From contig JAKSNY010000016.1 in the NCBI GenBank assembly GCA_024399495.1, positions 1 through 42,776 of the forward strand: 42,776 nt of DNA, in the 5' to 3' direction. Position numbers and translations under genes: made by a program. Below, piece by piece: positions 1 to 42,776 of this stretch. The DNA comes from Paludibacteraceae bacterium. Lineage in GTDB: Bacteria; Bacteroidota; Bacteroidia; Bacteroidales; Paludibacteraceae. The stretch's first letter is position 1. Every line of letters begins with the position of its first letter. The notes under the pieces were generated by a model. That model did not search any database. It saw only the letters and a program-made list of their open reading frames with translations, and was not told the origin of the DNA.

Positions 1-440
1 TGCTCAAATTTGGCAAGAGCCTTGTTAATTCTGTTGATTGAACCCACTTGGTTAAGTGGAAGCCTTACTATACGTGATTGCTCTGCAAGGGCTTGCAGAA
101 TGGATTGACGAATCCACCATACAGCGTATGAGATAAACTTGAAACCACGAGTCTCATCAAATCTCTCTGCTGCCTTTATCAAGCCTAAGTTGCCCTCGTT
201 TATAAGGTCAGGAAGGCTTAACCCTTGATTTTGGTATTGCTTGGCAACAGATACCACAAAACGTAGGTTGGCGCGAGTCAGTTTTTCAAGTGCGATACGG
301 TCTCCCTGTCTAATGCGTTGGGCAAGTTCAACTTCGTCCTCCACGCTTATAAGGTCTTCACGACCAATCTCTTGCAAGTACTTGTCCAATGAAGCACTCT
401 CACGGTTTGTAATTGATTTTACAATTTTTAGCTGTCTCAT
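1..440 (-). CDS. rpoD: RNA polymerase primary sigma factor RpoD (5' part)
   Basis: This is the N-terminal ~146 residues of the housekeeping sigma factor; the rest lies beyond the left edge. The protein starts [15 protein letters not shown], then has sigma region 1.2 ([16 protein letters not shown]) and region 2 with [37 protein letters not shown] and the -10-recognising stretch [15 protein letters not shown]. It passes into region 3 at IVRLPLNQV. The lack of region 1.1 and the very early region 1.2 match the short (~286 residue) primary sigma factor of Bacteroidota. The start at 440 sits 28 bases from a good -7 box. It is divergent from rnpB. Identification is by family motifs and is very secure. 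Confidence 0.96.
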
Positions 441-467
441 AGTGTATAGTTAGGCAAAAATAGTGTG

Positions 468-475
468 CAAAGGTA
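468..475 (-). promoter_or_regulatory. Promoter -7 box for rpoD
   Basis: On the minus strand this reads TACCTTTG, an exact match to the Bacteroidota -7 consensus TAnnTTTG, 27 bases upstream of the rpoD start. It lies back to back with the rnpB promoter. Confidence 0.7.
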
Positions 476-501
476 GATAAAAAGTATGAAAATAAAAAAT
501 T

Positions 502-531
502 TTGAACGAATTATTTTTTTTTATAACTTTG
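502..531 (+). promoter_or_regulatory. Promoter of rnpB
   Basis: A -33 TTTG (502-505) and a -7 TAACTTTG (524-531) are separated by 18 bases, close to the usual Bacteroidota spacing. Transcription should begin near 538-540, where the RNase P RNA begins. Confidence 0.75.
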
Positions 532-539
532 CCGCCCAT

Positions 540-866
540 AAAAACAGTAGGTCGGTCTGTTGCCTGCCTCATAAGGTGGGAGGAAAGTCCGGGCAACGCA
601 GGGTAGTATATTCTCTAACGGAGAGCCATTGGTGACAGTGGGTAAGCGTAACAGAAAATAACCGCCGTAAGGTAAGGGTGAAAAGGTGGGGTAAGAGCCC
701 ACCGTTCTCTTGGTGACAAGCAGAAGCAGTACGCACTATACGTTGCAAGACCAAGTAAACCAACGCTATCAGGGTTACCCGCCCGATGTTGGAGGGTAGG
801 TTGCATTAGATAAATAACAGACGCTTTTTCTAAAAGTACAGAACCCGGCTTACAGACCTGCTGCTT
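540..866 (+). ncRNA. rnpB: RNase P RNA, bacterial class A
   Basis: This is the catalytic RNA that removes 5' leaders from precursor tRNAs. The universal P4/CR-I sequence GAGGAAAGTCCGGGC is at 580-594. ACAGAAAATAACCGCC at 651-666 is the conserved J11/12-J12/11 type segment, and AGAGCCCACCG follows near 700. The 3' core CCCGGCTTACAG is near 844-855. The ends close the P1 helix: AGTAGGTC (546-553) pairs with GACCTGCT (855-862), with one G-U pair. A T-run follows at 864-871 and probably serves as terminator. The end is only a few bases from the stop of the convergent aminotransferase gene. Exact ends are estimates. Short open frames on the minus strand here are not genes. Confidence 0.95.
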
Positions 867-869
867 TTT

Positions 870-2066
870 TTATTTTAGAGCGGCAAGTGCGGTCTTAATA
901 CGTTCTGCCGCTTTTTTAATGTTCTCATCAGATGTGGCGTATGACATCCTTATATATTCAGGAGCACCGAATGATGCACCGCCTACGCAAGCCACATGAC
1001 CCTCTACAAGAAGGTACATTGCCAAATCTGCGGCACAGTTTATGGTGTCTCCCTTTGGAGTCTTTTTGCCAAAGAATGAGTCACATTTAGGGAATATGTA
1101 GAAAGCACCTTCAGGTTTGCTTAATTGCAACCCAGGTATTTTGCTGAATAGGTCATAAATAAGATTACGGCGGCGTTCAAAAGCCTTGCGCATTTCCTCT
1201 ACACACTCTTGAGAGCCTGTGTAAGCCGCTTCTGCCGCTTTTTGTGCAATGGAACTTGCACCCGATGTATATTGACCTTGCAGTTTGTTGCAAGCCTTTG
1301 TAATCCAAAGTGGGGCGGCTATCCAACCAAGCCTCCATCCGGTCATGGCGTATGCCTTGGAAACACCGTTCACTATAACAACCCTGTCCTTTATCTCAGA
1401 GAATTGGGCTATGCTCTGATGTGAGCCTACATAGTTTATATGCTCATAAATCTCATCTGCTATGACATATACATTAGGATGTTTTGCTATAACATCTGCA
1501 AGTGCTTTTAGTTCATCTTTTGTATATACGCTACCTGTAGGGTTAGATGGTGAACAGAGTATCAAAGCCTTGGTTTTAGGGGTGATGGCAGCCTCAAGTT
1601 GGGCGGCGGTCATCTTAAAGTTCTGCTCAATGCCTGTTTTTACTATAACATTTGTACCCTCTGCAAGCTTGACCATCTCTGCGTAGCTTACCCAATACGG
1701 AGCAGGAATAATAACCTCATCGCCGTTACCTATAAGGGCAAGCAGAACGTTACATACAGATTGTTTTGCACCATTTGAGCAAAGAATCTGAGCAGGTTCA
1801 TAATCAAGATTATTCTCTTTTTTAAGTTTAGCGGCTATAGCCTGACGCAGGGGCATATATCCCGGAACAGGTGAGTAGAATGAAAAATTATTGTCAACAG
1901 CCTGTTTGGCGGCCTCTTTTATGTGTTTAGGGGTGAAAAAATCGGGTTCTCCTACACTAAGATTGACAATGTCAATACCCTGTGCCTTCAACTCATTGCT
2001 TTTCTGCGACATAGCCAATGTTGCAGACTCCGATAACGACTCCAAACGTGGTGATAATTGACTCAT
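870..2066 (-). CDS. aspC: Aspartate-type class I aminotransferase (PLP enzyme)
   Basis: A 398-residue fold-type I aminotransferase that would move an amino group between aspartate and 2-oxoglutarate in the cytoplasm. Visible motifs are VGEPDF near residue 38, the cofactor-contacting SNPTG at 174-178, D204 and Y207 in ADEIYEHI, and the Schiff-base lysine K237 in NGVSKAYAMTGWRLGW with phosphate-binding R245. Length and motifs fit the subgroup Ib aspartate aminotransferases common in Bacteroidota. The exact substrate cannot be proven from sequence, so the symbol follows common practice. Its promoter is divergent from the DUF2147 gene, and its 3' end is convergent with rnpB. Confidence 0.9.
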   Translation of the reverse strand: MSQLSPRLESLSESATLAMSQKSNELKAQGIDIVNLSVGEPDFFTPKHIKEAAKQAVDNNFSFYSPVPGYMPLRQAIAAKLKKENNLDYEPAQILCSNGAKQSVCNVLLALIGNGDEVIIPAPYWVSYAEMVKLAEGTNVIVKTGIEQNFKMTAAQLEAAITPKTKALILCSPSNPTGSVYTKDELKALADVIAKHPNVYVIADEIYEHINYVGSHQSIAQFSEIKDRVVIVNGVSKAYAMTGWRLGWIAAPLWITKACNKLQGQYTSGASSIAQKAAEAAYTGSQECVEEMRKAFERRRNLIYDLFSKIPGLQLSKPEGAFYIFPKCDSFFGKKTPKGDTINCAADLAMYLLVEGHVACVGGASFGAPEYIRMSYATSDENIKKAAERIKTALAALK

Positions 2067-2103
2067 GATAATTTTTCAAATGTTAAAATATACAAATTGG
2101 GTG

Positions 2104-2111
2104 CAAAGTTA
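2104..2111 (-). promoter_or_regulatory. Promoter -7 box for the aminotransferase gene
   Basis: Minus strand TAACTTTG matches TAnnTTTG and lies 37 bases upstream of the start at 2066. A TTTTG at 2134-2138 is a possible -33 element, with slightly long spacing (22 bases). Confidence 0.65.
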
Positions 2112-2123
2112 ATATATTTTTAT

Positions 2124-2131
2124 TACTTTTG
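2124..2131 (+). promoter_or_regulatory. Promoter -7 box for the DUF2147 gene
   Basis: Plus strand TACTTTTG matches TAnnTTTG, 19 bases before the start at 2151. With the box at 2104-2111 it forms a compact divergent promoter pair; the two boxes are 12 bases apart. Confidence 0.65.
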
Positions 2132-2150
2132 CACAAAAGATTTTGATTTT

Positions 2151-2597
2151 ATGAAACTAAAATATCTAACACTTCTTGTTTGTGCCATAACAATGGCAAA
2201 AATGTATGCCAAACCCGATGATATATTGGGTGAGTGGATTGACGAGAAAAAGACTGGAACCTCTATCTATACTAAGGTAAGCGAGAATAAATACACTGCT
2301 GTATGTGGTTGGCAATCAGATGGTGTAGATAAGAATGGAAAACCTAAGTTAGATAAGAAAAACCCTGATAAATCACAGCGTAACAAGCCTGTAGTAGGGC
2401 AGCATGTGATGGATGTAACCTATATTCCGGAGAAAAAGCAATACAATATAGATTATGCATACGACCCGTCTATGGGTGTGGCACTTGACGATTGCGGTAC
2501 CATCAAGATTAGTGGAGACACTATGACCATAAAAGCCGGGTGGGCATTTATCAAAGTTACTAAGAAACTACGGAGAGTAAAAACTAAATTCTACTAA
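2151..2597 (+). CDS. Secreted DUF2147 family protein
   Basis: A 148-residue exported protein of unknown molecular function. I chose the ATG at 2151 (MKLKYLTLLVCAITMAKMYA) because it begins a clean signal peptide and sits just after a good promoter; an in-frame ATG at 2058 would lie upstream of that promoter. The mature part has the DUF2147 pattern: ILGEWIDEKKTG near the start (a G-W followed by a K/S-rich turn), DKKNPDKSQRNKPVVGQ in the middle, and a GTIKISGDTMTIKAG strand pair near the end. The family adopts a small beta-barrel and is common in Proteobacteria and Bacteroidota. It stands alone between two divergent or convergent genes. Confidence 0.8.
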   Translation: MKLKYLTLLVCAITMAKMYAKPDDILGEWIDEKKTGTSIYTKVSENKYTAVCGWQSDGVDKNGKPKLDKKNPDKSQRNKPVVGQHVMDVTYIPEKKQYNIDYAYDPSMGVALDDCGTIKISGDTMTIKAGWAFIKVTKKLRRVKTKFY

Positions 2598-2679
2598 TGT
2601 ATGATGTATAATGTATGATGTATGTTTTTTATACATTTATACATCATACATCATACATAAAAGCATCTTTGATGCTTTT
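2598..2679. terminator. Bidirectional terminator region with ATGTATG heptamers
   Basis: Two structures lie between the convergent DUF2147 and hisB genes. First, ATGTATGATGTAT-type repeats at 2598-2625 are followed by their inverse, CATCATACAT-type, at 2630-2658, giving a long imperfect palindrome. Second, AAAAGCATC (2659-2667), a TTT loop and GATGCTTTT (2671-2679) form a perfect 9-bp hairpin with A and T tracts on its flanks. It would terminate in both directions and overlaps the hisB stop codon. Confidence 0.65.
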
Positions 2680-3751
2680 ACAGATTTCCTTTAGTAGAGG
2701 GAACTTTGTAATTGTAGATGTCTCTTTTAATGGCACATTTAAGTGCTCGTGCAAACGCTTTGAACACACCCTCTATCTTGTGATGCTCATTATCGCCCTC
2801 CGCCTTTATGTTAAGATTCATTTTGGCATTGTCTGACAGAGACTTAAAGAAATGGAGGAACATCTCTGTAGGAGTGTCGCCAATCATATCGCGGCTGAAT
2901 TTTACATCCCATACAAGCCAAGGTCTGCCACCCAAATCCATAGCCACAGAGCATAGACAATCATCCATAGGCAGACAGAAACCGTAACGCTCAATGCCAC
3001 GCTTGTCACCTAAAGCCTTATATAGAGCCTCGCCTAATGCAATAGCAGTATCTTCCATAGTGTGATGCTCATCTACATTAAGGTCTCCTTTTACATCAAT
3101 AGTTAAATCTATACCTGAGTGCTTACCTATTTGCTCAAGCATGTGGTCAAAAAATCCCAATCCGGTGGATATGTCGGTCTTGCCGTTTCCGTCAAGGTTA
3201 AGTGATATGTTTATGTCTGTCTCCTTTGTTTTTCTGCTTACAGTGGCTGTGCGTTCACCTGCAAATATAACCTCAGTAATCTTATCCCAAGTAGGGTATT
3301 GCTCAGAGCCTAAAATAATAGCCTTACAACCCAAATTGGCTGCAAGTTCAGCATCTGTGGCTCTGTCTCCAATGACGTACGATGCTGCAAGGTCATAATC
3401 TCCATTCATATATGCTGTAAGCATACCTGTTCCGGGCTTGCGTGTAGGCAGATTATCCTCTTTGCGTGATTTGTCTATAAGTATATTGTCAAACCTGATG
3501 CCTTCGCCCTTGAATACTTGAAGCATTTTAGCCTGCACTGTATCAAAATTCTCTTGTGGATAGGCACTTGTGCCAAGACCATCTTGATTACTTACAATTA
3601 CAAGCTCAAAATCTGTTTTCTGACGCAGAAAATAGAGATTGCGTATTACACCTGGAATAAACTCCAACTCATCAAGGTTGTTGACTTGCTCTGTTACCGG
3701 TGGCTCCACTATAAGAGTTCCGTCACGGTCTATAAATAATGCTCGCTTCAT
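2678..3751 (-). CDS. hisB: Bifunctional histidinol-phosphatase / imidazoleglycerol-phosphate dehydratase
   Basis: This enzyme catalyses two steps of histidine synthesis: dehydration of imidazoleglycerol phosphate and dephosphorylation of histidinol phosphate. It has 357 residues, like the E. coli fusion. The N-terminal HAD phosphatase (1-~165) shows the nucleophile motif FIDRDGTL (D8, D10), VSNQDGLG near 53-60 and [10 protein letters not shown] near 126-135. The dehydratase domain (~167-357) has the metal-binding motifs DEHHTMED (227-234) and DNEHHKIEG near 320. The loop that holds zinc-binding cysteines in E. coli HisB reads [13 protein letters not shown] here and lacks cysteine. It follows hisC after a repeat-filled 192-base gap; a heptamer repeat ends 4 bases before its start codon. 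Confidence 0.95.
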
Positions 3752-3755
3752 ATTC

Positions 3756-3780
3756 AGTTGAAAGTTGAAAGTTGAAAGTT
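3756..3780. repeat. Heptanucleotide tandem repeat at the hisB translation start
   Basis: AGTTGAA occurs three times in direct succession, then a partial fourth copy (AGTT). On the minus strand the array occupies the region right before the hisB ATG, where ribosome binding happens. Gain or loss of a copy would change leader length by 7 bases. Confidence 0.8.
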
Positions 3781-3784
3781 AATT

Positions 3785-3937
3785 CATACATCATACATCA
3801 TTTTAACATCGCCTTACGGCTCGTTAAAATTTATATCCTTTTTTACGGGGAGTACCCCGAACCCCCTCGCCAAGCGTTCGGGCTTACGCCCTCTGTCGCC
3901 TACGGCTCCCATACATCATACATCATACATCATACAT
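3785..3937. repeat. Palindromic GC-rich element flanked by CATACAT heptamer arrays
   Basis: CATACAT is present twice plus a partial copy at 3785-3801 and four times at 3910-3937. Between them lie three potential hairpins: TTTTAAC (3801-3807) with GTTAAAA (3823-3829) enclosing GCC-TTAC-GGC; GGGG-AGTA-CCCC at 3847-3858; and CCCGAAC (3856-3862) with GTTCGGG (3876-3882), which overlaps the second and would be its alternative. The central part is much richer in GC than nearby intergenic DNA. The layout suggests a small non-coding mobile or REP-like element, although no transposase or known family is recognised. No gene is seen here. Confidence 0.6.
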
Positions 3938-3943
3938 CCTCTC

Positions 3944-4981
3944 CTAAACTCCTTCACTCCTAAACTCCTTAACTAATATTTCATTCTCCTCCTTCGTCCC
4001 AATAGTTATTCTAAGGCAGTTGCCGCACAATTTTACAGTATTGCGGTTTCTTACTATGGTTCCCTTCTCAACCAATGCTTTATAAGTCTTATCGGCATCT
4101 GCAACCTTTACAAGCAGAAAGTTGGCATCGGAGGGATAAACACACTCCACTATAGGCGATTGAGCCAATTCTGCGGCAAGACGGCTACGCTCTTCAAGAA
4201 TGATACTAACCTGATTCTCTTTCTCCGCAACCTTATCAATACGCTCACTTATAATGTTTTGAGTAAGAGAGTTTATGTTATATGGATACTTAACCTTGTT
4301 AAATAGTTCTATAATTTGCGTAGAGGCAAATGCCATACCGCACCTTGCCCCAGCCATGCCCCAAGCCTTAGAGAATGTCTGCAATATAATAAGGTTTGAG
4401 TATGTGTCTATCTCTGTAAGCCACGATGTCTCTGATGAGAAATCGATGTAAGCCTCATCAATAACCACAATGCCGTCAAAACTCTTTAGAATTGTACGTA
4501 AGTCATTGCGGTTCATAAGGTTTCCTGTGGGGTTGTTAGGAGAGCAAAGCCACATAACTTTAGTGTGGCTGTCGGCGGCATCAAGCATAGCCTTTACATT
4601 AAGGCTATAATCCGCATTAAGAGGAATACGTCTGTATTCCACATTGTTTATATCGGCACACACGCCGTACATGCCGTAAGTAGGCTCCATAGCCACCACA
4701 TTGTCTATGCCAGGCTCGCAGAAAATACGATATACAAGGTCAATAGGCTCATCACTGCCGTTACCTAACATAATATGCTCCGCACCAATGTTCTTTATCT
4801 TGGAAATCTTGGCTTTTAAGGCAAGCTGACGTGGGTCAGGGTAGCGGTTGTAGCCACTGTAGAATGGGTTTTCATTTGCATCAAGAAAAACAGAAGCCTC
4901 TCCCTTAAATTCATCTCTTGCACAAGAGTATGGCTTAAGGTTCCATATATTTTTTCTTACAAGTTGTTCTAAATCTCTCAT
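3944..4981 (-). CDS. hisC: Histidinol-phosphate aminotransferase
   Basis: A 345-residue PLP enzyme that converts imidazole acetol phosphate to histidinol phosphate. Diagnostic features are LDANENPF near 33-40, NGSDEPIDL near 74-82, CSPNNPTGN at 146-154, VIDEAYIDF at 173-181 and the cofactor lysine K205 in TFSKAWGMAGAR. The last codons contain a direct duplication of AAGGAGTTTAGGAG (about 3940-3971 on the minus strand), so the present C-terminal residues FRSEGV derive partly from a tandem repeat. It starts 10 bases after the stop of an unrelated lipoprotein gene and is followed by hisB. hisG and hisD, usual partners in this phylum, are absent from this spot. Confidence 0.95.
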   Translation of the reverse strand: MRDLEQLVRKNIWNLKPYSCARDEFKGEASVFLDANENPFYSGYNRYPDPRQLALKAKISKIKNIGAEHIMLGNGSDEPIDLVYRIFCEPGIDNVVAMEPTYGMYGVCADINNVEYRRIPLNADYSLNVKAMLDAADSHTKVMWLCSPNNPTGNLMNRNDLRTILKSFDGIVVIDEAYIDFSSETSWLTEIDTYSNLIILQTFSKAWGMAGARCGMAFASTQIIELFNKVKYPYNINSLTQNIISERIDKVAEKENQVSIILEERSRLAAELAQSPIVECVYPSDANFLLVKVADADKTYKALVEKGTIVRNRNTVKLCGNCLRITIGTKEENEILVKEFRSEGV

Positions 4982-4991
4982 ATCGGATAAC

Positions 4992-5507
4992 CTATTTCCT
5001 GTTTTTTATTGTAAAAGTAAGTTTTGCTTTAGATGGGTTAAAGTCGCCTGAAACATCGGCGGTACTCTTAAATCTATATATTACGGAAACCCTATTTAAC
5101 TCTGTTTCAGGGCTTTTTAATGCTATCAGGTAATTAGCGGTAGTCAAGTAATAACCGTCTTTCATATTCTTGAAAACATACTTGCCTGCTTTTCTGTCTG
5201 ATTGGGTCAAGTCACACAATTCCTTATAATCCTTATCGCTAAAAATAGAGTCTTTAACGTATGCACGCTCAGTTTCCACCTCCAAACTCTCAATCCTGTC
5301 ATAAAAAGGCTGTAGCCTTATCATATATTTTAGTGTATCGCCAGGATACAGCACTATGGAGTCTGTCTTCAATGTATCGCTGTTAATAAAAAAATTAAAC
5401 AAATAAATCTGCGGACTTGTAACATTTCCCTTTTTACACGATGTACATATACCGCAAACCATAAATGCAGCCAAAATGGACAGAATTGCTATTTTTAAGG
5501 TTTTCAT
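4992..5507 (-). CDS. Small lipoprotein of unknown function
   Basis: A 171-residue protein with a lipoprotein signal peptide. A hydrophobic stretch after MKTLKIAIL leads to the lipobox region GICTSCKKG, where the likely lipidated cysteine is C24. The rest is predicted to be mostly beta strands, with repeated LKTDSIVLYPGDTLKYMIRL-like segments and a C-terminal strand ending TFTIKNRK. No family is recognised. It has its own promoter box at 5538-5545 and may carry hisC and hisB as downstream cistrons, since the gap to hisC is 10 bases and no promoter is evident there. A role in histidine metabolism is not implied by its sequence. Confidence 0.75.
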   Translation of the reverse strand: MKTLKIAILSILAAFMVCGICTSCKKGNVTSPQIYLFNFFINSDTLKTDSIVLYPGDTLKYMIRLQPFYDRIESLEVETERAYVKDSIFSDKDYKELCDLTQSDRKAGKYVFKNMKDGYYLTTANYLIALKSPETELNRVSVIYRFKSTADVSGDFNPSKAKLTFTIKNRK

Positions 5508-5537
5508 ATCAGAGTATGATTAATGCACATTATCTTG

Positions 5538-5545
5538 CAAATATA
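5538..5545 (-). promoter_or_regulatory. Promoter -7 box for lipoprotein-hisC-hisB
   Basis: Minus strand TATATTTG matches TAnnTTTG and lies 30 bases before the lipoprotein start. No convincing -33 element is seen. Confidence 0.6.
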
Positions 5546-5568
5546 CTAAAAATTCCCCAAAAATACAC

Positions 5569-5576
5569 TATCTTTG
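5569..5576 (+). promoter_or_regulatory. Promoter -7 box for the HAD phosphatase gene
   Basis: Plus strand TATCTTTG matches TAnnTTTG, 10 bases before the ATG at 5587, so the leader must be very short. Confidence 0.6.
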
Positions 5577-5586
5577 CATTAAAATT

Positions 5587-6249
5587 ATGATTAGAGCATT
5601 CCTTTTTGATATGGACGGAGTCATTTTTGACTCAATGCCAATCCATGCCAAGGCGTGGGTTGATGCTTTTGCATCGGTAGGGCTCACTTTTACAGAGTAT
5701 CAAGTGTATCTGCAAGAGGGTAGTACAGGTGCAAGCACTGTAAACCAAGTGTTTATGTCACAAAAGGGTAGGGCTGCCACCCAAGATGAGATAGACCACA
5801 TTTATGGTGTAAAGTGCAAGATATTTGAGTCTTACGGCAGAGATTGGCCTATGAGGAGTATGGATAAGGTGCTTGAATATCTGAAAGGTAAAGGGTACAC
5901 CATAGGCATTGTTACAGGCTCCGGTCAGAAAAGCCTGTTTAATAAGCTGAACCATTATTACCCCGATATATTTAAGACAGAATATATGGTTACAGCCTAC
6001 GATGTTACTAAAGGCAAACCAGACCCTGAACCTTACCTTAAAGGTTTGGAGAAATGTGGCGTTAATGCTTCTGAGGCTATAGTTATAGAGAATGCCCCGA
6101 TGGGAATCAGTGCGGCAAAGGCTGCCGGCATATACACCATAGCCATAAACACAGGAATCCTTGAAAATGCGTGCCTTAAAGATGCAGGTGCAGACTTGGT
6201 GTTTGACACAGTAGAGGATTTGCTAAAACACTTACGCTCGTCATTTTGA
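5587..6249 (+). CDS. HAD-superfamily phosphatase / beta-phosphoglucomutase-like
   Basis: A 220-residue cytoplasmic HAD hydrolase. Motif I is FLFDMDGVIFDS with nucleophile D8 and acid/base D10. Motif II is the threonine T110 in IGIVTGSGQ. Motif III is the lysine K144 in TKGKPDPEPY, and motif IV is VIENAPMGISAAKAAG (E168, N169). An alpha-helical cap at residues ~15-85 places it in subfamily I, close to beta-phosphoglucomutase and small sugar-phosphate phosphatases. The substrate cannot be told from sequence. The last 9 bases overlap the 3' end of the convergent aminotransferase gene. Confidence 0.85.
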   Translation: MIRAFLFDMDGVIFDSMPIHAKAWVDAFASVGLTFTEYQVYLQEGSTGASTVNQVFMSQKGRAATQDEIDHIYGVKCKIFESYGRDWPMRSMDKVLEYLKGKGYTIGIVTGSGQKSLFNKLNHYYPDIFKTEYMVTAYDVTKGKPDPEPYLKGLEKCGVNASEAIVIENAPMGISAAKAAGIYTIAINTGILENACLKDAGADLVFDTVEDLLKHLRSSF

Positions 6250-7380
6250 GCGTGCTAGATACTGCTCAATCCTATCAAGCCCTATTTTTATGTTCTCAAT
6301 GGAGTTGGCGTAAGAGAACCGTACAAACCCCTCGCCACCGGTACCAAAATCAATGCCAGGCGTAATGCCTACATGGGCATTTTCCAGAATGTCAAAAGCA
6401 AACTTGTAGCAATCATTGGTGAACTTACGTGCATCGGCAAAAATATAGAATGCACCCTGTGGGTCTGTAGGTATCACAAATCCCATTTTACGCAGACGCT
6501 CAAGCATATACGTGCGGCGTTCATTATATGTTTTACGCATATTCTCCTGATAGTCAGACTTATCACGCAGGGCGGCAATGCCGGCACGCTGTGCTGTAGA
6601 TGGAGCACAGATAAGTAAGTTCTGCCCAAGTTTTTGTATGGACTGCATATACTCCATAGGTGCAATCATATAACCAAGCCTTAACCCCGTCATAGCAAAC
6701 CGCTTGCTGAATCCGTTAAGCACAAACGCATTGTCTGTATATTCCAAAATGCTGTGTGCCTTGCCCTCATAAACCAGACCGTGATAAATCTCATCAGAGA
6801 CTATGGGAACTCCTAATTTGGCAACCTCACTGTAAAAATCGGGGTTAAGAAGCGTTCCGGTGGGGTTCATCGGGGAATTTATGAAAATGGCGGCAGTTTT
6901 ATTTGTAATTTTATCCTTAATATCATTAACTTTGTACTGAAATCCGTTATCAGCCGTCAGAGGCACATAAACAGGATTGCCATGAGCGGCAAGCACAAAA
7001 TTTGCGTAGCATGCGTAACCAGGGTTGGAGAGTATGACCTCGGAGCCGTTATTGCAGAGCAGAATCATGGCAAGCATAATGGCTGGAGATGAGCCGGCAG
7101 TAACAATAATCTGTTCAGGAGATACCGTAACACCGTACTCCGCCTTATACAGACCCGCTATCTCCCTACGCAATTCAATGTCGCCTAACGAGTGTGAGTA
7201 ATGGGTACGATGTTCTTTATATGCTTGAGCCACAGCGTCTGCCACGCAACTTGGTACGTCAAAATCGGGTTCGCCTACCTCCATGTGTATAATGTTGATA
7301 CCGTTGTTTTGCAGTTCAATGGCTCTTTCAAGTACGTCCATAACAATGAACGATGTCATTTTATTTACCAACTCATTCAT
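6241..7380 (-). CDS. Class I PLP-dependent aminotransferase
   Basis: A 379-residue aminotransferase distinct from the one at 870-2066. Motifs are MEVGEPDFDVP near 33-43, NSPMNPTGT at 168-176, VSDEIYHGL at 194-202 (D196) and the Schiff-base lysine K226 in NGFSKRFAMTGLRLGY. The family covers aspartate, alanine and aromatic aminotransferases, so the substrate is open. It is transcribed toward, and overlaps by 9 bases, the HAD gene. Its start is 8 bases from a -7 box, so the mRNA is nearly leaderless. Confidence 0.88.
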   Translation of the reverse strand: MNELVNKMTSFIVMDVLERAIELQNNGINIIHMEVGEPDFDVPSCVADAVAQAYKEHRTHYSHSLGDIELRREIAGLYKAEYGVTVSPEQIIVTAGSSPAIMLAMILLCNNGSEVILSNPGYACYANFVLAAHGNPVYVPLTADNGFQYKVNDIKDKITNKTAAIFINSPMNPTGTLLNPDFYSEVAKLGVPIVSDEIYHGLVYEGKAHSILEYTDNAFVLNGFSKRFAMTGLRLGYMIAPMEYMQSIQKLGQNLLICAPSTAQRAGIAALRDKSDYQENMRKTYNERRTYMLERLRKMGFVIPTDPQGAFYIFADARKFTNDCYKFAFDILENAHVGITPGIDFGTGGEGFVRFSYANSIENIKIGLDRIEQYLARSK

Positions 7381-7388
7381 AATGGGTG

Positions 7389-7396
7389 CAAATTTA
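7389..7396 (-). promoter_or_regulatory. Promoter -7 box for the second aminotransferase gene
   Basis: Minus strand TAAATTTG, an exact TAnnTTTG match, ends 8 bases upstream of the start codon at 7380. The start of trmN6 on the other strand is only 20 bases away. Confidence 0.6.
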
Positions 7397-7415
7397 GTTA
7401 AAAATAAGCAGATTT

Positions 7416-8129
7416 ATGCCAAATACATACTTTCAATTTAAGAAATTCAGAATAAATCAGTCCCGATGTGCCATGAAAGTGGGTACAGACGGGGTCTTGC
7501 TTGGTTTATTATGTAATTTTGAAGGTTGCCGTCGTATAGCGGACGTGGGTACAGGCACAGGTTTGGTGGCTTTAATGGTTAAGCAGCGTTACCCCGATGT
7601 GGCTGTTACTGCCGTAGAGATAGATACTGATGCCTACACACAGGCTCAGGAGAACTTCAGTGATTCACCTTGGAGTATAAACGGCGTTAACGCTGGTTGG
7701 CAGGAGTATGCTGAGGCTTGTAAGTTGCAGAATATCAGTTTTGATGGTATAGTGTGCAATCCGCCGTATTTTGTAAACTCCCTAAAGAATCCGTCAGCAA
7801 TACGCACCCTTGCACGCCACACAGATTCACTGCCTTTCAGTGAATTGATAGACGGCGTGTGCAAAACACTTACCGCCGATGGCAGGTTTTATGTTATTCT
7901 GCCTATTGAGAGCAAGGCTGATTTTGTGCGTATGGCAGAGTATAGAGGTTTGTATTTATCTGATATTCACTATATTCACCCTGTAGTTGATGGTGCGGTT
8001 AAACGTGTGGTTATGTGCTTTACCAGGCATCGGGTTACAGAAAAAGAGAATCATCTGTATATAGAGCAGTCACGCCACTTATACACAGATGATTTCAAAC
8101 GTCTTACAAAGGATTTTTATTTAGATTGA
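7416..8129 (+). CDS. trmN6: tRNA1(Val) adenine-37 N6-methyltransferase
   Basis: A 237-residue Rossmann-fold methyltransferase that uses S-adenosylmethionine to methylate A37 of tRNA1(Val). The early segment RCAMKVGTDGVLLG is characteristic of the TrmN6/YfiC group. The SAM-binding glycine motif is ADVGTGTGLVALM (42-54), with acidic E68 in AVEIDTDA. The catalytic NPPY is at 115-118 in CNPPYFVNSL, typical for N6-adenine methylation. Length matches the family. The final 13 bases overlap the 3' end of the convergent barrel gene. Confidence 0.9.
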   Translation: MPNTYFQFKKFRINQSRCAMKVGTDGVLLGLLCNFEGCRRIADVGTGTGLVALMVKQRYPDVAVTAVEIDTDAYTQAQENFSDSPWSINGVNAGWQEYAEACKLQNISFDGIVCNPPYFVNSLKNPSAIRTLARHTDSLPFSELIDGVCKTLTADGRFYVILPIESKADFVRMAEYRGLYLSDIHYIHPVVDGAVKRVVMCFTRHRVTEKENHLYIEQSRHLYTDDFKRLTKDFYLD

Positions 8130-9298
8130 CCCGCTTCTGCATTCATTTCAGTTTCCAATGCCCTTAATTCCTCAAGAAGTTGTTTCTTCTCCTCTTCCTG
8201 CTTCTTGATTTTTTTCTGTCTTGCCTTAGTGTATTCTCCCTTATGCTTGCCTGTCATATTTACTCCGTTCTTAACAATAGGGAATGTATAGGCTATAGAT
8301 ACTACAAGTTCATTGTTGTATAGGCTGTGATTGAATTCTGCAGTCTCAACGCACAAAATGTTAGATTTTTCTCCTGTTTCAGGGTCTTCATACATATTGC
8401 TTGCCCATTGATAAGATTCGCTTTGTTTATAATATCTGTTAGACATGCCAAAATCATACAGCACAGAGAAATTGAAATTCTTATAGCCAAAACCAAATCC
8501 TATGCCCCATGTAGTGTTGAAAGGTATTGCCTTATGGTACTCTTCCTTTTGCTTTGGAGATAGTCCGTTAGGGTCGTCCCAATCCACTAAAGTGCCGTTA
8601 ACATACTGTTTGCCGTTCAGGTAATTATAGGTATAGTCATCACATTTGCCTGACTTCTTGTTAAACACAGCAAAATTTTCTTTAAATGACAACCCAATAT
8701 TTAGTTTAGGACCTGTCATAATCCAAATATTCCAATTTTTTGGCAAATCCCAACTGTAATACAAACGGATAGGAATACTTAATCCATGATATGTAGTGTT
8801 GTATCTCTTGTAATAGTCGCTGTTGTTATGCAGATCTCTACCTTCAATAATAATAGTTCCGTCTTCATCATACAGAGTGTTTTTTGAATCAAAGATACCG
8901 CCATTGGTTCTTGCATACTGGTAGTTAAGCCCTAATTTAAGCCCAAGCCCCATTTTGTCAGAGAATCTTATGTCAAATGTAGGACCTACATGGAATCCGT
9001 GCATAGAAGGCATTCTGCCTGTGCTGTTTTTTGTCTCCTTTACAGTCTTCTGAATTGGAATACCTTTTAGTGTGGTGGCAGTGTATGTGGAAAAGGATTT
9101 GCCAGCCTGTGTAATTTCAAAGTATTCCTTTATTATTCCTAAGTTAGTGCCGTTAGGTGCCGTGGTGTAGTATGCGTTGTGTTGGGTTCTGAAATCAAGG
9201 AAATCATAACCTGCCTCAACGCCTACGCTAAAACTTGATGCTAACGCATTTACAGATAGAGCCAGCATAGTGGCAATGGGTAAAAACAGTTTTTTCAT
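8117..9298 (-). CDS. Outer-membrane beta-barrel protein with coiled-coil tail
   Basis: A 393-residue exported protein. Residues 1-20 are a signal peptide (MKKLFLPIATMLALSVNALA). The mature part alternates amphipathic strands rich in aromatic residues, such as FSVGVEAGYDFLDF, GLGLKLGLNYQYA and WGIGFGFGYKNFNFSVLYDFG, and ends the barrel with ELVVSIAYTFPIV, typical of PorT-like or OmpA-like barrels in Bacteroidota. After the last strand comes an unusual charged tail (~355-393) rich in Lys and Glu with a heptad pattern (QKKIKKQEEEKKQLLEELR), probably a periplasmic coiled coil. Function is unknown. It lies downstream of the large barrel gene with a 50-base gap. Confidence 0.78.
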   Translation of the reverse strand: MKKLFLPIATMLALSVNALASSFSVGVEAGYDFLDFRTQHNAYYTTAPNGTNLGIIKEYFEITQAGKSFSTYTATTLKGIPIQKTVKETKNSTGRMPSMHGFHVGPTFDIRFSDKMGLGLKLGLNYQYARTNGGIFDSKNTLYDEDGTIIIEGRDLHNNSDYYKRYNTTYHGLSIPIRLYYSWDLPKNWNIWIMTGPKLNIGLSFKENFAVFNKKSGKCDDYTYNYLNGKQYVNGTLVDWDDPNGLSPKQKEEYHKAIPFNTTWGIGFGFGYKNFNFSVLYDFGMSNRYYKQSESYQWASNMYEDPETGEKSNILCVETAEFNHSLYNNELVVSIAYTFPIVKNGVNMTGKHKGEYTKARQKKIKKQEEEKKQLLEELRALETEMNAEAGQSK

Positions 9299-9322
9299 AC
9301 TAATGAATATTTTATTCGGTTG

Positions 9323-9330
9323 TAAAGGTA
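9323..9330 (-). promoter_or_regulatory. Possible -7 box for the barrel gene
   Basis: Minus strand TACCTTTA matches TAnnTTTG at seven of eight positions, 24 bases before the start at 9298. It would let this gene be transcribed apart from its upstream neighbours. Confidence 0.35.
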
Positions 9331-9348
9331 ATTATTATTATTTAATTT

Positions 9349-11181
9349 TCAAAAATTATATTTCAATCCTATTGCCAGTGCTATCCTATGGTTTGCTGTT
9401 CTTGAGATTTTGCAATAATCCAATGTTTCATTCCATGTATATTCATATTGGTTAAAATCTCCCAAATCCCTGCCCTCTATATAGAGGTCAAGTTTATCAA
9501 AGAATGTCTTTGAGAAACGCAGGTTGGTCTGAATATAAGAGTCTTTTGCACTGTAGGCTGTCTCCTTACGGCTGGCATAACCGCCTTTCAGGTTTATACC
9601 CCAACCCTGTGGCAGTTTCCATTTTAAATCAGCAAAAATCTCATAGTTTACAGTGGTCTTTGTTGCCTTAAGGTTATTCTTATAAGATATGAACTCAATG
9701 TTGGTCTGTCCGTAAATTTCCATAGTGAAATGCTCCCAAGTACCCTTCAAATCCACTCTGGCACTTGCCTGTTGCTGAATGCCGGCATTTATGTATGTGT
9801 AGTATGTGATTCCGTCTGTAGTGGTGTTATCCACAACTTTCTCTGCTTTATCACGCGTATGGGTGTATTTAAGCAATGCGTATAGTTCAAAATTCTGCTT
9901 GAACGTGTAGGTGTATTTTAAATCCACCGCATTGTTTATTTGTGGCTTTAGGTTTGGATTACCGGTAAAGTATTCACTTTCTGTATTACCAACCTTTATC
10001 ATGCTTGTAAGTTTATCGTATGTGGGGCGTATAATGTTTCTGTTGTAAGAAACTTGCAACTTATGCCTGTCGGCAGGTTTGTAGCCTATGTATGCCCTAA
10101 CCATATCACGCCACTCATTATTTTTAAATGAGACTTTTATGGAATCCAGACTTTTGCCTTCTGCCATATCGGGTGTAAGGGCATGAGTAAACCATTGTAA
10201 TCTGTTCTCCACACCAAAGTCAAACTTGTATATACTATAATCCAATTTTATTACAGGCTCTACGGCAAGTGAGTAGTACCAATAGCCTTGTGTTTTTGAC
10301 TTGTCGTCCAGCCATTGTCCGTTTATATAGTCCTTACGCCAATAGAAATCCATCTCGTTGTTCTGTTTTACATCAATGCCCAGTGAGCCTTTAAGTCCTG
10401 GTGCTGTAAACAGATTCTTATCCTCATAATAAATTTGGTACAGATAGTTAAGGTCATTCAGGTTGCTTGGTGCCTTGTACCGTTTCTCTTCTTTGTAATA
10501 AGTGCCACGGTCATTGTGCAGAGACCTCTCTTTTTCCTCCCTGTCAAAACTCATGAATGTGGAGAACTGCACCCATAAGTTACGCCCCTGAACATTGAAA
10601 TCGTGGTTGTATTTTATGTGTGAGTCTATCTGATGGCTTGAGAACTTGTAGTTTTCATCTTGATGACCCATAATTGAGTCTATCTTTATATCGGGTTCTT
10701 TGCCTGACAAGTCCAGTTTTCCACTGTTGGTTATGGAATTATTTTTATTGCCATAATAATCGTATCTAAAATACGCAGACAGTACATCTTTAGGGGTGAT
10801 ATTAACCCCGATGTCAACACCTGCTCCGCCATTCCAGCCACGTTTGTTATCTTTTGTATAGTCATAACTTCCCTTTGTAATGTAGCCTTTCTGCACCGCT
10901 TTGTATATGTCACTTTGGTTCAGTCCGTCAATATGGTTCCAAAACTCCTTGGTGCCGCTGGCAGAGAATTTTTCTGTTTCAGTGGTCCAATACTTATGAC
11001 CACCACTTATATCGGTATGTATATACCATTTTGTAGTGTCATAATTGAGTTCTAAATCCAAATTTTCTGTATGCCCTTTTATAAAGTTGTATGAACCGTT
11101 TACATCAATGCTTCCACCAAAGCCCTGACCAAACAAAACTGCTGGACATAATAATAACAATATAGTAAATAATTTATTCAT
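9349..11181 (-). CDS. TonB-receptor-like outer-membrane barrel lacking a plug
   Basis: A 610-residue outer-membrane protein. A signal peptide (MNKLFTILLLLCPAVLFGQ) is followed at once by beta-barrel strands. Stretches such as RHKLQVSYNRNIIRPTYDKL, GNPNLKPQINNAVDLKYTY and FELYALLKYTHTRDKAEKV are characteristic of the C-terminal barrel of TonB-dependent receptors in the 'outer membrane beta-barrel family' (PF14905 type). The usual N-terminal carboxypeptidase-like domain and TonB plug are missing, so energised uptake is doubtful. The C-terminus IALAIGLKYNF ends in phenylalanine as expected for barrel assembly. The start ATG overlaps the upstream AsmA-like stop by 8 bases, which implies translational coupling. 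Confidence 0.8.
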   Translation of the reverse strand: MNKLFTILLLLCPAVLFGQGFGGSIDVNGSYNFIKGHTENLDLELNYDTTKWYIHTDISGGHKYWTTETEKFSASGTKEFWNHIDGLNQSDIYKAVQKGYITKGSYDYTKDNKRGWNGGAGVDIGVNITPKDVLSAYFRYDYYGNKNNSITNSGKLDLSGKEPDIKIDSIMGHQDENYKFSSHQIDSHIKYNHDFNVQGRNLWVQFSTFMSFDREEKERSLHNDRGTYYKEEKRYKAPSNLNDLNYLYQIYYEDKNLFTAPGLKGSLGIDVKQNNEMDFYWRKDYINGQWLDDKSKTQGYWYYSLAVEPVIKLDYSIYKFDFGVENRLQWFTHALTPDMAEGKSLDSIKVSFKNNEWRDMVRAYIGYKPADRHKLQVSYNRNIIRPTYDKLTSMIKVGNTESEYFTGNPNLKPQINNAVDLKYTYTFKQNFELYALLKYTHTRDKAEKVVDNTTTDGITYYTYINAGIQQQASARVDLKGTWEHFTMEIYGQTNIEFISYKNNLKATKTTVNYEIFADLKWKLPQGWGINLKGGYASRKETAYSAKDSYIQTNLRFSKTFFDKLDLYIEGRDLGDFNQYEYTWNETLDYCKISRTANHRIALAIGLKYNF

Positions 11182-14100
11182 AATCTTGACCCTTGACCCT
11201 TGACCCTCTTAATGCATCAACAAACACCTCTGCGGTTGATTTTATATCATCAATAATGGTTCTGCCGTTAATTTGAGCCTCATGATAACGCACAGGCTCA
11301 TTTTTTGTATAGCGGGGCTTTTCAAGCCCTATATCCATGTTATCTATAGTGCCACCTATTCTTACTCCTATAATTACAGGCTTTAAGACGGTAACGTGAT
11401 AATCAAGTTCTTCAATTGAATTGCCGTTCATAGTATGGTTTCCGCCGGCGGCAACCAACAGTTTGTCAAGTTTTATTTTAAAAGGATATACAGATAGGGT
11501 GTCGTTATTATAGTGTGCCTCCGCATATAGAGAGTCTATCTTATTTGTGGCATCCTTATGGAACACCAATAATTTTGAAATTGTTTTATATATGTTTTGG
11601 GGAATAATAACCAAATCGGTGCCTGAGATTGAGAGATTCTCCACATCGTGGTTTGGCAGCAATTCAAGTTTGTCATTATAGAGTGTTGATGCCGTGTAAT
11701 CCACATCAACCTTGCCTGCAAGTGAACGCAACATTGGCATAATGGAGTCAATATTTGGAATAATATCTATAACTTTCTTAATGTCAATATTGTGCATTTT
11801 GAAGCTCATATCCAATGACGTGCTGTCGCCAAACTGTTTGCCATCCTTTGGCTGCGTAAGAGCCACCTTGGCATTTAGGTTAATGTTTGCCAAATCACTC
11901 TCAAAAGCAATGTCTTCAAGCATACAAGTACCGTCATTCAGATAAACATCGGCTGTAAGGTTTTTAGCCTTTTGACCCATTATAACGGCATTCTTAATGT
12001 CTGCGTCAAGTGCCAAATCAATGTCAAACGGTATTGAAGCCATCAATTCATACATAGGATTGTCAGAAGTTTTTGCTGAATCCGCCGCTACAGGTTCTTC
12101 TATGGGTTTGTTGTCATTTCCAATAAGTCCCAATTCTGTATAATAACTTTTAAGAGAGGAAATAATACCTAACAGTTCATCAACGTTTGTCTTCTCTGAA
12201 TAGAATTTAAGGTCTGCCTCCAAATTTCCGCTCTTGCTTCTCCAATCTGCAACATTATTCAAATTGCCGGTCAATTCAAAATCAGATTCACCTATTTGTA
12301 TTCTGCTTTTGGTTATCTCCGCCTTCTGATTACGGTATGTATATACTAATTTTGGCAAAACGGTTTGTATTGGAACCACCTGCATATTCTCAATATCAAT
12401 ATATACCTCAGGTTTTAAGTCAACAACATAGTCATTATAATTGGAGAAATCCCCTTCCTCTTCATACTTAAATTCCATTTGTCCTATCAGAATTGCATTA
12501 TAATTAATAAAACCATACTCAATGCTGTCAATTTTTGCCGTGTAATGTGTGTATTGCCAATCGGGATTTTTATACGAACCTCTATAGTAAACCTCACCGT
12601 ATGGTTTTGCAATCCATAGTCTGTCAGTATCTATAATTGCCGTAAGTTCATCAACCTTAAAATCAAAAATGTATGTAGGGGTGAATTTCTTGGTGCTGTC
12701 AGTGCACTCCTGTCCCAATATGCCAAGGGTGGTGTTTGGAATGTCAATGTTCAGATACGGCATATCCACTTTTATGTTCTTCAAGCCCAATCTATAGTCA
12801 AAATTCATTAAATCAGGAGAGTCCACATCCTTAACATAGTTTTTAAGTGCTTGTAGTGTTGAATCAGGGATAGGGAAACTGACTTTATAATCCAATACCC
12901 CGATGCCTGCATCGTAGCCGTCAAGGGCATGGACTTTAATGTCATTTACGTTTAGTGTCATGTCTCCGTAAATGCTGTCCCAATCCAATTCCACTATATC
13001 ATTAAGACGGGTATGCTTAACCACCACATCAAGATTCAGCATGCCTGATACTGATGCGTTATGAGTGTAAGTCTTAACGTCATTTATGGTTTTCTTCACT
13101 TCTGCCGGGGCTCTGCCGGTAGGGGAGTAGGCATTATGTATGTCATAAAGTATTGACGGTAGAGAGTCTGCAATGCAATTCAGCAGAGAATCTACATAAA
13201 GATTTGCCTCCGCCACATCAGCACCTACATTTAAATTAACATCAAATGTAGGGTTGAATTTATCCATTTTACCCGATGGAAACATATTTGTAAGTTGTGC
13301 GGTAAGATGCAGCGTGTTTGGCGTGTCGCCGTCATTATGCAATTCAGATAATATCCTTGTGCTGAAATCATTGACCGTAACCTTACTTCTTTTCAGGTGA
13401 TTCATATCAAAATGTGTATCCACACTAAGCATTGTGGAGTCTAATGAATATGGAACTTTGGTAAGGTCATAATGTCCGTGCAGGTCACTTATTTGAAGCC
13501 TATTGTCAATTACAGGGAAATGCCTGTCATCAAGATTTCCCTTCATTTTTAGGGTTGTGGATAAAGTCATGTCAGCCTCCAGCTCCTTTGGAATGGAAGC
13601 GGGTATTGCTGACATTATTCTGCCAAGAGCAGGCACTGCGTTCCACTGTTTCAGAGATAAGACTTTAATTATGTCTGAGTATTTCCAATTGCTTATAGCG
13701 GCATCAGCATCAATATACATACCTGCCGTAGAGTCCATAGCCATACGGAATGAGCCGTCAGTACTTAGTGCCAATGGACCTAAATCAAGGTTCAGTTCCT
13801 GTATATCAGCCGTCAGGGAGTCTGTTATGGCTATATTGCCAACCAAATCAATGTCAACTGACTGCCATCTCAAATTAAGTTCCTCAATGTCAGCCCTAAT
13901 GTCAGAAAATGTGGAGTCAATGTCAGCCTCGGCGTATAGATTGAGGTTTACATCAGTAAAGGAAATAGTGTCAGGCATATCAATAAATGATGCCTTGCAG
14001 TTCTCTATTAAGACTTTGTTTATATCAAAATAAAAAGGTAACGGCGATGATTCCGTTTGGACTGTATCTAATGGAATATCAACTATTTGTGCCAAATTCA

Positions 14101-14506
14101 AATTGCCTAATGAATCTATAAACACATTAACGGTGGCATTCTCTATACCTATTCCGTTTATGTCAAGTTTCTTTTGCGTGAAATAAGACTCCACATTAAG
14201 AGTTATAACCAACGATGGAATGCTGAAAGCAGTGTCTGTAGGGGCTTGTGGAGCGGAGTATTTGACACACAGATTTTGTAGTTTAAGTCCAAAATCGGGG
14301 AATGTGCTGAAGAATGTGAGTTCTACATTATCCAATGTGTGCGGCTCCGTTAAAATGGAATCCGCCATCTGATTTACAATAGGTGTAAGCCTTTTAGGCG
14401 TAAAGACCACATATACTAATGTACAAACGGCAAGTAACGCAATTACTACAATGCTTGCAATAGATATGATAACTCCCCAAATACTTTTTTTTACAACTGC
14501 ATTCAT
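11174..14506 (-). CDS. AsmA/TamB-like envelope protein
   Basis: A 1110-residue protein anchored in the inner membrane by one N-terminal helix (about 10-35, IWGVIISIASIVVIALLAV) with a huge periplasmic part. The segment after the helix, TPKRLTPIVNQMADSIL, and the repeated pattern of paired beta strands with LDLGPLALSTDGSFRM-like turns are typical of the AsmA family. These proteins form a repeating beta-groove and are thought to move phospholipids or help outer-membrane assembly. The C-terminal 250 residues hold the AsmA-like C-terminal region (LNLNAKVALTQPKDG, KLLVAAGGNHTMNG). It sits 9 bases after the ATPase gene and overlaps the next barrel gene, so the three may be one transcript. A heptamer repeat near its 3' end is listed separately. 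Confidence 0.82.
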   Translation of the reverse strand: MNAVVKKSIWGVIISIASIVVIALLAVCTLVYVVFTPKRLTPIVNQMADSILTEPHTLDNVELTFFSTFPDFGLKLQNLCVKYSAPQAPTDTAFSIPSLVITLNVESYFTQKKLDINGIGIENATVNVFIDSLGNLNLAQIVDIPLDTVQTESSPLPFYFDINKVLIENCKASFIDMPDTISFTDVNLNLYAEADIDSTFSDIRADIEELNLRWQSVDIDLVGNIAITDSLTADIQELNLDLGPLALSTDGSFRMAMDSTAGMYIDADAAISNWKYSDIIKVLSLKQWNAVPALGRIMSAIPASIPKELEADMTLSTTLKMKGNLDDRHFPVIDNRLQISDLHGHYDLTKVPYSLDSTMLSVDTHFDMNHLKRSKVTVNDFSTRILSELHNDGDTPNTLHLTAQLTNMFPSGKMDKFNPTFDVNLNVGADVAEANLYVDSLLNCIADSLPSILYDIHNAYSPTGRAPAEVKKTINDVKTYTHNASVSGMLNLDVVVKHTRLNDIVELDWDSIYGDMTLNVNDIKVHALDGYDAGIGVLDYKVSFPIPDSTLQALKNYVKDVDSPDLMNFDYRLGLKNIKVDMPYLNIDIPNTTLGILGQECTDSTKKFTPTYIFDFKVDELTAIIDTDRLWIAKPYGEVYYRGSYKNPDWQYTHYTAKIDSIEYGFINYNAILIGQMEFKYEEEGDFSNYNDYVVDLKPEVYIDIENMQVVPIQTVLPKLVYTYRNQKAEITKSRIQIGESDFELTGNLNNVADWRSKSGNLEADLKFYSEKTNVDELLGIISSLKSYYTELGLIGNDNKPIEEPVAADSAKTSDNPMYELMASIPFDIDLALDADIKNAVIMGQKAKNLTADVYLNDGTCMLEDIAFESDLANINLNAKVALTQPKDGKQFGDSTSLDMSFKMHNIDIKKVIDIIPNIDSIMPMLRSLAGKVDVDYTASTLYNDKLELLPNHDVENLSISGTDLVIIPQNIYKTISKLLVFHKDATNKIDSLYAEAHYNNDTLSVYPFKIKLDKLLVAAGGNHTMNGNSIEELDYHVTVLKPVIIGVRIGGTIDNMDIGLEKPRYTKNEPVRYHEAQINGRTIIDDIKSTAEVFVDALRGSRVKGQDYE
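11185..11205. repeat. CTTGACC heptamer array inside the asmA-like 3' end
   Basis: Three perfect direct copies of CTTGACC lie in the last codons of the AsmA-like gene, encoding part of SRVKGQ, and end 4 bases from the start codon of the next gene. One copy more or less would shift the reading frame at the C-terminus and change the stop-start overlap. Confidence 0.8.
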
Positions 14507-14515
14507 TACTGTACG

Positions 14516-16090
14516 CTATAATTTCACACTCTTCCAACTCTCTATAGTGCGTGATTCCGTAGTGAAGTTTATGCCCACCTTCAGTTTGCGGCGTGGGTCG
14601 GCAAGATACGGGTCTGCGTAGTGCATATCGTCTATCTGTTTTAGCGCCTCTTCCACAGACTTATCCACCTTGTACTCTATTATATAGACTGTGTTTGTGG
14701 TCTCCAGTATGGCATCTGTCCTACCTACGGCAAACGGAACCTCAACCCTCATATTCTGTCCAAGAAGCGTAAGTATAAGGTACATTATTGTTTGAAACGC
14801 AGGCTCCGTCTTGTTCTCATAGTAGTATGGAATGGCGGCTATGTACGCCTTTATCTCTGTAAGTGCGGTGTCTATGTCATCGGCGTAGAGAGCCTGAACC
14901 ACACGCACAAGCATTCTGTTGCTCTCGTCATCGGATATGTTTGACACCATAGGCAGGAATGATTGCAGGAACCCCTCCTTTACCTCTTTATTAGGGAATC
15001 CTAATGTGAATAGTCTGGTAATAGTGTCAGCTTTCTTTATTGTAAGGTAGCCACTCTGGTAAAGCATTGGGAGTGCAGACACAGCAACCTCTGGTGACAC
15101 GTTGAACTCATTTTCTCCAGCAACCCTGCCCTCTATGTTTTGCAATTCCGTCTTATACTTGCGCATTTCACCAAACAGGAACGTAGGCGTGCCTGAACTG
15201 TACCAATACTGACCTATATCCCTTGCACTGAAGGCGTTTATAAGGCTGAATGGGTTGAACACATCTGTCATTGCTCCGTCATCGCCTTTTGAAAAATGGT
15301 AGCCGTCATAATTCTCTGTAAGTTTTGCAACCGCATCTTCAAAACTGATTTTCTGCTTATCTGCAAGTGTTTGAATATCAGGCTTGCACAGTGTAAGCAG
15401 TTCATCCTTGGTTATGCCACACAGGCCGTCATACTCAGGCAGCATACTTATGTTGGTGAGGTTGTTTATCTCTGAGAATATGCTTAGTTGTGAGAACTTG
15501 GTTATACCCGTTATTAAGCCGAAACGCAGCATTGCGTCACAGATTTTTATAGGTCCGTAAAAGTTGCGGAGCATATCCCTCAGTTCCTCAAACACAGGCT
15601 TGTTGTGCATAACCTTAAGAAGTGCGGAGTCATACTCGTCTATAAGAAGCACCACTTTTTGACCTGTTACGGAGTAGGCACGCTTTATAACACCCTCCAG
15701 TCTGTTGCCCAAAGTGACCTCCATTTCATTTCTCCCATAAACCTTTTCATATTCGCCAATCATTAGGCTGAGGCTGCTTTTTACCTCCTGTGGGTTCATT
15801 GATTTAATAGAGCTCATATCAAACCTTAGCACAGGGTACTTAACCCAATCCTTTTCAAGTTCATCCGCTTTCAGACCTGCAAACAACTCCTTTCTGCCCT
15901 CAAAATAGCACTGCAATGTATCCACAAGCAGAGACTTTCCAAACCTGCGAGGACGACTCAGGAACACATACCTGTATTTGTTGGCAATGTTATGCACATA
16001 ACCTGTCTTATCCACATAAAAGTAACCGCCTTCAACAATATCCTTGAAAGTGTATATCCCTAATGGGTAGTTCTTAACCTGTGCCACCAT
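14516..16090 (-). CDS. AAA-ATPase-like / PD-(D/E)XK nuclease-fold protein
   Basis: A 524-residue protein of the PF09820 plus PF08011 architecture. The N-terminal half has the family signature GGYFYVDKTGYV (21-32), a P-loop variant RPRRFGKSLLVDTL (46-59) and Walker B VVLLIDEYDSALL (146-158). The C-terminal domain has a PD-(D/E)XK pattern: D460 in RTDAILE, then E473-x-K475 in IIEYKVD. Such proteins are found in many copies in Bacteroidales genomes and their biological role is unsettled; defence or mobile-element functions have been guessed. It has its own promoter and lies 9 bases upstream of the AsmA-like gene. It looks intact. Confidence 0.88.
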   Translation of the reverse strand: MVAQVKNYPLGIYTFKDIVEGGYFYVDKTGYVHNIANKYRYVFLSRPRRFGKSLLVDTLQCYFEGRKELFAGLKADELEKDWVKYPVLRFDMSSIKSMNPQEVKSSLSLMIGEYEKVYGRNEMEVTLGNRLEGVIKRAYSVTGQKVVLLIDEYDSALLKVMHNKPVFEELRDMLRNFYGPIKICDAMLRFGLITGITKFSQLSIFSEINNLTNISMLPEYDGLCGITKDELLTLCKPDIQTLADKQKISFEDAVAKLTENYDGYHFSKGDDGAMTDVFNPFSLINAFSARDIGQYWYSSGTPTFLFGEMRKYKTELQNIEGRVAGENEFNVSPEVAVSALPMLYQSGYLTIKKADTITRLFTLGFPNKEVKEGFLQSFLPMVSNISDDESNRMLVRVVQALYADDIDTALTEIKAYIAAIPYYYENKTEPAFQTIMYLILTLLGQNMRVEVPFAVGRTDAILETTNTVYIIEYKVDKSVEEALKQIDDMHYADPYLADPRRKLKVGINFTTESRTIESWKSVKL

Positions 16091-16116
16091 AACTCAAATC
16101 TTTTTAGGAGATTGTG

Positions 16117-16124
16117 CAAATATA
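16117..16124 (-). promoter_or_regulatory. Promoter -7 box for the ATPase gene
   Basis: Minus strand TATATTTG matches TAnnTTTG, 26 bases before the start at 16090. It could also drive the AsmA-like and barrel genes. Confidence 0.6.
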
Positions 16125-16136
16125 CGAATAAGAAAA

Positions 16137-16172
16137 CAAAAATCAAAAAATGCAGGCATTTTTTGATTTTTG
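16137..16172. terminator. Perfect 17-bp inverted repeat, probable terminator
   Basis: CAAAAATCAAAAAATGC (16137-16153) and its exact complement at 16156-16172 are separated by AG. It lies after the stop of the giant T9SS gene and before the ATPase promoter. Its A and T tracts would allow termination on either strand. Confidence 0.65.
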
Positions 16173-16220
16173 TTGAATAGATAGCAGTTATATTTTACTT
16201 ATTATGTCCTTATTTTAGGT

Positions 16221-19200
16221 TTATTTAGGAGCATAAATCTCAACTGTAGCCCTATGTGTAGAACCGTCACTAAGTGTTGCAACGTAGAAATATACACCAG
16301 GTTGGGCATAATCACCGTCTATCTTGCCGTCCCATCCGTTAGGACTGTCAGCAAGCATATTTCCGTTGCGGTCAAAAACCTGAATCTTTATGGCTGGGTC
16401 AACATTCATTAAGAAATCATCGTTATAACCATCAACATTCAGTGGTGTGAACACTGTAGGCCATTCTACATTTACCTTAACCATGTTAGATTTACAACCG
16501 CTTACCATTACGCCGTATTTTTGATTTACAGATGGAGCCACAGTTAGGTTAGGGTCGTCAGCAGTGGTGTTTCCTACTACATTTCCTTTAGAATCGTAGT
16601 AAACGTAGTTTTCGCTTTCAGGTACACCTATTACAGTCGGTTCCAAATCAACTTTTGCCCCTATGCCAATGTTCAGTTCCTTGCCCGTCTCGCCTGTAAG
16701 TATATTGATTGCGTTAAGTTCAACACCATAGTAGTCTATTGTTATAGGCTCACTCTCAAATATACCTATAACAGCCTTAATCTTGATATTGTCTGTCAGG
16801 TCAATATTTATAGTGTTTCCCTTCTCAGTCATCTCTACCCAAACGCCATTCACCTCTTTCATCCATACCACATCACCTGTTCCTGATACTTTTGCGGTAA
16901 GTGTGACATGGTTGCAACTACGCTCGGTAATCAATATGTCAACGGTAGCGTTAACTACTATGTTTACTACGTCAGATACGCACTCATCAACCTTTACATA
17001 GTAGGTTTGGTCTTCTGTAATGTTGTTTACGTTAAATGTACGTACACCGCCTTTTACATCAAAAGAACCTATCTTTTCACCGTTCTTGTTATAAATGGCG
17101 TAATCAGCGTCTGCACCGGCGTAAGAGTCATCACTTAAGCGTATAACAGCATTAGAGTTATACGTTACTATAATGGTCTTGCCTTCAGCAGAGATATTAT
17201 CGGCAGGGTAGGCGGTAATATTAAGTTTATAGTATTCCAAATATACTGCATTACTATAGTGGAGTGTAGTTCCCTTGTCTCTCTCCTTAACCTTGACAGC
17301 AGCCTTGAAGTATGTGTTCTCTGTTATGGTTGTTGTAAGCACTTTTCCAATAACTGAACCACCTTCCATCGGGCTCCAAGTTGTGCCATCAGCACTTGAG
17401 AACCAATAAACCTCATCGGTTGATGCGTCTGCTGTAATTGTTATGTCGTTACAGTTGTTACGTACAACAGCGGTAGCACTTCTTGGGTCATCAGGATCTA
17501 CAGGGATATAAATTGTATCTTGAACCACAAGCACTATTGGATTGGAAACACAATCAGCCGCTTTCATTATGTATGTCTCATCATGTATCGCTATTATTTC
17601 AATAGTGCTATCCTCGCACGCACAGAAAGAACCTACCATATTTCCTTCGCTGTCAAAGAACTTATAACTCAAGTAATCACCTGTATAAGAGTCAGTGCTC
17701 TTACCTAAGATAATAGTGTCATTCAATTCTGCAAATATTGTGTCTGTCACAAATGGAGTGACTCCCTTTACATTTCCTATTTGCTCTATATGGAAGAACT
17801 CTGCCTTAACCACATTACTGTAATGGAATACACTCTCTTTCATACCTCTTTCCCTAACCTTTACACCGGTTTTAAAGAATGTGTTCTCTGTAATGGTTGT
17901 TTTCATCTCTTTCCCGATAATGGAGCCACCTTCCATAGGACTCCAATTAGTGCTGTCAGCACTTGAGAACCAATAAACCTCATCGGTAGATGCGTCTGCC
18001 GTAATAGTAATGTCGTTACAGTTCTCACGTATCATAGTTGTAGCCCATCTCGGGTCATCAGGGTCAACAGGAATATGAGTGGTGTCTTGAACTACAAGAA
18101 CAATAGGATTAGCAACGCACTCGTCAACTTTCATTGTGAATACATTGTTCTCTTGTACATCTTGTACCTCAATCATCTTGTCAGCGGCATCTTCAGGTGT
18201 TATTTTACCAAGTTCAGTGCCGTCCTTGTCAGTGAATTCATATATGGCATCAGGTCCGGCGTAAGACTCAACAGTCTTACCCAATACAACAGTATCACCG
18301 ATTTTTGCAAATATAGTGTCATTTACATACGGAATACTATCTTTAACATTGCCAATTTGCTCTATATGGTAGAATTCCACTTTTACGGAATTACTATAAC
18401 TCATATCGTCCGCTTTGCCTCTTGACACAACCTTAACACCCGCTTTGAAGAAGGTGTTCGCTGTAATTGTTGTTTCAAGCACCTTGCCAATAACAGAGCC
18501 ACCTTCCATAGGAGTCCAATTAGTGTTGTCTGTACTTGAGAACCAATAAACATCATTAGTAGATGCGTCTGCCGTAATGGTGATGTTGTTACAGTTGTTA
18601 CGTACAATAGCGGTCTCACTTCTTGGGTCATCTGGGTCATCAGGAATATATACTGTATCTTTAACCACCAGAACAACGCTGTTGAACTCACAACCCTTTG
18701 CAGTAAGACTATATTCGTCATTAGCGGTTACATTCTCTATTGTTATGGAATCAGTGGCTATGAATTTTTGGTCAATTGAAAATTCTTCTCCTGCTTTATT
18801 TGTAATGATATATGTGGCTTTATCAGAAGCATAAGAGTCATCTTTAACCTTAAGTTTGATGTCTGAACCTATTTGAGTGAATATAGTATCATTAACCCAT
18901 TTCATATCATCAATTTCAGCCCCTAATAATTCTGCATGATAGTAAAGTATAGTGTCACTATTGCTGCTGAAATCCTTTCCTAAATATTCTGTTGTAGCCT
19001 TAAATATAGAGTCACTGGTAGCTGATACTGTTATATCCTTTTCTGTTATAACGGCTCCGGTTTCGTCAGTCAAAGGTCCGTTCCACTCTTCAGCGCCAAC
19101 TGATTTGGAATACCACTTAACCTCTGACATTTCCGTTTCAGCGTGCAATGTAACATCATTGCAATTACGTGTGCTCTCAACTAACAAGATACCACCTGCA

Positions 19201-21809
19201 ATTTTTGCATAAACAGTATCAGACGTACAACCTTGACGCTCTATATAATATGCAACGTCATATATAGGTGTATGCTCTTTCCAGAATGGAGTTTCATCTA
19301 CAGGAGCCACATCACCCACTACGTCAATAAGCGTACTGTTTTCGTATTTGGCAAATATCCTATAAGACTCACCAACCTTATGCTCTTTAAGACCTATAAA
19401 AACAGATTCACCATTTTGTATGGCAATAGTCTCTCCGCCTACCTTTATGTTAGTAGGGTCTGAATTGGCGTACAATTGGATATGCATATCCATATAAGCC
19501 TCCATTTTAATTATCTCACTTTCATCACCAAACTCGCCCACTGCTTTATAGTATTTGTAAGGCTCTTCTAATTCCAATTTCAATCTTGAGACCGGACCTT
19601 CCTCATTAATTTTAACCCATTCCACAGGTTCATCAATACTCTTCGCCTTATACCAATCAGCATCACATGTTGAGGTGAACGTTAATGTGTTACAATTACG
19701 AGAGAAAGATACATTTACAGGTCTGCAGAAAGATGTCATATAATTGGTTTCAGAGGCAAGAAGACACTCTTTAGGAAGAGTTCCCTCAAAATATGCCTCT
19801 GCATCTTCCTTGCTACCAGCCACTATCACCTTAAACATAGTGTCAGTACCCAATGTTATATTCTGTGCAGGCAGACTGGCAAAAGTAGGGTGTTTCTCAA
19901 ACTTTGTCATTTCGCCTGTCTTGTATAGCCACATAAAGTATGGATTGTCTAATTTTTCTATAGATTCACCTATAACTTTAAGTTTTACTTCTGAACCGCA
20001 TTTACCAGTAACAGTTGAGTCTGTAACAGCAAACTTGCCCACAGGAGGAACCTCAACCTCAAGTGTTCCGTATGGAGGACAAGACCAGAACGCTATATCA
20101 TCAATAAGCAAGTCATTACCCTTATCATCACCATATGTCATGTTCCAAATCTCCACTGTAAGTTTAGTGTTGTTACCAGTGTTAAATGAGGTTACGGCGT
20201 TTGTCCAGTCTGCTCCTGCCATAATGTCCTTAATATGCAGTGTGGCTTCAGGAATATATTCTCCGTTCTCGCCCTTAACCCTTAATTCCGCATTTATCAG
20301 ACATTTGACTTCTCCAGAGAATATGGCGGCGTTTGCAAACCAAGCGGAGAAATTTACATTGGTGTTTCTTGAGATACATTCAGCCTCTCTGCTATATACC
20401 ATAATGCCACTACCTTCGTTATCTTGAGGGTTTAAGAACAACATGCCACCAAACTTACCGTCTTTATCCATTCCGTTTTGCGTGTGGTCATACCTTTGGT
20501 CAAACCAAAAACCGTCTTTACAGTCACAACTGTTGTCACCTGGTGCCTCCGGCCATTGGTCGTGGCATCCTGCCCAGTGAGGGTTTGCAACTATAGCGTA
20601 ATCATTAGCCCCTTTACCTTTGATTGCCTTACAGGCGGGGCGATATTTAAAGCCATTAACAGGATCTTTATATCCGTTTATTACAAAAAGAGAAGAGTCT
20701 CTTGCCTGTTCACTTCCCAATTGACCAAAGTCATCTGTAAACATCATGTGTGAGCCTTCAACACTTGCGTCACATTGAATTATCCTGCTAATGCTTACTA
20801 TATTTGAAGAGATAGGTTCATCAACACCAGGGATTGTAGCCTTGTAATAATAAACACCTACCTCACCTGGATTGTCAACGTATGTTTTTGAACCTGAAGC
20901 AATCTGCTGCCAGTTAGTGGCGTTATTAACAGACCTGTACCAAACAATTTCTTCTTCACTTGCAGATTTTAATGATGCGTTAAGTGTTACAGGTGTGCCT
21001 AAAAACATAGACTCAGATTGGCAAGAGATGCTGATGTCTGCAACCTCACCTGTTATCACTATATTTGAGATTGCTATTGCCATAGGGCATCCGTCTGTCT
21101 TTATAAAGCGTAAAGTTGTGGTTGCCGCTGTTGGAGTAAAAGTGTAATCATAATGGATACGCTGCTTGGCGGCACCACCTTCAATGCCTAAATTAAGGTA
21201 TTTGTTTGCAATTGAATGATTTTCGTCATTCTCAAACAAAGCAAACCAGGCATCGGCATTGTCATTACAATTTGTGCTGCTTCTTACCCATTCCAAATCA
21301 AACTGAATCCTTACCGTAGTTTTAGGTACACAATTTGTCAGTGGAATCTCAAAGATTCTCATACGCAGACCGGGTCTGCAATCCACTGTGTTTATAATAA
21401 GCCTGTTTACCTCATCGATTTTTTGCTCGTACGGGTATGCGGCAGACTTCTCCAGCACATGCGGGTCGCTGACAATAATATATTGGTTTGCATGAGGCAT
21501 ATTACTCTTAAAACCCTGAATATCTGTCTCTCCTTCAGCAAATTTCTCATTAAATTTAATTGAGCTTCCACCATAGTTATATACGTCAGATAACTCAAAA
21601 GTCTCATCAGTGGTCGGCTCTTCATTGTCCGCAATGGAGAATGTGGTGGCATACAACATAGTGGATTTGTCACCTAAATAACTGATAGGGTGGTTTTTCA
21701 GTGCCGCATTTACACTGATGGTACTAAACAGTGAAGCAGCAAACAATAATGCAAAATTAGCACAAACTTTAGATGAAAAAGATTTAACCAATGCACTCAT
21801 AACAAACAA
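16221..21809 (-). CDS. Giant secreted Ig-repeat protein with type B T9SS C-terminal domain
   Basis: An 1862-residue surface or extracellular protein. The signal peptide covers about 1-35 (FALLFAASLFSTISVNA). Residues ~340-590 include a carbohydrate-binding-like jelly roll with NVNFSAWFANAAIFSG and LLIDDIAFWSCPP. A long chain of Ig-like modules follows, each with C-N-x-(V/I)-T strands and a YWFSS or WYKSK core. The last ~85 residues (FTPLNVDGYNDDF, FDRNGNML, WDGKIDGDYAQPGVYFY) match the gliding-motility-associated C-terminal domain, the type B sorting signal of T9SS. The start at Met1 could instead be Met4. Adhesion or matrix function is plausible but not shown. The sorting domain is slightly degenerate, with FTPLNVDG in place of FTPNGDG. 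Confidence 0.88.
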   Translation of the reverse strand: MFVMSALVKSFSSKVCANFALLFAASLFSTISVNAALKNHPISYLGDKSTMLYATTFSIADNEEPTTDETFELSDVYNYGGSSIKFNEKFAEGETDIQGFKSNMPHANQYIIVSDPHVLEKSAAYPYEQKIDEVNRLIINTVDCRPGLRMRIFEIPLTNCVPKTTVRIQFDLEWVRSSTNCNDNADAWFALFENDENHSIANKYLNLGIEGGAAKQRIHYDYTFTPTAATTTLRFIKTDGCPMAIAISNIVITGEVADISISCQSESMFLGTPVTLNASLKSASEEEIVWYRSVNNATNWQQIASGSKTYVDNPGEVGVYYYKATIPGVDEPISSNIVSISRIIQCDASVEGSHMMFTDDFGQLGSEQARDSSLFVINGYKDPVNGFKYRPACKAIKGKGANDYAIVANPHWAGCHDQWPEAPGDNSCDCKDGFWFDQRYDHTQNGMDKDGKFGGMLFLNPQDNEGSGIMVYSREAECISRNTNVNFSAWFANAAIFSGEVKCLINAELRVKGENGEYIPEATLHIKDIMAGADWTNAVTSFNTGNNTKLTVEIWNMTYGDDKGNDLLIDDIAFWSCPPYGTLEVEVPPVGKFAVTDSTVTGKCGSEVKLKVIGESIEKLDNPYFMWLYKTGEMTKFEKHPTFASLPAQNITLGTDTMFKVIVAGSKEDAEAYFEGTLPKECLLASETNYMTSFCRPVNVSFSRNCNTLTFTSTCDADWYKAKSIDEPVEWVKINEEGPVSRLKLELEEPYKYYKAVGEFGDESEIIKMEAYMDMHIQLYANSDPTNIKVGGETIAIQNGESVFIGLKEHKVGESYRIFAKYENSTLIDVVGDVAPVDETPFWKEHTPIYDVAYYIERQGCTSDTVYAKIAGGILLVESTRNCNDVTLHAETEMSEVKWYSKSVGAEEWNGPLTDETGAVITEKDITVSATSDSIFKATTEYLGKDFSSNSDTILYYHAELLGAEIDDMKWVNDTIFTQIGSDIKLKVKDDSYASDKATYIITNKAGEEFSIDQKFIATDSITIENVTANDEYSLTAKGCEFNSVVLVVKDTVYIPDDPDDPRSETAIVRNNCNNITITADASTNDVYWFSSTDNTNWTPMEGGSVIGKVLETTITANTFFKAGVKVVSRGKADDMSYSNSVKVEFYHIEQIGNVKDSIPYVNDTIFAKIGDTVVLGKTVESYAGPDAIYEFTDKDGTELGKITPEDAADKMIEVQDVQENNVFTMKVDECVANPIVLVVQDTTHIPVDPDDPRWATTMIRENCNDITITADASTDEVYWFSSADSTNWSPMEGGSIIGKEMKTTITENTFFKTGVKVRERGMKESVFHYSNVVKAEFFHIEQIGNVKGVTPFVTDTIFAELNDTIILGKSTDSYTGDYLSYKFFDSEGNMVGSFCACEDSTIEIIAIHDETYIMKAADCVSNPIVLVVQDTIYIPVDPDDPRSATAVVRNNCNDITITADASTDEVYWFSSADGTTWSPMEGGSVIGKVLTTTITENTYFKAAVKVKERDKGTTLHYSNAVYLEYYKLNITAYPADNISAEGKTIIVTYNSNAVIRLSDDSYAGADADYAIYNKNGEKIGSFDVKGGVRTFNVNNITEDQTYYVKVDECVSDVVNIVVNATVDILITERSCNHVTLTAKVSGTGDVVWMKEVNGVWVEMTEKGNTINIDLTDNIKIKAVIGIFESEPITIDYYGVELNAINILTGETGKELNIGIGAKVDLEPTVIGVPESENYVYYDSKGNVVGNTTADDPNLTVAPSVNQKYGVMVSGCKSNMVKVNVEWPTVFTPLNVDGYNDDFLMNVDPAIKIQVFDRNGNMLADSPNGWDGKIDGDYAQPGVYFYVATLSDGSTHRATVEIYAPK
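17200..18900. repeat. Three ~190-codon tandem repeats inside the giant gene
   Basis: The sequence AACCAATAAA and its surroundings recur at 17401, 17968 and 18541, giving unit lengths of 567 and 573 bases. At protein level each unit starts with (V/I)R-x-NC-N-x-ITITADAST and YWFSS, runs through PMEGGS, and ends with a linker of the type IP-x-DPDDPR. The first ~60 residues of the units are about 80% identical by eye, pointing to recent duplication. Confidence 0.85.
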
Positions 21810-21826
21810 AATTTAATTAAAACACC

Positions 21827-21854
21827 AAAAGGGAGTATAGAAAAACTCCCTTTT
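21827..21854 (-). terminator. Terminator after the permease gene
   Basis: AAAAGGGAGT (21827-21836) and ACTCCCTTTT (21845-21854) form a perfect 10-bp stem with an 8-base loop, 26 bases past the permease stop. It would end the utilization-locus transcript before the giant T9SS gene. Confidence 0.75.
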
Positions 21855-21879
21855 CAAACTATATTAAGCAAATAATAAT

Positions 21880-23169
21880 TTACTCTGTAACAATATCAGT
21901 ATTAACGTTTTTAGAACCTTTAACAGCATAGAAGAATATGTATGCAAAACTTGCTAAAACCAATACGTAACTTCCTGTGTATCCTATTGCGTCAGAAATA
22001 AGTCCCTGGAAGAAAGGCATAATACCTCCACCGCAAACCAGGGTCATAAATATACCTGATGCCATTGGAATATATTTACCAAGACCCTCTGTAGAAAGGT
22101 TGAATATACATCCCCACATTACAGATGTGCAGAGACCGCAAAGAGTCATACATATCATACTTACAGGAATAGCGCCAACCAAGCCTATAGAAGACCAATC
22201 AAGATTTACCAAGCAATCTTCAGGAACGAACATAACGCAAGCAATTAAGCACATAGCCAAACATGATACAGTAGAAAGCATAACCTTTGAAGAAACCTGA
22301 CCACCTATTGCACTACCAATAAGACGTCCGCACATCATAAGGAACCAGTAAATACCAACCAAAGTACCTGCAATAACAGGGCCTACAGCAGGATTATTAG
22401 ACATATAAAGGTTAGCGATACTTGGAGTGCCGACCTCTGCCCCCACGTAGAAGAATATAGCCAATGCACCCAATACAAAGTGACGGAAAGACAATGGGCT
22501 ATGAGAATCCTTAGCCTTGTTACCTGAAAGACGTGCGGCTTTCTCCTCGGCTGTCTCCATGTGAGGTTCCGGTATATTTGTAAAGAATATTACAAAGAAT
22601 GCAATGACAAATATAACCATCGCTGTTATCATTGCAGGTGCCGCATCTGCAACCTGAGCAGTGGCAAGTTCACCACCTATCAGGTAACCTAAAAGAATAG
22701 GAGCAAGTGTACCGCCTACAGAGTTAAATGAGCTACCCAACAGATTCAACTGATTACCTTTGTTGCCGCCACCACCAAGAGTGTTAAGCATAGGATTGAC
22801 AACTATGTTAAGCATACACATAGAGAATCCTGCAATAAACGCACCAATTACATAAATGGCAAAAGAACCGGCAGGACCGGAAATCCATTGAACAGCCACA
22901 CCAAGCAGACCTACAAGAACTGCGGCAATAGATGTGAATTTGTAACCTTTACGTTTCAGCATTAAGCCTGCAGGGATACCCATACATGCGTAAGCAATAA
23001 AGTTAGCCAATGTACCCAACTGAGAGAGTGCATTTGAAACCTCAAACTGATTTTTTACAATGACGCCCATTGAACCTGCAAAATTGGTTACAAAGGCAAT
23101 CATAAAATAGAGTAGAAACATTACTATTATTGGTAATGTGTAATTCTGTTTTTTTTGTGTTTGTTCCAT
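21880..23169 (-). CDS. FHS-family sugar:proton symporter (MFS)
   Basis: A 429-residue permease with twelve hydrophobic segments. The N-terminal helix LPIIVMFLLYFMIAFVTNFAGSMG, the loop IPAGLMLKRKGYK (the MFS loop 2-3 G-x-x-x-x-x-R/K-x-G-y-k motif) and the later GRLIGSAIG mark the fucose/glucose/galactose:H+ symporter group. It is the last gene of the dextran-type locus. Its expected job is to bring monosaccharide, probably glucose released by the GH97 and GH27-like enzymes, from the periplasm across the inner membrane. The exact sugar cannot be read from the sequence. Confidence 0.88.
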   Translation of the reverse strand: MEQTQKKQNYTLPIIVMFLLYFMIAFVTNFAGSMGVIVKNQFEVSNALSQLGTLANFIAYACMGIPAGLMLKRKGYKFTSIAAVLVGLLGVAVQWISGPAGSFAIYVIGAFIAGFSMCMLNIVVNPMLNTLGGGGNKGNQLNLLGSSFNSVGGTLAPILLGYLIGGELATAQVADAAPAMITAMVIFVIAFFVIFFTNIPEPHMETAEEKAARLSGNKAKDSHSPLSFRHFVLGALAIFFYVGAEVGTPSIANLYMSNNPAVGPVIAGTLVGIYWFLMMCGRLIGSAIGGQVSSKVMLSTVSCLAMCLIACVMFVPEDCLVNLDWSSIGLVGAIPVSMICMTLCGLCTSVMWGCIFNLSTEGLGKYIPMASGIFMTLVCGGGIMPFFQGLISDAIGYTGSYVLVLASFAYIFFYAVKGSKNVNTDIVTE

Positions 23170-23198
23170 GATATTTTTAATTTTAATAAGTTATCAGT

Positions 23199-23229
23199 TC
23201 CATAGAACACGTATCAAGTGTTCTATGGA
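23199..23229. other. Intercistronic hairpin between GH97 and permease genes
   Basis: TCCATAGAACAC (23199-23210) and GTGTTCTATGGA (23218-23229) make a perfect 12-bp stem with a 7-base loop. No T-run follows in the direction of transcription, so it looks more like an mRNA-stabilising or partial attenuation structure than a full terminator. Confidence 0.55.
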
Positions 23230-23240
23230 TAATATTCAAT

Positions 23241-25409
<2,169 letters not shown>

Positions 25410-25436
25410 TTATAAATCAATTCTATTTGTTAATAA

Positions 25437-26816
25437 TTAGTTGGCTTTAAGTCTATATACAAAGCAACCATGAGGGGGGACAGAGACACTTACAGATGTT
25501 TTCTTGCCCAAATCCTTATGCTCCCACAAATCTCTTACCTCTACAGGGTTCTCAATGCCAAAAACCTCTTTGAAATCAATATTGTATGTTTTGTCGCCAT
25601 TATCTCGGTTAAATAAAGCCAGTATGTAATCACATTCACCTGCCTTGCCAGTCCAGATAAGACTCTTGTCATCTGTAACATTATTGCTTAGAGGATGACC
25701 TACAAAATTCTCGTGGTGAAGAGCCAGAAGTTCTTCATTTTGATAGAATTTAAGATTGTCTTTAATAGTGCTATATTGGTCTGATACAGCGATAGGGCCG
25801 CCAGCCATAATCTGAAGAGATATTACGGTCTTTTTCTCATTATCATTGGCAAATGTGTTAAGACGGGTGAAGTCGCCATCAAGAATCATATTGTTCTTGT
25901 TTTTTCCAGCAATGTCGGACCAATAGATAAAACCGTCGAATGCATTATGGTAAGTTGGCCATACATCGTGTTTCACACCTTTGCCCTCCTCGCTGAATCT
26001 CTTCCAACTGCCAAAGACTACGTCATCGTCAATACGGATTAGAGAGCCTGGAGCGTAAGTACGCTCTGTAATGGCGTGGTTGTATAGGTGTGGCATAACC
26101 AAACTTAATGTAATTCCGTTCTCGTCGCAAGCCTCTTTCATCCAGCTCAATGCTGTTTGGTAGTCTTCAACACTACGTCTGCAAGGAGTGCTGAAGTCAG
26201 GATTTCTGTCTTTACCATCCTCAAACCAAGAGAGGAAGTCGCATCTTAGATATGTGACACCGATGCTTCCATAGTAATTGATGTAGTTTTTTACAAATTT
26301 CTCTGCGTCCTTTTTATTTACATCCACCCAGTCAAAATTAATGTTACCGCCACCACCACATTGGTAATCTGATACGATATCTCTAAGTTTTGTTGTCTGT
26401 GTGCCTTCTACAATAGCATCTCCTCTAAAGTACTTCTCTACCCAAAGTGGATTTATATAAATACCAAGGGTCATTCCCTTGCTTCTACAGTAGTTTGACC
26501 AGTATGCATAATCATATTTCCATCTCTTGTCATGTTTATTCTTGTAGCCTTGGTTTGTGAAGCAACCTCCGTCCGCATCACCCCAGCCATCAATACATAT
26601 CATATTATAGCCGTAACTTTTCAAATTTTCCGCCATCCAATCTATGTTTTTCTGCCATATTTCTTCTGGAATATAACCATTGGCAGTGGCGGAACCGTTT
26701 ACGTCATTATAACAATACTCGTAAGCACTCCAATAGAGTGGAGCAGGTTTGTCAGATGCATTTGCACATAGACACCATGCACAAACTGCAGAAATCAATA
26801 AAAATGTTTTTTTCAT
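25437..26816 (-). CDS. GH27-like (clan GH-D) glycosidase, possible isomaltodextranase
   Basis: A 459-residue exported TIM-barrel enzyme. After the signal peptide (about 1-20) come ICIDGWGDADGG at 73-84, LGIYINPLW at 117-125 and YLRCDFLSWF at 189-198, where D193 is the expected nucleophile. RIDDDVVF (261-268) holds the candidate acid/base aspartate. The last ~90 residues form a beta-sandwich ending SVSVPPHGCFVYRL, as in GH27 enzymes. Most GH27 members are alpha-galactosidases, but this clade also includes isomaltodextranase. The neighbours point to an alpha-1,6-glucan, so action on isomalto-oligosaccharides is the better guess. The usual GWNSWN start of alpha-galactosidases is replaced by YWSAYEYCYND. 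Confidence 0.72.
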   Translation of the reverse strand: MKKTFLLISAVCAWCLCANASDKPAPLYWSAYEYCYNDVNGSATANGYIPEEIWQKNIDWMAENLKSYGYNMICIDGWGDADGGCFTNQGYKNKHDKRWKYDYAYWSNYCRSKGMTLGIYINPLWVEKYFRGDAIVEGTQTTKLRDIVSDYQCGGGGNINFDWVDVNKKDAEKFVKNYINYYGSIGVTYLRCDFLSWFEDGKDRNPDFSTPCRRSVEDYQTALSWMKEACDENGITLSLVMPHLYNHAITERTYAPGSLIRIDDDVVFGSWKRFSEEGKGVKHDVWPTYHNAFDGFIYWSDIAGKNKNNMILDGDFTRLNTFANDNEKKTVISLQIMAGGPIAVSDQYSTIKDNLKFYQNEELLALHHENFVGHPLSNNVTDDKSLIWTGKAGECDYILALFNRDNGDKTYNIDFKEVFGIENPVEVRDLWEHKDLGKKTSVSVSVPPHGCFVYRLKAN

Positions 26817-26831
26817 AATTATTTAATTTTT

Positions 26832-28652
26832 TTAATATTCAATTGCAATCATATCCCAATACTTTAGAGAAGGTAGTGTGAATGATACCTTACCATTCTC
26901 GTATGTATATGCAAGTTTTTGTGAAACACCACTCTTATAATCAGGTGATGCAAACCAAACCTCTGTAGGCTGTGAAGTTACATCTATTGAGACTTGCAGG
27001 TTTTGTATCAGTTTAGGTTCTGTCTGAGTTCCGTCTGTATCGCACCAATCCAGATGGTTTGCCCCTATATAGTTCAGCAGATGTATATAGTCTGTTGTTC
27101 CCACTTTTTTACCTTGAACCGCAATTTGATCTTTGGCGGTTACAGGCCATTGTTGGAATTTTATACCGTCTGCTGACGTGCTGATACCGGTTGAAGCAAT
27201 CCATTCGCCGTCACCACGTAAAGCGTTTTCATAGCCTACAAGAAAATCGTAGTAGTTGATTATGGCATGCTTAAGGTCTGCCTCCATTTGCAAATTTCCG
27301 TTAGGGAAATATTCTGTGCATAGCATGTGCTCTCCCATTTGGAGTATTGTGCCTCCAAATGCCTGTGCTACCGCTGTTGTCATAAGAATACCCGGAGTAT
27401 TGAAATATCCTGGAGAACCTCCCTTATTGTAGTTCAAATATGCGGCAAGAACAGTTGATTTTTTGTTCTTTGATATCTTGTCGTTTTTTTGAATTACTTC
27501 AACTAATTCAGAATATGTAGTACCGTCGTTATAAGGCCAAACCTCTGTGTATAGGAAATCAACTATAATTTCGTCTCCTATTTTTGCTTGGGCAATACCT
27601 TGTTGTTGTCCATATTGAGACACAGCGTTCATAACAAGGCTTTTGTCAGGTTGGGAATCTTTCATCTTAATAATGAAATTCTTAAAGCCTTTGTACATAG
27701 CACTTGATGTTATCTTAGTTCCCTTTCCATCTGCTTTCTTTGGATATCCGTAAATCTCACCAAGATTTCCAAGTTGGTCTATCTGGTATCCGTCAAAAGG
27801 ATAGGCGGCGTACATTGCGTCCATTTGGTTTGCAAGATAACTCTGCCACTCCACGTTGTCAGGATTCACAATGTAGATTGAACTTTTGAAAGGAGCGGAT
27901 AGTTTATGTACCTTTTTATCTGTCAATGCATCGTCTTTAAATAGATACCACTCTTCTTGTACTCCGTCTTGTGCGGCATTCTGCAATGCACCGTAGCATA
28001 AGTCGTAAGATAGTGTTTTCATACCAGCGGCGTGAGCCTTGTTCAAGTAAGAAAGAACAGTGGTTCTCCAGTTCTCACGACCTGCAATATCGTGCCATAA
28101 ATCCGCTGGTGTGCCGTCTTCTTTGGTTGCCAACGGCTTATGGTGGTCACAAATCCAATCCTGGAACTGAAGATAGTTTATATGGTATCTTCTTAGATTG
28201 TACATCACATTCTCTATTTCACTCTCGCTAACATTGGTGTAGTAAGATAGGAATCCGTTGCGGACAAACTTACGTGGGTCTGAAGATACATCTATGGCAA
28301 TACTTGCAAATACAGAGTCTTTGCCGTTAATAACCTTGTGTAGGTCTGCAAGATAACCTGTCATATCTGTAGATGGAACAGCCCAAGACCACTCCAAACC
28401 GGATACAGGTATATCTACAAGTAACTCATTCAAATGTTTGATTCTCACCATAAAGTCTGATTGACCCTCTATAGCATGTTTCAGCTTAAAGTTTACAACA
28501 TCGCCAGGCTTATAGCATGACTTATCTGTGTTTACATCTATCTTTATGTATGCGTCACCGTACGTAATAGGATCGTGTGACGGATCGTAATGCTTACACG
28601 ATGCTAACAATAGAACCGTTAGCACAATTGAAATTATATTAAACATTCTCAT
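26832..28652 (-). CDS. GH66 endodextranase-like lipoprotein
   Basis: A 606-residue outer-surface enzyme expected to cleave alpha-1,6-glucan internally. The lipobox LLLASC (C19) predicts a lipoprotein. An N-terminal beta-sandwich (about 30-125) precedes the TIM barrel, which shows LQFQDWICDHHKP (161-173), LSYDLCYGA (214-222), the nucleophile D292 in FDGYQIDQLG and the acid/base E370 in FLYTEVWPYND. Both match GH66, which contains dextranases and cycloisomaltooligosaccharide glucanotransferases. The transferases carry an extra inserted CBM35, and no such insert is visible, so plain dextranase is favoured. It follows the SusE-like gene by 18 bases. Confidence 0.9.
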   Translation of the reverse strand: MRMFNIISIVLTVLLLASCKHYDPSHDPITYGDAYIKIDVNTDKSCYKPGDVVNFKLKHAIEGQSDFMVRIKHLNELLVDIPVSGLEWSWAVPSTDMTGYLADLHKVINGKDSVFASIAIDVSSDPRKFVRNGFLSYYTNVSESEIENVMYNLRRYHINYLQFQDWICDHHKPLATKEDGTPADLWHDIAGRENWRTTVLSYLNKAHAAGMKTLSYDLCYGALQNAAQDGVQEEWYLFKDDALTDKKVHKLSAPFKSSIYIVNPDNVEWQSYLANQMDAMYAAYPFDGYQIDQLGNLGEIYGYPKKADGKGTKITSSAMYKGFKNFIIKMKDSQPDKSLVMNAVSQYGQQQGIAQAKIGDEIIVDFLYTEVWPYNDGTTYSELVEVIQKNDKISKNKKSTVLAAYLNYNKGGSPGYFNTPGILMTTAVAQAFGGTILQMGEHMLCTEYFPNGNLQMEADLKHAIINYYDFLVGYENALRGDGEWIASTGISTSADGIKFQQWPVTAKDQIAVQGKKVGTTDYIHLLNYIGANHLDWCDTDGTQTEPKLIQNLQVSIDVTSQPTEVWFASPDYKSGVSQKLAYTYENGKVSFTLPSLKYWDMIAIEY

Positions 28653-28670
28653 AATAGTTTCTGTTTTAGA

Positions 28671-30137
28671 TTATTTTTCCTCAAATCTTACTTTTAATTG
28701 ATTTAAATCAACGGTGACATTATAATCACCACCACTGGTGACTGACCACTTTTTATCACCATCATCACCACTGTGACCGGAACCTATATCCATTCCTGTC
28801 TCACCTTTTGCTACAGTGCCGTTTGACGGAGCGAATATGAACAGTCCGAACCAGTCTCCAAGTTGAAGCGGGAACTTAAGTGTTCCATTTGTCAGCTTGC
28901 CTGAGAATAAGAATACACCATCTTCCACTTTCTTTAATTTTACAGTGTGCTCCTCATCTATCCACCAACCGCTTGGTGTGGCGTCACCACAAATCCATAC
29001 ATTCTCAATAGGACTGAATGTTATTGTCAGGGTGTTGTCTATTGTGTTTGCAAGCAGTGTATATACGGCAGTGTTTGTGACTGTCCAACCTTTGTTTTCA
29101 CCGCAATCACCGTCATACTTCTGCATTTGATCATCAGAAGCACCCTTTCCATACGAGTATGTAATGTCTGTACTCTTGCTGGAATCAGTAAAGTAATAAT
29201 TACCTGGTTTAAGTACGCCCTCGTACTTAAGCACACCGTATTTGTAGTCGAGTTGCATTTGTTGTACAGACGGAGCGGCTGAACCGGCAATGTACAGATA
29301 TTGGGCCTCTCTTAACAGTGTAATGTCGCAAGTAAGTTTTTTCCAGTTCATCTTAACTACGTACTCTCCAGGAACAGGTATGTTCCATTTGTAGTCAGGT
29401 ACATTATATATTGCTTCTCCGTCTTTTTCACCTGTCTTGTACATATACACCATTTTGGTGTCATCGTTTTCAGACTCTTTTACAAAAGCCTCGTCAAATC
29501 CGTCTCTTGTGGTAAGGAATTTCATCTCTCCTGCATTTAACATACCGGTGTAAATAAATCCACCTTCAGGATCTTCTTCATCTTTTTGCATAACTTGTGC
29601 TGTTTTGGCATTCCAAGAGTCTTTAGCCAAGGTAGCGGGACCAATCATAAACATTTGCTGAAAGTTGTTCTCATAGATTGCCACCTTAAACTTAATAACA
29701 GGTGAAACTTGTTGCGGTGCGGCATTTTGGGCTACAGTTGCTGTAACTCTTGCCTCATACTCCATCAACTCTCCGTAATGGTCTGTAAGGTCAGGCCACA
29801 ACTCTTTTAGTTTTGCATTTAATGCACCATGCTTGAGTTTAAGGCTGCGGTCAGTAACTGACCCTATATTGTTTTTGTAACCTCCCTTAAAATCGTTTCC
29901 GGCACGGTCAAATTCGAAGTAATATGAAATGGCATTGCCTGTTTTGCCGTTGGTTCCGCTTGTCCAAGAGAACACTAATGCATCTTTTTGAGATACGCCT
30001 TGATTCAGGACAATCTCACCAGGAGTTACGGTCAGAGCCAAAGGCTCTCCATCTGTAACTTTTATCTCTTCCTTTTTGCAGGATGTAAATACCGCTAAGG
30101 CAAGACATATAATTGTTATAAATTTCAGTTTTTTCAT
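28671..30137 (-). CDS. SusE-like surface glycan-binding lipoprotein
   Basis: A 488-residue lipoprotein (lipobox VFTSC, C20) that would hold oligosaccharide at the cell surface beside SusCD. The N-terminal domain LALTVTPGEIVLNQG...ALVFSWTSG is the SusE-type Ig domain. Three binding modules follow, each with a (I/L)-x-G-x-A start: MFMIGPATLAKDSWN near 160, YLYIAGSAAPSVQQMQ near 286 and NVWICGDATPSGWWID near 378. The same module appears in the two genes at 36414-38644. The aromatic residues after the A-(T/A) turn are the usual sugar platform. The sugar specificity cannot be read directly. Confidence 0.85.
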   Translation of the reverse strand: MKKLKFITIICLALAVFTSCKKEEIKVTDGEPLALTVTPGEIVLNQGVSQKDALVFSWTSGTNGKTGNAISYYFEFDRAGNDFKGGYKNNIGSVTDRSLKLKHGALNAKLKELWPDLTDHYGELMEYEARVTATVAQNAAPQQVSPVIKFKVAIYENNFQQMFMIGPATLAKDSWNAKTAQVMQKDEEDPEGGFIYTGMLNAGEMKFLTTRDGFDEAFVKESENDDTKMVYMYKTGEKDGEAIYNVPDYKWNIPVPGEYVVKMNWKKLTCDITLLREAQYLYIAGSAAPSVQQMQLDYKYGVLKYEGVLKPGNYYFTDSSKSTDITYSYGKGASDDQMQKYDGDCGENKGWTVTNTAVYTLLANTIDNTLTITFSPIENVWICGDATPSGWWIDEEHTVKLKKVEDGVFLFSGKLTNGTLKFPLQLGDWFGLFIFAPSNGTVAKGETGMDIGSGHSGDDGDKKWSVTSGGDYNVTVDLNQLKVRFEEK

Positions 30138-30156
30138 TGCATAAAAATGTTAAAGG

Positions 30157-31632
30157 TTAATATCCTGGATTTTGCACCAATTTTGGATTGGATTGCATCT
30201 CAAGAAGCGGAATAGGGAATAATAGGTTCTTGTCAGAGAAATTTGTTTTTCCTATTGACATAAAGAACTTTTTAGCATAATCAGGACGTCTTATAAGGTC
30301 AAACCAACGATGTCCCTCAAAAGCAAGTTCCATTCTACGCTCTTTATATATTATGTCTCTCATGTCATTAATATCCTTGCCTATAGTGGCTGGAAGACCG
30401 GAACGTTTCCTTACTTCGTTAAGTGGTATAGCCGCCTCATCCAACATTCCTAACTCATTCAATGCCTCCGCTTTCATCAAAAGCACCTCGGCATATCTTG
30501 TAACCACCCAGTTTGCAGGGCTTGCATCATAGTCCGGTGCAATAGACATTGGAACAAGGAACTTTCTTAAGTTGTATGTGGTTGTAGAGTATTCAGGGTT
30601 ATAGAACTTGCCGTCAAACATTGGGCAACCAGCGTAAAGTATGGTTTTGTCTTTACGGGTATCCCCAGGTTCATACTGCTGTACAAACTCATGTGTAGGT
30701 TGGTTCCAGCCATAACCACCGGCAACCATACCAGAGTTTCTTGGTCCTGTATATGTGCTAAGCCATGAAGCCTGATTCTCGTTCCACGTAAAGTTATTTG
30801 ATGTCTTACCATAATATTGAACCTCAAAAATGGATTCAATACCGTTTTTCTTTAGAGGGTTGAAGTTATCGCTATAGTCAGCGTTAAGTTGGTAACCATA
30901 ATTTCCTATCTCATCACATAGTCTGACTACCTCCTCGTAATTCTCGCCTTTAGTAATATATACTTTTGCCAATTCAGCCATTGCAGCCTCTTTAGTGGCT
31001 CTGCCTAAATCTGTGGCAGAGTAGGTTGATTTTAGAGGCAAACGTACTATGGCATCTTTTAAGTCTTCAATAATCTGAGCGTATATCTGTCCAGGCTCCG
31101 CTTGCGGTGCACCTTCTTCCGATAGGCTCTCTTGTGGTTCAAGGTTTAGAGGTACGCGTCCAAACAGTCTTACAAGAATAAAATAGTAGTGAGCGCGAAG
31201 GAATTTAACCTCACCAATACAGCGGTTTCTTAAACTCTCGTCCATCTTTATTGTGTTGATATACTTAAGAACCATATTGCAGCGTAGAATACCTGGAGCC
31301 GGACCTCTCCATAGGTCAACTACACCAAAATTATTTGAATCTGCTGTAAAGTTTGCCAAATCCACTGTCTCTATACCGTCATTGCCACCACCAGCACCAA
31401 CTACACTGTTATTTGCCACAATGTCAAGTGTCCAAATACGCATATTGTATAACTTTGGCCACTGAAGCGGCTGATATGCACCATTGACTGCGGCAATAAC
31501 CTCATCTGAATTGCTATAGCCATTTGCAACAACCTCATTGTAAGGCTCTCTGTCAAGGTATTTGCAAGAACTTAATGCACAAATGGCAAATATTACTGCC
31601 AAACTGCTTGTTAATCTATATAATGTTTTCAT
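30157..31632 (-). CDS. susD: SusD-family glycan-binding outer-membrane lipoprotein
   Basis: A 491-residue lipoprotein (lipobox ALSSC, C23) that forms the lid of the SusCD importer. It has the RagB/SusD fold with N-terminal TPR helices (EVIAAVNGAYQPLQWPKLY, IGEVKFLRAHYYFILVRLFG) and the very conserved C-terminal block YAEVLLMKAEALNELG, LNEVRKRSGLP, IIYKERRMELAFEGHRWFDLIR near 394-450. It lies 15 bases after susC and 19 before the SusE-like gene. Glycan-binding residues cannot be assigned without a structure. Confidence 0.96.
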   Translation of the reverse strand: MKTLYRLTSSLAVIFAICALSSCKYLDREPYNEVVANGYSNSDEVIAAVNGAYQPLQWPKLYNMRIWTLDIVANNSVVGAGGGNDGIETVDLANFTADSNNFGVVDLWRGPAPGILRCNMVLKYINTIKMDESLRNRCIGEVKFLRAHYYFILVRLFGRVPLNLEPQESLSEEGAPQAEPGQIYAQIIEDLKDAIVRLPLKSTYSATDLGRATKEAAMAELAKVYITKGENYEEVVRLCDEIGNYGYQLNADYSDNFNPLKKNGIESIFEVQYYGKTSNNFTWNENQASWLSTYTGPRNSGMVAGGYGWNQPTHEFVQQYEPGDTRKDKTILYAGCPMFDGKFYNPEYSTTTYNLRKFLVPMSIAPDYDASPANWVVTRYAEVLLMKAEALNELGMLDEAAIPLNEVRKRSGLPATIGKDINDMRDIIYKERRMELAFEGHRWFDLIRRPDYAKKFFMSIGKTNFSDKNLLFPIPLLEMQSNPKLVQNPGY

Positions 31633-31647
31633 AGTCGTATAATTATA

Positions 31648-34600
31648 TTAGAATGTTATGGATAGTCCTGCTGTTATAGTCATTGATAACGGATAAACAT
31701 TGTCATCTTTCGCTTTTCCGCCAATTTCAGGGTCTATGCCTTTATATTTTGTCAATGTAAACAGGTTCTGTCCTGAAACATAAACTCTTACATTGCTCAT
31801 AGCGGCTTTCTTTGTAAGACGCTGAGGTATTGTATAACCTAATGTCAAGCTCTTTAATCTTAAGTAAGAGCCGTCTTCAATAAATCTGTCAGACACTCTG
31901 GAGTTTTGGTTAGGATCGTCTTTAACCGCTCTTGGCATTGTAGTTGAAGGATTGCCCTCTCTCCAACGGTCAAGTACGCTGGTAACTTGGTTTTGAGCGA
32001 CTTTCATTGCCTCCAATTCTCTTCTTGTGGCATTAAATATCTTGTTTCCTGCAACTCCTTGGAAGTATAACTCAATATCAAATCCTTTTATAGTGAATTT
32101 GTTATTAAGAGAGAATGTCCATGTAGGAGTAGGGGAGCCAAGGAATGTACGGTCTTTCTCATCAATCACACCGTCACTGTTCAAATCCTTGAACTTTATA
32201 TCACCCGGCTGTGTGCTATTGTACTTGCTGCTACCTCTTTTCTGGATTGCGTGATTGTCAATCTCCTCTTGTGATTGGAATATTCCTTCACAAACATATC
32301 CGTAGAAAGAGTAGATAGGGTGACCCACTGAATTTATGTTATATGTGTCGTTTCCATCATTGTCAAAAATGTCTTTTCCGTTAGGAAGAGCCTTAATCTC
32401 ATTGTGGTTATAGGCAAAGTTCAATGTGGTTGTCCAGTTGAATCCGTCGCCTTGATTTACAAAGTTGAATGATGTGATACCAACCTCAACACCGGCATTA
32501 CGTACTGTACCTGTGTTTACACGCGGCACATCTTCGTCAGAATAACCGGAACTGATTAGTACATTGGCATTGGTAAGCATATCTTTTGTATCCTTTATAT
32601 AACCATCAACAGAGAACATTAACCTATCTTTTGCCATCTTCATATCAAGACCTATGTTATATGATACAACAGACTCCCATGTTACTTCAGGATTAGGCAT
32701 TTTACGAGGATAAAGAATTGGCACAATAGTTCCGTTAAATACATATTGTCCTACACTCAGATAAGGGTATCCCTCGTATTCACCAACGTTAGCCTGATTT
32801 CCTGCCATACCAAATCCAAAACGGATTTTCATATCGCTTACCACATCGTTTACAGGGAAGAAATGCTCCTTGCTTGGTCTCCATGCCACAGATACAGAAG
32901 GGAATGTACCCCAACGGTGTCCTTTTGAGAATCTTGAAGAACCGTCTTCACGTACGGTTGCTGTAATGTAGTATCTCTCGTCATAAACGTAGTTTGCTCT
33001 TGCCATAAATGATAGCAACGCCCATTCTGTTGTGTTTCCGCCAAGAGTTTTTGTCTCTTCAAGTGTACCGTTAGATAATTGGCGCGCTGAAGGTGTCAGG
33101 AATCCAGAGATGCTACCTTCCATAAATTTTTCATGTTTTGATTGCATAGACACACCAATCATAGCGTTTACGGCGTGTTTCTCTTTGAATGTCTTTGTAA
33201 AGGTAAGGGTGTTATCCCAAGATACGGTCAATTTCTTGTTAAACTTGTTTTTAGCATACGATTCCGGTTGCGGAATAGGTTCCCAATCATACTTTGGAGC
33301 CCATTCGTCATCGTCCCAGAACAGAGCCTCAACACCAAGCATACTCTTGAATACTAATGGCTCCCACGGAGTGATCTCCATAAATACATTGCCAAGGAAG
33401 TTATAACCTTTTGTCGTATTTTTTTTCTCATTCAGCTTGCCCACAGGGTTTGGTTGGTCGCCCACGTACATTGCAAGTCCGTTTGGACCAGCCCAAGTTC
33501 CGTCTGCGTGATACATCTCTTGTGTAGGCAGTGCCAAAAAGGAGTTCTTTAGATTCCCTACCCAGTCACCAGAGTTTTTTATATCGTGGTTAAACGTAAG
33601 ATTTGTACCTATACCTAACCATTTGAACATCTGTGCGTTTACATTGGCTTTAAACGTAAAACGCTCGTATTTAGTGGTTTGTATAACGCCTTTTTGGTTA
33701 AGATAAGAACCTGAAAGATAGTAGTTAACCTTGTCTGTGCCACCGGAGAAATTCACGGCGTAATTCTGAATCTGACCAAGTTGAGTCATGTTTTTGAACC
33801 AATCTGTGGAGTTGGTCAGAGCGGTTGGGTCAACAAATTCAGGATTCTGACGTTCTCCGCCTGCCTTCATCATCTCGTTATGCAGGGACGCAAATTGAGA
33901 AGAATTTAGCAAAGGTAGTGTGTTGGTTATTTTCTCTATACCGTATGATGCCTTTAACTCAACGTGGTTATTGTTGTCTTTATTACCTTTTTTAGTGGTG
34001 ATAATTACAACACCGTATGCACCGCGTGAACCGTAAATTGCTGTTGCAGAGGCATCTTTTAACACGTCAACTGTGGCTATATCGTCCATATTCAACGCAT
34101 TCAACCCCATATCGGTAGGAATTCCGTCTATTACAACAAGAGGGTTGCTTCCGTTAATTGAGCCCACACCACGAATCTGCATACTTACGTTGTCGCCTGG
34201 TGAACCTTTTGATGTTATCTGTAGTCCAGGTGCCTTACCCGATAGGGCTTCACCTATATTAATGGACTGGTGTTTGCCCAAATCTTCTGACGTTACTTGT
34301 GCTATTGCACCTGTAAGGTCGCTCTTTTTTTGTACTCCGTAGCCTATAGCCACAAATTCTTCAAGTTGTTTGGAATCCTCTTCCATTGAAATCTTAAGAG
34401 GTTGGTCCTTAGTTGCTTTTACTTCAACTTCCCTGTATCCAAGGTAAGTTAGTTTAAGAACGGAATTCGCCGCTTTGGATTCAATGGTGAAATTTCCGTC
34501 AAAATCTGTGATTGTGCCAGTTCCTGTCTCCTTTATTATAACGTTTACACCAATCATCGGTTCTCCGGATTGATCCACAACGTTACCTGTAAAGTCGGCG

Positions 34601-34659
34601 TAGATTGAACTTGTCAACATCACTGCACTGCAAAATAGTATGCACTTCTTGTTAAACAT
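31648..34659 (-). CDS. susC: SusC-family TonB-dependent outer-membrane transporter
   Basis: A 1003-residue TonB-dependent importer of oligosaccharides. After the signal peptide (about 1-21) comes a carboxypeptidase-regulatory-like domain (GNVVDQSGEPMIGVNVII to ~93). Next are the linker EEFVAIGYGVQKK typical of SusC, the plug (GKAPGLQITSKGSPGD, IRGVGSINGSNPLVVIDGIP, IYGSRGAYGVVIITTKKG to ~225), then the 22-strand barrel ending LSITF with a terminal phenylalanine. It starts the structural part of the operon, 75 bases downstream of the regulator. No TAnnTTTG box is seen in that gap, which fits an activator-dependent promoter. Confidence 0.97.
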   Translation of the reverse strand: MFNKKCILFCSAVMLTSSIYADFTGNVVDQSGEPMIGVNVIIKETGTGTITDFDGNFTIESKAANSVLKLTYLGYREVEVKATKDQPLKISMEEDSKQLEEFVAIGYGVQKKSDLTGAIAQVTSEDLGKHQSINIGEALSGKAPGLQITSKGSPGDNVSMQIRGVGSINGSNPLVVIDGIPTDMGLNALNMDDIATVDVLKDASATAIYGSRGAYGVVIITTKKGNKDNNNHVELKASYGIEKITNTLPLLNSSQFASLHNEMMKAGGERQNPEFVDPTALTNSTDWFKNMTQLGQIQNYAVNFSGGTDKVNYYLSGSYLNQKGVIQTTKYERFTFKANVNAQMFKWLGIGTNLTFNHDIKNSGDWVGNLKNSFLALPTQEMYHADGTWAGPNGLAMYVGDQPNPVGKLNEKKNTTKGYNFLGNVFMEITPWEPLVFKSMLGVEALFWDDDEWAPKYDWEPIPQPESYAKNKFNKKLTVSWDNTLTFTKTFKEKHAVNAMIGVSMQSKHEKFMEGSISGFLTPSARQLSNGTLEETKTLGGNTTEWALLSFMARANYVYDERYYITATVREDGSSRFSKGHRWGTFPSVSVAWRPSKEHFFPVNDVVSDMKIRFGFGMAGNQANVGEYEGYPYLSVGQYVFNGTIVPILYPRKMPNPEVTWESVVSYNIGLDMKMAKDRLMFSVDGYIKDTKDMLTNANVLISSGYSDEDVPRVNTGTVRNAGVEVGITSFNFVNQGDGFNWTTTLNFAYNHNEIKALPNGKDIFDNDGNDTYNINSVGHPIYSFYGYVCEGIFQSQEEIDNHAIQKRGSSKYNSTQPGDIKFKDLNSDGVIDEKDRTFLGSPTPTWTFSLNNKFTIKGFDIELYFQGVAGNKIFNATRRELEAMKVAQNQVTSVLDRWREGNPSTTMPRAVKDDPNQNSRVSDRFIEDGSYLRLKSLTLGYTIPQRLTKKAAMSNVRVYVSGQNLFTLTKYKGIDPEIGGKAKDDNVYPLSMTITAGLSITF

Positions 34660-34734
34660 AGTATTGGTTTTTGATTAAAAATTTTTATTGTGTTATAATA
34701 TTAATCTTTGTATGTAATAACTATTATGAATCTG

Positions 34735-36378
34735 TTACTTTATTTTCATAACCTCATCTTCAAAATGTTCTCTGTCTTTTATTGCATAATTTCTGTATCT
34801 CACTCTGTAATTATAAATAGTGGATAGTGAATATTTCAAAAATATTGAAATTTGAACACTATCGGTCATTCCCAATCTTATCAGTGCAAATATTCTCAAC
34901 GGTGTATTAAGACGGTTAGGCTCATCTGGTGGTACAACCCTTTTGTCCTCCTCTAATAAATCGTTGAATTGTGTTATGAAATTAGGGAATAGACTAAGGA
35001 ATATATTGTCAAAATTTTCGTAAAAATCATCTGTTACGTTCTCAATATTCAAATCTTCCACTAACTTGTTAAGTATTGCCTTCTGTTCAGGATTTGTCCT
35101 TGCCACAGACTGAATCTTGTTCTTAATGGTACATATTTGCTCCAAATAGGTAGATGATAGAGACATATACTGTGTCAGATATTTCATCTTCACCATAACG
35201 TTGAATTCAAGTTCGTTATTCAACAATGTGTATCGCTCATTGATTTCCTTAAGGTTGTTGTTTGTCTTAATTAGTTCCTGAGCGTATTTTTCTGTTTGTG
35301 CTTTCAGTTCCTTATTGCTTTTTAGTTGCTGCCATAACTGAATAATTAGAACTATCATAAAAAACAGAATGATTCCAATCATAAGTATGGTGACTATAAG
35401 CTGTACATTTCTTTTGTGCATTTGTTTTGCATACGCTTTTTGAACTATAGGAAAGGCGTACGCCACTTCTCTCTCCCTCATTCTGAAATGAGTTTTGTTT
35501 ACGTCGTCAATAGCACACGACAGATACATGTAAGACCTTTCAATGTCGTTATTTTTATAGAGCAATACAGCCAGTTCTTGCAAAGCACTATATTCCCTTA
35601 CGGCAAGCGGAATCTCGTACAGAGAAGCTTTTGCCAGCCAGTAAATCTCATTTATGGAGTCTCCTGAACAACGATATACATTAGCCATACAGTATGAGTA
35701 GATGGCTTTGTTGTGTTGAGATAGAGTGTTTATGTCTATTTTTTGCAAATCTGCCAAGGCTTCATTACACTTGTTGCTTTTGTAATGTATGTCTGAACGC
35801 ACTATCAGATATACAAACGACAATGTATCATATACAGATAATATGGAATCAGCATACCGTCTTGACATACTTCTGTAATAGTTCTTATAGTCTTTATCTA
35901 TGGAGTTGTTGTACATTACATCAAACAGGGTGTGCATAACGTGATAGTATTGTGGACGCACTATACTGTCAAGTTTGGTGGACGATGCGTATCCTAAAAG
36001 CTCTGCTGATTCCTTGAACATACCGGCAGAGCATAATCCTTCTGCATAATATATATTGGCTAACTGGATGTGCCAGTCCGGCTCAAGTTTTTCTGCCAAA
36101 TCCTTGCACTTTTTAGCGTAAGTGAGCATAGAATCCAAATTATATGTCTTGTACTCTTCTATAATGGATTGTAGTGCACTGAATTTGCTCTCCTTATCGC
36201 GGGCTGATTTATACTGAGCCTTCAGATAATTAAGGTGATTGTCTTTTTGGAAAAAATAGGTCTGTTTGTTGTTTACAACATGGTCAAGAGTGTCTAACAA
36301 TACATTATAATCCTGACTTGCCATTGATAATGACAATAGCAAGACAGGAATTATTGATATGTATTTTCTTATATGCAC
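34735..36378 (-). CDS. SusR-like membrane-bound transcriptional regulator (DUF6377 type)
   Basis: A 547-residue regulator. It has an N-terminal signal or anchor segment (1-20), a sensor region of helical TPR-like repeats (~25-320), one transmembrane helix (about 325-347, LIVTILMIGIILFFMIVLII), a coiled coil (350-400) and a C-terminal LuxR-type helix-turn-helix: LRIFALIRLGMTDSVQISIFLKYSLSTIYNYRVRYRNYA at 494-532. This arrangement, with sugar sensed outside the inner membrane and DNA bound inside, is that of SusR, the maltose-responsive activator of the starch locus, and its homologue in dextran loci. It most likely activates susC onward. Confidence 0.88.
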   Translation of the reverse strand: MHIRKYISIIPVLLLSLSMASQDYNVLLDTLDHVVNNKQTYFFQKDNHLNYLKAQYKSARDKESKFSALQSIIEEYKTYNLDSMLTYAKKCKDLAEKLEPDWHIQLANIYYAEGLCSAGMFKESAELLGYASSTKLDSIVRPQYYHVMHTLFDVMYNNSIDKDYKNYYRSMSRRYADSILSVYDTLSFVYLIVRSDIHYKSNKCNEALADLQKIDINTLSQHNKAIYSYCMANVYRCSGDSINEIYWLAKASLYEIPLAVREYSALQELAVLLYKNNDIERSYMYLSCAIDDVNKTHFRMREREVAYAFPIVQKAYAKQMHKRNVQLIVTILMIGIILFFMIVLIIQLWQQLKSNKELKAQTEKYAQELIKTNNNLKEINERYTLLNNELEFNVMVKMKYLTQYMSLSSTYLEQICTIKNKIQSVARTNPEQKAILNKLVEDLNIENVTDDFYENFDNIFLSLFPNFITQFNDLLEEDKRVVPPDEPNRLNTPLRIFALIRLGMTDSVQISIFLKYSLSTIYNYRVRYRNYAIKDREHFEDEVMKIK

Positions 36379-36413
36379 AAGAAAATGTTGCTTTGGATAC
36401 TCCGCTTCTGTAA

Positions 36414-37703
36414 CTATTTTACAATCAATTTATAAGATTTTCCACCAATGGTAATCATATATAAACCAGACATCGGAACGTCTATTGTGGAATCTCCTGC
36501 TTCTAAAACGCCTTCGTTTATAACTTTAATGGCGTTCATCAATACGTAAGCCTGTTTGTTTGGTAGATTTGATATGCATATCTTATTTTTAGAACCCGAT
36601 ATTACAAATTCACTTTCAGGCTTGTTGTCTGATGTAGGCAGAGATGTGCCAACTTCCATATTGTTAAGATCAACATATACTGTCTTTTGTCCTGATGTAG
36701 AGAAATACCACTTGTTATCTGCTGTGCCGGCAGGCTCTGTTTCGTAAAGTTTCATCTTATAGGTCTGACCATCTTTCATTTCAACATTGCCCGATGCATC
36801 GGCTACGTATCCAGGCCACCAGTCCTTAGTCTGGCAGAACTTGAAATCATCATTTGCGTTAAAGTTTCCGGTGTATGTATATTTTTTCTCTCCAAGTGAG
36901 GTCATTTTCACATGTTTCCAATCACTGAACAATCCTACAATATACAAGTCTCCATCTTCTATTATACCACCACCATTCGTCACTTCCATTGTGCCTGTAT
37001 GTTTTGCCTCATCTAATGTTACAGTTATGGTGTAATTGCCTTCTGGCATTATAAATTTATAATCAGGAGCGGATTCACCATTTCTATATGCTAAGTTGTA
37101 TTTTTTGTTAAATTCAACTTGTTGATTTTCACTGGTTGCTACATAACATTTATCCCAGCTTCCACGTTTTGTCAGGAATTTTAATTCGCCATTTTTAAAA
37201 GAGCCGGTATAAGTATAGTCATTTTCATTGATTTCCATCTGGATGGCTTGGTCACCGCTCCATCCCACACTTGTTGCAGGTCCTATTAAATATAAAGAGG
37301 TGCTGGTAGGGTCGATAGGGTCGTCTCCACCTTGTCCTGGTGTGCCTGTAACAAGAAGTGTGTTATTTGTAACATCAAGTACAAGTGTGTATTCACCTGC
37401 GTCAAATGAAAATACGTTAGCGGAAGCGGTAGAAGAATACTTTACCGGCATACGCTTGTTTAGTTCCACTTTTTTAGAAGCTTCTGTAGCCACATAATAG
37501 GAGGCACTTTCGCTTTTCTCCGAAATAAAATTCAGTGTGCCCTTTTTTAACGTGCCGAACCAAGTGTAGGTACAACCGTCAGCGGTCATTTGAATGGCTT
37601 TGTCTATAGAGGTGCTACCAGTGGCGGAGCCAGTCATATACATAGCCGCACAAATGCATTGGCAGGAAATGATACTTAGAATAATTAATAGTGCCTTTTT
37701 CAT
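36414..37703 (-). CDS. Three-module SusE/F-type glycan-binding protein with T9SS type A tail
   Basis: A 429-residue exported protein made of three SusE/F-like binding modules (about 20-120, 136-243 and 252-352), each starting YMTGSAT, YLIGPAT or YIVGLFS and containing a (K/D)-W-x-x-x-Y-V-A type aromatic turn. The last ~65 residues (VISGSKNKICISNL to SGLYMITIGGKSYKLIVK) match the Por-secretion C-terminal sorting domain of T9SS type A cargo. The signal peptide is ambiguous: IISC at 11-14 resembles a lipobox but leaves an unusually short hydrophobic core, so ordinary cleavage near ICA-A is preferred. It is upstream of the SusR-like gene by 35 bases and may be co-transcribed. Export by T9SS would place it on or outside the surface, unlike lipoprotein SusE/F. 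Confidence 0.8.
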   Translation of the reverse strand: MKKALLIILSIISCQCICAAMYMTGSATGSTSIDKAIQMTADGCTYTWFGTLKKGTLNFISEKSESASYYVATEASKKVELNKRMPVKYSSTASANVFSFDAGEYTLVLDVTNNTLLVTGTPGQGGDDPIDPTSTSLYLIGPATSVGWSGDQAIQMEINENDYTYTGSFKNGELKFLTKRGSWDKCYVATSENQQVEFNKKYNLAYRNGESAPDYKFIMPEGNYTITVTLDEAKHTGTMEVTNGGGIIEDGDLYIVGLFSDWKHVKMTSLGEKKYTYTGNFNANDDFKFCQTKDWWPGYVADASGNVEMKDGQTYKMKLYETEPAGTADNKWYFSTSGQKTVYVDLNNMEVGTSLPTSDNKPESEFVISGSKNKICISNLPNKQAYVLMNAIKVINEGVLEAGDSTIDVPMSGLYMITIGGKSYKLIVK

Positions 37704-37722
37704 AGAAATTTGATTTTTAGAT

Positions 37723-37754
37723 AAAAACCGACAGGCAGTTGCCTGCCGGTTTTT
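37723..37754 (-). terminator. Strong terminator after the two-module gene
   Basis: AAAAACCGACAGGCA (37723-37737) pairs with TGCCTGCCGGTTTTT (37740-37754) across a 2-base loop, with one G-U pair in the minus-strand RNA. A T-run ends the stem. Only 19 bases separate it from the next gene, and no promoter is visible in between, so partial read-through is likely. Confidence 0.75.
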
Positions 37755-37774
37755 GGGTTAAACTTAAATTGTTA

Positions 37775-38644
37775 TTATTTTTCTTCGATTATCACACCGT
37801 TAAGGTTGCGAATATCTTTTTCTGTCTCAATAACATAACCATCCTTTGTAATAACTACACGGTTCTTAAAGCCTTGCTCCTCTGCAGGTGCGTTATCTGC
37901 AGTAGGCTCCTCGTCAATATAGACAATCATCTTGTTTGTGTCAAGGAAGATCTTATGAGAACCTTCCTCCTCAAAGAAGAATTTGTGGTCACGTGCTTCA
38001 TATATAGTAGGTAAGTAGATTGCTTTAACGGCTTCTCTTGGACGCATAGGAACGTTGCTTGTCTCATCTGCGGCAACTATGCCTGGCCACCATTCAACCG
38101 AATAACGGAACTTGAAGTCGTCATTTTTCAAGAAAAAACCTTCATAACTGTAGATGCCGTCACCCTCGTCAACCATCTCTTCTGGTTCCATCGAACCGCA
38201 AATCTCAGGAGCATTAGCAGGAAGTACAATTGGATCCGGAGTTCCAGTTATTGCCAATGTACCAGTATTATCTTCTGAACTCATAGTAAGAGTTAAAGAG
38301 TATGTACCAGCATAAATGTAGAACTTGAAATCTTCTGGTGCATCTGGATCCTTATCGTTCTCACCGTAAAGAACATCGTAAGTTTTGCCTGGCTCAACAA
38401 TTATGCCTGCTTTAACGGCAACTATACGTGGAAACCATTCACCTTGTACACAAGTGAACTTGAACTCACCGTTGGTGAACGTACCTGTGTAAGTAAATAC
38501 ATTGTTACCTTCTGCTGTCATAGGAACAGCGTCACCGGCGCTCCAACCAGCTGGTGTAGCCTGACCAATTAGGTAAACATTCTCAATAGCTGAAGCACTT
38601 AGTGCTGCAACTAAACCTAAAACAAGAAATGTAAACTTTCTCAT
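37775..38644 (-). CDS. Two-module SusE/F-type secreted glycan-binding protein
   Basis: A 289-residue exported protein. The signal peptide is MRKFTFLVLGLVAALSASA with a clear Ala-x-Ala end, and no lipobox. Module 1 (about 22-133) has VYLIGQATPAGWSAGDAVPM and NGEFKFTCVQGEWFPRIVA. Module 2 (about 145-245) has EICGSMEPEEM and DDFKFRYSVEWWPGIVAAD. The last ~30 residues (VVITKDGYVIETEKDIRNLNGVIIEEK, split around 262-289) resemble the first half of a T9SS type A sorting domain but stop early. It has a promoter 94 bases upstream with repeated CACTAC elements, and its own terminator. A binding role next to the dextran locus is inferred. Confidence 0.75.
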   Translation of the reverse strand: MRKFTFLVLGLVAALSASAIENVYLIGQATPAGWSAGDAVPMTAEGNNVFTYTGTFTNGEFKFTCVQGEWFPRIVAVKAGIIVEPGKTYDVLYGENDKDPDAPEDFKFYIYAGTYSLTLTMSSEDNTGTLAITGTPDPIVLPANAPEICGSMEPEEMVDEGDGIYSYEGFFLKNDDFKFRYSVEWWPGIVAADETSNVPMRPREAVKAIYLPTIYEARDHKFFFEEEGSHKIFLDTNKMIVYIDEEPTADNAPAEEQGFKNRVVITKDGYVIETEKDIRNLNGVIIEEK

Positions 38645-38737
38645 AATAATAAAAATTTAAAAAGTTAATAAATAATAAAAAAGGTTAAAACACTAAAAGT
38701 ACACAAGCGATGCGTTATCCGCACCAAAAGTGTAATG

Positions 38738-38745
38738 CAAAGTTA
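38738..38745 (-). promoter_or_regulatory. Promoter -7 box for the two-module gene
   Basis: Minus strand TAACTTTG matches TAnnTTTG. The leader to the start at 38644 is about 85 bases, longer than for most genes here. Confidence 0.65.
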
Positions 38746-38784
38746 TTCAAAAAATGCTGAAAAAAAAACATTTGATTCAAAAAA

Positions 38785-38878
38785 GTAGTGGTTTTTTATT
38801 ATAAAAATGTTATACAGTGTGCTGTGTCGCCTTTTACATGTGTTTCTTTTAAGTTAAAAAGTAGTGGAAAAGGTAGTG
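38785..38878 (-). promoter_or_regulatory. Three CACTAC-T-tract elements upstream of the two-module gene
   Basis: In the gene's sense the hexamer CACTAC occurs at 38785-38790, 38861-38866 and 38873-38878, each followed by C and/or a run of T. The first lies 39 bases upstream of the -7 box. The two distal copies are 12 bases apart. Otherwise the 306-base gap 38645-38950 holds only the promoter and a terminator. Confidence 0.6.
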
Positions 38879-38885
38879 AAAAAGA

Positions 38886-38915
38886 AAGAGGTTATCAACG
38901 CTTTGATAACCTCTT
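38886..38915 (-). terminator. Terminator of the small CTD-like gene
   Basis: AAGAGGTTATCAA (38886-38898) and its exact complement TTGATAACCTCTT (38903-38915) make a 13-bp stem with a CGCT loop, followed on the minus strand by TCTTTTTC. It lies 35 bases past the small gene's stop. Confidence 0.8.
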
Positions 38916-38950
38916 CCCCCCTTAAAAATACTGATGAAAACTAAAAACTC

Positions 38951-39235
38951 TCAAAAAACTGTGAAATATGTTAACTCAAAATCTTGATTGTGATATAAAA
39001 TTGCTGTGTAACGACCCTTATTCCAATTCTCCACATCCAATACAGCAGAATCTATTGATTCGTCAGAACTATAAACCAATTCTCCTGTTGATGAATACAC
39101 ATCAATTTTTGTTAAAGAACTGCTTGGAGACAATACTACAAATTTAGAATTTGTGCCAGACTGGTCTTCTGTTTTTTTTGCGTACATAATAAAAGGTAGT
39201 ACCGCTACGCATAATGCAATAAATAATTTTTTCAT
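38951..39235 (-). CDS. Small exported protein, isolated sorting-domain-like or DUF3244-like fold
   Basis: A 94-residue protein. I chose the start at 39235 (MKKLFIALCVAVLPFIMYA) because it gives a proper signal peptide and lies after the promoter at 39265-39272; the ATG at 39262 would precede the likely transcript start. The mature ~75 residues are almost entirely one beta fold: LTKIDVYSSTGELVYSSDES, then AVLDVENWNKGRYTAILYH and a final FELTYFTVF. That pattern (a strand with G-x-L-V, then W-x-x-G-x-Y) is what T9SS type A sorting domains and the periplasmic DUF3244 proteins share. It has no cargo part. Function is unknown. Confidence 0.65.
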   Translation of the reverse strand: MKKLFIALCVAVLPFIMYAKKTEDQSGTNSKFVVLSPSSSLTKIDVYSSTGELVYSSDESIDSAVLDVENWNKGRYTAILYHNQDFELTYFTVF

Positions 39236-39264
39236 ATCTGTTTTGATATTTGAGTTTGACACTG

Positions 39265-39272
39265 CAAATTTA
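39265..39272 (-). promoter_or_regulatory. Promoter -7 box for the small gene
   Basis: Minus strand TAAATTTG matches TAnnTTTG, 29 bases before the start at 39235. Confidence 0.6.
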
Positions 39273-39389
39273 ATAGGTATTTCTTTAATTTGTTCCTATT
39301 TTTTTAACCTTGGACGTACAATAGTAGTACGGAAAATGGTGCTAATGCTGTATAGATTGCCTTATTGCGGTTTTTTATTTTATTAAAAG

Positions 39390-39407
39390 GTAGTGTTGTT
39401 GGTAGTG
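39390..39407 (-). promoter_or_regulatory. Two CACTAC elements upstream of the small gene
   Basis: In the gene's sense CACTAC occurs at 39390-39395 and 39402-39407, again 12 bases apart. A one-base variant TACTAC lies at 39324-39329, 51 bases upstream of the -7 box. Confidence 0.5.
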
Positions 39408-39457
39408 CGGTTTTTATAAGAAAATAAATTGGATTAGTTTTTGTGATTTATAAAATC

Positions 39458-39529
39458 CACTACTTTTTTTTAACCGAAAAATGCTTTGGGATATGTTTAA
39501 ATGTGCATTATCACTATATTTTGCACTAC
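39458..39529 (+). promoter_or_regulatory. Two CACTAC-T-tract elements upstream of the giant plus-strand gene
   Basis: CACTAC followed by eight T is at 39458-39471, and CACTAC followed by seven T is at 39524-39536. The nearer one lies 41 bases upstream of the -7 box. The 384-base gap 39236-39619 contains no gene, only these elements, the pair for the small gene and two promoters. Confidence 0.6.
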
Positions 39530-39546
39530 TTTTTTTGTTTACAGCC

Positions 39547-39578
39547 GTTGTTTTTCTAATTTTTTTTGAATAAATTTG
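39547..39578 (+). promoter_or_regulatory. Promoter of the giant plus-strand gene
   Basis: A -33 GTTG (39547-39550) and a -7 TAAATTTG (39571-39578) are 20 bases apart, the typical spacing. The start codon is at 39620. Confidence 0.65.
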
Positions 39579-39619
39579 TTCGTTGTTTTATAATAATGTG
39601 TAAACCATTTTTTAATGCT

Positions 39620-42600
39620 ATGATAAAAAAAATTTCCTTTCTTACGCTGACGTTTGCGTTTTTTGCCTTAGGTTCGTTTGCTGAACCAGAGAAAGAAGTG
39701 TGCTGTGGTGATAAAAAAGATGGTCCTCTGTTCTGCGGGACTGATTTTAAACCCAAGCCGGGTGTCTCTAAGTCTGTGTATAGCTTAGACGATGTTATTT
39801 TTGACGACCCTATTTCAGGCCGTTTGTCTTTGGATGCTACATTTAATCCAAATCCTTCCACATTAAAGCCTGGAGAATATTACATAGACAAAGATGGTCT
39901 TCATTTGTGTGTGAATAGTAATAGTAAATTGTTCTCCTATTCTTTGTCAAATTTGAACGCAAATATTCATGGTGATTATTATTGGTGTCAGGCGGATATT
40001 AAGTTTGTTTCACAGGGCAATAAGCCAAAGTCTCATGTTTCACAATACAATTTGGAGTGTATAGGTTTGTGTGGTGATAGGACACAAGCCAATCCATATT
40101 GGTATTTTAATGATGACGGCTCCATTAGAATGCCATCTTATGACTATCCGTTTACTTTTCCATTTAAGGTAAAGAATACTGCAACAAGCGGTAATGTTGA
40201 ATATACTGTAACCGGATTGGATCCTAACGGTTCCGCAGTCTTTCAGTTCAAGTCTATTAAGATAAAGGGTTGTTTTGATGACAGAATTATAATTGAGAAT
40301 GGCACAAACTGCTGTAAGGGAGAAGAGAATACGTTTACATTGAAATCCATGAGCAAGGTAACATCATGCAAATGGTCTTATTCTGAGGATGGTAATAACT
40401 GGAAATCAATGGCTGGCACAGGTACTTCTGTCTCTAAAATCATTACGGAAGATAAAGTTTACATTAAGGCGGAATATGGTGGAAAAACTATAACTGCAGG
40501 TCCTATATCATCCATTATCTGCTGCTCTGCAGGCGGTGGTCAGTTGAATGTCTTAAAAGAGGACTTTACGCTGAAAAACAGTGCACAACCTTCTAATGGT
40601 GGACTTAGGGATGATTTTAAAAATTATTTTAATGGAAAGGTGACAACTGAATACAAATATCCTCCAAGTGTAAATGATAATCTTAACGATGGAGATTGTG
40701 CCGTTGTTGATAATGCCAGGGTAGGCGGTTATTGGAGCAATGAACCTATAGTCAAAGGACATACTGGTAATGGTAGTAGGGATGGATTTTTTCTTGTGAA
40801 TTGTGGATTCCCTAAAAGTAATATTTTTATTTACCATAGTAGTGAAGATACATTTTGTGAGAATACTTTGTATAATTTTTCTGCTTGGATAGCCAATCTA
40901 TGTACTAATCCTGGAGATGAGAGAGCTCCTATTAATGTAAAACTGGATGTTATAGGTAAAAATGCAAGTGGACAGGAAAAGACTTTGCTCTCCATTACCA
41001 CCGGATACTTGCCGACAGCCACCCCTTGGACCCAATTTAATGGTTCATTCAATAGTCTTGATTATACCGATATCTCGTTTAAGTTGGTAAACAATGTGGA
41101 TAAGGAGGATGTTGCAAGAGATTGGTGTCATGAAGGGAATCATTGTATAGATGAAAAAGGTTATGCTGGTAATGATGTGGGCTTGGATGATGTGCTGTTT
41201 ACTGCTTGTGCTCCGGCTATAGATATTATAGCAGGTGGAGATAAGTCTAAGGATATTGTTATCACAGACTGCTCTCTGACATCTATGGAGTTAAACGGCT
41301 CCACTGCAGTGGATTTGTCTGAATATTTTAAAACACCGTATTATCTTTTCCAACAATCAACAGATGGGAAAAACTGGACTGATATTGGTACGGCTGATAA
41401 AGCGGAGAAAAAAACAGTGCCGCTTGATAAAAAGACGCATAAGGATGGCGTATATTACAGAATCTGGGTGGGTGGCTCCGCTCAGGCTATAAAAAACGGA
41501 ATTGCAAAAGAGAAGGATCCTTCAGTAAAGTTAGGGTGTGCTGATCTTACTGCTGTATCTGAGCCACTACGCATCTCAATGAAGTGTGATTGCGAACCGT
41601 CTCCTGCACCGGTGGTTCACGAGTATAACGAGTGTCCGCTACCAACAGGCGGTACCGTAGATTTAACTACTTTGGTTGATAAGAACAAGGATAAACTGAC
41701 TTGGTACAAGACTGCAACCGGGACTGACGTTATTACAAACACAAAGATTGTGGTTGATGATACTAAAATAAATCCCACAGGTACTGCCTACTATGTAACT
41801 AATACGAAGCCTAATGACGCTAAAACAGAGTATTGTGAGAGTGAGCGTGTTAAGGTTACGGTTAAGGTTAAGGATGCCATAAAGTTCAGTGTGTCTCCTT
41901 TGGATATAACCACTTGTGTTTATGAGGGAGCGGATTTAAGTTATAAGGTTTCGGGGAAAACACCTGCTACAGCCGTGATAGAGTGGCAGGACGGTTCTGC
42001 TACCTCTCCAACAGGCGATACATATACGATAGACAAAAAGACAAGAGGTCAGGGTACTATTAAACTTGTTGCTACAGACCCTGCAAAAACCTCTTGTGAA
42101 TCTACGCAAAGCGTTACATACAACTTAACTGACGTTAATAAGTTTACGTTGAAGGCTGAACCTGCGTTTGTGTGTACAGGCAATCCTGTAAGCACCATTA
42201 CGGCAACCATAGTAAGCGGAGAGGGAGAATACACCTTATATAAAAAGGTGGGAAGCGGAGCGGAGACCAAGGTCACGAGCGGAGTGGTGACATCGGCGGA
42301 CAAGACCGTGACCTATGAGGATAAATCAGTAGCCACGGTAGCAACCACAGTTACTTATAGAATGGTGTTTGGTGAGGGCAAGTGTCAAGATGAGCATGAG
42401 ACACCTGTTGAGGTTGGCTCAGAGTTTGAGATACCTGTGGAGTCAAGTGCTGTCAGCCCTAAGGACAAGGTGTGCGTAGGTTCGCCTATAACTCTCAGCA
42501 CCACCTATACTCCAATAACTGGAGAGATACTTATATGGGAGGAGAATGGAGCGGAGATAGGCAGGGGCACCTCAGTGAGCATAGCGGCAGTCAATGCCAA

Positions 42601-42776
42601 GACCACATACACTGTAAAGAATCAGAACGGCACATGCGACGGCAATGGTTCAATAACAATAGATGTGGATAAGCCTATAAAGGCGGTGATAAAATCGTCA
42701 ACGCCAGCGGTTTGTGAGAATAATCCTGTTGACCTTATGGACACCAATACTGAGAAAGCGTCACAATACCAGTGGC
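39620..42776 (+). CDS. Giant secreted multi-domain protein (5' part, runs off the window)
   Basis: An open frame of 1052 codons with no stop before the window ends. An ATG at 39615 is followed by a stop after one codon, so the start is 39620. The signal peptide is MIKKISFLTLTFAFFALGSFA. The N-terminal third is cysteine-rich (VCCGDKKDGPLFCG, NCCKGEEN, SIICCSAGGG). Residues ~310-530 form a jelly-roll-like domain with YNFSAWIANLC and VGLDDVLFTACAP. This matches a domain in the 1862-residue protein (NFSAWFANAA, LLIDDIAFWSCPP), so the two are paralogues. Ig-like repeats then follow (ITLSTTYTP, TTYTVKNQNGTCDG). By analogy the missing C-terminus probably carries a T9SS sorting domain. Base composition rises sharply near the right edge. 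Confidence 0.82.
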   Translation, partial: MIKKISFLTLTFAFFALGSFAEPEKEVCCGDKKDGPLFCGTDFKPKPGVSKSVYSLDDVIFDDPISGRLSLDATFNPNPSTLKPGEYYIDKDGLHLCVNSNSKLFSYSLSNLNANIHGDYYWCQADIKFVSQGNKPKSHVSQYNLECIGLCGDRTQANPYWYFNDDGSIRMPSYDYPFTFPFKVKNTATSGNVEYTVTGLDPNGSAVFQFKSIKIKGCFDDRIIIENGTNCCKGEENTFTLKSMSKVTSCKWSYSEDGNNWKSMAGTGTSVSKIITEDKVYIKAEYGGKTITAGPISSIICCSAGGGQLNVLKEDFTLKNSAQPSNGGLRDDFKNYFNGKVTTEYKYPPSVNDNLNDGDCAVVDNARVGGYWSNEPIVKGHTGNGSRDGFFLVNCGFPKSNIFIYHSSEDTFCENTLYNFSAWIANLCTNPGDERAPINVKLDVIGKNASGQEKTLLSITTGYLPTATPWTQFNGSFNSLDYTDISFKLVNNVDKEDVARDWCHEGNHCIDEKGYAGNDVGLDDVLFTACAPAIDIIAGGDKSKDIVITDCSLTSMELNGSTAVDLSEYFKTPYYLFQQSTDGKNWTDIGTADKAEKKTVPLDKKTHKDGVYYRIWVGGSAQAIKNGIAKEKDPSVKLGCADLTAVSEPLRISMKCDCEPSPAPVVHEYNECPLPTGGTVDLTTLVDKNKDKLTWYKTATGTDVITNTKIVVDDTKINPTGTAYYVTNTKPNDAKTEYCESERVKVTVKVKDAIKFSVSPLDITTCVYEGADLSYKVSGKTPATAVIEWQDGSATSPTGDTYTIDKKTRGQGTIKLVATDPAKTSCESTQSVTYNLTDVNKFTLKAEPAFVCTGNPVSTITATIVSGEGEYTLYKKVGSGAETKVTSGVVTSADKTVTYEDKSVATVATTVTYRMVFGEGKCQDEHETPVEVGSEFEIPVESSAVSPKDKVCVGSPITLSTTYTPITGEILIWEENGAEIGRGTSVSIAAVNAKTTYTVKNQNGTCDGNGSITIDVDKPIKAVIKSSTPAVCENNPVDLMDTNTEKASQYQW

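Follow-up and report, generated by a model that had tools for sequence, protein, structure and literature searches.

CACTAC boxes that run into T-tracts stand in front of three genes for exported proteins in a 42,776-nucleotide stretch of DNA from a Paludibacteraceae bacterium (contig JAKSNY010000016.1; hereafter the window). Judging from sequence comparison, the SusR-family regulator encoded at 34735-36378 very probably uses these boxes as its operator and would activate a dextran-type locus together with neighbouring surface proteins. In an earlier note on this DNA, the boxes had been attributed to one unknown activator. A shared element of activator type is indeed present at the three exported-protein promoters, but the activator has a candidate and need not be unknown, because SusR is encoded in the run headed by gene 1 and the boxes recur beside susR in other genera. 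SusR is a founding regulator of glycan use in Bacteroidota, and the locus offers a testable operator, precisely defined in its letters, its register, and its offset from the promoter.

Gene Content of the Locus

The genes considered here are as follows.

37775..38644, minus strand: gene 1, two-module SusE/SusF-like exported protein, first of the PUL run (PF16411, 8e-13)
36414..37703, minus strand: 429-aa protein without a Pfam match, resembling proteins of loci L046 and L191 that match PF16411
34735..36378, minus strand: SusR-family regulator, the proposed binder of the boxes (NF058541, 423 bits; DUF6377, 207 bits)
31648..34659, minus strand: SusC, TonB-linked outer-membrane importer (TIGR04056, 920 bits)
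30157..31632, minus strand: SusD (PF07980, PF14322)
28671..30137, minus strand: SusE (PF14292)
26832..28652, minus strand: GH66 enzyme of the dextranase family (PF13199, 1e-165)
25437..26816, minus strand: glycosidase bearing Melibiase_C (PF17801)
23241..25406, minus strand: GH97 family glycosidase (PF10566, PF14508, PF14509)
21880..23169, minus strand: MFS transporter, end of the close-packed run (PF07690)
38951..39235, minus strand: small exported protein with a weak type IX sorting tail (PF18962, 22.1 bits, cut-off 27; TIGR04183, 19.1 bits, cut-off 23; below both)
39620..42775, plus strand: giant exported protein, Ig-like, truncated at the end of the contig (PF19081, 27.9 bits, cut-off 27.3)

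A close-packed run on the minus strand leads from 38644 to 21880 and comprises, in this order, gene 1, the gene for the 429-aa protein, susR, susC, susD, susE, the GH66 gene, the glycosidase gene, the GH97 gene, and the MFS gene. The 429-aa protein is, by its resemblances, related to the SusF/SusE-type proteins of relatives. With a SusC/SusD pair, a member of the GH66 dextranase family, a member of an alpha-glucosidase family, and a SusR-type regulator, the locus has the predicted gene content of a dextran-type PUL and is classified as such. Directly behind the MFS gene and in the same direction lies a gene for a protein of 1862 aa (16221-21809, minus strand) whose type IX signal matches CHU_C at 30.1 bits (cut-off 27).

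The SusR-Family Regulator

The protein encoded at 34735-36378 aligns with positions 3-515 of the 515 of NF058541, and its 423 bits fall short of the curated cut-off of 480, so it is called SusR-family here and no equivalog claim is made. The DUF6377 match lies well over its gathering cut-off of 36.7. The protein has a hydrophobic start, a single transmembrane stretch at about 322-354 as judged from hydropathy, and, in an alignment with relatives, the conserved C-terminal block of the family. Its predicted architecture is that of a periplasmic sensor part, one transmembrane segment, and a C-terminal HTH-like domain, the HTH reading following passages of PMC3878776. A profile of the SusR HTH, compared with solved structures, gave weak matches to HapR/SmcR-type regulators (best E 0.2).

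When the assembly was searched with the SusR HTH profile, this protein was the one match. It is the sole clear SusR of the assembly, beside two sub-threshold partial matches on contigs C1 and C23, and because the assembly is 82.5% complete, a second SusR is possible. According to passages of PMC3878776 and PMC11633381, maltose in the periplasm is the signal for SusR, which then activates its own locus. In passages of PMC3878776 and PMC6874557, its binding sites are predicted ones and its mechanism is termed undefined.

Box Layout at the Three Promoters

The elements read in the two gene-free stretches, 38645-38950 and 39236-39619, are listed below; the -7 type boxes are putative, their promoter role being read from the consensus.

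38873..38878, minus strand: box A' (CACTAC), gene 1 promoter, 12 bp upstream of box A
38861..38866, minus strand: distal box A (CACTACTTTTT), gene 1 promoter, 76 bp from box B
38785..38790, minus strand: proximal box B (CACTACTTTTTT), gene 1 promoter
38738..38745, minus strand: putative TAnnTTTG (-7 type), gene 1 / PUL promoter
39402..39407, minus strand: box A' (CACTAC), small gene, 12 bp upstream of box A
39390..39395, minus strand: distal box A (CACTACCTTTT), small gene, 66 bp from box B
39324..39329, minus strand: proximal box B variant (TACTAC), small gene
39265..39272, minus strand: putative TAnnTTTG, small gene, 57 bp from the start of the proximal hexamer
39458..39463, plus strand: distal box A (CACTACTTTTT), giant gene, 66 bp from box B
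39512..39517, plus strand: CACTAT tandem variant, giant gene, 12 bp upstream of the proximal box
39524..39529, plus strand: proximal box B (CACTACTTTTT), giant gene
39571..39578, plus strand: putative TAnnTTTG, giant gene

The earlier note had counted seven exact CACTAC hexamers in these stretches, each in the sense of its own gene, against about 0.2 expected by chance. All seven, and the TACTAC variant of the small gene, stand where they had been placed and in that orientation. Among 5000 dinucleotide shuffles of the two stretches none reached seven (mean 0.19, maximum 3), which bears out the estimate of 0.2. Six of the seven copies match CACTACNTTTT. Over the whole window the hexamer is of ordinary frequency, with 26 copies against 19.2 expected and 26 reached in 6 of 100 shuffles, so that the clustering alone is the signal. 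The gaps of 39 bp (gene 1) and 41 bp (giant gene) that had been given between the hexamer end and TAnnTTTG are likewise correct, and both of the 12-bp CACTAC pairs, those of gene 1 and the small gene, are real.

Three features go beyond that description. Once the CACTAT of the giant gene is counted, which the earlier note had not included, the 12-bp tandem is present in all three promoters. Also absent from it was a long register, with box pairs 76 bp apart before gene 1 and 66 bp apart before both the giant and the small gene. Counted from the start of the proximal hexamer, TAnnTTTG follows at 45 bp (gene 1), 47 bp (giant gene), and 57 bp (small gene); counted from the start of the 12-bp proximal box, these distances are 46, 48, and 58 bp. 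The TAnnTTTG of the small gene is therefore 10-12 bp out of register relative to the other two.

The tandem copies also allow pairs at 88, 54, and 78 bp, so that no single register follows from one promoter taken by itself; that of 66/76 bp is preferred because of the relatives described below. A wrong-spacing control in the window gave five pairs scoring at least 14.5, equal to the number at the right spacings, several of them by way of the tandem copies.

A strong hairpin (38879-38922, minus strand; -23.6 kcal/mol, z -6.0), followed by a T-rich stretch, abuts box A' of gene 1. Lying between the end of the small gene and the boxes of gene 1, it is probably the terminator of the small gene; a scan for consensus terminators found none, and a sigma-70 scan was likewise uninformative.

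Occurrence of the Proposed Operator in the Genome and in Related Genomes

The single element CACTACNTTTT is not enriched genome-wide (13 matches, 10 in reversed controls), and neither is the pair CACTACN{54,76}ACTACNTTT (3 matches, 5 in reversed controls). The pattern ACTACN{56,76}CACTAC, which leaves out TAnnTTTG, gave 17 matches against 46 in reversed controls. The full operator, ACTAC-N59-73-ACTAC-N38-42-TAnnTTTG, occurs four times in the genome and not at all in the reversed controls: before gene 1, before the giant gene, and at C10:19753-19881 and C14:32347-32476 on two other contigs. The tandem ACTACN6CACTAC also has exactly four matches in the assembly (gene 1, the small gene, C10, and C14); the pattern was written after these four tandems had been seen and adds merely the absence of further matches in the assembly, and since the reversed controls give seven, the count is unremarkable. 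Three promoters are common to the two lists, which together hold five.

These counts bear on the proposal of the earlier note that the element marks a regulon of surface proteins, or of type IX secretion cargo. Such a regulon would fit the weak type IX tail of the small gene product, as well as the 456-aa gene behind the operator of locus L191, whose type IX tail lies above the cut-off. It is nevertheless very unlikely, given that the exact patterns place the operator or the tandem at just three promoters of one locus and at two peptide clusters, with three of the five promoters at the locus itself, and that the CHU_C protein at 16221-21809 in the window has no box pair before it.

Conservation in related strains, which the earlier note had named as a check, was not borne out for the exact operator: in 15 congeners a single match was found, which resembles chance (8 matches in reversed controls over 16 genomes). 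One congener (G005, locus L046) carries a similar dextran PUL, in which TTCTAC and TACTAC form a pair at a spacing of 66 bp and TAnnTTTG stands at 47 bp, counted from the box start; this degenerate pair scores no better than chance pairs of the same locus.

In an order-wide scan of 247 genomes for a loose pair with TAnnTTTG, matches occurred in 45 genomes and were fewer than in the reversed controls (read from the table, unsummed), so most such matches are chance. Among the loci with T-tracts at both boxes, 3 of 7 lie within 1.5 kb of susR, as against 0 of 23 without T-tracts; these are the 30 loci returned of 49 places outside the genome, and the T-tract split was set after some of them had been viewed. 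Loci L191 and L193 were chosen by eye for their T-tracts, and their susR neighbours are therefore uncounted. A strict scan of 395 genomes of the phylum gave 3 matches in 2 genomes, with 2 in reversed controls. The third of these (G618) has a 552-aa gene on one side and a SusC-like gene on the other; its record is apparently the same as that of locus L061, so it is not independent.

Two further loci came up in these searches. At L156 / L194 (G217:C105), a T-tract box pair 67 bp apart precedes a SusC gene; no susR was found in the 3.1-kb L156 locus, which is possibly a target in trans. The match in G147 (L196) was set aside, as it resembles a chance match inside a gene.

Recurrence of the Box Pairs beside susR

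Loci with SusR were collected from named genomes (80, the best of at least 594) and from kin (16, some of which hold a partial susR). A search of genome contigs with the window protein alone returned no relatives of SusR, and the at least 594 were obtained with an alignment as the query.

In the SusC promoters of other contigs with SusR loci, the best 13-bp repeat at a spacing of 30-110 bp was sought without regard to its letters. The spacing was 65-67 or 75-78 bp in 21 of 42 promoters, where about 4 would be expected were all spacings equally likely. The repeats found in this way are often, not always, CACTAC.

Same-strand YACTAC pairs 15-140 bp apart number 24 in 545 upstream regions of the window and the 96 SusR loci, and 19 of them are spaced at 64-79 bp; the reversed control gave 2 pairs, with 0 at 64-79 bp. 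When the window's own pairs are removed (5 of the 24 and 4 of the 19), 15 of 19 lie at 64-79 bp, with peaks at 65-68 and 77-78 bp.

Once the window is left out, 24 of 137 genes adjacent to susR are preceded by a box pair that scores at least 15, whereas the figures for other genes and for susR itself are 3 of 322 and 1 of 77; the corresponding wrong-spacing controls gave 4, 1, and 1. The Fisher value for the genes adjacent to susR, 7e-11, is not a true probability, as the loci are related; those of Flavobacterium, for example, are not independent. The box consensus was drawn from the window and its relatives. For 14 of the 24 pairs adjacent to susR, the 12-bp proximal box starts 45-48 bp ahead of TAnnTTTG. 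The other 113 of the 137 promoters, counted on both sides of susR, have no clear CACTAC pair at this threshold. Clear examples of box pairs are seen in loci L091, L113, L107, L079, and L108, the last from Bacteroides xylanisolvens, and the operator recurs beside susR in Bacteroides, Flavobacterium, and other genera.

It may be asked whether hexamers merely accumulate by chance in A/T-rich intergenic DNA that has no regulator. The ordinary frequency of the hexamer over the window and the genome-wide counts of the single element would agree with this. Its probability is negligible all the same, in view of the shuffles of the gene-free stretches, of the four full operators for which reversed controls gave none, and above all of the preferred spacings found again in other genera; the recurrence beside susR already refutes it in our view.

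The 12-bp tandem was considered as a general SusR feature and rejected, since relatives have no ACTAC pair at 12 bp and three at 11 bp. In 35 promoters of SusR loci, there is also a weak third half-site 11 bp past the proximal box (mean box score 5.5, compared with 3.6).

A second question is whether the boxes are bound by a different, unlinked activator, for instance one dedicated to secreted proteins, with SusR as a bystander. Two of the four operators in the genome lie on other contigs before peptide clusters, where no SusR-family profile match is found, and the assembly is incomplete. We nonetheless regard such an activator as improbable, because box pairs recur beside susR in many genera, because the order-wide scan, itself blind to SusR, found susR next to 3 of 7 loci with T-tracts and next to none of the 23 lacking them, and because the register is close to that of the repeats predicted for SusR in passages of PMC3878776.

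Peptide-Export Clusters on Other Contigs

The operator at C10:19753-19881 (minus strand; L060 7754-7882) stands before a gene for a 63-aa peptide with a YGG leader end, which we take to be a leader of bacteriocin type. The peptide has no family match. The cluster further includes a CAAX protease, a DUF6734/C39 protein, an HlyD-like protein, and a peptide cleavage/export ABC transporter (TIGR01193, 547 bits, cut-off 523.85). About 2.5 kb from the peptide promoter, an alpha-amylase with a type IX sorting tail is encoded (L060 10335-13007, plus strand).

At C14:32347-32476 (minus strand; L188 9848-9977), the operator precedes a gene for a 41-aa peptide. This is followed by genes for a protein weakly like carboxypeptidase-regulatory domains, a weakly polyprenyl-synthetase-like protein, an M50-like protease, and a DUF6734 protein. 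The best NCBIfam matches of the M50-like protease, below cut-off, are the daptide and epipeptide maturation proteases.

The two operators have registers of 76 and 77 bp, an offset of 46 bp from the proximal hexamer to TAnnTTTG, and the 12-bp tandem. The two promoters are alike beyond the boxes, including a run of C past the distal box, and may for this reason count as one evolutionary event.

There is nearly an even chance, in our estimate, that SusR governs the dextran locus and, in trans, both peptide clusters, so that dextran would elicit feeding together with peptide secretion, possibly directed against competitors. That SusR drives the two clusters is speculative. The C10 and C14 operators may instead serve a SusR paralogue that fell into an assembly gap, or some regulator whose box is similar, in which case the link between glycan and peptide would be false; this is a credible possibility, though one that we would not back. 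It draws on the incompleteness of the assembly, on the shared C-run, which may point to one duplicated promoter with its own regulator, and on two DUF6734 genes on contig C22 that have no such boxes within the surrounding 20 kb. It has to be set against the register, offset, and tandem, all as in the window, and against the absence of any other SusR HTH from the assembly. If both clusters are part of the SusR regulon, feeding and the secretion of peptides would be coupled through a glycan sensor.

Proposed Mechanism

Under the SusR reading of the boxes, SusR would be an activator anchored in the membrane, with a sugar-sensing part in the periplasm; the sugar is probably isomalto-oligosaccharides derived from dextran. 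In the ligand-bound form, two cytoplasmic DNA-binding domains may contact the distal and the proximal box. The spacing of 66 or 76 bp would separate the boxes by six or seven helical turns and put them on one face of the DNA, where SusR would bind as a dimer. In the promoters of gene 1 and the giant gene, the proximal hexamer starts 45-47 bp ahead of TAnnTTTG, which would place the activator just upstream of RNA polymerase.

SusR is thereby predicted to turn on gene 1 and the close-packed run behind it, susR included, provided that the run is co-transcribed; the position of susR inside the run implies positive feedback on its own expression. The small gene with its type IX tail and the divergent gene for the giant Ig-like surface protein would be co-activated from their own box pairs.

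Comparison with Known Systems

In passages of Ravcheev et al. 2013 (PMC3878776), SusR-like regulators of Bacteroides are predicted to bind direct repeats with centres 67 or 77 bp apart. At 76 bp before gene 1 and 66 bp before the giant and small genes alike, the pairs of the window are one base under these figures. As in the published predictions, the operator is upstream of susR-linked PUL genes, with gene 1 heading the run that contains susR and susC.

The closest counterpart may be the operator predicted in that work for SusR2 (BT3091) of the Bacteroides dextran PUL (PUL48). BT3091 is described in passages of PMC10936149 as the SusR-like regulator of the dextran locus of B. thetaiotaomicron, and a primer given there for its deletion contains CCACTACTTTTTT. 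Passages of PMC6874557 describe the DNA between the BT3091 stop and the BT3090 start as PDX, a promoter induced by dextran. Primer design and the sequence of B. xylanisolvens suggest that the primer sits in the PDX stretch and reads towards BT3090; in B. xylanisolvens (L108), a CCACTACTTTTTT box between susR and susC is paired at 77 bp with a CACTATATTTT box. The likeness to the window rests on the spacing and on the letters of the BT3091 primer. The present case differs in that boxes stand ahead of the gene heading the run with susR, ahead of two more genes for exported proteins and, elsewhere in the genome, ahead of two peptide clusters, and in its extra 12-bp tandem.

The canonical starch SusR operator (susA and susB types) shares with the window repeats 66-67 bp apart and a TAnnTTTG about 44-46 bp past the start of the proximal box. 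This spacing together with TAnnTTTG was found in 6 of 9 GH97 or GH13-like promoters of loci L103, L104, L118, L120, and L128, with a search expression made after the sequences had been viewed. The letters are YTTATATTT / CTTGTATTT in the starch operator, as opposed to CACTAC in the window, which suggests that the spacing is retained among SusR subfamilies whereas the letters vary.

With regard to gene content, FjDexUL of Flavobacterium johnsoniae has eight genes, including those for SusR, SusC, SusD, SusE, GH66, and GH97, and is induced by branched alpha-glucan, according to passages of PMC10316084; these six of its eight genes have counterparts in the window. On the other hand, the same passages describe for FjDexUL no SusE/F-like leading genes before susR, no giant gene, and no operator.

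The C10 cluster resembles the export clusters of double-glycine peptide bacteriocins in its YGG-leader peptide, export ABC transporter, HlyD-like protein, and CAAX protease. It is unlike them in having a SusR-type operator in its promoter and a peptide that matches no family, and its antimicrobial role is putative. In the portions of the literature reached by a word search, which misses letters inside primers, nothing was found on a link between SusR and peptide secretion or on these box letters. By comparison with these systems, the operator of the window is of a known kind, and its regulatory reach to the peptide clusters would be new.
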